Shown: positions 1 through 64,000 of the stretch, one piece after another | Numbering within the stretch: position 1 is the stretch's first letter | Layout: every line of letters starts with the position of its first letter | Assembly (NCBI GenBank): GCA_030828385.1 | Contig: JAURCS010000005.1 | Location: 25,412 to 89,411, forward strand | DNA length: 64,000 nt | DNA from: Gammaproteobacteria bacterium | GTDB lineage: Bacteria; Pseudomonadota; Gammaproteobacteria; Pseudomonadales; Pseudohongiellaceae | Reading direction: 5' to 3' | Position numbers and translations under genes: made by a program | The notes under the pieces: generated by a model | Told to the model about the DNA's origin: nothing | The model's input: only the letters and a program-made list of their open reading frames with translations | Databases searched by the model: none

Positions 1-158
1 AGATAATCAATGCGGAAGTGCCTTTGGCAGAGATGTTTGGCTATTCAACTGATCTGCGCTCTGCCACCCAGGGACGTGCCACTTATACAATGGAATTCAA
101 TAAATACGCTGAAGTGCCTGCTGCAATCGCCAATTTGATTATCGAAAAAGGGGCTTAA
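1..158 (+). CDS. fusA: Elongation factor G, C-terminal end (partial)
   Basis: The window opens inside a reading frame whose first complete codon is at 3 and which stops at 156-158 (TAA). The 51 visible residues contain the EF-G domain V signature [20 protein letters not shown] and the usual ending with a Tyr-Ala-Glu-Val-Pro stretch. EF-G is the GTPase that drives ribosomal translocation in the cytoplasm. Being upstream of rpsJ is the usual str-S10 order, but tuf, which normally lies between them in gammaproteobacteria, is missing. The product is cut only by the window edge. Confidence 0.95.
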
Positions 159-271
159 ATCCGGAAACGGACAGCAAAACCAGCAATTACTGCCGGATAT
201 GAGTGTAAATCCGGGAAAAAGTGCAGGGAAAATTAACCCCCCTCTTTTTTAGAAAATAACTGTGTAAAGCC

Positions 272-300
272 TTGACTAAAAAAGGCCCCGCACGTAAAAT
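272..300 (+). promoter_or_regulatory. Sigma-70 promoter of the S10 operon
   Basis: TTGACT at 272-277 and TAAAAT at 295-300 are separated by exactly 17 bp, each hexamer differing from consensus at one position. A start of transcription near 306-308 gives an rpsJ leader of about 90 nt. No other promoter of this quality lies between fusA and rpsJ. Confidence 0.8.
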
Positions 301-315
301 TTGCGCTCTTTTTTC

Positions 316-350
316 GCGGTGAAATCAATTTTATTGGTTTCACCGCTTTT
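316..350 (+). promoter_or_regulatory. Attenuator-like hairpin in the rpsJ leader
   Basis: Positions 316-329 pair with 333-346 as a 14-bp stem with a single U-G wobble and a 3-nt loop, followed by four T at 347-350. It would form within about 10-40 nt of the predicted transcription start and ends 50 nt before the rpsJ ATG. In E. coli the S10 leader is the target of L4-mediated attenuation; that this hairpin plays the same part is inference. The short U-run suggests a weak or factor-dependent terminator. Confidence 0.5.
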
Positions 351-396
351 ACAATGTTCTTTAACAACTTTATTGACGTCGGGAGATGTTGGTCGT

Positions 397-717
397 ATGC
401 AGAACCAGCGAATCAGAATTAGGCTAAAGGCTTTTGATCACCGTTTAATTGATCAGTCCACTCAGGAGCTGGTAAATACGGCAAAACGAACTGGTGCTTA
501 TGTTAGAGGACCCATTCCTCTGCCAACCAGAAAAGAGCGATATACAATTCTTATCTCTCCTCATGTCAATAAAGATGCGCGTGACCAGTACGAGGTTCGT
601 ACTCACAAGCGCCTGTTAGATATCGTAGAGCCAACTGAGAAATTTGTTGAAGCGCTGATGCAGTTAAATCTTGCTGCCGGTGTTGAAGTACAAATCAGTC
701 TTGGTAAGAACGAGTAA
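397..717 (+). CDS. rpsJ: Ribosomal protein S10 (NusE)
   Basis: The 106-residue product matches S10 along its whole length, including [20 protein letters not shown] and the NKDARDQYE stretch. S10 sits in the 30S head and also acts as NusE in antitermination. The frame is open further upstream to 301, but the ATG at 397 is chosen because S10 proteins begin [15 protein letters not shown] and a GGGAG lies about 11 nt upstream. It is the first gene of the S10 operon and is followed by an unusually long 175-nt gap. Confidence 0.97.
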
Positions 718-892
718 AAGATTTTTTTAAAGGTATTTGAAGGTAATTTGTAAGTGTCTGCAGCCAAATCTGCTGGCACTTTAAATACTTAAACAGCTGC
801 CAGGTTTCTTTGAGCAGGGCAGTACACATAACATGGTGTGATGCGTAAGCAGCCATAGTGGGTTTCAGCCCCATACACGATGAGGTTTTAAA
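718..892 (+). other. Long structured spacer between rpsJ and rplC
   Basis: This 175-nt gap has no open frame. It contains small potential hairpins: AAGTG/CACTT arms (about 752-781) with an inner CAGC/GCTG, a CTGCC/GGCAG pair, and CACA/TGTG. Such a gap inside the S10 operon is normally a few tens of bases. It may be a second leader or mRNA processing region. No clear promoter was found in it. Confidence 0.4.
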
Positions 893-1549
893 ATGTCGAT
901 TGGCTTAGTCGGTCGGAAAAGCGGTATGACCCGTCTTTTCACCGAATCCGGGTCCTCTATACCCGTAACAGTTGTTGAAATTCTGCCCAACAGGGTTACT
1001 CAGGTGAAAACCGTTGAGTCTGATGGTTACAGTGCTGTTCAGGTGACTACCGGATTTGTAAAAGGATCCCATGTCTCTAAATCTGAAGCTGGCCATTTTT
1101 CCAAGGCCGGAACCGAAGCTGGCCGTGGTCTTTGGGAGTTTCGTGCCGAACAGGAAGACTTTGGTGAGCAGGAAGTTGCTCCCGGTTCCGAATTCACTGT
1201 AGAAAGATTTGCTGAAGGGCAAATGGTGGATGTAACCGGCACCTCAAAAGGTAAGGGTTTTCAGGGTGTAATCAAGCGTTACAATTTCCGTATGCAGGAT
1301 GCCACTCACGGTAACTCACTGTCTCATCGTGCTCCCGGTTCCATTGGACAATGCCAGACTCCAGGTCGTGTTTGGAAAGGTAAGAAGATGGCAGGCCAGA
1401 TGGGCAATGTCAGAGTTACCACCCAGGGACTTCAGGTAGTAAAAGTAGATACTGAAAACAATCTGATTCTTATAAAAGGTGCTGTTCCAGGTGCCACCGG
1501 GTCAGATGTAATTATTTCACCAGCCGTTAAATCGTCTTCCAAGGGGTAA
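893..1549 (+). CDS. rplC: Ribosomal protein L3
   Basis: The 218-residue product is full length for L3, a primary 23S rRNA binder that reaches toward the peptidyl-transferase centre. It starts with the family N-terminus [16 protein letters not shown] and carries [20 protein letters not shown], the loop whose Gln is the PrmB methylation target in E. coli. It is separated from rplD by only 3 nt, so the two are likely translationally coupled. Confidence 0.97.
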
Positions 1550-1552
1550 GCA

Positions 1553-2170
1553 ATGGACTTGAATGTTGCAGTGCCTGGTAAGAAGGCAGCAAAAACAGTT
1601 TCCGTATCTGACGATACTTTCGCCAAGGAATTCAATGAAAGCCTGGTTCACCAGGTTGTTGTTACCTACCTTGCCGGGGCGCGTCAGGGCAGCGTTAAAC
1701 AGAAAACACGTTCTGAAGTCAGTGGCGGTGGTAAAAAGCCATGGCGTCAGAAAGGCACTGGCCGGGCCCGTGCCGGCACTACAAGAGGCCCGATCTGGCG
1801 CTCTGGTGGTGTTACCTTTGCTGCACGACCACAGGATCACTCCAAAAAAATCAACAAGAAAATGTATCGTGGTGCATTGCGTTGCATTCTTTCTGAACTG
1901 GTTCGTCAGGATCGTCTTCTGGTTGTTGACGATTTCAAGGTTGAGACTCATAAAACCAAAGGTCTTCTCGATAAGCTTACCGAATTTGATTTGCAAAATG
2001 TGCTGATTGTCAGCGATGAAGTTGATCAGAATCTCTACCTGGCTGCGCGCAACCTGCATAAGGTTGATGTTCTGGAAGCTACTGGTGTTGATCCTGTAAG
2101 CCTGATTGGGTTTGAGAAGGTGCTTATCACCTTACCTGCACTCAAGAAAGTAGAGGGGATGCTGGCATGA
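1553..2170 (+). CDS. rplD: Ribosomal protein L4
   Basis: The 205-residue product is a complete L4, with the exit-tunnel loop [20 protein letters not shown]-like segment (here [20 protein letters not shown]) around residues 60-80. In E. coli L4 also represses its own operon by acting on the rpsJ leader and RNase E. Whether it does so here is not shown by the sequence, but the leader hairpin at 316-350 is a candidate target. Its stop overlaps the rplW start by 4 nt (ATGA). Confidence 0.97.
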
Positions 2171-2466
2171 ATCAGGAAAGAATTTTAACCATAATTTTGG
2201 GCCCTCATGTATCAGAGAAGAGCTCAATTATTTCTGAAGATAATAATCAAGTGACATTCAGGGTGGCCGGTGATGCGACCAAGCCTGAAATCAAGCAGGC
2301 CGTCGAAAGCCTGTTTAATGTCGAAGTTAAAGATGTCCAGGTACTGAACGTGAAGGGTAAGAGAAAGCGTACTGCACGCGGAAAAATGCGCACACGTCCA
2401 AGCTGGAAAAAAGCATACATCAGACTTGAGCAGGGTCATGAAATTGACTTTGCTGAGCTGGGTTAA
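2167..2466 (+). CDS. rplW: Ribosomal protein L23
   Basis: The 99-residue product is a normal-length L23, the exit-tunnel protein that docks trigger factor and SRP. Family features seen are the [12 protein letters not shown]-terminus, the basic [20 protein letters not shown] loop and the Ala-Tyr-Ile-Arg-Leu strand. Its start overlaps the rplD stop (ATGA), and rplB begins 14 nt downstream. Confidence 0.97.
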
Positions 2467-2480
2467 CAGGAGCGTAGACA

Positions 2481-3311
2481 ATGCCAGTAGTAAAATCCAA
2501 ACCTACCTCCCCTGGAAGACGCTTCGTCGTTAAAGTGGTTAATCCGGAGCTGCATAAGGGAGCACCTTATGCTCCTTTGGTAGAAGCACAATCTAAAAAT
2601 GGTGGCCGAAACAATGCCGGTCGCATTACACGTCGTCATTGTGGTGGTGGGCATAAACAGAAATACCGCATCATTGATTTCAAGCGTGACAAGGACAATA
2701 TCCCGGCAATTATTGAAAGACTGGAATATGATCCTAACCGCAGTGCAAATATTGCGCTGTTGAAATATGCAGATGGTGAGCGTCGCTACATTATTGCACC
2801 TGGTAAAGTCAGTGTCGGTGATGAAGTTGTTTCCGGTGAAGTTACACCTATGAAGCCTGGCAATTGCCTGCCTCTGCGAAATATCCCGATGGGTAGTACA
2901 TTGCATTGCATTGAAATGAAGCCTGGCAAGGGAGCTCAGATTGCTCGTAGTGCCGGAACTTCGGTGCAGTTGGTAGCTCGTGAAGGACAATACGCCACCT
3001 TGCGTTTGCGTTCAGGTGAGATGCGCAAAATTTTAGCTGATTGTCGTGCAGTACTGGGTGAAGTCTCCAATAGTGAGCATAGCCTTCGTTCCCTGGGTAA
3101 AGCTGGTGCCAAACGCTGGCGCGGTGTGCGTCCGACTGTTCGTGGTGTTGCCATGAACCCGGTTGATCACCCGCATGGTGGTGGTGAAGGCCGTACTTCC
3201 GGAGGCAGACATCCTGTTTCTCCATGGGGTACTCCAACCAAGGGTTACAAGACGCGCACAAACAAGCGTACAGATAAATTGATCGTTCGACGACGTCGTG
3301 CGACCAGATAA
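2481..3311 (+). CDS. rplB: Ribosomal protein L2
   Basis: The 276-residue product is a complete L2, needed for subunit association and peptidyl-transferase activity. It contains [20 protein letters not shown] near the N-terminus and the conserved C-terminal [20 protein letters not shown] stretch, whose His is the residue classically linked to peptidyl transfer. Its length and both ends match gammaproteobacterial L2. An AGGAG precedes the start. Confidence 0.97.
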
Positions 3312-3380
3312 GAATTAAATTAGAAGAATTAGTAGAAAAGTAAACAGAATGCTGATGTTAAGCATTAGAGGATATAGAAA

Positions 3381-3653
3381 GTGCCAAGATCATTAAAAAA
3401 AGGACCATTTATTGACCTTCATCTGCTCAAGAAAGTGCAGGTTGCTCAGGACAGTAATGACAGAAGGCCGATCAAAACCTGGTCCAGAAGGTCCATGATC
3501 TCTCCGGATATGCTTGGTCTGACGATAGCCGTTCATAATGGTCGTCAACATGTACCAGTTCTTATTTCTGAGGACATGGTTGGGCACAAGCTGGGAGAAT
3601 TTGTTGTCACCAGAACCTACCGGGGACATACAGCTGATAAGAAGGCGCGATAA
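3381..3653 (+). CDS. rpsS: Ribosomal protein S19
   Basis: The 90-residue product begins [18 protein letters not shown] and contains TWSRRSMI and HNGRQHVPV, the S19 hallmarks. It is a 30S head protein that contacts S13 and the P-site region. The start codon is GTG; the only in-frame alternative would delete the conserved N-terminus. An AGAGGAT lies upstream. Confidence 0.96.
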
Positions 3654-3699
3654 AACGCAATTTATTGGTTACGAGTGACAGATTACAGAGGTAAGAATG

Positions 3700-4035
3700 A
3701 TGGAAGTTTCAGCAAAATTAACTACAGCCAGAATGTCGGCCCAAAAAGCCAGGCTGGTTGCTGATCAGATTCGTGGGAAGGGTGTTGAAGAGGCGCTTGA
3801 GCTTCTTTCCTATAGCCCAAAGAAAGCAGCTGTGCTGATCAAGAAAGTATTGAATTCAGCTATTGCCAATGCCGAACACAATGAAGGTGTCGATATTGAC
3901 GAACTGAAGGTTTCCACCATTTATGTTGACGAGGCCATGACGTTAAAGCGCATTAGTCCTCGAGCAAAGGGTAGAGCTGATCGTATTTTGAAACGCTCTT
4001 GTCACATTACTGTAAAGGTTGCTGATAACAGCTAA
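3700..4035 (+). CDS. rplV: Ribosomal protein L22
   Basis: The 111-residue product is a full L22, with [18 protein letters not shown] at the N-terminus and the extended loop ending in [20 protein letters not shown], which lines the exit tunnel. Two ATG codons are adjacent (3697 and 3700). The second is preferred because homologues begin ME/MEV and AGAGGT at 3687-3692 is then 7 nt away rather than 4. Using 3697 would add one Met. Confidence 0.95.
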
Positions 4036-4110
4036 CAAAGCTTTATACATGCTGGTGTAGGTAGTCTTTTTGATTGCTCGACACACTAAAGGTTAAAAAA
4101 GAGAGGATAT

Positions 4111-4779
4111 ATGGGTCAGAAAGTAAACCCGACAGGCATAAGACTGGGAATTGTCAAGAAACATACTTCAGTATGGTATGCGAGTGGCAGAGACTATGCC
4201 AAGTACTTGCTTGAGGATATGGAAGTACGTGACCTGGTGAAAAAGAAGCTGGCAGCTGCTTCAGTTTCCAGAGTTGAAATTGAGCGTCCGGCTCAGACAG
4301 CTCGCGTTACTGTATTTACCGCCAGGCCCGGTATCGTTATCGGCAAGAAAGGCGAAGACGTAGAAAAACTGCGTGCTGAATTAAACAAGAAAATGGGTGT
4401 GCCTGTGCACATCAACATTGAAGAGATTCGTAAACCGGATCTGGATGCTCAGCTGGTAGCTGATAGTGTCGCCCAGCAGCTGGAACGTCGCGTTATGTTC
4501 CGTCGTGCGATGAAGCGAGTCATGCAGAATGCAATGCGCCAGGGTGCTCAAGGCATTAAAGTGCAGGTAAGTGGACGTTTAGGGGGTGCTGAAATTGCAC
4601 GTTCCGAGCGTTATCACGAAGGCCGCGTTCCTTTGCATACACTCAGGGCAGACATTGATTATGCCACCAGTGAAGCGCTGACCACTTACGGCATTATTGG
4701 TATCAAGATCTGGATCTTCAAGGGTGAAGTTTTTGATACTTTGGAAGAAGTTGAAACAGAACCGAAAAAGAATTCTTAA
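4111..4779 (+). CDS. rpsC: Ribosomal protein S3
   Basis: The 222-residue product is a complete S3. It starts [20 protein letters not shown], has the KH-domain [15 protein letters not shown] loop near residues 75-90 and the C-terminal S3 domain with [14 protein letters not shown]3 forms the mRNA entry tunnel and helps unwind mRNA. An AGAGGAT precedes the start. The C-terminal tail is short compared with E. coli (233 residues). Confidence 0.97.
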
Positions 4780-4792
4780 GAGGTAGTTAAGG

Positions 4793-5206
4793 ATGTTACA
4801 ACCTAAGCGAACCAAATTTCGCAAAATGATGAAAGGCCGTAATCGTGGCCTTGCGCATCGTGGTAGCACTATTAGTTTTGGCGAATATGGTTTGAAGGCT
4901 ATAGGCCGCGGTCGCCTTACTGCCCGACAGATCGAATCTGCTCGTCGTGCACTGACACGTCATGTAAAACGTGGCGGAAAAATCTGGATTCGGGTTTTTC
5001 CAGATAAGCCGATTACCCAGAAGCCTCTTGAAGTTCGTCAGGGTAAAGGTAAGGGTAGTGTTGAATACTGGGTAGCCCAGATTCAGCCTGGAAGAGTATT
5101 GTTTGAAATTGAAGGTGTGACAGAAGAGTTGGCTGAAGAAGCATTTACTCTGGCTGCTGCAAAACTTCCGTTTGCAACAAAATTTGCTAAAAGGGTGGTG
5201 ATGTAA
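4793..5206 (+). CDS. rplP: Ribosomal protein L16
   Basis: The 137-residue product is a complete L16, which positions tRNA at the A site of the 50S subunit. It starts [20 protein letters not shown] and contains the loop with the Arg that YcfD hydroxylates in E. coli ([10 protein letters not shown] region). Its TAA shares its last A with the rpmC ATG (TAATG at 5204-5208), indicating coupled translation. Confidence 0.97.
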
Positions 5207-5406
5207 TGGCTAATTATGAAACCAGTGATCTGAGAGATAAATCGGCTGCAGAACTTAATGAAGTATTGCTTGAATTGCTTCGTGACCAGTTCAATTACCG
5301 TATGCAGAAATCTACTGGCCAGCTTGGTCAGACTCATCTGATGTCTGGCGTACGCAAGAATATTGCCAGAGTGAAAACTCTGATTAATGAAAAACGTGCC
5401 CAGTAA
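5206..5406 (+). CDS. rpmC: Ribosomal protein L29
   Basis: The 66-residue product is a normal L29: two helices with [26 protein letters not shown] at its core and [15 protein letters not shown] near the end. L29 lies next to L23 at the exit tunnel. Its start overlaps the rplP stop by one base. Confidence 0.96.
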
Positions 5407-5445
5407 TTTTACTGGCCAATATATAAATAACAGGTTTTAAGAGAC

Positions 5446-5745
5446 ATGACAGAAGCCGTCGAAACTAGTAATGAAACAGCCGCTGCAGGTGCAACCAGTG
5501 CACGTACTGCCACAGGTAGAGTTGTCAGCAACAAAATGGATAAATCCATTACTGTGCTCGTGGAAAGACGTGTAAAGCACCCTGTGTACAGCAAGTATGT
5601 AACCAAGTCTTCGAGGTTGCATGCCCATGACGAGTCTAATGAATGTCAGGAAGGCGATACTGTGACTATCAAGGAAGTTCGTCCGATATCAAAAACCAAG
5701 ACATGGTCTCTGGTTTCGGTTGATGAAAAGGCGACAATTGTCTAG
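5446..5745 (+). CDS. rpsQ: Ribosomal protein S17 with extended N-terminus
   Basis: The OB-fold body from [20 protein letters not shown] to the C-terminus is standard S17, an early-assembly 16S binder. The product is 99 residues, about 15 longer than E. coli S17, because a Glu/Thr/Ala-rich leader precedes the fold. No later in-frame start lies before the conserved region and AAGAGA sits just upstream, so the extension appears real. Confidence 0.95.
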
Positions 5746-5850
5746 TTACTGTTTAGCTACACAGTAGACCAATGGTCAGCTAACTAATTGGTAGATAGAA
5801 AATAGATTAACAAGTGTTATTACAACGAATTTAGTTTAAAGGATAAGAGC

Positions 5851-5876
5851 GGCTTAAATATCAATGATATCAAGCC
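5851..5876 (+). promoter_or_regulatory. Hairpin directly upstream of the rplN ribosome-binding site
   Basis: In the 144-nt rpsQ-rplN gap, GGCTT (5851-5855) pairs with AAGCC (5872-5876), and inside it ATATC pairs with GATAT around an AAT loop. The stem ends 1 nt before the GGAG at 5878-5881 that serves rplN at 5890. In E. coli the spc promoter lies in this gap, but I could not find a convincing promoter here. A role in translational control is inference. Confidence 0.4.
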
Positions 5877-5889
5877 CGGAGAAGTAGAA

Positions 5890-6258
5890 ATGATTCAAGT
5901 TCAATCCTATTTGGATGTTGCAGACAACAGCGGCGCTAGAAAAGTGATGTGCATCAAGGTGCTTGGTGGATCACATCGTCGTTATGCCAGGATTGGTGAT
6001 GTAATCAAGGTTACTGTCAAGGAAGCTATTCCACGTGGCAAGGTAAAAAAAGGGCAGGTACTGAGTGCTCTTGTGGTTCGAACCAAAAGTGGTGTGCGTC
6101 GTCAGGACGGTTCGCTGATCAAGTTCGATGACAATGCCGCAATCCTGCTAAACACCCAAGATGCTCCCATCGGTACTCGTGTCTTTGGACCGGTTACCAG
6201 GGAACTGCGAAATGAAAAATTCATGAGAATTATTTCTCTGGCACCCGAAGTACTTTAG
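5890..6258 (+). CDS. rplN: Ribosomal protein L14
   Basis: The 122-residue product is exactly the usual L14 length. It starts [20 protein letters not shown] and carries the [20 protein letters not shown] and [13 protein letters not shown] segments. L14 lies at the subunit interface and binds the silencing factor RsfS. It is the first gene of what is the spc operon in E. coli. Confidence 0.97.
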
Positions 6259-6296
6259 TCGTTCGGCAACCAGATTAAGAGATAGAGATTGCAACA

Positions 6297-6611
6297 ATGC
6301 AGAAACTGAAACGTGATGATGAAGTAATTGTGATTGCCGGAAAAGACAAAGGCAAGCGCGGTAAAGTTACCCGTGTTATGGATAATGGCCGCCTGATTGT
6401 CTCTGGTATCAACATGGTTAAACGCCATACCAAACCTAATCCTAATCTGGGAAAGCAGGGTGGTATTGTTGAGAAAGAAGCAGCTATTCAGATTTCCAAT
6501 GTCGCGATATTTAATTCGAAGACTGAGAAGGCTGATCGTGTCGGTATTCGAGTCGACGAAAATGGCGAAAAGGTCAGAGTATTTAAATCTGACAGTTCGG
6601 CCATCGACTAG
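6297..6611 (+). CDS. rplX: Ribosomal protein L24
   Basis: The 104-residue product is a complete L24, an assembly initiator that binds the 5' end of 23S rRNA. The KOW motif is visible at the N-terminus ([18 protein letters not shown]) followed by [13 protein letters not shown]. The spacing to rplE is 52 nt. Confidence 0.96.
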
Positions 6612-6663
6612 TATAGAGTCTAATATTTAACAAAGATTAATTCAGACAGGTTAGAAAAAGATC

Positions 6664-7221
6664 ATGGCTCGTTTAAGAGACGTTTACAAAAATGAAGTGG
6701 TTAAGGAACTGCAAAAACAGTTCTCCTACGAAAACCCAATGCAAGTGCCAAAAATCACTAAAGTAGTGATCAATATGGGTAGTGGTGAATTTGGCGACAA
6801 GAAGGTTTTGGAAAATGCCTTGAGTGACATGGCGAAGATCAGTGGTCAGAAACCTGTTGTGAATCTGGCTCGTAAATCTGTTGCTGGCTTCAAGGTCCGT
6901 GAAGGCTGGCCAGTTGGTTGTAAAGTAACTTTGCGTGGCGAGCGCATGTATGAGTTCCTGGATCGACTGGTGTCTATTGCGATTCCTCGTATTCGTGACT
7001 TCAGGGGACTTAGTGCCAAATCATTCGATGGCCGCGGAAATTATGCAATGGGCGTTACCGAGCAGATCATTTTCCCGGAAATAGAGTACGACAAGATTGA
7101 CACGCTGCGTGGTATGGATATCACTATCACCACTACAGCTAAAAACAATGAAGAAGGCAGAGCCTTGCTACGGGCAATGAATTTTCCGTTGAGAGAAACT
7201 GCTCAGGCTGCAAGCGCCTGA
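6664..7221 (+). CDS. rplE: Ribosomal protein L5
   Basis: The 185-residue product is a full L5, the 5S rRNA binder that contacts P-site tRNA. It contains [20 protein letters not shown] and [20 protein letters not shown]. It is about 6 residues longer than E. coli L5 owing to an Ala-rich C-terminus. In E. coli the S8 repressor binds the mRNA around this start; no equivalent structure was verified here. Confidence 0.97.
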
Positions 7222-7259
7222 TCTTCAGAACAGATATTGGTTTAAAGAGAACATAAGTT

Positions 7260-7565
7260 ATGGCTAAGACCTCAATGATTGTAAGGGAACATAAGCGCAC
7301 CAAGATGGTTGCGAAGTTCGCTGAAAAACGTGCTGCGCTGAAAGCTGTGCTGAAAAGCCAGACAGCGTCTGACGAGGAAAAATGGGAAGCGCAGGTTAAG
7401 TTGCAGAAGCTACCCAGGGATGCAAGTCCTACCCGTCAGCGTAATCGTTGTCAGGTAACTGGTCGACCACATGGCGTATACCGTAAATTCGGTTTATGCC
7501 GAAACAAATTACGCGAGCATGCCATGAAAGGTGATGTTCCTGGTCTGACCAAGGCCAGTTGGTAA
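7260..7565 (+). CDS. rpsN: Ribosomal protein S14, zinc-independent form
   Basis: The 101-residue product is the long S14 type that lacks the CxxC zinc ribbon of the short form. It has [16 protein letters not shown] at the start and the conserved [20 protein letters not shown] near the end. S14 completes the 30S head next to S3 and S10. rpsH begins 44 nt downstream. Confidence 0.96.
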
Positions 7566-7609
7566 CAACGAAGCAGGCAGTCAAAGAGACAAGAGGCAAT
7601 AGACAAAAT

Positions 7610-8005
7610 ATGAGCATGTCAGACCCAATAGCAGATTTATTGACACGAATCAGGAATGCCCAGATGGCTGGTCTTCCGGATGTGTCCTGCCCGTCTTCGA
7701 AGATTAAACAGTCTATTCTTGATGTACTTAAACAGGAAGGCTATATCAATGGTTACTCGATCAATGATGATCTGGTCAAACCACAACTTACCATCGAGCT
7801 GAAATACTTTAATGGTAAACCGGTTATTGAATCTTTGCATCGAGGCAGCCGTCCGGGTTTGCGTCATTATGCAGGCAAAGATGGTATTCCAGAAGTGCAG
7901 GCCGGTCTGGGTATTAGTGTGGTTTCAACCAATAAGGGTGTGATGACTGATAAAGCAGCTCGTGGCGCCGGAATTGGTGGTGAAATACTCTGTACCGTTT
8001 TTTAA
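7610..8005 (+). CDS. rpsH: Ribosomal protein S8
   Basis: The 131-residue product begins [21 protein letters not shown] and ends with [19 protein letters not shown], both S8 signatures. S8 is a central 16S binder and, in E. coli, the translational repressor of the spc operon. The frame is open back to 7559, but the ATG at 7610 matches the family start. Confidence 0.96.
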
Positions 8006-8039
8006 TTTATAAAAATATTAAGTTTAAAAGAGCAGCAAT

Positions 8040-8573
8040 ATGTCCAGAATAGCAAACAGCCCAGTCGAACTGCCTAGCGGTGTCGAGGTAAATATAGCCA
8101 ACGGTCTTGTTTCAGTGAAAGGAAGCAATGGTTCCATGAATCTGCAGCTTCATGATCTGGTCGATATCGTTAATGAAGATAATCAGCTCAAGCTGTCAGC
8201 AAAAAAAGAAAGCAAAGAAGCTGTAGCCATGACTGGTACCTTCCGCTCTCTGGTAAACAACATGGTTGTGGGTGTAAGTGAAGGTTTTGAGAAAAAGCTT
8301 CAATTGATTGGTGTTGGTTACAGAGCCAAGGCCGAAGGCAAAAACGTCAATCTGGTTGTGGGTTACTCACATCCCATTGACTATAAGTTGCCAGAAGGAA
8401 TTACTGCGGACACTCCAACGCAAACAGAAATTGTAATTAAAGGCGCTGATAAACAGCAGGTTGGCCAGGTCGCTGCTGAAATAAGAAAGTTCAGACCACC
8501 TGAGCCATATAAAGGCAAGGGAATTCGCTACGCTGACGAACATGTATTCAGAAAAGAAGCGAAGAAGAAGTAA
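8040..8573 (+). CDS. rplF: Ribosomal protein L6
   Basis: The 177-residue product is exactly the E. coli L6 length. It starts [19 protein letters not shown], has the middle [19 protein letters not shown] and the C-terminal [20 protein letters not shown]6 supports the sarcin-ricin region where the GTPase factors bind. An AAAGAGCAGC precedes the start. Confidence 0.97.
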
Positions 8574-8644
8574 AAGTTAGGCATTTGAAGATTTAAGTAA
8601 AAGTTAAAGTAAGACATCAGATAACAGGAATAAGAGATAACACT

Positions 8645-8980
8645 ATGAACGAGAAGAAACAATCTCGTCTGAGGCGCGCAAAAAGGTCGCGTGCAAAGAT
8701 CAGCGAACTGCGCGTTAACCGCCTTTGCATCTACAGAAGCCCAAGGCATATCTATGCCCAGGTGATTTCTCCAGACCATCAGGTGCTGGCTACAGCTACA
8801 TCTCTTGGTGAAAAGAAAACTGGTAATGTCGAGTCTGCAATTCAGGTGGGTAAGGCTATTGCTGAAAAAGCGAAAGCGGCAGGCGTAACTTCAGTTGCTT
8901 TTGATCGAAGTGGTTATCAGTACCATGGGCGCGTAAAAGCACTTGCTGATGCAGCGCGTGAAAATGGATTGGAATTCTAG
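8645..8980 (+). CDS. rplR: Ribosomal protein L18
   Basis: The 111-residue product is an L18, which links 5S rRNA to the large subunit. It has an Arg/Lys-rich N-terminus ([13 protein letters not shown]), [15 protein letters not shown] and the C-terminal [20 protein letters not shown] stretch. It is some 6 residues shorter than E. coli L18 at the N-terminus. It follows a C-poor 71-nt spacer. Confidence 0.95.
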
Positions 8981-8997
8981 GAAAACGGTTTATAGAA

Positions 8998-9507
8998 ATG
9001 GCATATAAGAACGAACAAAACAAAAACGAAGAAGGCATGCAGGAAAAGCTGATTCAGGTAAACCGAGTAGCCAAGGTGGTGAAAGGTGGACGGATCTTTG
9101 GTTTTACCGCTCTTACCGCAGTTGGTGATGGTAATGGCCGTGTCGGTTTTGGCCGTGGTAAAGCCCGTGAAGTTCCTTTGGCTATACAAAAAGCCATGGA
9201 AGCCGCACGTCGTAATATGATCAGCGTAAAACTTGATGGTGATACCTTGCAGTATCCAATTAAGGCCAGACATGGTGCTTCCAAAATTTATATGCAGCCA
9301 GCATCCGAAGGTACAGGTGTTATCGCTGGTGGTGCCATGCGTGCCATTCTTGAATTAGCCGGTGTTCATAACGTACTGGCCAAATGTTATGGCTCAACCA
9401 ACCCTGTGAATGTTGTTCGCGCAACGTTTAAAGGCTTGCAGCAGATGCGCGCTCCTGAAGAAGTAGCGGCAAAACGCGGTAAGACGATTGAAGAGATTAT
9501 TGGTTAA
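8998..9507 (+). CDS. rpsE: Ribosomal protein S5
   Basis: The 169-residue product is a full S5, which affects decoding accuracy. It has the double-stranded-RNA-binding-like N-domain with [20 protein letters not shown] and [17 protein letters not shown], then the C-domain with [19 protein letters not shown]. It is a few residues longer at the N-terminus than E. coli S5 and lies 17 nt after rplR. Confidence 0.97.
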
Positions 9508-9586
9508 TCCATTCTTGAGTAACTGCAGCTTACAGAATATTTAGTAATTACAGAAAACAGAACACGAAGAAAGTAGAGTAGAAAAC

Positions 9587-9766
9587 ATGGCTAACAAAAC
9601 AGTTAAAGTCACACTGATGAAAAGCCCGATTGGCGCTTTGAAAAAACATAAAGCTTGCCTGACCGGACTTGGTCTCAGACGTATTCGTCAAGCCGTGGAA
9701 GTTGAAGATACACCAGCAGTGCGTGGCATGATCAATAAAGTCATCCACCTGGTAGAAGTGGCTTAA
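9587..9766 (+). CDS. rpmD: Ribosomal protein L30
   Basis: A short ORF encodes 59 residues beginning [10 protein letters not shown] and containing [20 protein letters not shown] and [14 protein letters not shown]. This is the L30 pattern at normal length. It fills the expected place between rpsE and rplO. The spacers on both sides (79 and 63 nt) are longer and more C-poor than usual. Confidence 0.95.
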
Positions 9767-9829
9767 GGTCAAATAAGATCAGCAAGACCATTTATTAATT
9801 ACTGAAATTAATTAGAAAGAATAGAAAAT

Positions 9830-10333
9830 ATGACAATCATGCGATTAAACACATTGGCCCCGGTTCCTGGTTCAGTCCAGGAAAAGAAACGTGTTGGCAG
9901 AGGTATAGGTAGCGGGTTTGGTAAAACTGCCGGTCGTGGCCATAAAGGTCAAAAATCACGCTCAGGTGGCGGTGTACGCCCAGGTTTTGAAGGTGGACAG
10001 ATGCCTTTGCAAAAGCGTGTACCAAAATACGGTTTCTTTTCACGTATTGGTAACGTTACTGAAGAAGTACGTACTTCCGAGCTGAACAAGGTTGAAGGTG
10101 GTGTGATAAACCTGGAGACCCTTGAAAAAGCCAATATTATTAATCGCAACACAAAGTTTGTGAAAATTATGCTGTCTGGTGACGTGACTACTGCCGTTAC
10201 TGTTGAAGGGCTGGGTGTTTCAAAAGGCGCTAAGGCCGCTATTGAAGCAGCTGGTGGCAAGGTAATTGAGGCTGAAGTGAAAGCACCAGCCAAGAAAACC
10301 AAAAAGCAGCCTGCTACTAAAGCAGACGCGTAA
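9830..10333 (+). CDS. rplO: Ribosomal protein L15 with Lys/Ala-rich tail
   Basis: The product has 167 residues against 144 in E. coli. [32 protein letters not shown] and [17 protein letters not shown] show L15. The extra length is a low-complexity C-terminal tail, about [19 protein letters not shown]. The ATG at 9830 is 9 nt from AGAAAGA; the ATG at 9839 would give the shorter family-type start and cannot be excluded. secY follows 36 nt later. Confidence 0.95.
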
Positions 10334-10369
10334 AACCAATTTAACGAGTTATCGGGATAATACATAGAA

Positions 10370-11680
10370 ATGGCAACACCAGGAATGAGACCGGGCAAGG
10401 CTGACGGGCTGGCAGAATTAAAAGCCAGACTCGCCTTTGTGCTGTTTGCGATTGTTGTATATCGCATCGGTACTCATATTCCTGTTCCTGGTATTAACCC
10501 GGATCAACTACAGGCATTGTTCAATCAGAATCAGGGCACTTTTCTTGGTCTGTTTAACATGTTTTCTGGTGGTGCTATCGAGCGCATGAGTATTTTTGCC
10601 CTCGGTATCATGCCATATATTACTGCTTCTATTATTATGCAGTTGCTGACTGCTACAACGCCGCAACTGGAACAGCTGAAGAAAGAAGGCGAGTCAGGCC
10701 GCCGAAAAATCAGTCAATATACCCGCTACGGGGCTTTGTTTTTTGCTTCCATTCAGGCGGTAGCTATTACGACAGGTCTGTTATCGCAGTTGGCTTTTAA
10801 CGCCAATTTCAGTTTTTACTTTACGGCTTTTGTTTCTCTGGTAACTGGTGCCATGTTCCTGATGTGGCTGGGTGAACAGATTACTGAAAGGGGAGTTGGA
10901 AACGGTATCTCCCTGCTGATTTTTGCCGGTATTGTCGCAGGATTGCCAGCAGCTATAGGCCAGTCTCTGGAACAAGCTGCCGAAGGGCAGATCCAGCCGA
11001 TAGCACTGTTTGTTGTTGCTGTTATAGCAGCAGCCGTGATTGGGTGTGTTGTCTTTGTTGAAAGAGCGCAGCGCAGAATTACTGTGAACTATGCGCCTCG
11101 TCAACAGGGACGCAAGATGTATCAGGGACAATCAAGTCATTTGCCACTAAAGGTTAATATGGCGGGTGTTATTCCAGCTATTTTTGCCAGTAGCTTTTTG
11201 CTGTTCCCTGCGTCATTGGGACAATGGTTTGGTCAGAACGAAGGTATGCAGTGGATGGCAGATCTGGCGTTGATTCTTGGTCCCGGACAGCCCTTGTATA
11301 TTCTGGTATTTGCTACTCTCATTGTTGCATTTTGTTTTTTCTATACATCGCTGGTTTTTAACCCGAAAGAAATTGCAGATAACCTGAGAAAGTCCGGCGC
11401 TTTTATTCCCGGTATTCGTCCAGGTGAACATACTGCCACCTATGTGGACAGTGTAATGACGCGCTTGACTATGTTTGGTGCGGTTTACATTACGATGATT
11501 TGTTTACTGCCGCAGTTTCTGCAGGTAGCTGCCAACGTACCTTTCCAGTTAGGCGGTACTTCACTGCTGATTGTTGTGGTGGTTTGTATGGATTTTATGT
11601 CTCAGGTTCAGTCACATCTGATGTCACATCAATATGAATCACTGATGAAGAAATCAAACATTGGTTCTTTCAAGCGATAG
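10370..11680 (+). CDS. secY: Preprotein translocase subunit SecY
   Basis: The 436-residue product is a complete SecY, the channel-forming subunit of the SecYEG translocon in the inner membrane. It has ten predicted transmembrane segments, the plug-region [20 protein letters not shown], the cytoplasmic [11 protein letters not shown] loop and the C-terminal [20 protein letters not shown] signature. It lies between rplO and rpmJ as is usual. Confidence 0.98.
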
Positions 11681-11730
11681 TGAAGAACAACGTACTGTGA
11701 AGATACAGTAAGAGTATTTGGAGAATAGTA

Positions 11731-11844
11731 ATGAAAGTAAGAGCATCGGTTAAAAAAGTATGCCGTAACTGCAAAGTCATCAAGCGTGGCGGTGTTGTGC
11801 GTGTAATTTGCAAGGAGCCCCGTCACAAACAGCGACAGGGTTGA
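11731..11844 (+). CDS. rpmJ: Ribosomal protein L36, zinc-binding form
   Basis: A short ORF encodes 37 residues, starting [20 protein letters not shown] and ending EPRHKQRQG. Cys11, Cys14, Cys27 and His32 form the L36 zinc site, so this is the zinc-dependent (C+) paralogue. GGAG lies 6 nt before the ATG. It closes the spc section and is followed by a terminator. Confidence 0.96.
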
Positions 11845-11857
11845 TTTTTAAAGGGTC

Positions 11858-11882
11858 AGGCGATAAGCTATCGCGCCTTTTT
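11858..11882 (+). terminator. Probable intrinsic terminator after rpmJ
   Basis: AGGCG (11858-11862) can pair with CGCCT (11874-11878), with ATA/TAT extending the stem past a 2-nt bulge, and five T follow at 11878-11882. It separates the spc genes from the alpha operon leader. The stem is short, so readthrough is likely. Confidence 0.55.
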
Positions 11883-11907
11883 CCCTGGTATCGAATAGAA
11901 CAGAAAG

Positions 11908-11979
11908 ATTTCAGTAACTAACCAGCTGAAATGTATAAATTTTTTTAATAAGACAATATTCAGTTTATAAAGAAACTGA
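11908..11979 (+). promoter_or_regulatory. Two inverted repeats in the rpsM (alpha operon) leader
   Basis: ATTTCAG (11908-11914) pairs with CTGAAAT (11926-11932), and TCAGTTT (11960-11966) pairs with AAACTGA (11973-11979) around a 6-nt loop. Both precede rpsM (12005). In E. coli the alpha operon leader folds into a pseudoknot bound by S4. These repeats are a candidate counterpart, but the fold was not computed. Confidence 0.4.
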
Positions 11980-12004
11980 TTAATAAAATCGTTGGAGTTT
12001 ACAT

Positions 12005-12361
12005 ATGGCCCGTATTGCCGGAGTCAACATACCAGACAACAAGCATATCGTAATATCACTGCGTTATGTTTACGGGATTGGTCCTACCAAAGCACAGTCA
12101 CTTTGTGATGTGACCGGTATTGTACCGACTACCAAGGTCAGTGATCTGAGTGAAGAGCAGTTGGACTCTATTCGTAACGAAGTCAATAAAATGACGGTTG
12201 AAGGAGATCTGCGTCGTGAAATCTCCATGAATATCAAACGTCTGATGGACCTGGGTTCCTATCGTGGTATTCGTCATCGTCGCAGCCTGCCTGTTAATGG
12301 CCAGCGTACCAAGACCAATGCCAGAACTCGTAAAGGTCCACGTAAACCAATTCGCAAGTAA
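12005..12361 (+). CDS. rpsM: Ribosomal protein S13
   Basis: The 118-residue product is a standard S13, which bridges the 30S head to the 50S subunit and touches P-site tRNA. It begins [20 protein letters not shown] and ends with [20 protein letters not shown] and a basic tail. GGAG lies 7 nt before the ATG. It is the first gene of the alpha operon. Confidence 0.97.
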
Positions 12362-12408
12362 TTCAGTACTAATCTAGATATAAGTTTTTTATATAGGAAG
12401 AAGAGTTA

Positions 12409-12798
12409 ATGGCTAAACCCGGATCAGGTCGCAAGAAAGCAAAAGTAGCCGTCAATGATGGCGTTGCTCATATTCATGCGTCTTTCAATAACACCATTAT
12501 TACTATTACTGACCGTCAGGGTAACGCGTTGACCTGGGCTACTTCTGGAGGCTCCGGATTCCGTGGTTCAAGAAAAAGTACTCCGTTTGCTGCCCAGGTA
12601 GCTGCTGAGCGCGCTGGTAAAGCCGCTGTTGAGCTCTACAGCCTGAAAAACATTGATGTCAGGGTGAATGGTCCCGGTCCTGGTCGTGAATCTGCAGTCA
12701 GGGCACTTAACTCATGTGGCCTGAAAGTAAGCAATATCACCGATGTAACGCCTATTCCTCATAACGGATGCCGGCCTCCAAAACGTCGCAGAGTATAA
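12409..12798 (+). CDS. rpsK: Ribosomal protein S11
   Basis: The 129-residue product is exactly the E. coli length. It contains [40 protein letters not shown] and the C-terminal [21 protein letters not shown]11 lies on the 30S platform near the E site. A C-poor 88-nt spacer separates it from rpsD. Confidence 0.97.
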
Positions 12799-12886
12799 GA
12801 AGAGTTTAGGAATAGTATAAAAAGAGTAGCAAGAATAGTTTAAATAGCTGAAAGCTAAACAGTAAAAGATAATCGGAATAAAGAGT

Positions 12887-13507
12887 ATGGCACGATATAT
12901 TGGCCCCAAATGTAAATTATCCAGACGTGAAGGTACCGACCTCTTCCTGAAGAGTGGTGCACGTTCTCTGGGTGATAAATGTAATCTGGAAACCGTACCT
13001 GGTCAGCACGGCAATCGTCGTTCGCGTCTGTCTGACTATGGTGTACAGCTGCGTGAAAAGCAGAAAGTTCGCCGTATGTATGGTGTGCTCGAAAAGCAAT
13101 TCAGCAATTACTACAAAGAGGCGGCACGTCTCAAAGGTGCAACTGGTGAAAACCTGCTGCAACTTCTGGAATCAAGACTTGATAACGTGGTTTACCGTAT
13201 CGGTTTTGGTGCTACTCGTGCAGAAGCCAGACAGCTGGTCTCCCATAAAGCAATTCAGGTAAATGGACAGACAGTTAATATTGCGTCTTTTCAGGTTTCC
13301 GAGGGAGATGTCATCACGGTACGTGAGAAAGCCAAAAACCAGATGCGTATTAAATCTGCACTCGATCAGGCTGCATCTCGCACGCAAGTCGAATGGATTG
13401 ATGTAAACGTCGACAGGTTGGAAGGTGTTTTCAAAAGCAAGCCGGAACGCAGCGAGCTGTCTTCCGAAATCAATGAAAGCTTGATCGTTGAGCTTTACTC
13501 GAAATAA
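12887..13507 (+). CDS. rpsD: Ribosomal protein S4
   Basis: The 206-residue product is a complete S4: N-terminal [20 protein letters not shown] and an S4 RNA-binding domain with [20 protein letters not shown] and [16 protein letters not shown]4 nucleates 30S assembly and, in E. coli, represses the alpha operon by binding the rpsM leader. Length and ends are normal. Confidence 0.97.
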
Positions 13508-13540
13508 AGTTAAGTCATTACCAGGCCTAAGAGGAATTCC

Positions 13541-14539
13541 ATGCAAATTTCGTTAGCTGACTTTCTGACACCTCAAGTTATTCAGGTAGAAGAATTTGAT
13601 AAGTGTCATTCAAAAGTAGTACTGGAGCCACTGGAAAGGGGCTTTGGACATACACTGGGCAATGCCTTGCGCAGAATCCTGCTGTCTTCCATGCCGGGTT
13701 GTGCTGTTGAAGAAGTAGAAATCGACGGTGTCGTTCATGAATACAGCACCATTGAAGGTGTGCAGGAAGATGTTATTGAAATCATTCTGAACCTGAAAGG
13801 TCTTGCAGTAATTCTTGAAGGCAAGGACGAAGTTGTTCTGAACCTGAACAAGAGTGGTAAAGGTCCGGTCACTGCAGGGGATATCACTCTGGAGCAGGAT
13901 GTTGAAATTATCAATCCTGAGCACCTGATCTGTAACCTGAATGAAAATGGTTCTATCAATATGCACATCAAGATCGGGGTAGGCCGGGGTTATGCGCCTG
14001 TTGATACTCGTCTGGATGATGATGAAGAAACCCGTTCTGTTGGCAAGCTCATGCTGGATGCTTCTTACACACCAGTGAACAGAGTGACTTACACAGTAGA
14101 AAACGCACGTGTTGAACAGCGTACTGACCTGGACAAGCTGATTCTTGAGCTGGAAACCAATGGCACTATTGATCCGGAAGAAGCCATTCGTCAGGCCGCT
14201 ACTATTCTTCAGCATCAGTTGAATGTGTTTGTAGATCTGAAAAATGATTCCGTTAAAGAACCAGAACAGCAGGAAGACAAGATTGATCCTATTCTGTTGC
14301 GTCCGGTTGATGATCTGGAACTTACAGTTCGTTCTGCGAACTGTCTGAAAGCAGAAAATATTTATTACATTGGTGATTTGATTCAGCGAACCGAAGTGGA
14401 ACTGCTGAAGACTCCTAACCTGGGTAAAAAATCACTGACAGAAATTAAAGATGTACTGGCTTCTAAAGGATTATCCCTTGGTCTGCGTCTTGAAAACTGG
14501 CCGCCTTCTTCTTTGAAGGGTGGCGAACGAGCAGCTTAA
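13541..14539 (+). CDS. rpoA: RNA polymerase alpha subunit
   Basis: The 332-residue product is a full alpha subunit. The N-terminal dimerisation domain contains [20 protein letters not shown]. The C-terminal domain, from about residue 245, carries [20 protein letters not shown] and [13 protein letters not shown], the surface that binds UP elements and activators. GAGGAA precedes the ATG. Confidence 0.98.
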
Positions 14540-14566
14540 TAAAAGAATTTATCAGGAATATTTGTC

Positions 14567-14962
14567 ATGCGTCATCGACATAGTGGTCGTCAGCTCAACA
14601 GGAACAGTAGTCATCGTAAAGCGATGTTTCGCAACATGACCAACTCCCTTGTTGAACATGAAATCATCAAAACAACTCTGGCAAAGGCCAAGGAGCTTCG
14701 TGGCTTTGCCGAGCCGCTGATTACCCTGGCTAAAAGCGATAGCGTTGCTAACCGGAGGCTGGCTTTTGACCGCGTTCGCGACAAGGCAACAGTAGGTAAA
14801 TTATTTACTGAGCTTGGACCCCGCTATGTTGAACGTCCAGGTGGCTATGTGCGCATCATTAAATGCGGTTTACGCACTGGTGACAAGGCGCCAATGGCGT
14901 ATGTTGAATTAATCGACAGGCCTGAAGAGGATTTCGATTATGGTGATGCTGAAGAATCCTGA
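14567..14962 (+). CDS. rplQ: Ribosomal protein L17
   Basis: The 131-residue product is a complete L17, found near the exit tunnel. It has [20 protein letters not shown] at the start and [20 protein letters not shown] near the end, with an acidic tail. It is the last gene of the supercluster and is followed after 18 nt by a strong terminator. Confidence 0.97.
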
Positions 14963-14980
14963 TAACTAAAAAGATTCAGT

Positions 14981-15008
14981 AAAAAAAGCCGTTATTTCGG
15001 CTTTTTTT
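14981..15008 (+). terminator. Strong intrinsic terminator after rplQ
   Basis: A7GCCG (14981-14991) pairs with CGGCT7 (14998-15008) around a 6-nt loop, giving an 11-bp stem ending in a seven-T run. The A-run on the other side would also let it act on minus-strand transcripts. Confidence 0.9.
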
Positions 15009-15058
15009 ATTTCCGATATTTCATAATTGATGCTGAGAAAATTTAGCGAGAGTAAATC

Positions 15059-16234
15059 ATGAGCAGATCATTTCATCCCCCGGTTCGTACACTGATGGGT
15101 CCTGGACCTTCTGATGTTAACCCCCGCGTTACTGCCGCAATGGGTGCACCAACTATTGGCCATCTGGACCCTGCTTTTGTAGGCCTGATGGATGATATAA
15201 AAGCCCTGCTCCAGTATGCATTTCAGACCAAGAACAAGTTAACTATCCCTGTTTCTGCCCCAGGTTCTGCCGGTATGGAAACCTGTTTTTATAATCTGCT
15301 GGAACGCGGTGAAAAAGCAATTGTTTGCCAGAACGGTGTGTTTGGCGGACGTATGAAAGAAAATGTTGAGCGCTGTGGCGCAGAGCCAGTCATGGTTCAG
15401 GATGATTGGGGTTCACCTGTTGATTTAAACAAGGTTGAAGATGCACTTAAAGCCAACCCCGATGCCAAGTTACTCGCCTTTGTTCATGCTGAAACTTCTA
15501 CCGGTGCCCGCAGTGATGCCAAGGAACTGACAGCACTGGCACATAAGTACGATTGTCTGTCTCTGGTAGACAGTGTTACTGGTCTGGCTGGTGTTGAACT
15601 GGATGTGGATGGTTGGGGTATTGATGCGATCTATTCGGGCACACAGAAATGTCTTTCCTGTCCTCCAGGGATTTCACCGGTGAGTTTTGGGGATCGCGCA
15701 GTAGAAGTAATCAGTAACCGTAAAACCAAGGTGCAAAGCTGGTTTCTGGATATGAATCTGGTTATGGGTTACTGGGGAGAAGGCTCACGCGCCTATCATC
15801 ACACTGCGCCGGTAAACAGCATGTATGGTTTACATGAAGCCCTGGTCATTCTGGAAGAAGAAGGACTGGAAAATTCCTGGGCTCGTCATGCCAAAAATCA
15901 TGAGGCATTTGCCGCAGGTATTGAAGCCATGGGCCTGAGTTTTGTTGTCGCCAAGGATTATAGATTGCCACAACTCAATTCCGTGACTATCCCTGAAGGT
16001 ATTGAAGAAGCCAAAGTGCGGTCAGCCTTGTTGAAAGATTACAATCTCGAAATTGGTGCTGGTCTGGGAGCGCTTGCCGGTAAGGTTTGGCGTATAGGGC
16101 TGATGGGCGAAAGCAGTAGCAAGACCAATGTCCTGGTTTGCCTGGGTGCTCTTGATGCAATACTTACTGATATGGGTGCCTCCATCAATAGTGGTAAGGC
16201 TGTAGCTGCAGCACAGGCGTACTACTCAAAATAA
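15059..16234 (+). CDS. Class V aminotransferase (alanine-glyoxylate / serine-pyruvate type)
   Basis: The 391-residue product is a PLP-dependent class V aminotransferase. It starts with PPVRTLMGPGPSDVNPRV and has the glycine-rich SAPGSAGME loop near 67-74, the HAETSTGA substrate-site segment near 143-150 and the PLP-binding Lys197 in SGTQKCLS. Family members convert glyoxylate to glycine, or serine and pyruvate. The exact amino donor cannot be read from the sequence. It stands alone behind the rplQ terminator with AGCGAGAG upstream. A heptamer inverted-repeat element begins at its stop codon. Confidence 0.88.
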   Translation: MSRSFHPPVRTLMGPGPSDVNPRVTAAMGAPTIGHLDPAFVGLMDDIKALLQYAFQTKNKLTIPVSAPGSAGMETCFYNLLERGEKAIVCQNGVFGGRMKENVERCGAEPVMVQDDWGSPVDLNKVEDALKANPDAKLLAFVHAETSTGARSDAKELTALAHKYDCLSLVDSVTGLAGVELDVDGWGIDAIYSGTQKCLSCPPGISPVSFGDRAVEVISNRKTKVQSWFLDMNLVMGYWGEGSRAYHHTAPVNSMYGLHEALVILEEEGLENSWARHAKNHEAFAAGIEAMGLSFVVAKDYRLPQLNSVTIPEGIEEAKVRSALLKDYNLEIGAGLGALAGKVWRIGLMGESSSKTNVLVCLGALDAILTDMGASINSGKAVAAAQAYYSK

Positions 16235-16314
16235 GTCGCAAGCCACAAGTCACAAGGATCAGCAAATTACCTGAAACATGGTTTTAACCTGATTTTCTTG
16301 TAACTTGTGACTTG
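16233..16314. repeat. Heptamer-repeat inverted element A
   Basis: The left arm (16233-16256) reads as 7-nt units AAGTCGC, AAGCCAC, AAGTCAC and AAG. The right arm (16297-16314) is the reverse complement of AAGTCAC, AAGTTAC and AAG units. Eighteen bases of the two arms pair with two mismatches that can be wobble pairs. The 40-nt loop holds a small GGTT/AACC hairpin. The same heptamer family recurs at 56241-56377 and 62820-62850. Confidence 0.75.
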
Positions 16315-16328
16315 AATCTGTCCTTCCC

Positions 16329-16357
16329 TTGACAGTGATCACTCCCCCGCGTAAAAC
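16329..16357 (+). promoter_or_regulatory. Sigma-70 promoter of the exported FAH-family gene
   Basis: A perfect TTGACA (16329-16334) is followed after 17 bp by TAAAAC (16352-16357). The spacer contains the palindrome GTGATCAC at its upstream end, a possible operator. The gene starts 46 nt after the -10 box. Confidence 0.65.
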
Positions 16358-16402
16358 TTACTCCCTCTTAAAATTATAAAAACAGAGCAGGGGGGGCTGG
16401 GC

Positions 16403-17548
16403 ATGTTATCCACTAAGTTTTTCAGGCCGTTACTGGCATTTCTTTTATTCACTTTCACCAATGCGGTTGTTGCGCAATCCGTTGACGATATTCTTGCGCC
16501 GTTTAAAGTCGGCACTTTCGCTATCAATGGTGAAGCCCAGGTTGGTCTGGTATATCGTGATTCAATCATTGTCGAGCTGGATGCCGCCAATGCCGAACTG
16601 GAAAAGGCCGGCAGCGTTCCCGACTTGCCGATGCCAGCGAACATGATTGAATTGATTGAGCGCTATGAGTATGGACTCAAGCGTCGCCTTTATGAGATTA
16701 CCAATCACCTGGTTCTGAATAATCTGCTTGATGATGGACAGCCCGCGTGGATTCATGGGCTGGACTCAGTCGATACTCTGCCACCGATTATGTATCCCGG
16801 TAAAATCATGAATGCTGCGGTGAATTTTTATACCCACGTCAATGAAACCGGCACTGCTGAAGAAATCGCTGCAGCGCGGCGTGAACGTCGTGAAAATCGT
16901 GGTGCGCCCTATCTATTCCTCAAGCCAACACGTGGCGCAGTCATTGGCGATGGCGATTCTGTCGTGATTCCCTATGGCCGGAACCAGACTGACTGGGAAG
17001 TCGAACTTGGTACGGTTATAGGGACTACAGCCAAGTATGTGTCAGCGGACAATGCCTGGGACCATATTTTTGGTTTCATGGTAACCATGGATATTTCTGA
17101 TCGTGGCGGTCGTCCTCCCGGTGGTTTTCAGGGGGTGGACTGGTTTGTCGGAAAAGGCCATGACACCTTTGCCCCCATGGGTCCCTGGATCGTGCCCAAG
17201 GAATTCTTTGGCGATCCCATGGAAAACCTGCGTCAGACGCTGGATATCGGTGATCAAAGAATGCAGGAATCTACAGCAGGTGACATGATCCATTCGCTCT
17301 ACGAACTGATGGAATATGCCTCGTCCCTGATTACGCTGTATCCCGGCGACGTGCTGAACAATGGCACTTCGGGTGGCGTGGGTATGGGGACATCAGTTCG
17401 GGGTGAGCAGCGCTTCCTGCAGGATGGCGAAGTCATTGAAGCCAGCATTGATGGTATTGGCAAGCTCAGGGTCAATGTGTCAGCAGAAGACTCCAGACCC
17501 CAGGGAACCGGTGCCCAGTTACCCCCTGTGAGTTCCTATCGCCAATAA
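16403..17548 (+). CDS. Exported fumarylacetoacetate hydrolase (FAH) family protein
   Basis: Residues 1-24 are a type I signal peptide (positive N-terminus, LLAFLLFTFT core, cleavage after AVVA). The mature part is an FAH fold. Glu199, Glu201 and Asp230 (in WEVELG and TMDIS) match the Glu-Glu-Asp metal trio, and KGHDTFAPMGPW, a Met-Gln pair and the NGTSGGVG loop follow. FAH enzymes cleave or decarboxylate C-C bonds of acylpyruvates and relatives, almost always in the cytoplasm. An exported member is unusual and its substrate is unknown. The product is 381 residues. It has its own promoter; the glutaminase remnant follows by 28 nt. Confidence 0.8.
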   Translation: MLSTKFFRPLLAFLLFTFTNAVVAQSVDDILAPFKVGTFAINGEAQVGLVYRDSIIVELDAANAELEKAGSVPDLPMPANMIELIERYEYGLKRRLYEITNHLVLNNLLDDGQPAWIHGLDSVDTLPPIMYPGKIMNAAVNFYTHVNETGTAEEIAAARRERRENRGAPYLFLKPTRGAVIGDGDSVVIPYGRNQTDWEVELGTVIGTTAKYVSADNAWDHIFGFMVTMDISDRGGRPPGGFQGVDWFVGKGHDTFAPMGPWIVPKEFFGDPMENLRQTLDIGDQRMQESTAGDMIHSLYELMEYASSLITLYPGDVLNNGTSGGVGMGTSVRGEQRFLQDGEVIEASIDGIGKLRVNVSAEDSRPQGTGAQLPPVSSYRQ

Positions 17549-17576
17549 TACAGCACAACTTGAAAATGGATCCCCG

Positions 17577-18408
17577 ATGGAATTTGAAAAAATATTCCAG
17601 GATATTCCTGCCCATGTGAAAGCACTCCATGGCAAAGGTGAAGTGGCCAGTTATATCCCGGCGTTGGCATGTATTCCAGGCGATAAATTTGGTATGGCTT
17701 TGCATACGGTAAGTGGTGATTGCTTTAGTGCGGGTGATAGTGAAGAACGATTTTCCATTCAGAGTATCTCCAAGGTTTTTACTCTCAGTCTGGCGATGGG
17801 ATGTGAAGGAGGCAATCTCTGGCGCCGTGTCGGCAGAGAGCCTTCCGGCAATCCATTTAATTCATTAATCCAGCTTGAATATGAAAAAGGCATTGCTGGA
17901 TTATATGAGAGTGCTCAGTGGCTGCTTTGATATTAATTTTGATAGTGAAGTTGCCAAATCTGAAGCCCAGACAGGTTTCATTAACCGGGCGCTGGCCAAT
18001 TTTTTGAAAGGAAATAACAATCTTTTTAATGATATTGACGAGGTGCTGGATCTCTATTTTCACCAGTGTGCCATCGCTATGAGTTGTAGTGAGCTTGCCA
18101 ATGCAACACTGCATCTGGCTAATCATGGTTTTTCCGCAGCCATGGATGAATCCATACTGACCACTGAGCAGACCAAACGAATGAATTCGTTAATGCTGAC
18201 TTGCGGGCTTTACGATGCGGTTGGTGAATTTGCCTTTCGTGTGGGACTGCCTGAGAAAAGTGGCGTTGGCGGCGGCATTATTGCGGTATTACCCGGTGAA
18301 TACTCTGTTGCCGTGTGGTCCCCGGCGCTGGAGGCCTCCGGTAATTCACTGGCAGGCGCTGCGGCTTTGGAATATCTGACAAGGATTACCGGACGTTCAG
18401 TTTTCTGA
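17577..18408 (+). pseudogene. glsA: Glutaminase, disrupted by an internal deletion and frameshift
   Basis: The first frame (17577-17930) encodes the glutaminase N-terminus, with the catalytic Ser-x-x-Lys motif RFSIQSISKV and GNPFNSLIQLEYEKGI. A second frame from about 17880 to 18408 continues with the LLDYMRVLSG segment, SCSELANATL, GLPEKSGVGGGI and the family ending GRSVF. Compared with E. coli glutaminase, about 26 residues including the conserved NPFINAGA loop are missing at the junction (near 17888), and the reading frame shifts. This is a real deletion rather than a one-base slip, so an active enzyme is unlikely. It would have deamidated glutamine to glutamate. Confidence 0.85.
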
Positions 18409-18472
18409 TTTTAAACCACCATAGAAAAGTCATACGAAAGCCATATATCAAGAGCAGGGCGCTATGACGGCG

Positions 18473-20110
18473 TTATTGAGTATTCTCAACCAGGAAAGGG
18501 CCGTCTACACAGAGCCGGCGTCCGTCTGGTGAATTACAGGCACCACAAATGCCGACGCCACATTTGGTCATATAGTCGATGGCATTGAAGATTTGATCCT
18601 CGCGGCAAAACTCCTGCTGTACTGATACCGCGGCATGCACCATGGGTTCCGGGCCACAGTTATAAAAAACCAGTTTGTCGAGTTCTGCCTGACTCATTTC
18701 TGCCAGGCGCTGGCGTAATAATTCTGTCACCACCCCATGAAATCCTGCGCTGCCATCATCGGTAGCAATATGGGTGGGGCAGATCGCCTCGCATTCATCA
18801 ATAAAATAGAGTCTTTCGCTGTTTCTTGCACCAAAGAATATTTCTGCTTTATTAGTGCCGTTGTTACTAAAGTCCCGGGCAATCTGATACACCGCTGCCA
18901 GACCGGTACCGCCACTCACGGCCATGATGGTGGAATCAGTTGGTGGTGTCACAGCAATTCCATGAGGACCACGGTAATAGGCCTCAGTACCAGGTTCCAG
19001 GCTCATTAGCGCTTGCGTGAACTGGCCGAGATTAATCACTACCAGGGAAAAGGGGTCATCAGTTAACGCGGAAAAGGGCTTTTCGCCCAGGCCCGGCACC
19101 CAGAGGAAAATAAATTCACCGGGTTTGACGCCTACCTTGCGATCGAAGGTAAGGATGCAGATGTCATCGCAGATACGATTGTTCTCCACCAGAGTGACCG
19201 ATGAAAACTCCATATCAATATCGTAACGCACCAGTGATTCGGCGGTTTCAGTATCGTTTTCCAGATCACTGCTCAGTGCTTTGAAATAATCTGCAATTTC
19301 ATCTGTGGTCATGCCTACCAGTGCAGAGCCTATGCCGAAAATGGTGGCTCCAGCATGCCGGAAGGAACGCACATCTTCAGCGCTGGACAGGCCACCACAG
19401 GCAATCACGGGAATATCAAGATGACTCACCTGACTGACACATTTAAGCGCAATCGGCAGCACTCCTTTGCCGGACATACCGCCTTCACCGTTGCTTAATA
19501 CCGCATGACCATGGCGGGTGTGCTGACCTGGACCAACGGTATTGATCGCACACAGTGCATCGGCGCCACCGGCAAGGGCGGCTTCGGCGATTTCAGCAAA
19601 ATTGGGAACATTGGGCGTTAATTTGGGAATGACCGGAATGTCGACGGCAGCTTTAACCGCGGCGGTAATTTCCTTGACCAGCGCCGGGTCCTGCCCCATT
19701 GCCATGCCATAGCCTTTCGCATGAGGGCAGGAAAGGTTTAATTCCAGTCCGTCAGCATGGGGAGCCAGAATTTTCGCCACTTCAACATATTCTTCCACGC
19801 TGCCGCCAAAAATCGACACCAGCAGGAAGCGGTCTTCCGGTATTACCAGTTCTGCCATCAATTCAGCAGATCTGACAGCGCCGGGATTGGTCAGGCCAAC
19901 GGCATTTACAAAACAGCCGGGAGCATACTGGCTCAGAATCGGTTCGCGGTAGCCCAGCCTGGGCTCAAGACAAATACTCTTGGTAGTGAGCACGCCAACT
20001 TCGGGAATCTGATCAAAAAAGCGCTGAATGATGGGCGCGGCACAGGTAACGATGCCGGAGGGAACGGTAAAGGGGCCGGATAAGGTCTTGCCCAGAAATT
20101 CAGTTTTCAA
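18473..20110 (-). CDS. Fused dihydroorotate dehydrogenase: PyrD (class 1B) plus PyrK
   Basis: The 545-residue chain joins two proteins that are normally separate. Residues 1-285 are a class 1 dihydroorotate dehydrogenase barrel with ELNLSCPH (catalytic Cys128), PVIPKLTPN and IACGGLSS. Residues 300-545 are a PyrK-like module: FAD domain (VGVKPGEFIFLWVPG), NAD domain (MAVSGGTGLAAVYQIA) and a 2Fe-2S site with Cys517, Cys522, Cys525 and Cys534. It would oxidise dihydroorotate with NAD+ as acceptor in the cytoplasm. Most gammaproteobacteria use the membrane quinone-linked class 2 PyrD instead. The start is TTG, 4 nt after GGAAAATT. Role in pyrimidine synthesis versus catabolism is not settled. Confidence 0.85.
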   Translation of the reverse strand: MKTEFLGKTLSGPFTVPSGIVTCAAPIIQRFFDQIPEVGVLTTKSICLEPRLGYREPILSQYAPGCFVNAVGLTNPGAVRSAELMAELVIPEDRFLLVSIFGGSVEEYVEVAKILAPHADGLELNLSCPHAKGYGMAMGQDPALVKEITAAVKAAVDIPVIPKLTPNVPNFAEIAEAALAGGADALCAINTVGPGQHTRHGHAVLSNGEGGMSGKGVLPIALKCVSQVSHLDIPVIACGGLSSAEDVRSFRHAGATIFGIGSALVGMTTDEIADYFKALSSDLENDTETAESLVRYDIDMEFSSVTLVENNRICDDICILTFDRKVGVKPGEFIFLWVPGLGEKPFSALTDDPFSLVVINLGQFTQALMSLEPGTEAYYRGPHGIAVTPPTDSTIMAVSGGTGLAAVYQIARDFSNNGTNKAEIFFGARNSERLYFIDECEAICPTHIATDDGSAGFHGVVTELLRQRLAEMSQAELDKLVFYNCGPEPMVHAAVSVQQEFCREDQIFNAIDYMTKCGVGICGACNSPDGRRLCVDGPFLVENTQ

Positions 20111-20148
20111 AATTTTCCAGTTCTTTGTGGTTAACTAAGCAGGAAAAC

Positions 20149-20177
20149 ATTTTAGCTTTCATTCGCTTTTATTTCGA
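20149..20177 (-). promoter_or_regulatory. Candidate promoter of the pyrDK fusion gene
   Basis: On the minus strand TCGAAA (20172-20177) and TAAAAT (20149-20154) are spaced by 17 bp, matching consensus at four and five of six positions. The gene starts about 39 nt downstream of the -10 box. Confidence 0.4.
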
Positions 20178-20203
20178 GAGAAGCTTGTCTCTTTAGGCGG
20201 ATT

Positions 20204-20749
20204 TTATCGTTCGATCTTCGTCATCTTTGAGCCTTCAAAGGTCAGGTTGTACATTAGTCCCTTGTTGGAAAAAATGAACCCGATAATTGGCTGCTGTGCA
20301 GAGTTGGAGCTGATTTCACCACCGGCGCCAAATTCCACCACGGCGACACTACCGTCAACACCGGCTTCCCAACCGTCGCTGCTGCGAAAGGTATCAAGGG
20401 CATCATCCGTCATGAATAGAATGATCTGGGATTTGACCTGGGCGCCGAGCTGAAAGCCGATAGAGGCCCCTGCGGTGTTGTAATAATCTACAGCGCTGCC
20501 ATTGATCATCAGCGCGCCTTCACCATATTCACCGCCAATACCAATACCAGCCTTGACCACCCGGGGAAAAACCAGCATGCCTTTTGAGCGTTCAGCCAGG
20601 CGCTTGCCGGCAGCAGACTCAGCATAGAATTTTTCCAGGGCCACTTCGATATTGGTATCAATCTCTACCTTGGACGCTGCAGTGGCAAGAATTGGGAGCA
20701 GTAATGAAAATCCCAGGATTATGAGGGTACTTAATTTTTGCGGCTTCAT
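20204..20749 (-). CDS. Exported SYLF (YSC84) domain lipid-binding protein
   Basis: The 181-residue product has a signal peptide (KLSTLIILGFSLLLPILATA). The rest is a SYLF/YSC84 domain, with FYAESAAGKRLAERSKGMLV, a GIGIGGEYGEGAL stretch, and FGAGGEIS. SYLF domains bind phosphoinositides in eukaryotes; the bacterial role is unknown but presumably at the envelope. The open frame extends to 20872, but the ATG at 20749 follows GGAGAC at a proper distance and gives a clean signal peptide. Confidence 0.82.
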   Translation of the reverse strand: MKPQKLSTLIILGFSLLLPILATAASKVEIDTNIEVALEKFYAESAAGKRLAERSKGMLVFPRVVKAGIGIGGEYGEGALMINGSAVDYYNTAGASIGFQLGAQVKSQIILFMTDDALDTFRSSDGWEAGVDGSVAVVEFGAGGEISSNSAQQPIIGFIFSNKGLMYNLTFEGSKMTKIER

Positions 20750-20875
20750 GGGTTTGTCTCCGAAACTGTTTAAAAGCTGATTAAAGAATAAATAATAGCG
20801 TGAGTTGATTCTACCGGTTGGTATCGGGTTTGTGATACAGGTTTCTTTTAATTTGGTACTTTTCATTGGCATTGA

Positions 20876-21124
20876 TTACATTTCTGCTTCAATAGGCAAG
20901 TGGGCAAAAAACCAGTCTTCTATACGCTGCTCAAAACTACAGCGCCCAGGAAATGTATTTGCCAAGGACTGTGTGCGAGCAATATTTATCTGCGTATGCT
21001 CAGGTGAAACACTGGTCACAGGGGTGCAGGCGCTAAGCCAGCCACAGGCAAAAACCATGCAAATGCTTCGGTAAAAGCCAGCAGAGGAATTCTTAAAATC
21101 AACTATATTAGGGGGATAATTCAT
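20876..21124 (-). CDS. Possible small lipoprotein, unrecognised
   Basis: An 82-residue reading frame has a short hydrophobic stretch ending in a lipobox-like LSAC (in MVFACGWLSACTPVTS). The remainder is polar, with no family I recognise. It ends 127 nt upstream of the SYLF gene start. The start is uncertain: ATG at 21163, 21124 or inside the hydrophobic stretch are all possible, and no strong ribosome-binding site is visible. It may not be a gene. Confidence 0.35.
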   Translation of the reverse strand: MNYPPNIVDFKNSSAGFYRSICMVFACGWLSACTPVTSVSPEHTQINIARTQSLANTFPGRCSFEQRIEDWFFAHLPIEAEM

Positions 21125-21393
21125 GGCACTGATATAGACCTGAAAACACCGGATTAGTTTCATTCGATAGTAATATTATTATTATAAATCAATATGTTAG
21201 AAAGCCGAAGAAATAATCCGGTATAGCGGTTTTTTCAACTCGGTATTATCTGTATATTAAAGCCTTCTTCCTCAATAACTTTCAGAATATCAGTGAAGTG
21301 AAGACATAGCATGCATTACAGGATTTCCAGGTCTCTCATGCCTGGCATGTTGTTGTTTTAATAAAGTTATGACAATAAATACAAGGAATTACA

Positions 21394-23058
21394 ATGAGAT
21401 ACCCCCCTGGTGTCAGCCAGAACGATTTTGACAGAGCGGTAAATCAGTTTGAAGCCGCTATAGGCAGTGAATGGGTATTCACTGACGAAGTGGATGTCGA
21501 CCTCTACCGGGATGCCTACTCGCCCTTGTGGGGCGAGGAAGAGGAAAAAATCCCCTCCATCGCCCTGGCGCCCCAGTCTGCAGAAGAGGTGCAGGCATTA
21601 ATGCGACTCTGTAACGAATTTCGTATTCCTGTTTATCCCGTATCCACCGGTAAAAATCTGGGCTATGGCGGATCGGCGCCCGTGCTCAATGGCAGCGTGG
21701 TGCTTGATTTGAAACGCATGAACCGGATTATAGAGGTCAGTGAGGAAAATGCCTTTGCTCTGGTAGAACCGGGCGTGTCCTATTTTGACCTGTATAACTA
21801 TATTCAGGAGAAGGGGCTCGATCTGTGGATTGACTGTCCCGATCCCGGCTGGGGCAGCCTGATTGGCAATTCCCTGGACCATGGCGTGGGTTATACCGTG
21901 AATCCCTATCGTGATCATTTCGAGGCCCACTGCGGTATGGAAGTGGTGCTGGCCGATGGTGATCTGGTACGTACCGGCATGGGGGCCATGCCCAATGCCG
22001 AAACCTGGCAACAGTATCGCTGGGGTTATGGGCCCTGGCTGGATGGGCTGTTCGCCCAGTCCAATTTTGGCGTGGTCACCAAGATGGGCTTTTGGCTGTA
22101 TCCGGCGCCCGAAGCCTTCCGTTCCGGTTCGGTGCAGGTGATGGGTTACAACGATGTCCATGAGCTGACACGGGTGACGGCAAAGATGATGTATAGCGGT
22201 ATTCTCAATACCAATGCCGGCGTGCAGTCACCAATGCAGTTTGTGCTGGGACAAAACCAGGAGATGCAGGAACGCTATGAGCGCGCCAACGCCGAAGATA
22301 TTCGCATCCTTGATGAATTTGCGCAAAGCAACAACACGCCGTTCTGGAGTTCTTCCTTCAAGTTTTACGGGCCACAGGAAATCGTGGATAGCTCCTGGGA
22401 ATATGTGAAAAAACAATTTGCTCATATTGAGGGTGTGTCTTTTCAGGATCAGGAAGCGCTTCAATTTCCCATGCCCTATGAAGAGCTGATGCAGACTTCA
22501 GACGAAAACCATTTGGGCGTACCCTCCATGTCTGTATTCCAGCTGGGTAACCGCTCCAACTTCAATCCGGCCGGGACCAACGGTCATCTTGGTTTCTCAC
22601 CCGTAGTGCCCATGACCGGGGAGGCAGTACTGCAGGCCAATAAAGTACTGGGTAGGGTCTTACGTGATATGGGCGGCAATACAGTATTTAATGTGCCTCC
22701 CTATTCCTATCACCAACGTACCTTCACGATCCTGATTGGCTTCACCGTAAGCCGCGATACCGATACCAACCAAAAGACCCGCGAGATTTTTCGGGAACTG
22801 GTCAAAGTGGCGGCAGAAAATGGCTGGGGAGAATACCGTACCCACACCGCTTTTATGGATGATTGTGCGGCTACCTATTCTTTCAATGACAATGCATTGC
22901 TGCGCTTGCAGCAACGTCTCAAGGATGCCATCGACCCCAATGGCATTATTTCAGCGGGTCGCTATGGTATTTGGCCTAAACATATTCGTGATGAAGAGGG
23001 GAAGGGGATTGCCGATACAAACTCTGCCAGGGACGATCAAGGAGGCAGTAATGTATAA
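21394..23058 (+). CDS. PCMH/VAO-family flavoprotein (4-alkylphenol methylhydroxylase-like)
   Basis: The 554-residue product is an FAD-dependent oxidoreductase of the vanillyl-alcohol-oxidase / p-cresol methylhydroxylase family. The FAD-binding domain spans about 55-245 (IPVYPVSTGKNLGYGGSAPV, DHGVGYT, AHCGMEVVLADG). The substrate domain follows and the C-terminus IDPNGIISAGRYGIWP is typical. PchF-type enzymes oxidise 4-alkylphenols to alcohols or aldehydes and pass electrons to a cytochrome c partner; such a cytochrome overlaps its 3' end by 8 nt. AAGGA lies 8 nt before the ATG. The exact phenolic substrate is unknown. Confidence 0.85.
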   Translation: MRYPPGVSQNDFDRAVNQFEAAIGSEWVFTDEVDVDLYRDAYSPLWGEEEEKIPSIALAPQSAEEVQALMRLCNEFRIPVYPVSTGKNLGYGGSAPVLNGSVVLDLKRMNRIIEVSEENAFALVEPGVSYFDLYNYIQEKGLDLWIDCPDPGWGSLIGNSLDHGVGYTVNPYRDHFEAHCGMEVVLADGDLVRTGMGAMPNAETWQQYRWGYGPWLDGLFAQSNFGVVTKMGFWLYPAPEAFRSGSVQVMGYNDVHELTRVTAKMMYSGILNTNAGVQSPMQFVLGQNQEMQERYERANAEDIRILDEFAQSNNTPFWSSSFKFYGPQEIVDSSWEYVKKQFAHIEGVSFQDQEALQFPMPYEELMQTSDENHLGVPSMSVFQLGNRSNFNPAGTNGHLGFSPVVPMTGEAVLQANKVLGRVLRDMGGNTVFNVPPYSYHQRTFTILIGFTVSRDTDTNQKTREIFRELVKVAAENGWGEYRTHTAFMDDCAATYSFNDNALLRLQQRLKDAIDPNGIISAGRYGIWPKHIRDEEGKGIADTNSARDDQGGSNV

Positions 23059-23380
23059 GGCATTGATTCTGCTTGCCAGTGTATTGATAAGTGCAGGAAC
23101 ACTGGCGCAGTCCGGCGACCCGGCTAATGGCAAAGCCGTCTACGAACACTGGTGTTCACCTTGCCATGCCCCGGGTGCTCGCAAACATCCGGGAACAGCA
23201 GCACTGGAGTTTCTCTACAAGGGTGAAAAACCCTCAGTGCTGGAACAGCGTCTCGACCTGACGCCGACTTTGGTGGCAACCTTTGTCCGCAACGGGGTGA
23301 AAATCATGCCGCCTTTTCGCAAGACGGAAATAAGTGATAAAGAGCTATCCGATATCGGCGCTTACCTGTCCCCAAGATAG
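23051..23380 (+). CDS. Class I cytochrome c, PchC-like electron acceptor
   Basis: The 109-residue product has a signal peptide (LILLASVLISAGTLAQ) and one haem c site, Cys35-Ser-Pro-Cys-His39, with Met86 in KIMPPFRKTE as the likely sixth ligand. The ATG at 23051 overlaps the preceding flavoprotein and follows GGAGG. Size and position match the cytochrome subunit of p-cresol methylhydroxylase. Being periplasmic, it suggests the flavoprotein is co-exported or assembled with it, as known for PchFC; the flavoprotein itself has no obvious signal peptide. Confidence 0.85.
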   Translation: MYKALILLASVLISAGTLAQSGDPANGKAVYEHWCSPCHAPGARKHPGTAALEFLYKGEKPSVLEQRLDLTPTLVATFVRNGVKIMPPFRKTEISDKELSDIGAYLSPR

Positions 23381-23416
23381 TCAGTCCTTTCTAACAACAA
23401 TAATAAGGAGACGGTT

Positions 23417-24916
23417 ATCAACGATCTGTTCTGGAAATCTACTGCTGTATTTTTCTACTGCAGCATACTCCTGATAATTGGCTACCTGGCCTCGCGTCGC
23501 ATGCATAACATTCGTGACTACTATGCGGGCGGTAAAAAACTCGGCTTTATTAATGTGGCTTTTTCAGCCAGGGCTACTGGCGAATCAGCCTGGCTCTTAC
23601 TTGGCCTTACCGGTACCGGTTTTGCGGTGGGGCTGCAGGGCTTGTGGATTGCCGTGGGTGAATTACTGGGTGTGGGCATTGCCTGGCTATGGATGGCAAA
23701 GCCCTTCAAACGACTCACAAATCAGTATGACAGCGTCACCATTCCTGATTATCTGGAATCACGTTTTCGTGACGAAGGACACTGGCTGCGCCTGATCGCC
23801 GCCGGCGCGTTGATAGTCTTTGTGCCTATCTATGCCGGTTCCCAGGTCTTTGCTACCGGCAAAGCTTTTAATGCCTTCCTTGATATCAATCATTACCTGG
23901 GGGCCACCATCGGGTTTCTCGTAGTGCTGCTTTATATCACCAAGGGCGGTTTTATCGCCGTGGTCTGGTCTGATGTGTTTCAGGGCCTGTTGATGGTGTG
24001 CGGTCTGGTTCTGTTACCGTTGGTTGGGCTGCTGGAGCTTGGTGGTATTACCAACCTGCTGGCGTCACTTGATAATAATTTTTCTGCACACCTTACTCTG
24101 ACCGCAGGGCAGGGCTGGACCACCCTTGCAGTCATGCAGACGCTTGGTTTTCTCGCTATTGGCATTGGTTTTCTCGGATCGCCACAGGTCTTTGTACGCT
24201 TTATTTCCATTCGTAATGAAGAGCAAATAAAAAAAGGGGCAGTTGTCGCACTATGTTGGACTTTTCTGGCTGACACCGGTGCTGTATTGCTGGGGATAAC
24301 AGGCAGGGCCTTGTTCACTGATGCTGATCTGGGCTTTGATTCAGACAATATTCTTCCGGTAATGTCACAGGCATTGCTTTTGCCTTTCTTTGCCGGCGTC
24401 TATATCGCCATGGTACTGGCCGCCATCATGTCCACCATTGATTCCCTGCTGGTGCTGGCTTCCAGCTCTGCAGTCAGGGATTACTGGCAAAAAACCCGGC
24501 ATCCGGAAATGAGTGATGACACCTTGATGAAACTGAGCTGGCAAGTGACAATGATTTTGGCTCTGCTTTCCTTTGGCATCGGTATAGGCATTCTGCTTTA
24601 TGATCTTGAAAACGGAATCTTCTGGATTGTTATTTTTGGCTGGTCAGGTATTGCTGCTACCTTCTGTCCGGTCATGATACTCAGCCTGTGCTGGCCTAGA
24701 CTCACGGCATTGGGTGCCAAGTGCGCGATGGTGGCAGGATTTCTTTCTAGCATAGCTTTCAAGTTTATAGTGCCGCCACTATTGTCTGCAGCCGGGTGGG
24801 ATGTTGGTGTTACTTATTTGAATGCGCTGGACGTATTGTTACCAGCGTTTCTGGTGTCCGGTTTGGCAGCGGTTGTGGTCAGTCTGATAGGCAAGCCCGA
24901 TTTAAATGGCCAATAA
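23417..24916 (+). CDS. Sodium:solute symporter (SSS family), non-canonical ATC start
   Basis: This is a 12-13-segment SSS/PutP-type transporter with MHNIRDYYAGGKKLG, FSARATGESAWLLLG and AAIMSTIDSLLVLASSS. The first canonical start in frame (ATG 23501) falls after the first transmembrane segment (AVFFYCSILLIIGYLA). The frame is open back to 23381 with no ATG, GTG or TTG. AAGGAG at 23405-23410 lies 6 nt before ATC (23417), and ATC-AAC-GAT would be Met-Asn-Asp if ATC were ATG. So either ATC initiates, the codon is a mutation or error, or an internal start is used. It probably imports the substrate or product of the flavocytochrome. Confidence 0.78.
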   Translation: MNDLFWKSTAVFFYCSILLIIGYLASRRMHNIRDYYAGGKKLGFINVAFSARATGESAWLLLGLTGTGFAVGLQGLWIAVGELLGVGIAWLWMAKPFKRLTNQYDSVTIPDYLESRFRDEGHWLRLIAAGALIVFVPIYAGSQVFATGKAFNAFLDINHYLGATIGFLVVLLYITKGGFIAVVWSDVFQGLLMVCGLVLLPLVGLLELGGITNLLASLDNNFSAHLTLTAGQGWTTLAVMQTLGFLAIGIGFLGSPQVFVRFISIRNEEQIKKGAVVALCWTFLADTGAVLLGITGRALFTDADLGFDSDNILPVMSQALLLPFFAGVYIAMVLAAIMSTIDSLLVLASSSAVRDYWQKTRHPEMSDDTLMKLSWQVTMILALLSFGIGIGILLYDLENGIFWIVIFGWSGIAATFCPVMILSLCWPRLTALGAKCAMVAGFLSSIAFKFIVPPLLSAAGWDVGVTYLNALDVLLPAFLVSGLAAVVVSLIGKPDLNGQ

Positions 24917-25052
24917 ATCTGACCACGTGATCTGTTTGGTAAAAAAATTTCAGAGTAAACAGGAGTACACATTCTGATCTATAGACAGTTAATTTCGACC
25001 TATATCAAGCACAGCAGGCAGGACAGAGGCAGAAACATAGACAGTGCTACTG

Positions 25053-25271
25053 TTAGAGATTTAGCAGGGATTCCACATTCCGTGGCGGGGCTATGTTCGC
25101 TATGTTCCTTTCCACCATGGCATCATGGGGAGGATAAATTACCTGGAGTGAATAGCGATCGATATCCAGCCGCTCGTATAGCACGAAAGGCCTCAATGCT
25201 GCGGCCGGCAGCTCGTCAGGCAACAGCCTGTTTTCAGTATAGAAGATGATGACGCTGGCATCCGCTTCCAT
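25053..25271 (-). CDS. Small ORF of unknown function downstream of the glycosyltransferase
   Basis: A 72-residue frame encodes MEADASVIIFYTENRLLPDE and a Pro/Arg-containing remainder ending NVESLLNL. I recognise no family. The frame stays open upstream into the 3' end of the GT9 gene, so it could be the tail of a gene whose start was lost, or a chance ORF. There is only a weak GGA before the ATG. Confidence 0.3.
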   Translation of the reverse strand: MEADASVIIFYTENRLLPDELPAAALRPFVLYERLDIDRYSLQVIYPPHDAMVERNIANIAPPRNVESLLNL

Positions 25272-25308
25272 GAACAGGTCCAGCGCGGAGACGTTTCCCG
25301 GCGTTGGA

Positions 25309-26400
25309 TTAGGTCTGTACTGAGAGCAGGATTTTTTTCATTACATGATCTGGCGAAATGTCTTTCATACAACGATGCTGGTGCAAACAATGACCCTTGT
25401 TACAGGCCGGGTCACAGCTAAAGTCTCCCCGTACAATCTTGCTTTGCTGACCAAGTGGCCCCCAGATTTCATCGTTAGTGGGGCCGAATAATACTAAACC
25501 AGGCAGGCCCAGTGCGGAACCCAGATGGAAAGGCCCGCTGTCGTTGCCTACCATCAAGGCACAGGTATTCATGAACTGTCCCAGTGCCACCAGCGACAGT
25601 CTGTTACACAGATCAAGGGGAAGGGAATCGATGCCCGCCGTTTGCAACTGTCGCGCTATTTCCTGGTTGGCATTTTCATCAACACTTCCTGCACCCAGCA
25701 GCACCGGCTGCAAACCGGCAGCCATTATTTTTTCCACCAGCACAGCCATACTGTCGACTGGCCAGCGTTTATAGTCCTTCGTCGCTCCGGCATGAATGGC
25801 GATGGTTTTTAACTGAGGGTTCCAGCCCCACTCACGTAATTGTCCTGTCAGGGTGTCGGGAAGCGTGCCAGGGTTCATTTTCAAATACGTTTTTTCAGGT
25901 TCCGGCATTCCGAGAGCGTCGAACACATCAAAATAGCTATACCAGCGATGGCTTCGTGCAGGTTCACGGTTTTCAAACTGAACCGGAATTACCGCATCGT
26001 AACCACTGCGATGGCGGGTGGCGCTGCAACCGAGTTTATAGGCGGCCCCGGAAAGTCGGGTCAAATGGTTGGTGGCAGAATCTTCTTCGATATTGAAGGC
26101 AATGTCCGGCTTGAAGGCACGAATCTCCTTCAGACAGGCACGGTACAGGGAGATTTTTTTAAACAGACCAGACTGACTAATTTTCCTGCGTGGGAAAAAG
26201 ATCAGGCTGTCAGCGGGAAAGCTGTTTTCACAAAGTGCGAGAAAGCCTTCATCAATGACAATTTTCAGTTGAATGCCCTGATCCTGGCAGTAGCGGGCAT
26301 AGGCCTGCATCAGGCCGCCCGCCAACAATAAATTGCCCAGGTACTTGGTCGGGTTAACCAGTACTATTCGTTGAGGATTCTTGGGGACAGGTTTATTCAC
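25309..26400 (-). CDS. GT9-family glycosyltransferase (heptosyltransferase-like)
   Basis: The 363-residue product has the two-lobed GT-B layout of family 9: an N-terminal lobe beginning RIVLVNPTKYLGNLLLAGGL and a C-terminal lobe with IAIHAGATKDYKRWPVDSMA and the donor-site MVGNDSGPFHLGSALGLPGL. GT9 enzymes add heptose to the LPS inner core from ADP-heptose on the cytoplasmic face. The C-terminus has a Cys-rich segment (CDPACNKGHCLHQHRC), seen in some members. The start is GTG at 26400, overlapping the upstream phosphatase gene by 8 nt. Confidence 0.82.
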   Translation of the reverse strand: MNKPVPKNPQRIVLVNPTKYLGNLLLAGGLMQAYARYCQDQGIQLKIVIDEGFLALCENSFPADSLIFFPRRKISQSGLFKKISLYRACLKEIRAFKPDIAFNIEEDSATNHLTRLSGAAYKLGCSATRHRSGYDAVIPVQFENREPARSHRWYSYFDVFDALGMPEPEKTYLKMNPGTLPDTLTGQLREWGWNPQLKTIAIHAGATKDYKRWPVDSMAVLVEKIMAAGLQPVLLGAGSVDENANQEIARQLQTAGIDSLPLDLCNRLSLVALGQFMNTCALMVGNDSGPFHLGSALGLPGLVLFGPTNDEIWGPLGQQSKIVRGDFSCDPACNKGHCLHQHRCMKDISPDHVMKKILLSVQT

Positions 26401-27241
26401 TGTCCTGGTAAAGTGCCATCAGTTCACCCACATTGGTAACGGAGATATCCGGCCAGGTTGCCTGCGGTCGGTCATCAAAGGCATTGGGACCGCCGGTACC
26501 GGTATGCACATAAATGGCAAGAGCACCGTTATTTTTTGCCATCGGGACTTCAAGGTCGGCGTCATCACCGACAACGGCGATCTCGCTTACCTCCAGGCCC
26601 AAATGCCGTGCCGCACTTTCAATGGCATGGGAAGAAGGTTTACCAAGCACGATGGCGTCTTTGCCAGTCAAGGGTTTCAATGCCGCCGCCAGCGCGCAGG
26701 AAGTGCCGATGCCGGGACCGTTGGCGGTGGCAAAAAAAGGCACATCGGAGGCGGTATATAATTCTGCACCAGCCTTGATTGCGAGCCAGGCATTCTCTAT
26801 ATCCTTAAAACCAAACTCGCGATACCAGCCAATATAGACGGCGTCGACCGGGCCAGGATTTTCAATACTCGATAACACAACCTCAAGGCCGAGATCAGCC
26901 AGAGGCTCCCACACACCGGGACAGCCCAGCACCATGATGCGTTTGTAGCCTTGCTTGACCAGATAGTCAGCAGCCACGCTGCTGGGGGTCATCATGGTGT
27001 TTTCGTTCATGGGAATGCCTGCATCGCTAAGCACCCTCACATAGTCGGAAGGGGAGCGTGCGGTGCCATTGGTCATCACCACATAGGGAATGCCTTTATC
27101 CTTAAGCAGATTGATAAAATCTGCGGCACCGGGCAGCATCGCCATATTGTTGTTTTTCTTGTCGCCAAGAATCAGTGTGCCATCCATATCGAAAACAAAG
27201 CCCTTCACTCGGGCAAGTTTGTCATTCATTTGATTAGTCAT
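26393..27241 (-). CDS. HAD-superfamily IIA phosphatase (NagD-like)
   Basis: The 282-residue product has the HAD motifs in order: DMDGTL near 19-24, the motif II Thr in VVMTNGTARS, Lys in LGKPSSHAIE and GDDADLEVP. The cap between motifs II and III is the IIA type. NagD relatives dephosphorylate nucleoside monophosphates or sugar phosphates in the cytoplasm. GGAAAAA precedes the ATG. Its overlap with the GT9 gene suggests an operon. Confidence 0.85.
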   Translation of the reverse strand: MTNQMNDKLARVKGFVFDMDGTLILGDKKNNNMAMLPGAADFINLLKDKGIPYVVMTNGTARSPSDYVRVLSDAGIPMNENTMMTPSSVAADYLVKQGYKRIMVLGCPGVWEPLADLGLEVVLSSIENPGPVDAVYIGWYREFGFKDIENAWLAIKAGAELYTASDVPFFATANGPGIGTSCALAAALKPLTGKDAIVLGKPSSHAIESAARHLGLEVSEIAVVGDDADLEVPMAKNNGALAIYVHTGTGGPNAFDDRPQATWPDISVTNVGELMALYQDSE

Positions 27242-27509
27242 TGCGCAGGTTTTTCCAGCTGAAAATTCAGCCGTGTACTATACTTTGTTCGTTAAGTTTT
27301 TTCATTACAGCTGAAAACCCCGGTGATTGCAGCGCTATCGACACTGTTACTGGAAAAATCACTGCCTGCTCAATCAGTTATGCCCCTTGTCTGTTTGGGC
27401 TGGCATGCTACATTTACTATTAAATCACGTAGTAAAATGTACAATACGCCTCCCTCCTTCAACGAGGTGGGGCAAAGTAACCTAATTTAACTCAAAAGCA
27501 GGATAAAAA
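27242..27509. other. Divergent intergenic region
   Basis: This 268-nt gap separates the leftward NagD-like gene from the rightward CBS-domain protein gene. A TATAGT on the minus strand (near 27279) and a TTGTCT-16-TACATT arrangement on the plus strand are weak promoter candidates. CAGCTGAAAA occurs twice (near 27257 and 27309). No ORF or stable hairpin with a T-run was found. Confidence 0.35.
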
Positions 27510-28853
27510 GTGAATCTATCAGGTAGTCTGATTGCCGTCGTAATTTTGTTAATCGCCAATGGATTTTTTGTGGCAGCCGAGTTCGCCCTGGTAAAAGCCC
27601 GTGGTTTTCGCATAGAAGCCCTGGCCAATAGCGGGAGTTCCGCGGCCAAGCTGACCGTGAGAATTCAGTCCCATCTGGAAGCCTATCTGGCGGCCTGTCA
27701 GCTCGGTATCACCATGGCTTCCCTGGGTCTGGGTTGGGTCGGTGAGCCCGCCGTAGCAGCATTGCTGGAACCTATGTTTCACTGGGCCGGAGTTCCCGAC
27801 TCCATTCTCCATACCACGGCTTTTATTACCGGCTTCCTGATTTTCTCCTCGCTGCATATTGTGATCGGAGAGCAGGTGCCAAAAACCTTTGCGATTCGCA
27901 AGGCTGAAGTGGTTTCGGTGTGGATCTCCTATCCGCTGCATTTCACCTATATGCTGGTTTACCCGCTGAACTGGATTCTGAACTGGTCTTCCGGTTCATT
28001 GCTGGCGCTTTTTGGTGTGGAGGAAGCCACCCATGCTGAAGTTTTCAGTAGTGACGAGTTCAAGGGCATGGTGGCGACCTCTCAGGAACATGGGGCACTG
28101 GAATATGACAAAGCCAATATGCTCAATAACCTGTTTGAATTCGACCAGCGGCATATAGGCAGAGTGATGATTCCGGTTAACTCTGTGGATCTGCTGGATA
28201 TTACCGACCCGGAAGATGAAAACCTGCGAAAAATCCGTGACGGCGGACATTCCAGGTTTCCGGTGGTTGATGGCGGCAGGGATAACGAAATAGTTGGCCT
28301 GTTGCTGACCAATGATCTCTATTCAGCCATGCTTGATGGTGAAGAAAAACCCTGGAGTGATCTGCGCCGTTTTTGCCGACAACCGATGGTGGTGCCGGAA
28401 TCCCAGCGGGTCTCCACCTTGTTTGAGGATATGCGTAGCAATCGTGCCCATATGGCGTTTGTCATTGATGAATATGGCAAGTTCCTTGGCATCATCACCC
28501 TGGAAGATTTACTGGAAGAGATTGTCGGTGAAATCGAGGACGAAACCGACGCCGAGGAATCCACCATGCCTATTACGCTTCTGCAGGAAGGTAAATGGCA
28601 GGCAGATGGTCTGGCATCGTTGGGCGATATAGAAAAGGTCGTGGGACTGGTAGTACCCACCGAAGAAGAAGCCAACAGTTTGTCAGGGCTGTTAATGAAT
28701 CAGCTGGAACGTATGCCTGCTCCTGGTGATATCATCGAAATCGATAATTTCAGGCTGACCATTCAGGATATTGAGGATCTGCGTGTCGGTCAGGTAATCA
28801 TCGAAACATTACCTGTCGCCGGCGAAACTCTGGAGCTAACAGAGAACGAATAA
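27510..28853 (+). CDS. CNNM/CorC-type membrane protein with DUF21, CBS pair and CorC_HlyC domain
   Basis: The 447-residue product starts with three to four transmembrane helices of a DUF21 domain (1-190; LLIANGFFVAAEFALVKARG and GEQVPKTFAIRKA). Two CBS motifs follow (about 210-330; FPVVDGGRDNEIVGLLLTND, HMAFVIDEYGKFLGIITLED), then a C-terminal CorC_HlyC transporter-associated domain. Proteins of this layout act in Mg2+ or Co2+ efflux. The old 'hemolysin' label is not supported. The start is GTG at 27510. Confidence 0.88.
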   Translation: MNLSGSLIAVVILLIANGFFVAAEFALVKARGFRIEALANSGSSAAKLTVRIQSHLEAYLAACQLGITMASLGLGWVGEPAVAALLEPMFHWAGVPDSILHTTAFITGFLIFSSLHIVIGEQVPKTFAIRKAEVVSVWISYPLHFTYMLVYPLNWILNWSSGSLLALFGVEEATHAEVFSSDEFKGMVATSQEHGALEYDKANMLNNLFEFDQRHIGRVMIPVNSVDLLDITDPEDENLRKIRDGGHSRFPVVDGGRDNEIVGLLLTNDLYSAMLDGEEKPWSDLRRFCRQPMVVPESQRVSTLFEDMRSNRAHMAFVIDEYGKFLGIITLEDLLEEIVGEIEDETDAEESTMPITLLQEGKWQADGLASLGDIEKVVGLVVPTEEEANSLSGLLMNQLERMPAPGDIIEIDNFRLTIQDIEDLRVGQVIIETLPVAGETLELTENE

Positions 28854-28884
28854 TCTGCTGGTTAGTAAAGTGACACCTTGATTA

Positions 28885-29409
28885 TTATTTGGCGCGATCA
28901 ATGGCTTCCTGAATCAGTTCACGGGCTTTATTGGCATCGTGCCAATCCCCGATTTTTACCCATTTGCCAGGTTCCAGATCCTTGTAGTGTTCAAAAAAGT
29001 GCGCGATCTGGTTCATGGTAATTTCTGGCAGATCCTCATAATTATAGATGTTTTCATAACGCCTGGTGAGATGGGGTGAAGGCACAGAAATAATCTTCTC
29101 ATCCATGCCGGCATTATCTTCCATGATCAACACGCCTATCGGGCGCACATTGATGACACAGCCTGGCATCAATGGTCGGGTATTACACACCATCACATCA
29201 ATGGGATCGCCATCATCGGAAAGCGTATGCGGCACAAAGCCATAATTACCCGGGTAGGTCATCGGCGTATAAAGAAAACGGTCGACCACCAGGGTGCCTG
29301 ATTCCTTGTCCAGTTCGTACTTGATGGGCTGTCCGCCAATTGGTACTTCAATAATGACATTGATATCTTCCGGTGGGTTGTCGCCGATCTTGATTGAATC
29401 CAGTCGCAT
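28885..29409 (-). CDS. ppa: Inorganic pyrophosphatase (family I)
   Basis: The 174-residue product is a complete soluble type I pyrophosphatase, which hydrolyses PPi to drive biosynthetic reactions. It has [29 protein letters not shown] and the metal-binding DGDPIDVMV, plus the active-site Tyr-Glu-Asn-Ile region. It is transcribed toward the CBS-domain gene, with 31 nt between their stops. Confidence 0.95.
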
Positions 29410-29684
29410 GAATATTGCCTTTCAGGTTAAAAATAAAATTTCAGAATTAAGGAGAGATAATTTCACTGATGAAATTGTTACTGCAAAGAGCCATTTGCAA
29501 GATTTCTGTAAGGTTCTGGTAAGGTTTTTTTCAGATGATAGATTCTTTTCGGTATTTTATAGAAAGTCATGGGGCATTTCAGCCTTTAAAATTTCCGGAA
29601 ACGATTAATACATACAGCTATCTATTCCTTAAGACGCGGATTTATATTACATCGCTTTCCAAGTTGAACCCTGGGAGGGGAGCA

Positions 29685-31019
29685 ATGGAACCTTTGCTGT
29701 GGAATCATGCCATGCTGACGTCTGGAATTATTTTGGCAGTTACTTTTGTTGGTATTTTTACCGAAGGAGTGCATGGCTTTCACCGTGCCAAATTTGCCCT
29801 CGCAGGGGCTGGTGCCATGGTTTTGTGCGGCCAGTTTTACGGCTTTTATAATCCCGAACTGGCTATCGAAGCCATCGACTGGAATGTGGTCTTTCTGCTT
29901 GGCGCCATGATGACCATTGTCTCCATCATGATTCCCACCGGCGGCTTTCAGTATCTTGCCTATACCATTGCAGAGCTAAGTAAGGGACGTCTGTTTTTAC
30001 TCCTGGTAATGATGGGAACTCTGGTTACAGTACTTTCCCTGCTGCTGGATAATGTCACTACGGTTGTTATCTTTGGTCCACTGATTATCCTGATTTGCCA
30101 GGCTCTCAGGGTAAACCCGATTCCTTTTCTGCTGGCCGCAGCCCTGCTCTCCGATACCGGTGGTGTGGCTACTCTGGTGGGTGACCCACCGAATCTGATG
30201 ATAGGTTCCGCAGCCAATATCGATTTCAATACCTTCTTCATGCATATGGGCTTTATTGTTCTTGTGGCTTGGGTTGGCACCCTGTTTCTACTCAAATACC
30301 TATTCAGAAAAGAGCTTGCCGAGAAACCGGTCATGCCTGAATTCAATGAGAAGGAAGAAATTGCTGATCCCCGGACCTGGAAAGTTGCCTTGGGGATTCT
30401 TGCCGCGATGGTGGTGGGTTTCATTCTCCATGATGATCTGCACTGGGAACCCTGGTTTGTGGCTGCACTGGGACTTACCGCACTGGTATTCCTGGGCAGT
30501 AATGTAGAAATGGATGATTATTTTTCTGAAGTGGAAATTACCTTGCTGGTGTTTTTCATGTCCCTGTTTATTTTGATTGGTGGCGTTGAGCATAGTCAGT
30601 TTTTGCAATTCATTGGCCAGTTCATTGTGCCGTTCGTGCAGAAAGATTTGCTCACCGCATCAATTATGCTGATGTGGCTGGCGGCAGTACTTTCCGCCAT
30701 GATAGATAATATTCCTTTTACAGCAGCGATGATTCCCATCATTCTGGGCATGGAAACACAGGGGATTAATGTGGCGCCGCTTTGGTGGGCGCTGGCAGCT
30801 GGCGTGGGTATGGGAGGTAATGGTACCCATCTGGGCTCCACAGCCAACGTGTTTATTGTCACTATCAGTGAAAAATTGGCAAAGGATTCTGGCAATCTGG
30901 ATTATGCCATTACCCCGGCGGTATGGTTTCGAAAGGGCACTTCGGTGATGCTGTTCACGCTGGTGATCTGCTCAGTCATCATGACCCTGTTTTTTGATTT
31001 CTTCAGCGCCGCGTTGTAA
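29685..31019 (+). CDS. Ion transporter superfamily permease (ArsB/NhaD-like)
   Basis: The 444-residue product is an integral membrane protein of 11-12 segments. It contains LLDNVTTVVIFGPLIILICQ, LVGDPPNLMIGSAANIDF and NGTHLGSTANVFIVTISEKL, the paired helical-hairpin motifs of the ArsB/NhaD/CitM superfamily. It probably exchanges Na+ and H+ or exports an anion; the substrate cannot be assigned. The frame is open to 29535, but the ATG at 29685 follows GGGAGGGGAG and gives the family start. Confidence 0.85.
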   Translation: MEPLLWNHAMLTSGIILAVTFVGIFTEGVHGFHRAKFALAGAGAMVLCGQFYGFYNPELAIEAIDWNVVFLLGAMMTIVSIMIPTGGFQYLAYTIAELSKGRLFLLLVMMGTLVTVLSLLLDNVTTVVIFGPLIILICQALRVNPIPFLLAAALLSDTGGVATLVGDPPNLMIGSAANIDFNTFFMHMGFIVLVAWVGTLFLLKYLFRKELAEKPVMPEFNEKEEIADPRTWKVALGILAAMVVGFILHDDLHWEPWFVAALGLTALVFLGSNVEMDDYFSEVEITLLVFFMSLFILIGGVEHSQFLQFIGQFIVPFVQKDLLTASIMLMWLAAVLSAMIDNIPFTAAMIPIILGMETQGINVAPLWWALAAGVGMGGNGTHLGSTANVFIVTISEKLAKDSGNLDYAITPAVWFRKGTSVMLFTLVICSVIMTLFFDFFSAAL

Positions 31020-31136
31020 TTGGCCAACCCCGCAGACAATCTCGGTCAAGCTTTCCTGTGCCTCTGGTCAGAGCGCCCGAAGTGTGTAAAATTGTTCGGG
31101 TTATACCAAACCAGTTAAAGATACAGGCACTTCAAT

Positions 31137-31153
31137 AACCTGGTTACCAGGTT
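31137..31153. promoter_or_regulatory. Perfect 7-bp palindrome next to the ribosome-binding site
   Basis: AACCTGG (31137-31143) and CCAGGTT (31147-31153) flank TTA. The dyad ends 1 nt before the GGGGG that serves the downstream gene at 31167. It could be a repressor operator or, as RNA, a hairpin that limits translation. Confidence 0.45.
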
Positions 31154-31166
31154 GGGGGAAAGGGGA

Positions 31167-32390
31167 ATGAAAATCACCACTATCGGGCGTTTCACCGCCA
31201 CGCTTTTTATATCACTATTATTTCCAATACTATTTCAGCACGGACTTATGGCCGCTGAAAATGCGCCGGCCAGTCCGGATGGTTTGCATATTGATCCGGT
31301 TGGCACGGGGCCTTTTTATTACGATACCGCCGAGGGTATTGATATTCGGGTCAGAGTTATTGCCCGAGGTCTGATTCACCCCTGGAGTATTACCTGGCTG
31401 CCTGATGGCAGCGCCCTGGTGACAGAAAAAAATGTCGGACGTGTTCGCCGTATTATCAATGACCAATTAATAGAAGAGCCGGTACAGGGCGCCCCCACCG
31501 ACATCATGGTGAGTAAGTACAAGGGTCTGCTGGATATCACTATTCATCCCGATTTTGCCAATCAACCTTATATCTATATGAGTTATAACAAGAAGTTGCC
31601 GGCAGGCAAGGAAGCCATAGCGGTTGCGCGGGGACGCTGGGATGGCAGCAATATCCAGGATACCCGGGATATCTTTGTTGCCCAGGAAGGCACCACTAAC
31701 GGGGTGCGCCTGTTATTCGGTGCGGACGACATGTTGTACGTCGGAGTCTATGTCACAACAGACAATTCAGACAGTTTTGAAACCATGAGCCATAAAGGCA
31801 AAATTCTGCGCTTCACCCCCGAAGGCGATATACCCGATGACAATCCTTTTGTCGGCCGCGAAGGGTTCTTGCCGGAAATTTTCAGTTATGGCCATCGCAC
31901 GCCTACCGGCATGACGCTTAATCAGGAGACCGGGGATATCTGGAATACCGAGATGGGCCCCAACGGTGGCGATGAAGTGAATCTCGTTGTGCCTGGTGGC
32001 AATTACGGTTGGCCTCTGGTCAGTTTTGGCATCTCTTATGGTGGCGGCTGGCATAGTGAAAATTTCCAGATGGAGGGCGCACGTAACCCCATGGCGTTCT
32101 GGATGCCGGGTATCTCGGTCACCGGGCTGACCTTTTACACGGGCGATGAGTTTCCGCGCTGGCAGGGTGATCTGTTTGTAGGTGGTATGCAGGAAGGGCA
32201 GATCCCTGGTACCGGGCAGCTGAACCGCATTAAATTCAATGAAAACATGGAAGAAATTCGCCGCGAATCACTGCTTTCGGATCTGAGACAGCGCATTCGT
32301 GATGTAAAACAGGGACCTGACGGCAGGCTTTACCTGCTTACCGATGAAGATGACGGGGTTCTGTTAAGAATAGAAGCAGTCGCCGACTAA
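31167..32390 (+). CDS. Exported PQQ-dependent sugar dehydrogenase-like protein
   Basis: The 407-residue product has a signal peptide (about residues 1-31) and a soluble aldose-dehydrogenase (GSDH) six-bladed propeller. Seen motifs are HPWSITWLPDGSALVTEKNV, HPDFANQPYIYMSYN, GHRTPTGMTLNQETGDIWNT and EMGPNGGDEVNLVVPGGNYG. The family oxidises sugars in the periplasm with PQQ and Ca2+. The frame is open to 31152 with a TTG, but the ATG at 31167 has GGGGG 8 nt upstream. Confidence 0.85.
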   Translation: MKITTIGRFTATLFISLLFPILFQHGLMAAENAPASPDGLHIDPVGTGPFYYDTAEGIDIRVRVIARGLIHPWSITWLPDGSALVTEKNVGRVRRIINDQLIEEPVQGAPTDIMVSKYKGLLDITIHPDFANQPYIYMSYNKKLPAGKEAIAVARGRWDGSNIQDTRDIFVAQEGTTNGVRLLFGADDMLYVGVYVTTDNSDSFETMSHKGKILRFTPEGDIPDDNPFVGREGFLPEIFSYGHRTPTGMTLNQETGDIWNTEMGPNGGDEVNLVVPGGNYGWPLVSFGISYGGGWHSENFQMEGARNPMAFWMPGISVTGLTFYTGDEFPRWQGDLFVGGMQEGQIPGTGQLNRIKFNENMEEIRRESLLSDLRQRIRDVKQGPDGRLYLLTDEDDGVLLRIEAVAD

Positions 32391-32411
32391 CAACATTATT
32401 ACCGGCTTCCC

Positions 32412-32858
32412 TTATTGGGGAACCGCGGAATTATGAAACTGGATAATTTTCCAGGTGCCGTTGCGCAGGGCAAGCACCATGCTTACCCGCAGCGGCGTGC
32501 CTTCACTCTGACCGCTCGGAACCACTTCCCACATGCCTGAAATGGCCACCAGATTGTTGCCTATCTCGACACTCTCATAGTCCCGGGCGCGGGCAACAGT
32601 CTGCCCCGGTGGGTTGCGTCCAACCGGTTCAAAATATAAGGCGACTCCTGCCGGATCGGTTACCAGTGATTGCGATCCGGTTCCCCAGAACAGGGCATCT
32701 TCAGAAAACAGACTGGTAACAACTTCCATGTCAGTATTGGTCATGGCATCAAGGAACTGTTCGAATACTGCTGCAGCTTCAACTTCGGCATCACTTTGAG
32801 CCTGTAGTGATGCTGGCAGCCCGAATAACAATAGTATGGACGTGACGAAAATTTTCAT
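32412..32858 (-). CDS. Exported NTF2-like (SnoaL/DUF4440) protein
   Basis: The 148-residue product has a signal peptide (SILLLFGLPASLQAQ) and an NTF2-like cone fold: a helix with AAAVFEQFLDAMTNTDMEVV, then FSEDALFWGTG and a C-terminal RNGTWKIIQFHNSA. Such domains bind or turn over small molecules; the function here is unknown. It starts 4 nt after the stop of the carboxyltransferase gene, so it is very likely co-translated with the carboxylase operon. Confidence 0.78.
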   Translation of the reverse strand: MKIFVTSILLLFGLPASLQAQSDAEVEAAAVFEQFLDAMTNTDMEVVTSLFSEDALFWGTGSQSLVTDPAGVALYFEPVGRNPPGQTVARARDYESVEIGNNLVAISGMWEVVPSGQSEGTPLRVSMVLALRNGTWKIIQFHNSAVPQ

Positions 32859-32862
32859 TGGC

Positions 32863-34332
32863 TTACCGGTTTAATGTTAGTTTGAAGTTTTTCTGACTGA
32901 CAGAAAAATTCGCTGGTGATTTTTTTCCTTTAGCGTGATGCAGTCCTTTCAATAGCTGCAGCACTGGTGAAATGGCCGGGTTGTAGTGGAGATCATCAGG
33001 TGAGCGGGTACGCATGGCATCCACCTGATCTACCGGCATTACTGCGCGCAATAAGAACTCTTCATCAGACATGCGCTTTGAAAACTGCTTGCGTCTGTCC
33101 TTCAGGGTCATGGTGATCGGTTCTTTTTCTATTTCTTTGGTGCGTGGCAGAGACATGATCCGGTCCAGCACATTTTGATCCACTGGTGCCGTGGGGCGTC
33201 CAAAACGTCCCAATACATATCGTATTGCCTGATCCGGTATCTGTTCATAGCGGCCGTCACCCATAACATTGAACATGGCCTGGGTAGTAACGATCTGGGG
33301 AAATGGGGTAACCATAATGGGGGAGCCCAGTTCTGCCCGGACTCGTTCAACTTCCGCCATAACCTCATCAAACTTGTGCTCCAACTTTAACTCAGCCAGT
33401 TGTCTGCGGGTGGTGGTCAATACGCCGCCGGCTACCTGGTGGCGCAGGTAGGAGGCATCGTAGGCCTGAGGTTTACCGACCGCCAGGCCTTCGGCTTTTG
33501 CCAGGCCAAAGTAGTAGTCTTCCAGTTGTTTTAGCGCGGTTTCATTAACATCCACAGTGTGGCCGTGGGTTTTCAGATTGGCAATAGTTTGTGTAGCGCA
33601 GGGTAATGAAGAGCCATGGGCCAGCGGGCCGATCGCCACATGCAGCGCATTAATACCCAGCTCGGCGCCCACCATGTAGTTGAACTGGGACAGGCCAATG
33701 GTGCAATGGGAGTGAAGCTCCAGCGGCAGACTACCGATTTCCTTTTTCACGGCCGGAATCAGGGTACGCGCTCTCTCCGATGTCAGCAGACCTGAAGGAT
33801 CCTTGATATAGAGCAGGTCAAAGTCACCGGATGCCGCAATCTGTCTGGCGCAGTTGGCATAAAAGGCATCATCGTGGACATCGCTCAGGGTATAGGTCAG
33901 CGCCGCCATGTTTTCGGCATCGCCTTCCTCTTTCACAATGCGGGCAACCTGCATCAGGGCATCCATGTCATGCATGGGATCAAGCAGGACAAAGCGGCCG
34001 ATACCGTTTTTCATCAGGGTTCTGTAGGCCAGCCGCATGAAATCATGATCGGCAGTTTCCCAGGAGATAAAACGAAAACCGGTAGAAATAAATTGTAGCG
34101 GTACATTGGGCAGGGCCTGGTGCATCAGACGTATACGTTGCCACGGATCATCCTGGTGATAGCGCACGCCGACCGCCATATGGGTACTGGAAGTAAAGTC
34201 GATGGCACGAAAGCCAACCCGTTCCATCAGCGGCGCCGCCTGCATCATCTGGTGCGTGCCCATACCGGTCATGCTCCACATGCATTGGTTGCCATCGCGG
34301 ATACTGACATCCACCAGTTTTATATCAGCCAT
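32863..34332 (-). CDS. Biotin-dependent carboxyltransferase (pyruvate/oxaloacetate carboxyltransferase-like), divergent
   Basis: The 489-residue product has an HMGL-like TIM barrel (about 1-270) and a PYC_OADA domain (about 290-465), but no biotinyl domain. Asp13, the carboxyl-transfer Lys177 (YIKDPSGLL) and the metal ligands His207 and His209 (ELHSHC) are kept. The pyruvate carboxylase motifs DAHQS, GGATFD and RG-N are replaced by DGNQC, TSSTHMA and STGFRF. This suggests a substrate other than pyruvate, by inference. The ATG at 34332 overlaps the carboxylase gene by 8 nt and follows GGAG; the TTG at 34338 is less likely. Confidence 0.83.
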   Translation of the reverse strand: MADIKLVDVSIRDGNQCMWSMTGMGTHQMMQAAPLMERVGFRAIDFTSSTHMAVGVRYHQDDPWQRIRLMHQALPNVPLQFISTGFRFISWETADHDFMRLAYRTLMKNGIGRFVLLDPMHDMDALMQVARIVKEEGDAENMAALTYTLSDVHDDAFYANCARQIAASGDFDLLYIKDPSGLLTSERARTLIPAVKKEIGSLPLELHSHCTIGLSQFNYMVGAELGINALHVAIGPLAHGSSLPCATQTIANLKTHGHTVDVNETALKQLEDYYFGLAKAEGLAVGKPQAYDASYLRHQVAGGVLTTTRRQLAELKLEHKFDEVMAEVERVRAELGSPIMVTPFPQIVTTQAMFNVMGDGRYEQIPDQAIRYVLGRFGRPTAPVDQNVLDRIMSLPRTKEIEKEPITMTLKDRRKQFSKRMSDEEFLLRAVMPVDQVDAMRTRSPDDLHYNPAISPVLQLLKGLHHAKGKKSPANFSVSQKNFKLTLNR

Positions 34333-35704
34333 TGGCAAGTTCTCCTGCAGGGGTGGTGTCCAGCATTTGCTTTAAAAAACGCGTATCCACACCGCCTTCT
34401 ATAAATTCCCCGGTTGCCAGAATGGCCTGATGTAAAACAATGTTGCTTTCAACCCCTTCAAGATGACATAGCGCCAGCGCATGTTGCAGGCGTACTATCG
34501 CTTCGGTGCGATCCTCGCCCCAGACAATCAGCTTACCAAGCAGGGAATCATAATAAGGTGGTACCGTGACACCGCTTTCTATATGTGTGTCTATTCTGAT
34601 ACCGGGCCCCGCAGGGAATTGTGCTCTGATTACTTTGCCAGGGCTGGGCTGGAAATCATTCTGGCAGTCTTCAGCGTTGATTCGACACTCAATAGCATGA
34701 CCATTGAAAATAATATCACTTTGGCTCATGCCCAGAGGTCGACCTTCGGCGACGCGTATTTGTTGGGCAACAAGATCGAGGCCCGTAATAGCCTCAGTAA
34801 CCGGATGCTCCACCTGGATGCGTGCATTCATTTCCAGAAAATAAAAACTGTTACGCTCGACATCGACCAGAAATTCGACGGTTCCGGCGCCCTGATAGTC
34901 GAGGTGTTGAGCAAACGCTACAGCAGCACTTTGCATTTCTTCGCGCAAGTCATCATTAAGACAGGGGGCCGGTGCTTCTTCCACCAGCTTCTGATAGCGT
35001 CGTTGGATCGAGCAGTCACGGGTGCCGAGATGGATGACCTGCTTGCCATCGCCCAGTACCTGAACTTCCACATGTCGACCACTGGCGACGAAGCATTCCA
35101 GATAGATGCGATCATCATTGAAGGCATTTTCCGCTTCTGCGCGCGCCAGGGTCATGGTTTTTGCCAGATCAGCCACATTATGAACTACCTGCATTCCACG
35201 GCCACCGCCGCCGCCTACGGCTTTGATAAGTACTGGATAACCAATTTCAGCCGCCAGTGGCTCCGCTTCCTGGGGGGTATTCACCGAACCGCCGGGAACG
35301 ATAGGCAGATTGGCCGCTACAGCATTTTCACGCGCTTTGAGTTTGTCACCAATAGCATTGAGCTGGGCTACGGTTGGCCCAATAAAAATAATGTTATTGT
35401 CTGCGCAGGCCTGGGCAAGCGCAGCATTTTCCGAAAGAAAGCCATAGCCCGGATGAATAGCATCAGCCCCGGTCTGCAATGCTGCCTGTAGCACAGCGTT
35501 TACATTCAGATAACTTTGCAGGGAAGGAGGTGGACCAATTTTGATTACCTGATCTGCCATACGGGCAGGGACAGAATCCAGGTCAGCTGCCGATGCCGCC
35601 AGCACAGTTTCAATACCCAGAGTCTGACAGGTTCGAATTATACGAACCGCAATTTCACCGCGGTTCGCTATGAGTAAACGGTTAATCGAGTTCACGGCAG
35701 CCAT
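34325..35704 (-). CDS. Biotin carboxylase subunit (AccC/PycA-like)
   Basis: The 459-residue product is a full biotin carboxylase: NRLLIANRGEIAVRIIRTC at the start, ATP-grasp loop KAVGGGGGRGMQ, LEMNARIQVEHPVTE and the C-terminal domain with ECRINAEDCQNDFQPSPG. It carboxylates biotin with ATP and bicarbonate. Its ATG overlaps the BCCP stop (TGATG, 35704). Lying in an operon with a pyruvate-carboxylase-type transferase, it is more likely part of that enzyme than of acetyl-CoA carboxylase. Confidence 0.92.
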   Translation of the reverse strand: MAAVNSINRLLIANRGEIAVRIIRTCQTLGIETVLAASAADLDSVPARMADQVIKIGPPPSLQSYLNVNAVLQAALQTGADAIHPGYGFLSENAALAQACADNNIIFIGPTVAQLNAIGDKLKARENAVAANLPIVPGGSVNTPQEAEPLAAEIGYPVLIKAVGGGGGRGMQVVHNVADLAKTMTLARAEAENAFNDDRIYLECFVASGRHVEVQVLGDGKQVIHLGTRDCSIQRRYQKLVEEAPAPCLNDDLREEMQSAAVAFAQHLDYQGAGTVEFLVDVERNSFYFLEMNARIQVEHPVTEAITGLDLVAQQIRVAEGRPLGMSQSDIIFNGHAIECRINAEDCQNDFQPSPGKVIRAQFPAGPGIRIDTHIESGVTVPPYYDSLLGKLIVWGEDRTEAIVRLQHALALCHLEGVESNIVLHQAILATGEFIEGGVDTRFLKQMLDTTPAGELANG

Positions 35705-36171
35705 CAAGAGGGTCTGACTCGCATTAACAGTTGCCCTTTTTCAACAAACTGCGCATCTGTAACAAGAATTTCAACGATCTCACCGTTGAGACCGGCAGGA
35801 ATAGAGTTCATCAGTTTCATCACTTCAATGATGGCAATGACACTGTCCTCATTAACATTGGAACCAATTTCGACGAAGGGATCGGCGCCGGGTTTCGGCG
35901 CATTGTAGAAAGTGCCTACCATGGGCGCACGAATATCCAGCAGACCTTCTTCAGTGGCAGCCGTTTCAATGGTGGCGTTCCCGTCGATGCTTGCAACAGT
36001 GCTGGTGACTGCCGACTTGTCGCTTGCCACGGTGTTCATTTGCTGCGTCCAGCCTTCTTCATCCTGCTGTAATTTAAGGGTGAAGTGCTCGGTTTCCAGA
36101 GTCAATTCCCTGTAATCAGTTTCTTCCAGTAAGCGCAGAATTTCCTGTACATCTTTGTGACTTAAACTCAT
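35704..36171 (-). CDS. Biotin carboxyl carrier protein (AccB-like)
   Basis: The 155-residue product has an AccB-type N-terminus (DVQEILRLLEETDYRELTLE), a linker rich in Ala/Thr/Ser, and a biotinyl domain from about 78 with biotinylated Lys119 in IEVMKLMN. It overlaps both neighbours (ATGA with the upstream dikinase gene, TGATG with the carboxylase gene), so four proteins are translationally linked. Confidence 0.92.
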   Translation of the reverse strand: MSLSHKDVQEILRLLEETDYRELTLETEHFTLKLQQDEEGWTQQMNTVASDKSAVTSTVASIDGNATIETAATEEGLLDIRAPMVGTFYNAPKPGADPFVEIGSNVNEDSVIAIIEVMKLMNSIPAGLNGEIVEILVTDAQFVEKGQLLMRVRPS

Positions 36172-37253
36172 TTACTTTTATTGTCCTTGATTAATTGGGA
36201 ACCCATTACGTTGAAAATATGGTCGTAGGCTTTAGCTGCAGGTTTGGCCACAGGTGCCTTGTCTTTTGTTGCCCAAACGGTTTCCGGACGACTCTGGAGT
36301 AGCAATACACTGTTATTTTCATTACCGGCGCTGTCATGGGATATAGCCCATTCAATATCCTGAGCGCAGCCATAGTGTTTTTCCACGCGACGGGCGATTT
36401 CAGTCAGCTCCCTGATTTCCTCATTACTGAGACAGGAAATCACCTGGCGTTCTTCCTCCACTGGCCTTTCAATAATACCGCCTTTCTCATCAGGAAGGTG
36501 CTCGATAGCCTTGGGTGCAATATTTTTGCCGGTAATTTCACTGGTGATCTTGTTGACCACAAATTTGTCCGGAGTTACCTCGCCGCTGACGATGCTGGAA
36601 CCCAGTCCCCAACTGCCTTCAATCGTAACAACAGATTTGTCTCCGCTGGTGGGGCTGCGGGTAAACATGACTCCAGAGCAACGCGAGTTCACCATGGTCT
36701 GCACGACGACGGCCATGGCCAGATCTTCCTCGGGAATATTAAGCCGCAGGCGATAGGCAACAGACTCGGGGTTGTAAAGACTGGCCCAGCAGCGGCGCAC
36801 GGCATCCAGCAGTTGCGCTTCGCCTTTTTGCCATAAGTAGGTGTCCTGTAGTCCGGCAAAACTGGCCTCTTCACTGTCTTCACTGGTCGCGCTGGAACGA
36901 ACGGCTACCGGGATATTATCACCTAGGCCGCGATAGGCATCAGTAATGACTTGAGCCAGGGATTCCGGTGGTGGAGATTTTTCTACCAGGGCGCGCATGT
37001 CACTGGTGACGCTGTTCAGTGTCGTCACATCATCTGGATCCAGCGCAACTATTTTTTGGCGAATACCATATTCCGCATCAATGATGTCCAGATAGGCTTT
37101 AAACGCCTCGGTAGTAATCACATAACCATTCGGTACGTTGATACCGGCACTACATAATTCGCCCAGGCTGCCGCCTTTGCCGCCAACGAGAGGGCGGTCG
37201 GCAAGGGATAGGTCCTTAAACCAAAGAATGGAATTCTGAGTATCTTGTGTCAT
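36168..37253 (-). CDS. ATP-binding half of a split PEP-synthase-like dikinase (phenylphosphate synthase subunit 2-like)
   Basis: The 361-residue product is only the PPDK_N / PEP-synthase ATP-binding module: VGGKGGSLGELCSAGINVPN, PVAVRSSATSEDSEEASFAG, SRCSGVMFTRSPTSGDKSVV and LLLQSRPETVW. It lacks the phosphohistidine and PEP-binding domains, which are supplied by the gene at 38094. This split matches phenylphosphate synthase of Thauera. It would form the pyrophosphoryl donor on the partner's His. The ATG at 37253 is preferred over the open frame to 37310. It overlaps the BCCP gene by 4 nt. Confidence 0.85.
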   Translation of the reverse strand: MTQDTQNSILWFKDLSLADRPLVGGKGGSLGELCSAGINVPNGYVITTEAFKAYLDIIDAEYGIRQKIVALDPDDVTTLNSVTSDMRALVEKSPPPESLAQVITDAYRGLGDNIPVAVRSSATSEDSEEASFAGLQDTYLWQKGEAQLLDAVRRCWASLYNPESVAYRLRLNIPEEDLAMAVVVQTMVNSRCSGVMFTRSPTSGDKSVVTIEGSWGLGSSIVSGEVTPDKFVVNKITSEITGKNIAPKAIEHLPDEKGGIIERPVEEERQVISCLSNEEIRELTEIARRVEKHYGCAQDIEWAISHDSAGNENNSVLLLQSRPETVWATKDKAPVAKPAAKAYDHIFNVMGSQLIKDNKSK

Positions 37254-37388
37254 CTTTTTTATATTTTTTCTGGATGTAAATGGAATTTGCTTCAGTCGAA
37301 AAAGAACCAAATAATATTGTCTACATTAGAACAAAGTTACCTCTATTAAACAAAAAATTTAATAGCCCTCCCGGGTTTATAGTGGCTT

Positions 37389-37831
37389 TCACCTGTTTAT
37401 TCGTAAGGGTAAAGGCGCATTGTGCTTTTGCCGCTGCATGGTCAGCAGGTTTCGGCAACGCACCTGGCACTCATGAATATCCACCGGTTTAACAAGAAAG
37501 TCTGTGGCGCCTGCTTCCAGCGCGTTATACAGTGCTTCCCTGTCTTCCAGTGCGGTTATGATGATGGGGATATCGTTGAATTGGCCGGCAGCACGAACTT
37601 TCTCTATAAATTGTACGCCATCCATGGCCGGCATTTGATAGTCGGTTAAAATCAGATCAGGTTTGCTTGTTTCCGGGGCTTGCAGTGCGGAAATCGCATT
37701 ATCGAAGGACATGACCTAAATCTGCTCATCAATGGTCCTGGCAATGCTCTCCATTATGATGCGGCTGGTAGCCTGGTCATCGATGATGAAAACTATATTT
37801 TTTCGTTTTCCTCACTATGGACTTGGTTCAT
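37389..37831 (-). pseudogene. Response-regulator receiver domain, decayed
   Basis: A CheY-like receiver is readable across three broken pieces. An ATG at 37831 starts MNQVHSEENEK; a six-A run (T6 at 37798-37803) shifts out of frame, and one added A would continue into NIVFIIDDQATSRIIMES. An in-frame TAG at 37716-37718 interrupts before MSFDNAISALQ. The rest has the phosphoacceptor LILTDYQMPAMDG, the ITALEDREA segment and the Lys in FLVKPVD. The tail RNLLTMQRQKH resembles RpfG-type regulators cut before the output domain. It sits between the two halves of the dikinase. Confidence 0.75.
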
Positions 37832-38093
37832 GGGTGTTGTCTCAGAGGCCAGATTTACCTGTCGTGCTTATTTCTCAATTGCGTCCATGCAACGCCTTAT
37901 TTAATGAAAGATTCACTGAAAATCATCAGGTTAACTATTGATTATTGGTATGCGTCTGACTCTCAATCCGCAGTTAAGCTGAGTTTGATCCGCAGCTTCA
38001 GACACTGCTGACGAAACATGCATGAAGCTCTGCGTAATTTACCACAGACGCTTCATACATGAGTGCTTAAAGGCAACAAATTTGACGACAGGT

Positions 38094-39911
38094 TTAACTG
38101 TCAAGAATAGTGACTGTACCAGTATCCCCATCAACTCTGATTTTTTGACCGTCCTTAATGCGCTTGGTGGCTGATCCGGTGCCTACTACCGCTGGCATGC
38201 CGTATTCCCTGGCGACAATTGCCATGTGGGACATGGTGCCGCCTATATCTGATACGGCTGCACTGATTTTGCTGAACAGCGGGCTCCAGCTGGGGTGGGT
38301 AATGGGACATACCAGAATATCGCCTTCGTTGATTGAGCCGAATTCATTGATACTGCGCAGAACTCGAGCAACGCCCTCGACAACACCGGGGGAGGCTGCA
38401 TAGCCAATTATTTCATTTTCGTTCTGTATCGCAGGTGCCGCCCAGTTATTCAGGGTTTCTTTCGTGATACCCCAGAGCATCTGCAGGGCAGGGTCTTCAA
38501 TATTGTCCGGCATTGGCCCGATGGCGGGTGGTGCCTGCCACTCCTTCAATACTTCAAGCATGCGGCGGCGTTCGGTAATGATGGGGGGCCAGTAACCCTG
38601 ATTGACCGGTCTGGAGCCAGCAGCCCAGCTGTTCATCAGGTTGCCTAGAGTGAGGTTAACCTCGGTATGATGCATATGGAAGATATCGTCGCTTTTTTCA
38701 ATAATGCCATGCATGGCAAGTAAATCACCGAATTCACGGATCTTGTTGAAAAAGCTGGTGGTCAACCAGTGCTCACAGTAGAACTTGTGATCTTCCACAT
38801 AGGGAAACACCAGATGGCTTACTCCCAGCATCTGGTCGAAAGCTGCTCTTTCCTCATCAGTGTTTAAAAGATCACGGTATTCAGTAATGATGCGTTCGCG
38901 CTCTGCTTTTAACTGTTCGGTTGGACGTTCCAGGTTATCACCCTGTTTTACCAGTTCAATATAGTGTGGCAGGGCGGACAGTGGTACTGTCAGGTCATCA
39001 TTCCAGCTGCGCTCAAAATGATAGAAGCCATCCCCAATACTGATGTTGAACCAGGGGTCTCTTGATTCAGCAAGGGCATCAAGCCACTCTTTACCGGCGT
39101 CGCCCTTTGCTTTTACCGCAGGCAGGATGACATCCGGATTGCCGTCAGTAGTAAAGACCTCATCGATACCCAGTTTTACCGCCAGTTTGGCCAGTTTCTT
39201 GAGTTCGTCATCGGGCCGGAACATGAGTACATCGATACCGGCGACCATGCGCGCTACTGTTTGATCGGTAATTTCAGGAAAGGCCTGTTTGCAGAACTGG
39301 AAAAAAACAACGTAAGCCCCGTATCCCAACATCAACATTTCGAAATGGTGGTTCCACATGATGGAATATTTTTCCAGCACGTCGTTGTAGGTTTCGCGCA
39401 GGTAGTGATTCTGGGAAATCCCTTTGGCTTCCTTGACCACTGCTTCATCTTCAAATTCTGGTAGCTCGGGAATTTCAATGGCATTCATATCCTTGATGAG
39501 CTGGCCCATACGTTTTTCCCACTGGCCATAGATTTCATTCCAGTTTTCGTAATAGTGCCCAGCCCGTTCCTGGAAAATGCTCAGTCGATGTTGAATTTCT
39601 TCCGGGTCGGTAGCGGTATTGGCCGTAATATAGATGCGTCCATTGATGCAGCGATAGTCAACCCCTTTGCCGGTAGGGAAGGCAAAGACCCGATTCACAA
39701 AAGCGCCCATGGCATGATAGGCGGACTCGGCAGTAATCATGTCAAAGGCTGACATGGGCTCGGAGAAATGCATGGAGTTATAGAACCAGAAACGTTCATC
39801 ATCCTCCGGTTGCACATGGGTGTAGTAGGGGTACATTTCAGCCCAGTTCTCAGCGCCCGGGGCATCTTCTATTTCGCTTGGCATGGGAAAAGGGCTTTTC
39901 TTTTCGCTCAT
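38094..39911 (-). CDS. PEP-utilising half of a split dikinase (phenylphosphate synthase subunit 1-like)
   Basis: The 605-residue product resembles Thauera phenylphosphate synthase protein 1: an N-terminal region with WAEMYPYYTHV and ERFWFYNSMHFSEPMSAFD, and a C-terminal mobile domain with ILVCPITHPSWSPLF and GGTMSHMAIVAREYGMPAVV. His562 in that motif is the expected phosphorylated residue. The family transfers the beta-phosphate of ATP through this His to phenol, or in PEP synthase to pyruvate. It has no ATP-binding domain and should pair with the product of the gene at 36168. The acceptor is unknown here. Confidence 0.83.
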   Translation of the reverse strand: MSEKKSPFPMPSEIEDAPGAENWAEMYPYYTHVQPEDDERFWFYNSMHFSEPMSAFDMITAESAYHAMGAFVNRVFAFPTGKGVDYRCINGRIYITANTATDPEEIQHRLSIFQERAGHYYENWNEIYGQWEKRMGQLIKDMNAIEIPELPEFEDEAVVKEAKGISQNHYLRETYNDVLEKYSIMWNHHFEMLMLGYGAYVVFFQFCKQAFPEITDQTVARMVAGIDVLMFRPDDELKKLAKLAVKLGIDEVFTTDGNPDVILPAVKAKGDAGKEWLDALAESRDPWFNISIGDGFYHFERSWNDDLTVPLSALPHYIELVKQGDNLERPTEQLKAERERIITEYRDLLNTDEERAAFDQMLGVSHLVFPYVEDHKFYCEHWLTTSFFNKIREFGDLLAMHGIIEKSDDIFHMHHTEVNLTLGNLMNSWAAGSRPVNQGYWPPIITERRRMLEVLKEWQAPPAIGPMPDNIEDPALQMLWGITKETLNNWAAPAIQNENEIIGYAASPGVVEGVARVLRSINEFGSINEGDILVCPITHPSWSPLFSKISAAVSDIGGTMSHMAIVAREYGMPAVVGTGSATKRIKDGQKIRVDGDTGTVTILDS

Positions 39912-40151
39912 CGTTCAGACTCCGCAATCAACAAGACTAGTTATTCAATTTAACCTTACTTTTTTTATTGGTTTATTTATCGGATGGGTAAATATAAAGG
40001 AAGCTAATCATCGCCTTTCTGGCCAAAAAATGGAAGAGCAAGGGGTTGGAAGGTATTGAATGGGAAAACGGGAAACAGGACGAAGAATTAAAAGAAAATA
40101 GATAAAAGTCAGTTTCGGCGCCAGAATCAATTGTCAGTTGTTCAGCCCGGC

Positions 40152-40562
40152 TTAGTCCTGATCAGCTCGGGTACTATTGCCTTTTCTATAGATATCAAGA
40201 ATATGGTCGAATGCTTCCTTGAGTGTGAGTTCGCGAAAGTCGGTAAATTCTCCGGCATCCATGAAGACCCCATGTTCCTGACATACCTCATACTGGATGT
40301 GAGGCTGTTTGGGATCATTCACCGACTCCATGGTTTTGTCGCAACGCGGGCAATCAATTTTAGTGATTTCATTATAAATCTGACCGAGATAGGCATCGCC
40401 ATCATCCAGGGTAACGGAGTTCCATTCATCCTTGACCTTTACCGCTTCTCCCTGATCAAACCAAAGGCCGGCACAACGCTCACATTTATCAATCATGACT
40501 TCGCCTGATTGGGTGAGTACTTTTTGCTCTTTCATGTCGGCGTAACATTTGGGACAACGCAC
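40152..40562 (-). CDS. Zinc-ribbon (zf-TFIIB-type) protein with two Cys clusters
   Basis: The 136-residue product starts MRCPKCYADM and has DKCERCAGLWFDQGEAVKV, the typical zf-TFIIB ribbon. A second half-repeat has DCPRCDKTM and a divergent CQEHGVFMDAGEFTDFREL. It is likely a cytoplasmic zinc protein of unknown role. The helical C-terminus is FDHILDIYRKG. It lies upstream of the dikinase gene on the same strand, 240 nt away, so linkage is uncertain. Confidence 0.75.
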   Translation of the reverse strand: MRCPKCYADMKEQKVLTQSGEVMIDKCERCAGLWFDQGEAVKVKDEWNSVTLDDGDAYLGQIYNEITKIDCPRCDKTMESVNDPKQPHIQYEVCQEHGVFMDAGEFTDFRELTLKEAFDHILDIYRKGNSTRADQD

Positions 40563-40629
40563 GTTTTTAAATCTCCATGATTCCAGATAACTATTGTGAC
40601 TAAAGTGTATAGCGAGAGGATGTAATTTG

Positions 40630-41805
40630 CTATTTGGAGTGTTCCTGATAAAGATAATCCCGGGTTATCGGTACGACCCCATGCTGTTTCGCCAGCTGAC
40701 ACTGGAATACCACTAAATTGGCAAATTCAAAACTCATATCACAAACCGCCAGATAGAATTCCCACATACGGTAAAAAGACTCATCCTTGAGCCCCACTAT
40801 TTCATCCTTATGTGCCTCAAACCGCTCCAGCCATGCTCTTAGCGTCCAGGCATAATGCATGCGCCAGATTTCCACGTCGGTCAGCATCAAGCGACTTTTT
40901 TCAATGCCGATGGCGGTTTCTGAAAGACTGGGGATTCTGCCACCGGGGAAAATATAACGATTGATCCAGGGATTGGTTTCCAGGGGAACGGTTTTATTGC
41001 CAATGGTATGAATGAGCGCGGCCCCCTTGTCATCAAGCATGTCATTAACGCGGCTGAAATAGACCGGTAGCGCAGCAACACTGACATGTTCCAACATGCC
41101 AACGCTGAGTATTCGATCATATTTTCCCTGATGCTCGCGGTAATCGGATAACAGGAATGTGGTTTTGTCAGAAAGACCACGGGCTTGTGCTTCATCCGTG
41201 GCAACCCGCAGTTGTTCCTTTGACAGGGTGATGCCCGTAACATGGACATCATGATGACTGGCCAGGTGAAAGGCCAGACTGCCCCAGCCACAGCCAATAT
41301 CGAGAACTGTCATGCCTGGTTTGAGCAATAATTTACTGGCGATGTGCCTGGCCTTGTTAAGTTGTGCCTGTTCAATACTGTCGTTCTGGTCGCGAAAATA
41401 GGCGCAGGAATAATACATTTCCTTATCCAGAAACATGCGGAAAATGGTTTCTTCGGTATCATAATGGTGGGCAATATTGCGATAACTGCGGGTGATATGG
41501 TTGAACTGCTGGTACAACTTGACCAGTGGCGTATACCACTTGATGACGCCTTTTGGCGAAAAATTGGTGCGCAGTAAACCAAGAAGAATACGCAGATCCT
41601 GGTCACCTGTGTCCCAGCCACCCTCCATATAGGTCTGACCGAGTTCAAATTCCCAGTCTCTTGCTATCCGTTTGATTGCCTTCTCATTGCGAATAAACCA
41701 GTCAGCTTCAATGCCGGATTGTCCAAAGCGGTGATGGCTTCCATCGGGTAAGTGCAGGTTCAGGATTCCTTGCTTCGCATTGTTTTTCAGCAACTTCAGG
41801 TACAT
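40630..41805 (-). CDS. Cyclopropane-fatty-acyl-phospholipid synthase family methyltransferase
   Basis: The 391-residue product is a CFA-synthase-type SAM methyltransferase. It has an N-terminal domain (to about 110), YRNIAHHYDTEETIFRMFLD, YSCAYF, the SAM loop VLDIGCGWGSLAFHLA, the ITLSKEQLRVA segment and NRYIFPGGRIPSLSE. These enzymes add a methylene to unsaturated phospholipid acyl chains at the membrane surface. Whether it makes cyclopropane or another methyl-branched product cannot be told from the sequence. Confidence 0.88.
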   Translation of the reverse strand: MYLKLLKNNAKQGILNLHLPDGSHHRFGQSGIEADWFIRNEKAIKRIARDWEFELGQTYMEGGWDTGDQDLRILLGLLRTNFSPKGVIKWYTPLVKLYQQFNHITRSYRNIAHHYDTEETIFRMFLDKEMYYSCAYFRDQNDSIEQAQLNKARHIASKLLLKPGMTVLDIGCGWGSLAFHLASHHDVHVTGITLSKEQLRVATDEAQARGLSDKTTFLLSDYREHQGKYDRILSVGMLEHVSVAALPVYFSRVNDMLDDKGAALIHTIGNKTVPLETNPWINRYIFPGGRIPSLSETAIGIEKSRLMLTDVEIWRMHYAWTLRAWLERFEAHKDEIVGLKDESFYRMWEFYLAVCDMSFEFANLVVFQCQLAKQHGVVPITRDYLYQEHSK

Positions 41806-41835
41806 CTATATATTCCCCGTCAGACAGTTAATTTT

Positions 41836-42270
41836 TTATGAAACAATAGCATCAGAATCATGAAAGAAGGCCTTGCGTGCACAGAACAGTCCGGCAAGAG
41901 CGAAAAAAGCCTGCACTATATGGTTTATCTCAGCCTGCAGACTCGGTGCTCCAAGTTCAGCCATAAAGGGCATGCCAATCCAGTAAGGAAGGTAATAACC
42001 CAGCAACAACACCAGACTTATCCACCAGGTCAGAGGCTGGCGGACTTTCTCGTTGGCAAAAAACAGGTAAAGCACTATTACGATGGTAGCGATATCCCCG
42101 CAGGCTTCGCGTAGCGCGTGATACCAGGAATGGGCCTGGCCGCCACCAAAATCACTTTGTACAAGATATGCCGGATCCCCGATATGGGTAAAGGTTGCCA
42201 GCAGGCTGGTCAAGCCATAACAAAAACCGAACACAAGCATGGCTCTAGCAATATTTAATTGGCTAATCAT
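41836..42270 (-). CDS. Small integral membrane protein, unknown function
   Basis: The 144-residue product has four predicted transmembrane segments: ARAMLVFGFCYGLTSLLA, IATIVIVLYLFFA, WWISLVLLLGYYLPYWI and IVQAFFALAGLF. I recognise no family. The ATG at 42270 is chosen over the open frame to 42300 because GGAA lies 7 nt upstream. It ends 31 nt before the CFA-synthase-like gene and may be in its operon. Confidence 0.65.
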   Translation of the reverse strand: MISQLNIARAMLVFGFCYGLTSLLATFTHIGDPAYLVQSDFGGGQAHSWYHALREACGDIATIVIVLYLFFANEKVRQPLTWWISLVLLLGYYLPYWIGMPFMAELGAPSLQAEINHIVQAFFALAGLFCARKAFFHDSDAIVS

Positions 42271-42486
42271 GAATAATTTCCTTTTATGCGTTTTCGTCAC
42301 AAAGAGAATTGTCCGGGTTTTAACTTTTTGGGTTTTTGTATAGGTCTCTTTTTTTTTGCTTTTTATTTATCGTGACAGGTAACGAGGTTATCAGATGTGT
42401 GCTGTTATTAAAAAAACACCACTGTTAAACTTTGTTAACTAAACAACTGGTATAGTATTTTTTCAATTCTTCAATTTCAAATACTT

Positions 42487-43377
42487 ATGGCAAAACTTAT
42501 CAAGCAGCCCCTGCTGCATTTTTTGGTCGCAGGAATACTTATTTTTGCAGGCTACCAATGGTCAGCACCAGCTGTGTCGGATATTGAAAACCTTGAAAAG
42601 GTTATTCCGGTAGACAGGCTTGCCCTGTTAAATTTTATGCAGTTCAGAGCGCAGGCCTTTCAACCGGAATTATTCAGTGAACAGCTTGATGCCATGAGCG
42701 AATCTGACCTGGAAAAACTGATTGATGACTTTGTGCGCGAAGAAGCCCTTTACCGGGAAGCCTTGGCCCTGGGGATGGATCAGGGAGACTATATTATTCG
42801 CCAGCGTCTGGTACAAAAAGTAGAGTTTCTGCTGGAAAATATGGTGAACCAGTCGCTGGTTCCCGATGATGCTGTAATAGCCTCCTGGTTTGATGAAAGG
42901 AGAAGCGATTATCAGATAGATGCGGTCTATACCTTCACCCATATATTCTTTGACGCCGGTGAGCGTGGCCAGGAACAGGCGCAACAGGATGCCTTGAGTT
43001 TGTTAAACAGCGCGAACATTGGCGATATTGCCTTTAATGATGCTTCGCAGTACGGCGACCGTTATCCCTTTCTGCAAAATTATGTAGAACGTACCCGTGA
43101 TTTTGTCGTGAATAATTTCACTGAAGACTTTGTCGCCCGGCTTGATACTTTGGCTCCCTCTGATCAGGATTGGGCCGGCCCTTTTGAATCCCGCTATGGT
43201 TTTCATCTGGTGATGCTGCGCAGCAAAACAGACCCCTATATTCCAGCATTCGAAGAAATAAGAGAGCGGGTGCTGGATGACTGGCGCTTTGAGTCTGTGC
43301 TGCAAAATCGCAGAGAGGCCGAGCAACAGGTTATTGATGCCTATGAGGTCAGGCTGGACTTGCAGGCGGGCCAGTGA
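42487..43377 (+). CDS. Membrane-anchored parvulin-like peptidyl-prolyl isomerase
   Basis: The 296-residue product has an N-terminal membrane anchor or signal (LLHFLVAGILIFAGYQW). A SurA-N-like helical region follows with LIDDFVREEALYREALALGM, then a PpiC-like rotamase domain (about 140-255; YTFTHIFFD, GPFESRYGFHLVMLRSKT). The central domain looks divergent. It is likely a periplasmic folding factor. Its stop overlaps the GTG upstream of the HupE/UreJ-like gene, indicating a coupled pair. Confidence 0.8.
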   Translation: MAKLIKQPLLHFLVAGILIFAGYQWSAPAVSDIENLEKVIPVDRLALLNFMQFRAQAFQPELFSEQLDAMSESDLEKLIDDFVREEALYREALALGMDQGDYIIRQRLVQKVEFLLENMVNQSLVPDDAVIASWFDERRSDYQIDAVYTFTHIFFDAGERGQEQAQQDALSLLNSANIGDIAFNDASQYGDRYPFLQNYVERTRDFVVNNFTEDFVARLDTLAPSDQDWAGPFESRYGFHLVMLRSKTDPYIPAFEEIRERVLDDWRFESVLQNRREAEQQVIDAYEVRLDLQAGQ

Positions 43378-43379
43378 CA

Positions 43380-44396
43380 ATGAAGCTGAGGTTTTTTTCG
43401 ACTTTCCTGCTGGCGCTTGCACTTTTCGCACCTGCGTTGTTTGCCCATGATGCACGACCAGTAGTGGTCACTATCACTGAACAACTCCCTGCCGCTTATC
43501 AGTTTTCCATCAGGGTACCGGATACTGTTGAAGCCAATAATCAACCCGCGCTTGCCTGGCCAGTCGGTTGCATGGAACAAAACAGGGTAAGCCGCCCTGA
43601 GGGGAGCAATGGCACAGTACTCTGTGATTTGTCGCTTGCAGGCAACCTGATCACGCTGGACTATCCCTTTTATAATCCATCGTTGGCGACTTTTTATCGC
43701 CTGACGACTTTGGCAGGTGACAATATAACTGCCATGTTAACGCCGACAAGTCCTGACTGGAATATTCCGGTCAAGGCCACAAGGGGAAATATTGCTTTGG
43801 AGTATCTTGCTCTGGGTGTTGAGCACATTATTGGCGGACTGGATCATTTATTATTTGTATTGGGGCTGCTGATTATTGCCGCTACCCTGAAAAGAATACT
43901 GTGGACGGTGACAGGATTTACCATTGCCCATTCCATTACCTTGTCATTGTCCTCACTTGGGTTGATTAGTATTCCCATCGTTCCGGTAGAAGCTGTTATC
44001 GCTCTTTCCATTGTTTTTCTGGCCTTTGAAATTAGTCGGGAACACACTGATAGCCTGACTTATCATTATCCCATTATCATTTCATTTGGTTTTGGCTTAT
44101 TGCATGGATTGGGTTTTGCCAGTGCTCTCGGTGAGATTGGTCTGGTGCAGAATGAAATAGTTATTTCCCTGTTGTTTTTTAATCTTGGGGTAGAAGCAGG
44201 GCAGCTTGCATTTATTTTTCTGGTAAGCATTTTGTTTTTTGCTATTAGACGAGTCACAAAGAATTTAACTTTGAATGAATATGCCATAAAAGATTTAATG
44301 ACACGTCAACGTATGGATCTTATTGCGGCCTATGTTATTGGTATACCATCATCCTACTGGCTAATCGATCGAGTGGCTCAATTTTTATTGATATAA
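43380..44396 (+). CDS. HupE/UreJ-family membrane protein
   Basis: The 338-residue product has a signal peptide (RFFSTFLLALALFAPALFAH), a periplasmic domain of about 130 residues, and six or so transmembrane segments with the HupE/UreJ signatures GVEHIIGGLDHLLFVLGLLI, FTIAHSITLSLSSL and GFGLLHGLGFASAL. The conserved His residues suggest metal (Ni or Co) handling, but no urease or hydrogenase gene is nearby. ATG 43380 and GTG 43374 are both possible starts. It is coupled to the PpiC-like gene. Confidence 0.8.
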   Translation: MKLRFFSTFLLALALFAPALFAHDARPVVVTITEQLPAAYQFSIRVPDTVEANNQPALAWPVGCMEQNRVSRPEGSNGTVLCDLSLAGNLITLDYPFYNPSLATFYRLTTLAGDNITAMLTPTSPDWNIPVKATRGNIALEYLALGVEHIIGGLDHLLFVLGLLIIAATLKRILWTVTGFTIAHSITLSLSSLGLISIPIVPVEAVIALSIVFLAFEISREHTDSLTYHYPIIISFGFGLLHGLGFASALGEIGLVQNEIVISLLFFNLGVEAGQLAFIFLVSILFFAIRRVTKNLTLNEYAIKDLMTRQRMDLIAAYVIGIPSSYWLIDRVAQFLLI

Positions 44397-44505
44397 GTGG
44401 ATAGGTAGGAAGACACCTTGATTAAAAACGCTCTACTTCAATCCTGGCTAATTTTTTAACTGTACTTTGACGAAATTTGATCGCTGAATAAGCGGGGGAA
44501 ATACT

Positions 44506-45345
44506 ATAAAAACTTTTGCTGAGAAAATTGCTTTTATTACCGGAGGCGGATCCGGAATTGGTCTTGGTATGGCGAAAGCTTTTGCCGAACGAGGTATGTC
44601 TCTTGCCCTTGCTGATATTGACCAGGCCAAGCTTGAATTGGTGCGGGAAGAACTGGAATCTCTTGGCGCGCAAGTAAGAATTTATCCCCTGGATGTTGCC
44701 GACAGGGACGCTGTGTGTGAGGCAGTAAATGATGCCAAAAGATTTTTTGGTGCCATTAATATCGTCTGCGCCAATGCCGGTGTTGCCGGCAATATGGGGC
44801 CTCTTGAAAATGCCAGTGTTTCGGATTGGGACTGGGTAATTGACGTGAATATGAAAGGGGTTGCCTATGTCGTTCAGGCCTGCCTGCCCCATCTGCTGGA
44901 AAATCCTGACAATGCCCATGTAGTCATTACCAGTTCCATCAGTGGTTTGAGAGTCTATGAGCCAAGCCGCGGGCAGGGCATGTACAACATGTGCAAATAT
45001 GGTCTTATCGGATTGGCCGAAGCCCTGAAAGTGGATATGCAGCCCTATGGTGTCGGGGTGTCTGTGTTATGCCCCGGCGTCGTCAATACCAATCTTTCCC
45101 ATTCCGGGCTCAACCGGCCGGAAAAATATGGCGGAGCGCTGGCGGCGAATAATGATCATGAGCTGGCTAATGCGGCAGCCTCGGGAACCGACCCCCTGCA
45201 GTTTGGTCGTTGGGTAGTGAAAGCAATCGAGCAAAATTTGTTTTACGTGATTACTCATCCTGTTGATCGAGAGCTGGTGGAAAAACGCCATTCAAAAATC
45301 ATCGAAGCGTTCGAAAATAGTAGTCAGCTAACCAGCCAGGAATAG
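44506..45345 (+). CDS. Short-chain dehydrogenase/reductase, non-canonical ATA start
   Basis: The SDR reading frame needs the NAD(P) motif FITGGGSGIG, which is encoded before the first ATG (44569). The frame is open back to 44488 with no ATG, GTG or TTG. ATA at 44506 lies 6 nt after GGGGGA (44494-44499) and would begin M/I-K-T-F-A-E-K. The product would be 279 residues. Other motifs are CANAGVAG, SSISGLR and the catalytic YNMCK. Its substrate is unknown; classical SDRs oxidise secondary alcohols. If translation began at 44569 the cofactor site would be lost. Confidence 0.8.
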   Translation: MKTFAEKIAFITGGGSGIGLGMAKAFAERGMSLALADIDQAKLELVREELESLGAQVRIYPLDVADRDAVCEAVNDAKRFFGAINIVCANAGVAGNMGPLENASVSDWDWVIDVNMKGVAYVVQACLPHLLENPDNAHVVITSSISGLRVYEPSRGQGMYNMCKYGLIGLAEALKVDMQPYGVGVSVLCPGVVNTNLSHSGLNRPEKYGGALAANNDHELANAAASGTDPLQFGRWVVKAIEQNLFYVITHPVDRELVEKRHSKIIEAFENSSQLTSQE

Positions 45346-45354
45346 TCTTCGAAT

Positions 45355-46314
45355 TTATTTCAGTCCTGCCAAGGCATTTTTAATTAGCGACTCAATATCG
45401 CCATCATCATGAAATCCGGCGGCTTTCGCCCTTGGCAGTATCAGCGGCGGGTAGCTGCCAAAATTCTCTTCCACCCACGGGTCCGGGGCATAGTGAATTA
45501 ATGACTGAACATCATGCTGCGGAAATAACTCGCCTATTCTTGCAACCAGATCCTCGATTGTCACATGCAGAGCTGGCAGGGTATAGGTGTTTGCTGTCCG
45601 TGAACCGTTTTTACTTACAGTTGTAGCCAGCGATACAGCATGAAGCAGATTCTCAATGCAGCAGGTGACGGACATAAGCCAGCTTCTGGCGCTGGCTGAG
45701 ACCGGACAGGTAAATGGTTCTCCATAGCTCAGGCAGCGAATCAGGTCGCTGAAAAAGATTGAAACCGCCCCATTGGGTTCCGTTGGCCTTGCCACTATGC
45801 CGGGAAGTCTTACCGAGCAGCCTCCAAGCCAGCCGCGCCTGACATAATCATTCAGCAGGACTTCTCCAATGACTTTCTGCGCTCCATAACTGAGGTTGGG
45901 AGTGGGCAGGGTATCGTCATTCACTTCTGCGACGGCGGGTTTGCCATACACGGCAATAGAACTGGCAAAGATGACGGTCGGGGTATTTCCCTGCTGCTTC
46001 AGCTTTTCCAGCAAAGCCATGGTGCCATGGATGTTGGCATCCACGCCTAGCGCGTAATTTGATTCCGCCAGCCCACTGGGCACACTGGCAAGATGAAAAG
46101 CCAGATCCACTGGCTCATCCATGGCTTGTGCCAGTAATGCTTCATCGGCGAAGCTACCTTGTATACATTTGATGACTGGACTGGAAGGGATCTGATCCAG
46201 CTTCAGATCCATGACACTCAGCCTGTCGGGGTTTAGCTCGCCACCCGCATGGAGTAACTGCCGGGTAAGATGTCTGCCAATAAAACCATTGGCGCCGGTA
46301 ACCAGGATATGCAT
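45355..46314 (-). CDS. NAD-dependent epimerase/dehydratase (DenD-like)
   Basis: The 319-residue product is an extended SDR with the Rossmann motif MHILVTGANGFIGRHL, the VIFASSIAVYG strand and the catalytic SYGAQK (Tyr-x3-Lys). It resembles D-erythronate dehydrogenase (DenD) more than UDP-sugar epimerases, but this is a judgement from memory of the family. It is convergent with the SDR gene, with 9 nt between the stops, and lies 22 nt downstream of ppdK. Confidence 0.78.
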   Translation of the reverse strand: MHILVTGANGFIGRHLTRQLLHAGGELNPDRLSVMDLKLDQIPSSPVIKCIQGSFADEALLAQAMDEPVDLAFHLASVPSGLAESNYALGVDANIHGTMALLEKLKQQGNTPTVIFASSIAVYGKPAVAEVNDDTLPTPNLSYGAQKVIGEVLLNDYVRRGWLGGCSVRLPGIVARPTEPNGAVSIFFSDLIRCLSYGEPFTCPVSASARSWLMSVTCCIENLLHAVSLATTVSKNGSRTANTYTLPALHVTIEDLVARIGELFPQHDVQSLIHYAPDPWVEENFGSYPPLILPRAKAAGFHDDGDIESLIKNALAGLK

Positions 46315-46336
46315 TTTGAAAATTCCTTAATTCTGA

Positions 46337-48928
46337 TTATTCGACATTGGCCTGGGCCGCGGCTATTCGGGCGATGGGAATACGGTAGGGACTGCAACTG
46401 ACATAATCCAGACCCAGCTTGTGACAATACTTGATAGAGCGCGGATCACCGCCATGTTCGCCACAAATTCCATACTTGATGCCTTTCTTTTTGCGTTTTG
46501 AATCCTTGATAGCCATTTTCATCAGCTTGCCAATGGCGCGCTGGTCGAGAGAGACAAATGGATCCATCTCGATAATTTTATTGGTCAGGTAAGCAGGAAT
46601 AAATTTCGCCGCATCGTCGCGGGAAAAACCGTAAGTCATTTGCGTCAGATCATTGGTGCCGAAACTCATGAACTCCACATCATTGGCAAGTCGATCGGCG
46701 CCCAGGCAGGCGCGGGGAGTCTCCATCATGGTGCCGATTTTGTAACGAATAGACAGACTTTTTTCCTTCATCACTGACTGAATACCGCGGTCGATGATTT
46801 CACTGATCATGCGGATTTCGCGTACATTCACCACCAGTGGAATCATGATTTCCGGCAGCGGATGACAGCCCTGTTCCTTCGCGGCGAGCGCGGCACTGAT
46901 GATTGCACGCACCTGCATCTCGGTTATCTCCGGGTGCACAATGGACAGACGGCAGCCGCGCAGTCCCAGCATAGGGTTCACTTCTGCCAGATCCCTGATG
47001 GCATTTTTAATCAGCTCCAGCGGCTTGTTGATATGGGCACTCAGGGCAGCGATATCGTCTTCCGTATGCGGCAGGAATTCATGCAGTGGGGGATCCAGCA
47101 GGCGAATGGTGATGGGCTTACCGTCCATGATGCGAAACAGTTCCAGAAAATCGTCATGCTGAAATTTTTCCAGCTGTACCAGATAAGATTCCCGTTCCTC
47201 GCGGGTTTCCGACAGAATCATGCCGCGCATCACATCGATGCGCTCTGCCGCAAAGAACATATGTTCGGTCCGGCACAGACCAATTCCTTCCGCGCCCAAT
47301 TCCAGAGCCTTGGCAGCATCTTCCGGTGTTTCCGCATTGGCACGTACGCTGAGCTTGCGGTACTTGTCTGCCCAGTTCAGCAGGGTCTGGAAATCATCGC
47401 TGGAAGACGCCGCGATTTTAGGTATATCGCCAAGCATGACTTCACCGGCAAGACCGTCCAGGGTGATGATATCTCCACGCTTGATAATCTGGCCTGATGC
47501 TGTGGTAGCTGTGCCCGCTGCAGTATCAATGGTGAGTTTGTTGCAGCCGGTAATAGCGCAGACTCCCATGCCTCTGGCGACCACTGCGGCATGGGAAGTC
47601 ATACCACCGAGCTCGGTGAGGATGCCCTCGGCAACCTTCATGCCATGGATATCTTCCGGTGTGGTTTCCCGTCTCACCAGTATTACCTTGTCGCCTTTAG
47701 CGGCTTCCTGCACTGCCTCGTCCGCAGAAAAGACCACGGCCCCGGTAGCACCACCGGGACTGGCGGGCAGGCCACTGGCAATAATGTCTTTCTTGCCCTG
47801 TGGGTCGACCATGGGATGAAGAAAAGCTTCCACATGTTCCGGTGATACTCTGAGCAGGGCTTCCTTATCAGTTATCAGCCCTTCCTTGACCATCTCCACG
47901 GCAATCTTGACGGAAGCACGTCCCGTGCGTTTACCACTGCGCGTTTGCAGAATATAAAAACGCCCTTCCTGAATGGTGAACTCAATGTCCTGCATATCCC
48001 GGTAGTGGTTTTCCAGCAGTAACTGGGTGTCAAACAGTTGCTGGTATACATCGGGCATTTGATCTTTTAGGGCATCAATGGGCAGGGGAGTGCGGATTCC
48101 GGACACCACATCCTCGCCAGCGGCGTTGAAAAGGAACTCGCCAAAAAACAGTTTCTCACCGTTGGACGGGTTCCGGGTAAACGCGACACCGGAACCGGAA
48201 TCATCACCAAAATTGCCATAAACCATGGACTGGATATTGACCGCGGTGCCCAGTGATTCAGGGATATTATTCATTTCCCTATAGACGTTGGCGCGGGGTG
48301 TATGCCAGGACTGGAACACCGCTTCCACAGCCAGTAACAATTGCCGGAAGGGATCCTGGGGCAGGTCCACCAGCTGCTTGAAATGGTCGATAACCCGCTG
48401 CCAGTCCTCGGCTTCCATCTCGATATCCAGCGACTTGTTGTTTTCCTTTTTGTAGTCATCAATGGCCTGTTCAAATTGTGCCCCGTCCACTCCAAGTACC
48501 ACATTGGCAAACATCTGGATGAAGCGACGGTAGCAGTCATAGGCAAAGCGCGGATTCCCTGTTTTACGCGCCAGGCCTTCGACGATGTCATCGTTAAGAC
48601 CAAGATTGAGTACCGTATCCATCATTCCCGGCATGGACACTGGTGCCCCGGAGCGCACTGACAGTAACAAGGGATTGTCGGGATCACCGAAATGGGAGCC
48701 CATTTTTTGTTCTACAAGATCCAGCGCAACACGGTATTCCTGTTCCAGTCGGTTTGGTAACTTGTTGCCGTTGGCAAAAAATTCGCGGCAGGTATCGGTG
48801 GTAATAATAAAACCAAAAGGCACAGGCAGGCCGAGGTTGGTCATCTCGCAGAGATTGGCACCCTTGCCGCCCAGCAAGTCCTGATCGTCCTTGTGGCCTT
48901 CATTAAAAAGATAAACACGCTTAGCCAT
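46337..48928 (-). CDS. ppdK: Pyruvate, phosphate dikinase
   Basis: The 863-residue product is a complete PPDK: ATP-grasp domain (LLGGKGANLCEMTNLGLPVP; LLSVRSGAPVSMPGMMDTVL), phosphohistidine domain (ELGGMTSHAAVVARGMGVCA) and PEP/pyruvate barrel (LGAEGIGLCRTEHMFF; GICGEHGGDP). It interconverts pyruvate + ATP + Pi with PEP + AMP + PPi. Together with the pyrophosphatase at 28.9 kb it could favour gluconeogenesis. It is distinct from the split dikinase at 36-40 kb, which is not a duplicate of it. Confidence 0.96.
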   Translation of the reverse strand: MAKRVYLFNEGHKDDQDLLGGKGANLCEMTNLGLPVPFGFIITTDTCREFFANGNKLPNRLEQEYRVALDLVEQKMGSHFGDPDNPLLLSVRSGAPVSMPGMMDTVLNLGLNDDIVEGLARKTGNPRFAYDCYRRFIQMFANVVLGVDGAQFEQAIDDYKKENNKSLDIEMEAEDWQRVIDHFKQLVDLPQDPFRQLLLAVEAVFQSWHTPRANVYREMNNIPESLGTAVNIQSMVYGNFGDDSGSGVAFTRNPSNGEKLFFGEFLFNAAGEDVVSGIRTPLPIDALKDQMPDVYQQLFDTQLLLENHYRDMQDIEFTIQEGRFYILQTRSGKRTGRASVKIAVEMVKEGLITDKEALLRVSPEHVEAFLHPMVDPQGKKDIIASGLPASPGGATGAVVFSADEAVQEAAKGDKVILVRRETTPEDIHGMKVAEGILTELGGMTSHAAVVARGMGVCAITGCNKLTIDTAAGTATTASGQIIKRGDIITLDGLAGEVMLGDIPKIAASSSDDFQTLLNWADKYRKLSVRANAETPEDAAKALELGAEGIGLCRTEHMFFAAERIDVMRGMILSETREERESYLVQLEKFQHDDFLELFRIMDGKPITIRLLDPPLHEFLPHTEDDIAALSAHINKPLELIKNAIRDLAEVNPMLGLRGCRLSIVHPEITEMQVRAIISAALAAKEQGCHPLPEIMIPLVVNVREIRMISEIIDRGIQSVMKEKSLSIRYKIGTMMETPRACLGADRLANDVEFMSFGTNDLTQMTYGFSRDDAAKFIPAYLTNKIIEMDPFVSLDQRAIGKLMKMAIKDSKRKKKGIKYGICGEHGGDPRSIKYCHKLGLDYVSCSPYRIPIARIAAAQANVE

Positions 48929-49090
48929 ACAACATTCCGCTTGGTTTCAGGTAGAGATAATTTCAGGTGAACAGGAAGAGCATATCAGATCATGACCCGG
49001 CATTTCTCACGCCAGTGGATGGTAAAACCCGACGTGGAAAATATACAGGCAATGGTCTCTGCTTCCTTAAAAACGCATGCAAATTTCCAT

Positions 49091-50089
49091 TCAGGGATTA
49101 ATCACGGTTCGAAACCCGATATGAGAAGTGCCGAGACCTTTTCCCTGCGCCTGTCTGGCTTCCGGTCGGTAACGCATGCAGTAATTGGGCGCGCACAGAT
49201 AAGAGCCGCCTTTGATAACGGCTACCGGCTCACCGGGCTGATTTGGATCATAGCCTTGCGGATATTTTTCCTTGTCGAGGAAGGCATGGCTTGAAAACCA
49301 GGGCGTTTCAGTCCATTCCCAGACGTTTCCGATAAGGTCATAAAGACCGAATTCATTGGCGCTATAGCAGCCCACCGGTGCGGTGCCGACAAAACCGTCC
49401 TGAGTGTCATGCTGAAAAGGGAACAGGCCCTGCCAGGTATTGGACTGGTAAGTGCCTGCCAGGTCCCGGCGCAGACTGCTTTGCGCGGCAAATTCAAACT
49501 GGGCCTCTGTTGGCAGAGCATGGCCTGCCCATTGCGCATAGGCCTGCGCATCTTCATAGGCGATATGCACCACTGGATGATTTTCCCTGCCGTGAATACT
49601 CGAGCCGGGACCTTCCGGTTGTTGCCAGTTGGCATCGGCCATGAATTGCCACCAGCTGGCAAAGGGGTTCACCGGCTCATCACTGACATGGGGGGCAAAC
49701 ACCGCAGAACCGGGAATCAGTTCACCATTGGCAGGATTCTCAATCCCCCTTTCAGCCAGCGTGAGGTAGTTGGTAGCACTGACAAATTCAGCAAACTGGG
49801 CGTTGGTGACTTCATGTTGTCCGATCCAGAAGCCTGCCACCGAAGTTTCAAAGGCCGGGCCTTCTTCAAAATAAGTGCCTTCAGCACCCATGATAAAATT
49901 TCCCCCCGGAACCCAGACCATGCCGGGATAGGGAGAGTCGGTAACCGGGATGTCGCTACATTGCAGAGCGAGGACATCGAGATCATTGCCGGGTCGCGGA
50001 AGGGTAGCGGCTCCCCAGCCGAGAACGGCAAGGATTCCTGCACCGCCGACAGCCAGACCAATAAAGAGTCCTTTATTCCGGGTAGACAT
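49091..50089 (-). CDS. Membrane-anchored formylglycine-generating enzyme
   Basis: The 332-residue product has an N-terminal membrane segment (LFIGLAVGGAGILAVLGWG) and a full FGE-sulfatase domain: PGMVWVPGGNFIMGAEG, EVTNAQFAEFV, LPTEAQFEFAAQ, LIGNVWEWT and GGSYLCAPNYCMRYRPEAR. Cys299 and Cys304, with 5-residue spacing, match the catalytic pair of aerobic FGE. It would convert the sulfatase Cys to formylglycine using O2. Its start overlaps the 3' end of the sulfatase gene by 17 nt, so the two are a matched pair. The anchor suggests action at the membrane or in the periplasm. Confidence 0.88.
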   Translation of the reverse strand: MSTRNKGLFIGLAVGGAGILAVLGWGAATLPRPGNDLDVLALQCSDIPVTDSPYPGMVWVPGGNFIMGAEGTYFEEGPAFETSVAGFWIGQHEVTNAQFAEFVSATNYLTLAERGIENPANGELIPGSAVFAPHVSDEPVNPFASWWQFMADANWQQPEGPGSSIHGRENHPVVHIAYEDAQAYAQWAGHALPTEAQFEFAAQSSLRRDLAGTYQSNTWQGLFPFQHDTQDGFVGTAPVGCYSANEFGLYDLIGNVWEWTETPWFSSHAFLDKEKYPQGYDPNQPGEPVAVIKGGSYLCAPNYCMRYRPEARQAQGKGLGTSHIGFRTVINP

Positions 50090-51737
50090 AAATTAAACCG
50101 TTTTCCTCTTCATAACGTTCCCAGTTCTCAATCATTTGTGCCAGCTTGTCTGGTAATTCCGTACCCAGATCGATCTGTTCATTGGGATCTTCGGCTAGAT
50201 TGAAAAGCATCCAATGGGCGTCCTCGCGGGCAGCAAGGTCCCAGACAATTTTCCAGTCACCCTGACGCACGGCGCGATGGCCATTAAGTTCCCAGCCGAC
50301 GATTTCCTCTTCAGAATGGACCTCATCCACTTCGCCGGTAATCATCGGCAGCAGTGATTTTCCTTTTATCGGTAGAATATCCCTGCCATTAAAAGACGTA
50401 CCCGGGTGCTGAGTGCCAGCCAGGGCAAGAAAGGTAGGCATAACGTCCATGACCGTTCCAAAACCATCGGCCTGGGTACCGCCATCAATCATGGAGGGGT
50501 AGTGAACAAATGCCGGTACATGAATCCCCCCTTCAAAAGCCGTGGCTTTGTGACGACGAAATCGGGTTTCACTCACTGTTGCCCAGTTGCGCCCATACAT
50601 TACGTAGGAAGTCGGGCTACCGAGATTGTCGACGGTCTGATCATAATATTCTGGCGTGATGACATTCTGAAAACGCGGGCTCAAGTCGAGACGACTGGAT
50701 TCAGCACCATTGTCAGACATGAACATGATGAACGTATTGTCGTATTGTCCTGTTTCTTTCAGGTAGTTAATTACCTGGCCAACATAGGTATCCAGTTCGC
50801 TGACCATGGCAGCATAGACTTCCATACGTTTGGCAGACAGGGCTTTTTCCTCATCACTTTGTTCGTCCCAGCGGGGCGAAAAAACCTCCAGCGGCATGGG
50901 TTCAGCATCCGCAGGAATATGACCCAGTGCCTGCATACTGGCGAAACGTCGCTGGTAGATGGTTTCATAACCTTCATCATAAGTGCCTTTAAATCGCGCG
51001 ATGACATCCGCAGGTGCCTGCAGGGGCCAGTGCGGTGCGGTGTAGGCAAGATAGGCAAAGAACGGTTTATTTTCATCCCGGTCTTCCTCAATGTACTCAA
51101 TCATTTTCTGTGTGTAATCTCGGGTGGTATACCAGTCATCATCCACCTGAACCAATTCATCGCCATCACGATAATTGGCATTTTGCGGACCACGCCAGTC
51201 CCAGGGGCCCAGATGGGCTGCACCATCCAGGGAAACGAAGTTTTTCTTGAAACCGCGGGCATGGGCACCATTTTCCACATCAGAACCCAGATGCCATTTA
51301 CCGGTCATATAGGTGTTATAACCGGCATCGGTCATCAGTTCCGCCAGGCTGGCCACGCGAAAACTCAGATAGCCCAGATAGTTGGGCTGATTCATGTGTC
51401 GGGGATTGGAAGGTGCGCTCTGAACACCGACACCTGCCATATGATTATCAGTACCGGACATCAGCATGGAGCGGGTGGGGCCACAAGTCAGGCTGCTGAA
51501 AAAGTCTGTCAGCAGCATTCCGTTGGCTGCCAGCGCATCAATGTTTGGTGTCGGTATTTCGCTGCCATAGAAACCAAGGTCGGCATACCCCAGATCATCA
51601 GCAACAATGAGCAGAATGTTGGGCCGCGTATCAACTGATACTTCAGTAGCTTCTGATACGTTCTGTTCCCCACTGCACGCCTGTAATAACAGAAAAGTCA
51701 GGATACAAAAGAGATGGTGGCGTAAGGTGATTGGCAT
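50073..51737 (-). CDS. Lipoprotein arylsulfatase (Cys-type)
   Basis: The 554-residue product has a lipoprotein signal (FCILTFLLLQAC, lipidated Cys21) and a type I sulfatase domain with metal site PNILLIVADDLGYADLG (Asp47, Asp48) and the C-x-P-x-R motif LTCGPTRSML (Cys85, to become formylglycine). YMTGKWHLG and MFMSDNGAESS are further family motifs. It hydrolyses sulfate esters at the cell surface or in the periplasm. The ATG at 51737 follows AGGGG; the frame is open to 51764. The substrate class cannot be fixed. Confidence 0.9.
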   Translation of the reverse strand: MPITLRHHLFCILTFLLLQACSGEQNVSEATEVSVDTRPNILLIVADDLGYADLGFYGSEIPTPNIDALAANGMLLTDFFSSLTCGPTRSMLMSGTDNHMAGVGVQSAPSNPRHMNQPNYLGYLSFRVASLAELMTDAGYNTYMTGKWHLGSDVENGAHARGFKKNFVSLDGAAHLGPWDWRGPQNANYRDGDELVQVDDDWYTTRDYTQKMIEYIEEDRDENKPFFAYLAYTAPHWPLQAPADVIARFKGTYDEGYETIYQRRFASMQALGHIPADAEPMPLEVFSPRWDEQSDEEKALSAKRMEVYAAMVSELDTYVGQVINYLKETGQYDNTFIMFMSDNGAESSRLDLSPRFQNVITPEYYDQTVDNLGSPTSYVMYGRNWATVSETRFRRHKATAFEGGIHVPAFVHYPSMIDGGTQADGFGTVMDVMPTFLALAGTQHPGTSFNGRDILPIKGKSLLPMITGEVDEVHSEEEIVGWELNGHRAVRQGDWKIVWDLAAREDAHWMLFNLAEDPNEQIDLGTELPDKLAQMIENWERYEEENGLIYVYPE

Positions 51738-52048
51738 AGTTACCCCTATGTGACTAATTAGCATCTTTTAATTTTTTTTCGTGTTATCTGCTGGTGAGTT
51801 TTTCAAGTTACTCTCAACAACTGAATAGCAGGCTGATGGATTTGCTGCACACGCCGGGAATTTTTCTTCAGCGCCTGGTGCCTCGCTGGCAGCCTGAACA
51901 TATAGTGCGCTTAATACTACTTAGATAGATAACGGAAGGCAAAATAGCCGCCGCCTTTACCCCCGCTCAGGAATTACCTAGCATGCCTTGAAAATCCTTC
52001 AGATACCGTCTACCTTCTCACTCTGTTAATCACTTCCCAGATCCTGTC
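51738..52048. other. Divergent intergenic region, no gene
   Basis: This 311-nt gap lies between the leftward sulfatase operon and the rightward peptide transporter. A TTGAAA-17-TACCTT arrangement near 51988-52016 is a weak plus-strand promoter candidate. There is a T8 run near 51772-51779. No ORF, strong hairpin or repeat was found. Confidence 0.4.
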
Positions 52049-53809
52049 ATGACTGATATTTCTAATTCTCCGAATACATTTGCTGATCAATCCCCGCTTG
52101 AAACAGGTTCGGACAATACTATCCTTGGCCACCCCCGTGGTCTGATAATACTTTTTTTTACCGAGATGTGGGAACGCTTTTCCTATTACGGCATGCGTGG
52201 GCTGCTTATCCTGTATCTCACCCAGCATTTTCTGTTTTCAGATGAACGCTCCACGGTGCTTTATGGTGCCTACACCGCACTGGTTTATGTCATGACCATT
52301 ATTGGCGGTACGCTGGCAGACCGATACCTGGGCTCGAGAAAGGCGGTCACCTTTGGTGCCATTCTGCTGGTGCTTGGCCATTTTGGAATGGCTTTTGAAG
52401 GCAGCGGTTCACGTCAGCTGATGACCTATAATGGCAGTGATTACCAGTTGACCCTGGATGGTCGGGGCGGCGATGCCAATCAGATAATTATTTCTGATCA
52501 GGGCACCTCCCTGATCAGTTTCAGTGAGGGGGCCACCAATCTGCTGGTCGCTGACCCGGGTCTTGTCGGACTACCGGCTTCCATACCCACCGACAGCTAT
52601 AGCCTGCGGGTTGAAACCGAGCCCTTGTATATAAATATTCTCTATCTCTCGCTGGCATTGATTATTGCCGGCGTCGGTTTCCTCAAAGCCAATATATCAA
52701 CCATAGTGGGTTCGCTTTACGGCTTTGGTGACAGTCGCCGTGACTCAGGATTTACCATTTTTTACATGGGCATCAACATGGGTGCCTTCCTGTCTTCCAT
52801 ATTTTGTGGCTACCTGGGTATTGCCTTTGGCTGGAAGTACGGCTTTGGCCTGGCTGGTATTGGCATGTTGTTTGGCTTACTTATATTTCTGAAATATCAG
52901 CCCTGGCTTGAAGGTAAGGCTGAGCCACCCAATGCAGAAAAATTACAGGAAAAAGTGCTGGGTCCGATCAATATCGAACAGATGTGTTATTTGACGGGGC
53001 TGGGCATAATCATCGTGTCGATGCTGTTGGTGATGAACGCGCATTTGGTAGACGAAAGTTATGTGGGCTTGCTTGGCATTATTATTTTTATTCTGCTGCT
53101 GGGCTATGCTTTTGTCAGTTGTAAAGGGGTAGAGCGTGACCGCATGTTGGCGGGTATCTATTTTATTCTTGCGCAGATTCCATTCTGGGCACTGTTTGAG
53201 CAGGCCGGATCGTCCCTTAACCTGTTTACCGACCGACTGGTGGATCGCACCATGCTGGGCATGTCCGTGCCAGCGCCTGTGTTCCAGTCGCTCAATGCCA
53301 TGTTTATTGTGTTGTTTGCGCCCTTGCTGGCCTGGCTCTGGATTAGCCTGGCGAAACGAAATCTCAATCCCTCGACGCCGGTGAAGTTTGCTTTTGGCGT
53401 TTTCCTCGCCGGACTGGGCTTCCTGTCACTGGTCGCAGGAATGCGCCTGTCAGGAGATGATGGCATGACAGCTGTTTATTTTATCTTCCTGATTTACTGG
53501 ATCCATACCATGGGTGAGCTGATGGTGTCACCGGTTGGTTTGTCCGCGGTGACAAAGTTGGCACCGCCCCAGGCGGTGGGGATGACTATGGGAGCCTGGT
53601 TCCTGTATAGCGGCTTATCCAATTATCTGGCCGGGGTCATTGCTTCAACCACAGGGGCAGAAACCATAGGCGGACAGCTTGCTGACACGGCGGCAGCCAA
53701 GGCGACCTATGCAGCGGTTTACACCCAGGTAGGCTATATCGCGATGGCAATCGCCGTGGTGATGCTGCTGATTTCCCCGATTATCAAGCGCATGATGCAT
53801 TCTGCCTAG
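52049..53809 (+). CDS. Proton-dependent oligopeptide transporter (POT family)
   Basis: The 586-residue product is a POT/PTR transporter with MWERFSYYGMRGLLILYLTQ (ExxERFxYY-type motif), DRYLGSRKAV and FTIFYMGINMGAFLSSIFCG. It imports di- and tripeptides with protons. Between the third and fourth helices it carries an inserted soluble segment of about 75 residues (near 115-195; polar, Gly/Asp/Thr-rich, with DGRGGDANQIIISDQG) not found in compact members such as E. coli DtpA. Confidence 0.88.
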   Translation: MTDISNSPNTFADQSPLETGSDNTILGHPRGLIILFFTEMWERFSYYGMRGLLILYLTQHFLFSDERSTVLYGAYTALVYVMTIIGGTLADRYLGSRKAVTFGAILLVLGHFGMAFEGSGSRQLMTYNGSDYQLTLDGRGGDANQIIISDQGTSLISFSEGATNLLVADPGLVGLPASIPTDSYSLRVETEPLYINILYLSLALIIAGVGFLKANISTIVGSLYGFGDSRRDSGFTIFYMGINMGAFLSSIFCGYLGIAFGWKYGFGLAGIGMLFGLLIFLKYQPWLEGKAEPPNAEKLQEKVLGPINIEQMCYLTGLGIIIVSMLLVMNAHLVDESYVGLLGIIIFILLLGYAFVSCKGVERDRMLAGIYFILAQIPFWALFEQAGSSLNLFTDRLVDRTMLGMSVPAPVFQSLNAMFIVLFAPLLAWLWISLAKRNLNPSTPVKFAFGVFLAGLGFLSLVAGMRLSGDDGMTAVYFIFLIYWIHTMGELMVSPVGLSAVTKLAPPQAVGMTMGAWFLYSGLSNYLAGVIASTTGAETIGGQLADTAAAKATYAAVYTQVGYIAMAIAVVMLLISPIIKRMMHSA

Positions 53810-53856
53810 CTACATCATCAGCGTTTCATCAGCTTTTCGGCAGTTTTTTACGCCTA

Positions 53857-53902
53857 AAAAGGATGCATCCTTTTCCCAGCTGCGCGATACTTGAGCGCGC
53901 TG
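53857..53902. promoter_or_regulatory. Perfect 18-bp palindrome and adjacent hairpin upstream of the PQQ dehydrogenase
   Basis: AAAAGGATGCATCCTTTT (53857-53874) is a perfect dyad with no loop, so it suits protein binding better than termination. Just after it, CAGC-T-GCGC (53877-53885) pairs with GCGCGCTG (53895-53902). Both lie 125-170 nt before the gene at 54027 and after the transporter stop at 53809. Confidence 0.45.
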
Positions 53903-54026
53903 GTGTTGTGGCAGGCTTGCAGAGGGCAGCTAAAAACAATAAATCCTCTCAACTTTATTCAACGTATTCTATTAATAATCCTCAATTCACAATACCGCTG
54001 AGAAATATTCATTTAAGGAAAATATT

Positions 54027-56237
54027 ATGTCGAAATTTAAATTTCTGCTGCTAAGTGCCTGCAGCTTTTTACTGGTTGCCTGTGGCGGCGATGACAGCAG
54101 TAATGCCGCAAGTAGCAATAACAGTGAAGCATCTGTTAGCAGCTCCTCCACCATGCAGGCCTCGCAATCCGCCGGTTCAGCCTTTGGTAATGTTGATCAG
54201 GCACGTCTGGCCAACGCTGAAAATGAACCTGAGCAATGGCTGACTTATGGTGGCTCCTATAATGAGCAGCGCTACAGCTCACTGGATCAGATCAATACCG
54301 AAAATATCGATCAGCTGGGTCTTGCCTGGTATTACGATATACAGGCTAACCAGGGGCAGCAATCTACACCACTGTATGTGGACGGCGTGCTTTATATGAC
54401 CGAATCCTGGGGGCAGGTCGATGCCATTGATGCTTCAAACGGAGAAACTCTCTGGCGCTTTGACCCTGAAGTCGCCGGTAATGTTGCCGGTAAAGGTTGT
54501 TGCGGGGTAAACAATCGCGGTGCGGCAGTGTATGAAGGCAAGGTCTATGTCACGGCCTATGATGGCCGCATGTTTGCGCTTGATGCCGCCAATGGTGAAG
54601 TGCTCTGGGAAACCCAAACTGTTGATGAATCGCTGAACTATACTTCTACCGGCGCCGTGCGCGTTGCCAATGGCAAGATCTTTATTGGTAACGGTGGTGC
54701 TGAATTTCGTACTCGCGGTTTTGTCTCTGCACTGGATGCCGAAACCGGTGAAGTGGTCTGGCGTTTCTACACGGTGCCGGGTAATCCCGAACTTGGGTTT
54801 GAGAATGAAGCCATGCGCATGGCGTCAGAGACCTGGAATGGTAACTGGTGGGAACTCGGTGGTGGCGGTTCTACCTGGGACGGCATTACCTATGACCCGG
54901 TAACCAACTTGCTATTGTTCGGTGTCGGCAATGGCGCGCCCTGGAATCCTCTGGTGAGAAGTCCTGGTGGCGGTGACAATCTGTTCCTGAACTCCATTGT
55001 GGCTGTTGATGCTGATACCGGAGAATACGTCTGGCATTACCAGCAGATTCCGGCAGAGGAATGGGATTTCGATTCAGTACAGCAGATCACTATTGCCGAT
55101 CTTGAAGTTGATGGCGAGATGCGCCATGTCGTCATGCAGGCCGCCAAAAGCGGTTATTACTATATGAATGATGCCTATACCGGTGAACTCATCCGTGCCA
55201 ATAACTTTGTTCCGGTGAACTGGACTTCCGGCTATGACATGGCGACAGGCAAGCCCATCATTAATGAGGCAGCGCAATATACCAAGCGTACTGCTGCGAC
55301 TATTATTCAACCTGGCCCTGCCGGTGCCCATGGCGCCGCACCAATGTCCTTTAGCCAGGATACCGGGCTGCTCTATATTCCTGCCATGGAAAGCAGCATG
55401 GCGTTTACCAATGCACCGGAAAATATCGATGGCCGTTTTAACCTCGGGATGGAATATACCGGTGGTGATTATGCCTATGATGATCCGGACAACACCATTG
55501 TTCGTGGTAATCGCTCACGACTGGTAGCCAGGGATCCAGTAGCTGCCGAGGAAGTATGGGCGATCGAGGATGTGGATGTTGGTGGCACATTGACCACTGC
55601 GGGTGGTCTCTTAATCAAGGGCAATGGTCGTGGTGAATCCCTTGGGGTTTACAATGCCGAGGATGGCACGGAACTTAAATTGCTGGACACCCAGGCCAGG
55701 ACTTTTGCCGGGGCTATTACCTATATGCATGAGGGTGAGCAATATATTGCGCAGGTGGTAGGGGGCCCTTCATTTCAGGGTTATTACGCACCTACCTATG
55801 CGCGTCTGCTGGTTTTCAAGTTGGGCGGAACTGCTGAATTACCACCTAAAACAGAATTTACCCAGCGCCCGTTTTCGCCACCTGAAGAAACAGCCACTGC
55901 AGATGTTATCGCCCGTGGTGCTGAAATCTATGGGGAAAACTGCGCCATGTGCCATGACGTAGGGGGAATGGCCAGAAGCTCCTTCCCGGATTTACGCAGA
56001 TCACCCATGCTGCATTCCGAAGAAGGCTTTAACAATATTGTACTTGCGGGTGCGCTTGCAGAACGCGGCATGACAAGCTTTGCTGCAGTGCTGGATGAGG
56101 AAGCCACCAATGCCATCAGGCATTACGTGATTTCCCAGGCCCACATTGCGATGAACGCCCCCAGTCCTTTCGGACCGCCGCCCGATGTGGCGCCAGAGGA
56201 TGTTGATGAAGTCGAAGAGGCGACTAGAAACAACTAG
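54027..56237 (+). CDS. Lipoprotein quinohaemoprotein alcohol dehydrogenase (PQQ + haem c)
   Basis: The 736-residue product has a lipoprotein signal (FLLVAC, Cys19), a Ser/Asn-rich linker, and an eight-bladed PQQ propeller. Seen features are LTYGGSYNEQRYSSLDQINT, the adjacent disulfide Cys158-Cys159 (GKGCCGVNNRG) that contacts PQQ, several tryptophan-docking repeats (ALDAANGEVLWE) and QIPAEEWDFDS. The C-terminal domain holds one haem c at CAMCH (639-643). It would oxidise alcohols in the periplasm and pass electrons to the respiratory chain. AAGGAAAA precedes the ATG. Confidence 0.9.
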   Translation: MSKFKFLLLSACSFLLVACGGDDSSNAASSNNSEASVSSSSTMQASQSAGSAFGNVDQARLANAENEPEQWLTYGGSYNEQRYSSLDQINTENIDQLGLAWYYDIQANQGQQSTPLYVDGVLYMTESWGQVDAIDASNGETLWRFDPEVAGNVAGKGCCGVNNRGAAVYEGKVYVTAYDGRMFALDAANGEVLWETQTVDESLNYTSTGAVRVANGKIFIGNGGAEFRTRGFVSALDAETGEVVWRFYTVPGNPELGFENEAMRMASETWNGNWWELGGGGSTWDGITYDPVTNLLLFGVGNGAPWNPLVRSPGGGDNLFLNSIVAVDADTGEYVWHYQQIPAEEWDFDSVQQITIADLEVDGEMRHVVMQAAKSGYYYMNDAYTGELIRANNFVPVNWTSGYDMATGKPIINEAAQYTKRTAATIIQPGPAGAHGAAPMSFSQDTGLLYIPAMESSMAFTNAPENIDGRFNLGMEYTGGDYAYDDPDNTIVRGNRSRLVARDPVAAEEVWAIEDVDVGGTLTTAGGLLIKGNGRGESLGVYNAEDGTELKLLDTQARTFAGAITYMHEGEQYIAQVVGGPSFQGYYAPTYARLLVFKLGGTAELPPKTEFTQRPFSPPEETATADVIARGAEIYGENCAMCHDVGGMARSSFPDLRRSPMLHSEEGFNNIVLAGALAERGMTSFAAVLDEEATNAIRHYVISQAHIAMNAPSPFGPPPDVAPEDVDEVEEATRNN

Positions 56238-56240
56238 ACT

Positions 56241-56377
56241 AAAAAAGTCACAAGTCTCAAGTTACAAGTTGCGGGCAAAAGGTTCTGTGGGTCGGATAAG
56301 GCTCGCAGAGCCGCCATCCGACGGGCGAACCAAGGTCGCCTGCTTGAGACTTGAGACTTGAGACTTGAGACTTTTTT
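56241..56377. repeat. Heptamer-repeat inverted element B, likely bidirectional terminator
   Basis: The left arm (56241-56268) is A6 followed by AAGTCAC, AAGTCTC, AAGTTAC units (sharing bases). The right arm (56343-56377) is four exact tandem copies of CTTGAGA followed by CT6. The arms pair, with A6 and T6 at the outer ends, and the 74-nt interior encloses a REP-like palindrome. The element fills the gap between two convergent genes and ends at the stop codon of the minus-strand gene. Confidence 0.8.
56291..56322. repeat. REP-like palindrome, copy 1
   Basis: The 32-nt unit is GTCGGAT-aa-GGCTC-gca-GAGCC-gcc-ATCCGAC, with both stems perfect. It closely resembles the classic enterobacterial REP layout. 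A second copy at 62868-62899 keeps the fold with changed bases. Confidence 0.8.
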
Positions 56378-56870
56378 ATTCCGGCACTGTCAGTGTTATC
56401 GGTGTTATCTGTAAGGGATAGCAATACAGGTCTTTCGCACAGCCCTGGTATTGCAGGGTGAAATTTGCGCTATTGTTTTCCATTGCCAGCGTCGTTAAAG
56501 GAAAACGTATCAGCAGGCGGTCAAAGTAGACTTCCACTTCACCAAAAAACTCATCTTCTATTACTTTTCCTGCTGGTAATTCGGGCAGTGAATAAATATG
56601 ACCATTGCTGTCAACAACGCTAATACTTTTCAGGTAAAGGTAATAGTCTTCTTTTATTTCCCATAACAGTACGACGGTGTCAGGGGCCTCAATAAAAGTG
56701 CTCAAAGCAAAGGCTTCCTCTGCAGGGAGGATGCTGCTGCGAACTACGGGAAAACTGCTGGAACGGGAATTGAGCAGGGAATCCTGCTGAGCCAGAGCAC
56801 TAACAGGAAAGCCCATGCAGGCTGCGGCAAGCAGGAATGATTGGCAGGCAGTAATAAAAAAATGTTTCAT
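56376..56870 (-). CDS. Stand-alone DsbD N-terminal domain protein, exported
   Basis: The 164-residue product has a signal peptide (FFITACQSFLLAAACMGF to ALAQ) and one DsbD-alpha-type domain: LPAEEAFALSTF, YYLYLKSISV, LPAGKVIEDEFFGEVEVYFD and the redox pair in YQGCAKDLYCYP (Cys-x5-Cys, as in DsbD Cys103/Cys109). The transmembrane and thioredoxin-like domains of DsbD are absent. It lies 26 nt downstream of fabB on the same strand. Its electron donor must be encoded elsewhere. Confidence 0.8.
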   Translation of the reverse strand: MKHFFITACQSFLLAAACMGFPVSALAQQDSLLNSRSSSFPVVRSSILPAEEAFALSTFIEAPDTVVLLWEIKEDYYLYLKSISVVDSNGHIYSLPELPAGKVIEDEFFGEVEVYFDRLLIRFPLTTLAMENNSANFTLQYQGCAKDLYCYPLQITPITLTVPE

Positions 56871-56896
56871 TTTCTGCTGCTCCAGCAGGAGGAAAC

Positions 56897-58114
56897 TTAT
56901 TTCTCGAAACGCTCAAATACCAGCGTGGCATTGGTGCCGCCGAAGCCAAAGCTGTTGGACATGATGCTATTGAGCGTAACATCGTCCTGACGAGACCTGA
57001 CTACTGGGACGCCCTCTACGGCTTCATCGAGGTTATCAATATTTGCCGATTCACAAATAAAATTGTTTTCCATCATGATCAGGCTGTAGATAGCTTCCTG
57101 CACGCCGGCAGCGCCCAGTGAGTGGCCGGAGAGTGACTTGGTGGAATTAATGGCCGGAATATTATCGCCAAACATTTGTTTTACCGCACCGATTTCGGTG
57201 ACATCGCCCACAGGTGTACTGGTACCATGCGCATTGATGTAATCCACGGGTTTATTGGCGGTAGCCATGGCCATCTGCATGCAGCGAACTGCGCCTTCAC
57301 CAGAAGGAGCAACCATGTCATAACCGTCAGAGGTTGCACCATAACCGGTAATTTCAGCATAAATTTTCGCACCTCGGGCCTTGGCGTGTTCCAGCTCTTC
57401 TATCACAAGCACACCGCCACCGCCGGCAATGACAAAACCGTCACGATTAGCATCATAGGCGCGGGAGGCTTTTTCAGGTGTATCATTATACTTGGTAGAG
57501 AGAGCTCCCATGGCGTCAAACATACAACTTAGCGTCCAGTGTTCTGCTTCTGCGCCACCGGCAAAAATAATGTCCTGCTTGCCCAGCTGGATCAGTTCTA
57601 CCGCATTACCAATACAGTGTGCACTGGTAGAACAGGCAGATGAGATGGAATAGTTCACGCCCTTGATTTTGAATGGGGTGGCCAGGCAGGCAGATGCGGT
57701 ACTTCCCATGGTGCGTGTAACGCGGTAGGGGCCGACTCTTTTCAGACCTTTTTCCCGCAGTATGTCTGCAGTTTCTACAATATCTTCTGTGGAGGAGCCG
57801 CCAGCACCGATGATGATGCCGGTGCGAAAATTTGAAACGTCGGCTTCTTCAAGTCCGGAATCCTGAATAGCCTGGTCCATGGCAATATAGCCAAAACCCG
57901 CGGCATCACCCATGAAACGAAGTGTCTTGCGGTCAATATGCTCAGACAAATCAATATCCACGGCACCGGCGACATGACTGCGCATCCCCATTTCCTCATA
58001 AACGGGCCGATGAACAATCCCGCTGCGCGCCTGCTGCAGTGATTCCAGTACAGTTTGTTTGTCCAGTCCCAGGCAGGAGACGATACCCATACCTGTTACG
58101 ACAGCTCGCCGCAT
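56897..58114 (-). CDS. fabB: 3-oxoacyl-ACP synthase I
   Basis: The 405-residue product is a FabB-type ketosynthase with the catalytic Cys in [14 protein letters not shown], the two His residues in [11 protein letters not shown] and [12 protein letters not shown], and the glycine-rich [12 protein letters not shown] end. With FabA it directs unsaturated fatty acid synthesis. Its place right after fabA on the same strand supports FabB rather than FabF. Confidence 0.95.
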
Positions 58115-58212
58115 AATCTTGCCCCTAAAATTGCATACTGCAAACGTTTTCAGGTTTGTCAGTATGTCTGGTTTGATAATCGATCAAGAAGAATAGTACC
58201 GGTTTTAACAGG

Positions 58213-58749
58213 TTATGCACCCAGCTTTTCATCCGGCTTGAACAGGCCCACTTTAAGCCCTTTTGCAGTATAAATGAGCTTGCCATCAACTGAAACCTTG
58301 CCGTCGGCTATACCCATAATGAGCTTGCGTTCAATAAGACGTTTGATATCTAGTTCATAAACCACTTTCTTGTTGTGCGGCAGAATTTCACCGGTAAATT
58401 TCACATCACCGCAACCCAGGGCACGACCTTTGCCGGGGTTTCCGCGCCAGCCAAGGTAAAAGCCAACAAGTTGCCACATGGCATCCAGACCGAGGCAACC
58501 GGGCATGACCGGATCGCCCTTGAAGTGGCAGTCAAAAAACCACAGATCGGCATTGATATCGAGTTCGGCAATAATATGCCCCTTGCCCTCACTGCCACCG
58601 TCAGACGAGATCTCCAGAATCCGGTCAAACATCAACATATTGTCAGTAGGCAGCTTCGCATTGCCCGGGCCAAACATATCGCCATGACCACAGGCGATTA
58701 AGTCATCTTTTTCATAACTGCTTTTAGGCGTAAATATAGCTGAAGACAT
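58213..58749 (-). CDS. fabA: 3-hydroxydecanoyl-ACP dehydratase/isomerase
   Basis: The 178-residue product is a full FabA hot-dog enzyme. It has [18 protein letters not shown], the active-site His in [20 protein letters not shown] with the Asp in the same segment, and [20 protein letters not shown]. It makes and isomerises trans-2-decenoyl-ACP, the branch to unsaturated lipids. It is followed by fabB after 98 nt. A TATAAT (58793-58798, minus) lies upstream without a good -35; no FadR-like site was recognised. Confidence 0.95.
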
Positions 58750-58876
58750 ACAATAGTTCCGGCTGTGACCGGGTTCCCTGCAAAAACTCGCTATTATAGA
58801 GATATCTCTTTTGAAACCCTAGGGGCTATTGAGCTTATTTGATTTTCGTTTTTATGGCCTGATCAGGGCATAGTTC

Positions 58877-58905
58877 CTGATTATTTGCCTCATTGCCTTT
58901 ATAAT
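58877..58905 (+). promoter_or_regulatory. Candidate promoter of the sugar-nucleotide genes
   Basis: A perfect TATAAT (58900-58905) has CTGATT (58877-58882) 17 bp upstream, a poor -35. The gene starts about 80 nt downstream. Confidence 0.4.
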
Positions 58906-58985
58906 CGCGCATTTGCTCAAGCGAAGTACGAAATTATCAGTAACGGGTTTTGCGAAAAGCCGCTGACTTTTGAAAAGGATAAGAA

Positions 58986-60434
58986 ATGATAAGACCGGTC
59001 ATTATGGCGGGTGGCGTTGGCTCAAGGTTATGGCCAGTCTCGCGCAAGTTGTATCCCAAGCAGTTTGTCTCTTTTCAACCGGGCTCCCCTTCGCTTTTTC
59101 AGCAAAGTCTTATGCGTCTGCAAGGGCTGGATAATATTGGTCCCGCCATTGTTGTTTGCAACCATGAACATCGCTTTCTGGTGGCGGAACAGCTACGCAG
59201 TCTTGCTCTCGATTACGAGGCAGCAGATGTCACTATCATCCTGGAGCCGGAAGGTAAAAATACTGCTCCTGCGGTTGCCCTTGCGGCTCTGGCAGCAGCG
59301 GCAGAGGCGGCAGAGAAAGGTGAGGACGCCGATGATGTGACTTTACTGGTGCTGGCGGCAGATCACGTCATGGGTGATATCCCTGCCTTTCATAAAGCCA
59401 TTGGCCAGGGAGCCGGGCAGGCCGCTACCGGTGCTCTGGTTACCTTTGGTATTGTGCCAGAGAAGCCGGAAACCGGTTATGGCTATATTCGTCGTGGCGC
59501 GGTGGCAGGTGATGGTTTCAGCATTGAACGGTTTGTGGAAAAACCGGATCTGGAGACTGCAAAGGCTTACCTTGAAAGTGGCGAGTATTACTGGAACAGC
59601 GGCATGTTCATGTTTAGCGCCAGTACCTACCTTACAGCACTTGAGAGTCACGCTGGCGAAATCCTTAAGATTTGTGAAGAGGCCTGGCAGCAGTGCACGG
59701 ATGATCTTGATTTCAAGCGTATTCCAAAGGAGATTTTTCAGCGTTGTCCGGCGGATTCCATCGATTACGCGGTGATGGAACATACCCGAAATGGGGTAAT
59801 GATTCCGCTGGATGCGGGCTGGAATGATCTGGGCGCATGGTCCGCGCTCTGGGACCATGGTGAAGGAGATGAACAAGGGAATGTGAGCCAGGGCGACGTT
59901 ATTCTGAAAGATGTCAGTGACTCCTATATTCATGCTGAATCCCGGTTGGTGTCGGTGATTGGCATGCAAGATGCTGTAGTAATAGAGACCCCGGATGTTG
60001 TGCTGGTATCGGCTAAAGACAGGGTCCAGGAAGTTAAAGATATCGTCGATATCATCAAACAGGCCGGGAGGCCGGAAACTGACAGTCATATCAGGGTCTA
60101 CCGCCCCTGGGGATCCTATGAGTGGCTGGCAGATGGCAGCAGCTTTCAGGTCAAGCGTTTACGGGTGAACCCTGGTGAGGCGCTGTCGCTACAATTGCAC
60201 CATAAGCGTGCCGAGCATTGGATTGTAGTAGAGGGCACGGCACTGGTGACCGTGGGCGAAGAAGAGGTCATTCTGCAACAGAATCAGTCTACGTATATTC
60301 CGATAGGCACTAAACATCGCCTGGAAAACCGTGAAACTCATGAGCTGATACTGATTGAAGTACAGTGCGGAGATTATCTTGGTGAAGATGATATTGTAAG
60401 ATTTGATGATGTCTACGGGCGCGTGCAGACTTAA
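58986..60434 (+). CDS. manC: Mannose-1-phosphate guanylyltransferase / mannose-6-phosphate isomerase
   Basis: The 482-residue product is the bifunctional ManC/AlgA type. The N-terminal nucleotidyltransferase starts IRPVIMAGGVGSRLWPVSRK and includes ILEPEGKNTAPAVALAALAA and the VEKPDLETAKAYLESGEYYW segment. The C-terminal cupin isomerase (about 365-480) has YRPWGSYEWLADG and LQLHHKRAEHWIVVEGTALV. It makes GDP-mannose for polysaccharide. AAGGATAAGAA precedes the ATG. Confidence 0.93.
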   Translation: MIRPVIMAGGVGSRLWPVSRKLYPKQFVSFQPGSPSLFQQSLMRLQGLDNIGPAIVVCNHEHRFLVAEQLRSLALDYEAADVTIILEPEGKNTAPAVALAALAAAAEAAEKGEDADDVTLLVLAADHVMGDIPAFHKAIGQGAGQAATGALVTFGIVPEKPETGYGYIRRGAVAGDGFSIERFVEKPDLETAKAYLESGEYYWNSGMFMFSASTYLTALESHAGEILKICEEAWQQCTDDLDFKRIPKEIFQRCPADSIDYAVMEHTRNGVMIPLDAGWNDLGAWSALWDHGEGDEQGNVSQGDVILKDVSDSYIHAESRLVSVIGMQDAVVIETPDVVLVSAKDRVQEVKDIVDIIKQAGRPETDSHIRVYRPWGSYEWLADGSSFQVKRLRVNPGEALSLQLHHKRAEHWIVVEGTALVTVGEEEVILQQNQSTYIPIGTKHRLENRETHELILIEVQCGDYLGEDDIVRFDDVYGRVQT

Positions 60435-60445
60435 AAGCAGATAAT

Positions 60446-60530
60446 GGATAAAAGAAAAAGGATAAAGGCAAGCAGGTTCAGGTAAGTTCGAAAGTTTACC
60501 CCTTTATCTTTTTTCCTTTTTCCTTTATCC
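60446..60530. repeat. Heptamer-repeat inverted element D
   Basis: The left arm (60446-60468) reads GGATAAA, AGAAAAA, GGATAAA, GG. The right arm (60501-60530) is the reverse complement of GGATAAA, GGAAAAA, GGAAAAA, AGATAAA, GG. The arms pair with one 7-nt unit of difference. The interior holds GGTAA/TTACC (60481-60500). The plan is the same as elements A and B but with a different 7-nt unit. It lies between manC and galU and may reduce readthrough. Confidence 0.65.
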
Positions 60531-60582
60531 CTTTTAGAGAAGAAACAGAAACGTAAATTTTAAATAAACTGGAAAGGAACAC

Positions 60583-61419
60583 ATGTCTGATTCTCCGATA
60601 AAAAAATGTTTATTCCCGGCAGCAGGTTATGGCACGCGTTTTTTGCCGACAACGAAATCCATGCCAAAGGAAATGATGCCTGTCGTCAACAAACCTCTGA
60701 TTCAGTATGGGGTGGAAGAAGCCATGGAAGCAGGAATGAATGGCATGGCGATCATTACTGGTCGTGGCAAACGCGCACTGGCAGATCATTTCGATATTAA
60801 TTATGAGCTGGAACATCAGATTGCAGGGACAGACAAGGAAGAGTTGCTTGAGCAGATCCGACATATCATTGATAACTGCACCTTTTCCTATACGCGCCAA
60901 ATTGAGATGAAAGGTCTGGGGCATGCCATTCTTACAGGTGAAACCCTGATTGGTGATCAGCCATTTGCCGTCGTGCTGGCGGATGATCTGTGTTATTCCC
61001 CGGATCAGGGCGTGCTGTCGCAGATGGTCGAGCTGTACAAAAAACATCGATGCAGTATTGTTGCCATCGAGGAAGTGCCAAAAGATGAAACCCATAAGTA
61101 TGGAGTCATTGCCGGCGATGAAATAGAACCCGGCCTGATTAAAATCACCGATATGGTGGAAAAACCTGATCCCGCCGATGCGCCTAGTAATCTGGCTATC
61201 ATTGGACGTTATATTCTGACTCCGGATATTTTTGACATTATCCGTGACACTCCACCTGGCAGAAATAACGAAGTACAGATTACCGATGCATTGCTGACCC
61301 AGGCTACCCAGGGTGCCGGTGTATTGGGGTATAAATTCAAGGGCCGGCGTTTTGACTGCGGTTCGGTCCCGGGTTTCATGGATGCCAGCAAGTTCTATTT
61401 CGAAAACAATCTGTATTAA
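60583..61419 (+). CDS. galU: UTP-glucose-1-phosphate uridylyltransferase
   Basis: The 278-residue product is a standard GalU. It has KKCLFPAAGYGTRFLPTTKS, MPVVNKPLIQYGVEEAMEAG, the VVLADDLCY nucleotide-site segment, EKPDPADAPSNLAIIGRYIL and a C-terminal FDCGSVPGF. It makes UDP-glucose for envelope polysaccharides. GGAAAGGAA precedes the ATG. Confidence 0.95.
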   Translation: MSDSPIKKCLFPAAGYGTRFLPTTKSMPKEMMPVVNKPLIQYGVEEAMEAGMNGMAIITGRGKRALADHFDINYELEHQIAGTDKEELLEQIRHIIDNCTFSYTRQIEMKGLGHAILTGETLIGDQPFAVVLADDLCYSPDQGVLSQMVELYKKHRCSIVAIEEVPKDETHKYGVIAGDEIEPGLIKITDMVEKPDPADAPSNLAIIGRYILTPDIFDIIRDTPPGRNNEVQITDALLTQATQGAGVLGYKFKGRRFDCGSVPGFMDASKFYFENNLY

Positions 61420-61469
61420 AAAAAATCGCCAGACAATAATCTATTGTAAGTTAAAGGGAGCAGTAAACC

Positions 61470-62816
61470 TTGCAAACCATTACCTGTTTTAAAGCCTATG
61501 ATGTGCGTGGGCGAATACCGGATCAGTTGAATGAGGAAGTTGCCTACCGGATTGGTCAGGCCTATGCGACTTTTATCAAACCCAAGGAAGTGGTGGTAGG
61601 TTATGACATACGCCTGAGTAGCCAAGCTTTATGTGCCGCGTTGACTCGTGGACTTACCGATTCCGGCGTCGATGTTTCCAATATAGGGCAGTGTGGTACT
61701 GAAGAAATCTACTTCGCTACGAGTTTTCTTGGTGTGGATGGCGGCATTGTTGTCACTGCCAGTCATAATCCGAAGGATTACAACGGCATTAAGTTTGTTC
61801 GCGAGAATTCCAAACCCATTAGCGCCGATACAGGGCTTGAAGATATTCGTAAACTGGCTGAGATGAATAAATTTGACATGGCGCCGGTGAAGGGCACGAA
61901 CTCCCAGGTAGATGTTAAGAAGGATTACATCAAGCATCTGCTTTCATATATTGATGTGAAAAAACTAAAGCCACTAAAAGTGTTGTGTAATGCCGGTAAT
62001 GGTGGCGCCGGGCCGGTAATCGATTTGCTTGAGCCGCATCTGCCTTTTGAATTCATCAAGATGTATCACGAGCCTGATGGTCATTTTCCCAATGGCATTC
62101 CCAATCCGCTGTTACAGGAAAACCGCCAGCCTACTACCGACAAATTATTGGAAGAAGGGGCCGATGTAGCAATCGCCTGGGACGGGGACTTTGATCGATG
62201 TTTCTTTTTTGATGAAAAGGGCGGTTTTATAGAGGGCTACTATATTGTTGGTTTGCTGGCTGAAGCCTTCCTGAAGAAACAGCCGGGTTGCAAGATTATT
62301 CATGATCCGCGCCTGGTATGGAATACCCAGGCGGTTGTGGAAGCCAATGGAGGAAAAGCTGTTCAGTGCAAGTCCGGCCACGCATTCATCAAAGAGAAAA
62401 TGCGTGAAGTGGATGCTGCCTATGGCGGTGAAATGAGCGCCCACCATTATTTTCGTGATTTTTATTACTGCGATAGTGGCATGGTGCCCTGGTTACTGGT
62501 GCTGGAAATTATGAGCGAGTCTGGCAAGCCGCTCTCGCAACTGGTAGAGGAATGTATCGAGCGCTTCCCTGCCAGTGGCGAAATCAATCGTGAAGTGAGC
62601 GATGCCAAGGCCGTAATTGATAAGGTTCTGGTTCACTATAAAGACGATGCAGACGAAATCGATTATACCGATGGTGTCAGTGTCAGTTTTGCACAGTGGC
62701 GCTTTAATCTGCGCATGTCCAACACTGAGCCGGTGGTGCGCCTCAACGTTGAGTCACGGGGTGATATTGCCTTGATGGAAGAGAAGACTAAAGAAATTCT
62801 CGACTTGATGGCTTAG
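61470..62816 (+). CDS. manB: Phosphomannomutase / phosphoglucomutase
   Basis: The 448-residue product has the four domains of the alpha-D-phosphohexomutase family: N-terminal [15 protein letters not shown], the catalytic Ser in [16 protein letters not shown], the metal loop [18 protein letters not shown], the sugar loop [10 protein letters not shown] and the phosphate-binding [15 protein letters not shown]. It supplies mannose-1-phosphate to ManC and glucose-1-phosphate to GalU. The start is TTG, with GGGAG upstream; no other start fits the family N-terminus. Confidence 0.92.
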
Positions 62817-62819
62817 ACA

Positions 62820-62850
62820 AAGTCGCAAGTAGCAAGTCTCAAGTCACAAG
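62820..62850. repeat. Heptamer-repeat arm C (half element)
   Basis: The arm reads AAGTCGC, AAGTAGC, AAGTCTC, AAGTCAC, AAG: four and a half strictly periodic 7-nt units of the family seen at 16233 and 56241. No matching right arm follows. A REP-like palindrome lies 17 nt downstream. It lies between convergent genes. Confidence 0.75.
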
Positions 62851-62867
62851 CTTCAATGTTTTTGTAG

Positions 62868-62899
62868 GTCGGATAAGGCTTGCAAAGCCGTCATTCGAC
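62868..62899. repeat. REP-like palindrome, copy 2
   Basis: The 32-nt unit is GTCGGAT-aa-GGCTT-gca-AAGCC-gtc-ATTCGAC. Relative to copy 1 the inner stem changes from GGCTC/GAGCC to GGCTT/AAGCC, a compensated change. The outer stem has one G-T wobble. Confidence 0.8.
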
Positions 62900-62930
62900 A
62901 TCGTATGCAGGTTTATACGGAACTTAAGCT

Positions 62931-63848
62931 TTACCGGTTTTTCGGGGTGAGTTTATACACGTTCATGCGCGAAGCGCCGGAGGTATAAATCGTGCCGTCA
63001 GAATCTACGGCTAAACCATGGGTACGCGGTGCGTAGGCGGTATCAAGCAATTCGCCGTTCCTGACGATGCTTACCCTGCCTTCATTAACATCGCTGATAT
63101 ACACCACATCATCGTTTCGCACCTCGATGCCACCTCTGGACGGATAGGGCCAGGTCTCCAGGTAATTACCCTGAGCATCGAAAATATTTACCCGAAAATT
63201 CTCACTGTCGTTGATCAGAATATTACCTTTTGAGTCCAGTGCTACGCCGTGTACGGCCTGAAACTCACCAGGACCACTGCCTTTGACGCCGCCGATGCTG
63301 CGAATGAATTCCCCCGCCGGATTGAAATGCACGACACGGGAATTCACATAGCCATCGGATATATAGATATCCCCGTTGTCAGCGATATAGACGTGATTGG
63401 GCTGATTGAATTTGTTCCGGGAGCTGTTGTCGCCAGGTTGATCCGCGATTCCCAGGGTCATCAGCAGATCACCGTCTGTGTTGTACTTGCGAATGACATG
63501 GCGGGCGGAATCGCTGATCCAGGCATTATCTTCCTTATCAATGGTGATGCTGTGCGCGCTGCCGAGTTCTTCGGAGCCACTCCATGAACGCAGAAATGTG
63601 CCTTCACGATCGAAGATGCGCACGTAGGGCTTTATCCTTACCAGCACATAGACAAGACCTTTGCCATCTACCGTAATCCAGGAGGTAGAGCCGTCCCAGG
63701 GGCCGGCGGATGACTGCCCCCATTGATTATCCTGGCTATAGTTCTGTTCCGGATTCTGATTTGGGCTGTCCTCAGGCTGGGCCATGACGCCACTGGTACA
63801 CAGGCCAAGTAACAGGGTGCTGACAAGTTTAATCTGACGATAGTTCAT
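62931..63848 (-). CDS. Exported NHL-repeat beta-propeller protein
   Basis: The 305-residue product has a signal peptide (LVSTLLLGLCTSGVMAQ) and an NHL-type propeller. Repeats are seen as ITVDGKGLVYVLVR, AHSITIDKEDNAWISDS, PNHVYIADNGDIYISDGYVN, VHGVALDSKGNILIND and THGLAVDSDGTIYTSG. The N-terminal mature part is rich in Gln/Asn/Ser. Such propellers bind ligands or partners; some are peptidyl-glycine lyases, but the catalytic residues of those were not identified here. Function unknown. Confidence 0.82.
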   Translation of the reverse strand: MNYRQIKLVSTLLLGLCTSGVMAQPEDSPNQNPEQNYSQDNQWGQSSAGPWDGSTSWITVDGKGLVYVLVRIKPYVRIFDREGTFLRSWSGSEELGSAHSITIDKEDNAWISDSARHVIRKYNTDGDLLMTLGIADQPGDNSSRNKFNQPNHVYIADNGDIYISDGYVNSRVVHFNPAGEFIRSIGGVKGSGPGEFQAVHGVALDSKGNILINDSENFRVNIFDAQGNYLETWPYPSRGGIEVRNDDVVYISDVNEGRVSIVRNGELLDTAYAPRTHGLAVDSDGTIYTSGASRMNVYKLTPKNR

Positions 63849-64000
63849 AGGGCATTCCTCTTAATGGAAACTTGACTAGATGAAAGTATAGATTTTGTCG
63901 CCGGCCCTGTATATGTATCAGGCAGGCTGGATAATACCTTGCGGGCTTCATATACTGCATTGTATTGCAGGCATAATAATTAAAAGGGGAGAGCTTCCAT

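Follow-up and report, generated by a model that had tools for sequence, protein, structure and literature searches.

Which compound is handled by an operon that places a split, two-subunit dikinase beside a three-subunit biotin-dependent carboxylase? This question is raised by a set of adjoining genes in the window, the whole 64,000-nucleotide stretch of DNA analyzed here. We consider it likely that they form a chromosomal operon of the Hpe/Acv type, used to break down hydroxyphenyl ketones, the kind of compound released from lignin. The first-pass annotation knew of no described system with this gene set; it is, however, the one reported for Hpe in Rhodococcus and Acv in Sphingobium (PMC9618137, PMC12167813, PMC13101465).

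Organization of the locus

All six genes of the first-pass annotation were recovered where it had placed them, on the minus strand, and both its two-part dikinase and the adjoining three-subunit biotin carboxylase are borne out by the genes and their Pfam domains. The 605-residue HpeH/AcvA-like large kinase subunit (H; 38094..39911) combines an RPH-like helical substrate domain with a phosphohistidine swivel domain carrying His562 in the motif SDIGGTMSH; Pfam recognizes the PEP-utilizers swivel domain and nothing else. The HpeI/AcvB-like ATP-grasp kinase subunit (I; 361 residues, 36168..37253) contains PPDK_N. It is followed by an HpeC-like biotin carboxyl carrier protein (BCCP; 155 residues, 35704..36171, Biotin_lipoyl), a biotin carboxylase subunit (BC; 460 residues, 34325..35707, Biotin_carb_N/CPSase_L_D2/Biotin_carb_C) and a carboxyltransferase of the phospho-hydroxyphenylketone type (CT; 491 residues, 32863..34338, HMGL-like and PYC_OADA), with a TGFRF signature (Thr86/Arg89). 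From the 361-residue gene through the CT gene, the junctions overlap by 4, 4 and 8 nt, alternative starts shifting two of them (an ATG makes the second 1 nt and a TTG the third 14 nt). Between the 605- and 361-residue genes lie 840 nt, which enclose a response-regulator remnant (37389-37712). The SnoaL/NTF2-like gene (148 residues, 32412..32858, Pfam SnoaL), whose product the first-pass annotation predicted to be exported and which is separated from the CT gene by a 4 nt gap, is a doubtful part of the system, as a homologue was found in only three of 80 related loci (L048, L052 and L056, all from the window's genus).

Absent from the first-pass gene set was a sixth gene of the system, encoding an HpeD/AcvF-like HAD-family phosphatase of 282 residues (26393..27241, minus strand), 5.2 kb from the operon in the window and directly after the CT gene in another genome (G001). 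The one-chain PPDK previously noticed elsewhere in the window (46337-48928) is real, scoring 1323 bits against the TIGR01828 cut-off of 843.

Relationship to known hydroxyphenyl ketone pathways

In Rhodococcus rhodochrous GD02 (HpeHI, HpeCBA, HpeD, HpeE and HpeF), it has been shown that HpeHI phosphorylates acetovanillone and 4-hydroxyacetophenone, that the phosphorylated ketones are the only form carboxylated by HpeCBA and that HpeD dephosphorylates the carboxylated product (PMC9618137, PMC12167813). The best solved match of the 361-residue subunit, 9GOJ (46% identical), is HpeI (PMC12167813), and a protein 97% identical to 9GOJ allowed the hpe operon to be recognized in Rhodococcus sp. JS3073, in the order H-I-BCCP-BC-CT-HAD. 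The window shares with Hpe a two-component dikinase, a three-subunit biotin carboxylase, a HAD phosphatase, the JS3073 gene order, the CT clade, the TGxRF signature and the RPH-like fold of H, with identities to JS3073 of 45% (H), 46% (I), 49% (BC), 43% (CT) and 33% (HAD, the value for Rhodococcus HpeD). It differs by a large subunit from another clade, the absence of HpeF from its genus, the distance to the phosphatase gene and the response-regulator remnant between H and I.

The Acv cluster of Sphingobium lignivorans SYK-6 (AcvABCDEF), compared here by description only, is termed homologous and syntenous to hpe (PMC9618137). Its six genes are described as encoding kinase, carboxylase and phosphatase, while the genes for the final steps lie elsewhere, as they would in the window's genome (PMC9618137, PMC13101465). 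Since its cluster, too, is described without counterparts of HpeE and HpeF (PMC13101465), the lack of these genes in the window operon excludes the eight-gene GD02 form only. The MarK-type pathway of Novosphingobium aromaticivorans is described as having the same carboxylase stage but a single-component kinase of another family (PMC13101465). On plasmids of Pseudomonas putida YC-AE1, S. bisphenolicum and S. yanoikuyae, a CT 58-61% identical to that of the window and a HAD protein are accompanied by a UPF0261/Tm-1-like protein in the place of the kinase, which may be MarK-like.

The biotin-dependent carboxylase

In the CT tree, the window CT and the Rhodococcus Hpe CT fall within a 29-row clade (100/100), in which the plasmid CTs from P. 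putida YC-AE1 and sphingomonads are also mixed, suggesting a single class of carboxylated substrate. The CT has the fold of pyruvate carboxylase subunit B and transcarboxylase 5S and keeps their Asp, Lys, HxH and Gln; it belongs, however, to a separate clade and has Thr86 in place of an Arg which we take to be the pyruvate-binding residue. This column holds Thr in 68 of 71 CT rows, including those of the window, Rhodococcus Hpe and the P. putida YC-AE1 and sphingomonad plasmids; the three rows with Arg are other carboxylases, and all three PDB references have Arg. In the CT model, residues 89-94, beside Thr86, have a pLDDT under 50. The carboxylase thus differs in appearance from typical pyruvate enzymes.

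BCCP (126 bits versus 115) and BC (623 versus 597) exceed the NCBIfam cut-offs for acetyl-CoA carboxylase subunits, so that alone they do not indicate an Hpe/Acv pathway. An acetyl-CoA carboxylase is not supported by the CT, which is of the PYC/OADA and not the AccA/AccD type. A second accC-like gene, 49% identical and with one stop in frame, is present elsewhere (G000:C112). The Thr-for-Arg signature TGxRF provides a simple test by which phospho-ketone carboxylases can be told from pyruvate enzymes. Names in present use do not make this distinction: in annotated plasmid records, the components appear as PEP-utilizing enzyme, acetyl-CoA carboxylase or biotin carboxyl carrier protein.

Conservation of the gene cassette

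Full-length homologues of the 605-residue protein were found in 11 of 58 close genomes, its own included, with seven of seven in the window's genus and four of five in the sister genus g8. Together with the 361-residue gene coming next in 10 of these 11 genomes, this indicates that the arrangement is not due to chance. In the exception (G003), the small-subunit gene does not adjoin the large one: on a 3.7-kb contig extending 823 nt beyond the remnant, neither the 361-residue gene nor any other sequence compared gave a match. The whole cassette was seen in six of the seven genomes of the window's genus, and the HAD phosphatase in all seven.

Of 392 relatives, the nearest 80 were surveyed; 63 of their loci had enough flank, and in 55 of these I, BCCP and CT are kept beside the kinase. 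These 55 loci span Pseudomonadota, Actinomycetota and Acidobacteriota, and HpeE- or HpeF-like genes occur in 35 of the 80 loci. The co-occurrence that the first-pass annotation had proposed to survey is therefore wide outside its own genome. The literature gives clustering of kinase and carboxylase genes for just 52 cases out of 836 (PMC13101465), a different population from our count, which covers the nearest 80 only. Growth on hydroxyphenyl ketones has been reported for four strains only (PMC13101465).

The kinase and its substrate

The predicted structure of the 605-residue subunit (pLDDT 88) matches rifampin phosphotransferase (RPH) over its length in six entries (TMq 0.42-0.61), with a large rmsd (6.8-14 Å), while its match to PPDK is weak (TMq about 0.15-0.16). 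Substrate and swivel domains are alike in fold, but RPH is one chain and about 18% identical; the RPH equivalog NF041857 (cut-off 999 bits) gave only 119.5 for H and 269.5 for I, on two chains. Met560 lies two residues before the catalytic His562, at a position where phenolic kinases have Met (PMC12167813) and the window's PPDK has Thr.

Trees were built without SYK-6 and EbN1 sequences. Window-type large subunits form their own 25-row clade (100/99), apart from the HpeH, PpsA and Cre-type rows; a topology holding HpeH in this clade was not rejected (AU p 0.108). In the I tree, the window clade, HpeI and a Thermomicrobium row are joined at 98/91, with PpsB and Cre-type rows outside; grouping HpeI alone with the window clade gave an AU p of 0.248.

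The separate H clade favors another substrate, the same chemistry being directed at a phenolic or enolic ketone other than acetovanillone and 4-hydroxyacetophenone, such as an algal phenolic or an aryl ketone of larger size, with carboxylase and phosphatase following the kinase. We regard this as possible but clearly less likely, given the mixed CT clade, the HpeE- or HpeF-like genes that adjoin many window-clade cassettes as in Hpe, and the report that the preference of the SYK-6 pathway in another host does not track that of its kinase (PMC13101465).

The simpler alternative of the first-pass annotation, a pyruvate node made of a split PEP synthase and a three-subunit pyruvate carboxylase, fails for both enzymes and appears very improbable. 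The I subunit does match PEP-synthase N-terminal models (331 bits, under the 598-bit cut-off) and the CT shares its fold with pyruvate enzymes, but the PEP/pyruvate-binding domain (Pfam PEP-utilizers_C) is absent from both dikinase halves and present in the window's PPDK. The RPH-like fold, Met560, the Thr in the CT, the co-conserved phosphatase and the presence of a one-chain PPDK also argue against it. Nor is the grouping with true PEP synthases, which the first-pass annotation had named as refuting its proposal, borne out, as the 605-residue protein is devoid of their substrate domain.

A phenylphosphate synthase acting on phenol in the Thauera manner is just as hard to credit: PpsAB (Thauera/Azoarcus), like CreHI, has the same two-component phenolic dikinase architecture, and H is 44% identical to a PpsA-like protein of Azoarcus KH32C, almost as much as to HpeH (45%), but neither the H nor the I tree places the window kinase within the Pps clade, and PpsAB and CreHI partner with Ppc (UbiD-type) or a P450 instead of a biotin carboxylase. 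PpcA/B were near none of the 63 related loci versus two of three other Pps-clade loci (L177 and L178; none at L179), and no phenylphosphate carboxylase was among 28 window proteins scanned with Pfam. The window carboxylase has its own phosphatase, while phenylphosphate carboxylase itself releases phosphate (PMC9618137). The assignment as a strict phenylphosphate synthase was thus not upheld, in contrast to the broader proposal of a split phenolic-type dikinase whose substrate is identical or related to that of the carboxylase, which is supported.

Proposed pathway

For the Hpe/Acv-type pathway, gene content, clade, signature residues, phosphatase, PobA and a LigAB-like pair are established here at the sequence level. 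By analogy with homologues, for which phosphorylation, carboxylation and dephosphorylation have been shown by others, the 361-residue subunit would present ATP, and His562 of the 605-residue subunit would pass a phosphoryl group on to a 4-hydroxyphenyl methyl ketone at its phenolic OH, the ketone being probably of the 4-hydroxyacetophenone or acetovanillone class. BCCP, BC and CT would then attach CO2 to this phosphorylated ketone at its methyl carbon, and the HAD phosphatase would take off the phosphate to give a 4-hydroxyphenyl beta-ketopropionate. A CoA ligase, for which an acetoacetate-CoA-ligase-like gene (G000:C58) is a candidate, and a beta-keto cleaving enzyme may convert this product into 4-hydroxybenzoate, which PobA and a LigAB-like 4,5-dioxygenase would carry into central metabolism.

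All 14 genomes examined have a PobA scoring over its cut-off, including the window's own, which also encodes the LigA-like and LigB-like pair; the LigA-like subunit scores 112 and 79 bits, short of the respective protocatechuate 4,5-dioxygenase cut-offs of 161 and 108.6. Since PobA and an acetoacetate-CoA-ligase homologue are also present in a g8 genome that lacks the cassette (G028), they are permissive and not specific. Neither an HpeF homologue nor a BKACE match was found in the seven genomes of the window's genus; an HpeE-like ligase is encoded in the window's genome outside the operon.

More tentatively, the window's kinase clade could be a distinct two-component dikinase branch with another natural substrate, whose association with the phospho-ketone carboxylase arose separately from that of HpeHI. 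If so, the pathway would be a modular platform with a single conserved carboxylase, around which kinases (HpeHI-type, window-type or UPF0261/Tm-1-like) and phosphatases (HAD or metallophosphoesterase) are exchanged. In g8, the HAD phosphatase is found in none of five genomes, and a metallophosphoesterase is present in three, those whose contig extends beyond the carboxylase; these sister genera offer a natural test of whether dephosphorylation is needed.

Gene Organization and Assignment

The genes of the operon, whose coordinates and descriptions in the first-pass annotation were borne out, are all located on the minus strand and encode a 605-aa large kinase subunit (H, 38094-39911), a 361-aa ATP-grasp subunit (I, 36168-37253), a BCCP (35704-36171), a biotin carboxylase (BC, 34325-35707), a carboxyltransferase (CT, 32863-34338) and an NTF2/SnoaL-like protein (32412-32858). 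Successive overlaps from the I gene to the CT gene are of 4, 4 and 8 nt; with the alternative start codons, the second would be 1 nt and the third 14 nt. A gap of 4 nt separates CT from the NTF2-like gene. As a homologue of the latter was found in only 3 loci among the best 80 of 392 relatives, all in the genus of the window, its place in the core system appears doubtful from gene content. The H and I genes are separated by 840 nt containing a response-regulator receiver remnant (37389-37712 and just upstream, minus strand), in which what reads as an in-frame stop immediately precedes the ORF. This remnant is also present in genome G003 (91%) and has no match in G002, whose H is 99.7% identical, nor in loci L050, L051, L052, L053 and L056. 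Elsewhere in the window, genes for a sulfatase and an FGE-type sulfatase-modifying factor lie next to each other (49091-51764, minus strand).

The annotation knew of no described system with this gene set. This is answered by the Hpe pathway of Rhodococcus and the Acv pathway of Sphingobium SYK-6, since both are described in the available excerpts of three papers (PMC9618137; PMC12167813; PMC13101465), on which our statements on SYK-6 Acv and on MarK, the single-component kinase of a Novosphingobium pathway, also rest. In the excerpts of Dexter et al. (PMC9618137), acetovanillone and 4-hydroxyacetophenone are phosphorylated by HpeHI, HpeCBA carboxylates the phosphorylated ketones only, the carboxylated product is dephosphorylated by HpeD, and acvABCDEF of SYK-6 is stated to be homologous and syntenous. 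The excerpts of PMC12167813 give the HpeI structure (9GOJ) and describe HpeH as similar to rifampin phosphotransferase (RPH), while those of PMC13101465 compare three such pathways and mention MarK. The excerpts of PMC11837543 contained nothing on MarK, and a literature search on hydroxyphenylethanone and marine returned, among the matches listed, nothing relevant beyond the papers already known.

The operon quite probably encodes an Hpe/Acv-type pathway, in which a hydroxyphenyl ketone would be phosphorylated first, then carboxylated, with dephosphorylation following carboxylation; 4-hydroxyacetophenone itself is slightly favored as the main substrate. For a specialist, this assignment is informative more than very surprising, the points of interest being a large subunit that forms its own clade, sister genera that differ in their phosphatase, and the broad taxonomic spread of near relatives.

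Kinase Subunits

The 605-aa protein exceeds the cut-offs of NF006153 and NF006151, two NCBIfam models titled only "hypothetical protein." According to Pfam, it contains the swivel domain only, and the PEP-binding domain is absent from both kinase halves. In its motif SDIGGTMSH, a Met occupies the position where the PPDK of the window carries a Thr. The AlphaFold2 model of this protein (pLDDT 88, pTM 0.88) matches six entries of rifampin phosphotransferase over its full length, at TMq 0.42-0.61, rmsd 6.8-14 Å and ~18% identity, and PPDK only weakly (TMq about 0.15-0.16), its RPH-like fold being the one described for HpeH (PMC12167813, in excerpt). On these features, the enzyme is not a PEP synthase. 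Rifampin phosphotransferase itself was rejected on NCBIfam profile scores.

The best solved-chain match of the 361-aa protein is 9GOJ (8e-85; 46% identical by tblastn). The I-subunit encoded on the plasmid of Rhodococcus sp. JS3073 is 97% identical to this chain, and the JS3073 operon (L130) therefore serves as the Hpe reference; its genes are ordered H, I, BCCP, BC, CT, HAD, acetoacetate-CoA-ligase-like and amidohydrolase. The I tree was built on 9GOJ and a hand-picked 33 of 86 I rows. It places the 25-row window clade (100/99) in a group with HpeI and a row from Thermomicrobium (98/91), and the PpsB and Cre-type rows fall outside this group (we apply the name Cre-type to L135 and L136, two Rhodococcus loci with a linked P450). 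The H trees were built on hand-picked sets of 48 and 34 of 96 rows, L043 (27% identical, long branch) having been removed after the first tree. The second tree separates the window clade (25 rows, 100/99) from HpeH, the phenylphosphate synthase (Pps) clade and the Cre-type rows, and a tree constrained to unite HpeH with the window clade was not rejected (AU p 0.108). It follows that H, which lies outside the Pps clade, is at most a candidate orthologue of HpeH. A phenylphosphate synthase, the split enzyme composed of PpsA and PpsB, was thus rejected on the position of both subunits outside the Pps clade and on the absence of the phenylphosphate carboxylase genes ppcA/B from all 63 related loci whose flank downstream of H reaches 4.6 kb or more (among the best 80 of 392), in which Cre-type P450 was likewise found in none.

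Two divergent H genes, close by and pointing apart, occur in some Actinomycetota (L074, L096, L098, L099); in L074 and L099, the cassette accompanies just one of them. The record of L053 is titled as a Klebsiella pneumoniae MAG, a label which is probably wrong since the H, I and CT trees all cluster its cassette with uncultured Gammaproteobacteria.

Carboxylase

The CT has the fold of pyruvate carboxylase and transcarboxylase 5S (model pLDDT 86; TMq 0.81 to 1rqb) and retains Asp15, Gln18, Lys179 and His209/His211. In its ISTGFR motif, Thr86 replaces the arginine of the RGQN motif of pyruvate-type enzymes, which we take to be their pyruvate-binding residue, an Arg being present three residues on. 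A Thr occupies this column in 68 of 71 CT rows (the window and 70 loci), among them those of the Rhodococcus Hpe operon and of plasmids from Pseudomonas putida YC-AE1, Sphingomonas bisphenolicum and Novosphingobium humi; Arg is found in the other three rows (L138-L140, other carboxylases) and in all three PDB references. In a tree of 32 hand-picked CT rows out of 71 and 3 PDB chains, the window and, nested within, the Rhodococcus Hpe CT belong to a 29-row clade (100/100). A pyruvate node, in which both reactions would act on pyruvate, had been put forward as the simpler alternative; it was rejected on the missing PEP-binding domain, the RPH-like H model, the Met for Thr in the swivel motif and Thr86 for Arg in CT. 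BCCP and BC both exceed acetyl-CoA carboxylase cut-offs and are therefore, by sequence, not diagnostic of the pathway by themselves; that they belong to the cell's own acetyl-CoA carboxylase was rejected on Pfam domains and on a separate accC-like gene elsewhere in the genome (49%, one stop in frame).

In 11 of the 57 CT-bearing loci, CT is found without a preceding BC (L065, L066, L068, L100, L106, L107, L110, L112, L114, L117, L119); BC would have to be supplied there from another source, perhaps the AccC of the cell. A Rhodococcus oxybenzonivorans plasmid (L138:240-8175) encodes a 579-aa one-chain kinase (PPDK_N and swivel, no PEP-binding domain) followed by BCCP, BC, a CT retaining the Arg, an OB-fold protein, a thiolase and a tyrosine-phosphatase-like protein, perhaps a related yet different phosphorylation–carboxylation pathway. 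In the reference operon (L130:15489-18460), homology assigns the biotin carboxylase to the second carboxylase gene (49.5 kDa) and the carboxyltransferase to the third (57.5 kDa), masses which agree with those given for HpeB and HpeA. As Table 1 of PMC9618137, seen in excerpt, lists HpeB as carboxyltransferase and HpeA as biotin carboxylase, these names look interchanged.

4-Hydroxyacetophenone is formed from bisphenol A. According to the title of PMC9733184, P. putida YC-AE1 degrades this compound. On plasmids of this strain and of sphingomonads, the same carboxylase and HAD are found with a Tm-1-like protein in place of the HpeHI-type kinase (L132:10972-12204; L133:10886-12133, UPF0261 by Pfam; L141:2972-4204; L134, about 10989-12176). 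This protein is perhaps a single-component MarK-type kinase, in which case UPF0261 would gain a function.

Phosphatases

The gene set recognized in the first-pass annotation was correct as far as it went and overlooked a conserved sixth gene, the HAD-family phosphatase found after CT in related loci. Its counterpart in the window (282 aa, 26393-27241, minus strand) lies downstream of the NTF2-like gene at a distance of 5.2 kb, and in G001 (L051) it stands right behind CT (CT 14778-16235, HAD 16281-17123). This phosphatase is present in 7/7 genomes of the window's genus and in 0/7 other genomes examined (five of the sister genus and the two holding L054 and L055). Where it is missing from the genome (L053, L054, L055, L058, L059), a metallophosphoesterase is encoded near CT, immediately after it in L055, L058 and L059 and close by on the opposite strand in L053 and L054; in L059 it occupies 16222-16962. 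The sister-genus loci extending past CT are three (L053, L058, L059). Judging from this pattern, the two phosphatases seem to replace one another.

Distribution of the Cassette

Full-length homologues of the 605-aa protein occur in 11 of 58 close genomes including its own (7/7 in the window's genus, 4/5 in the sister genus). Six of the seven genomes of the window's genus (the window, L048, L050, L051, L052, L056) carry all five cassette genes, namely H, I, BCCP, BC and CT. On the G003 contig, the I gene was not found beside H; either the operon is interrupted or the contig is misassembled. Past the response-regulator remnant, this contig carries a stretch without match to any other locus compared (L049:2839-3661). 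At E <= 1e-40, homologues were found in 5/369 genomes drawn from the class, including its own (G071 and G177 are of the Pps clade, G148 matches at 27%, and G388, at 68% with one stop in frame, carries the cassette), and in 4/398 drawn from the phylum, including its own, the remaining three having I, BCCP, CT and HAD.

A contig scan matched 427 stretches, of which 392 are relatives; the best 80 were analyzed, so that counts are weighted to near relatives. By record titles, these 80 belong to Pseudomonadota, Actinomycetota and Acidobacteriota; "aquatic" or "marine" origins of relatives are inferred from isolate names. Neighbors were counted by targeted tblastn because, in GC-rich genomes, shadow ORFs on the antisense strand had apparently distorted a clustering of flanking ORFs. 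After 17 loci with < 4.6 kb downstream of H were set aside, 63 remained, with I in 57, BCCP in 57, BC in 46 and CT in 57; I, BCCP and CT occur together in 55 and all four in 45. In seven loci (L074, L085, L095, L096, L099, L101, L108), I or CT does not adjoin the best H copy. HAD immediately follows CT in 46/63, and CT is accompanied by HAD or metallophosphoesterase in 54/57, the exceptions, with neither phosphatase within reach, being L052, L065 and L107; the L052 genome (G004) has HAD on another contig.

Downstream Capacity

Genes resembling HpeE (29) or HpeF (13) lie within 35 of the best 80 of 392 loci, at thresholds of our own (>= 38% over 350 aa and >= 45% over 180 aa, respectively), the HpeE-like count possibly taking in plain acetoacetate-CoA ligases. 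The window's own genome has an HpeE-like acetoacetate-CoA-ligase homologue on contig C58, near which no ring-cleaving or Hpe-type family was detected in 7 other proteins scanned (4 NCBIfam, 3 Pfam). HpeF homologues are found in none of the genomes of its genus and in 3/5 of the sister genus, and BKACE (candidate beta-keto cleaving enzyme) as last enzyme in 0/7 genomes of its genus. PobA is above cut-off in 14/14 genomes examined, including this one (C113:5768-6931). Since G028, a sister-genus genome without the cassette, likewise has PobA and the ligase homologue, the two genes would permit the pathway and do not prove it.

Protocatechuate 3,4-dioxygenase is above cut-off in 0/12 genomes. A LigA-like and LigB-like pair on contig C118 of the own genome passes Pfam for both subunits, the LigB-like one passing class III extradiol models and the LigA-like one remaining under protocatechuate 4,5-dioxygenase cut-offs; in G006, such a pair lies ~8 kb from pobA. 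Next to pobA in the own genome (L170:4717-5699, on C113), two adjacent frames each match one half of metallo-beta-lactamase models of the subclass B3-like type, with scores well under cut-offs.
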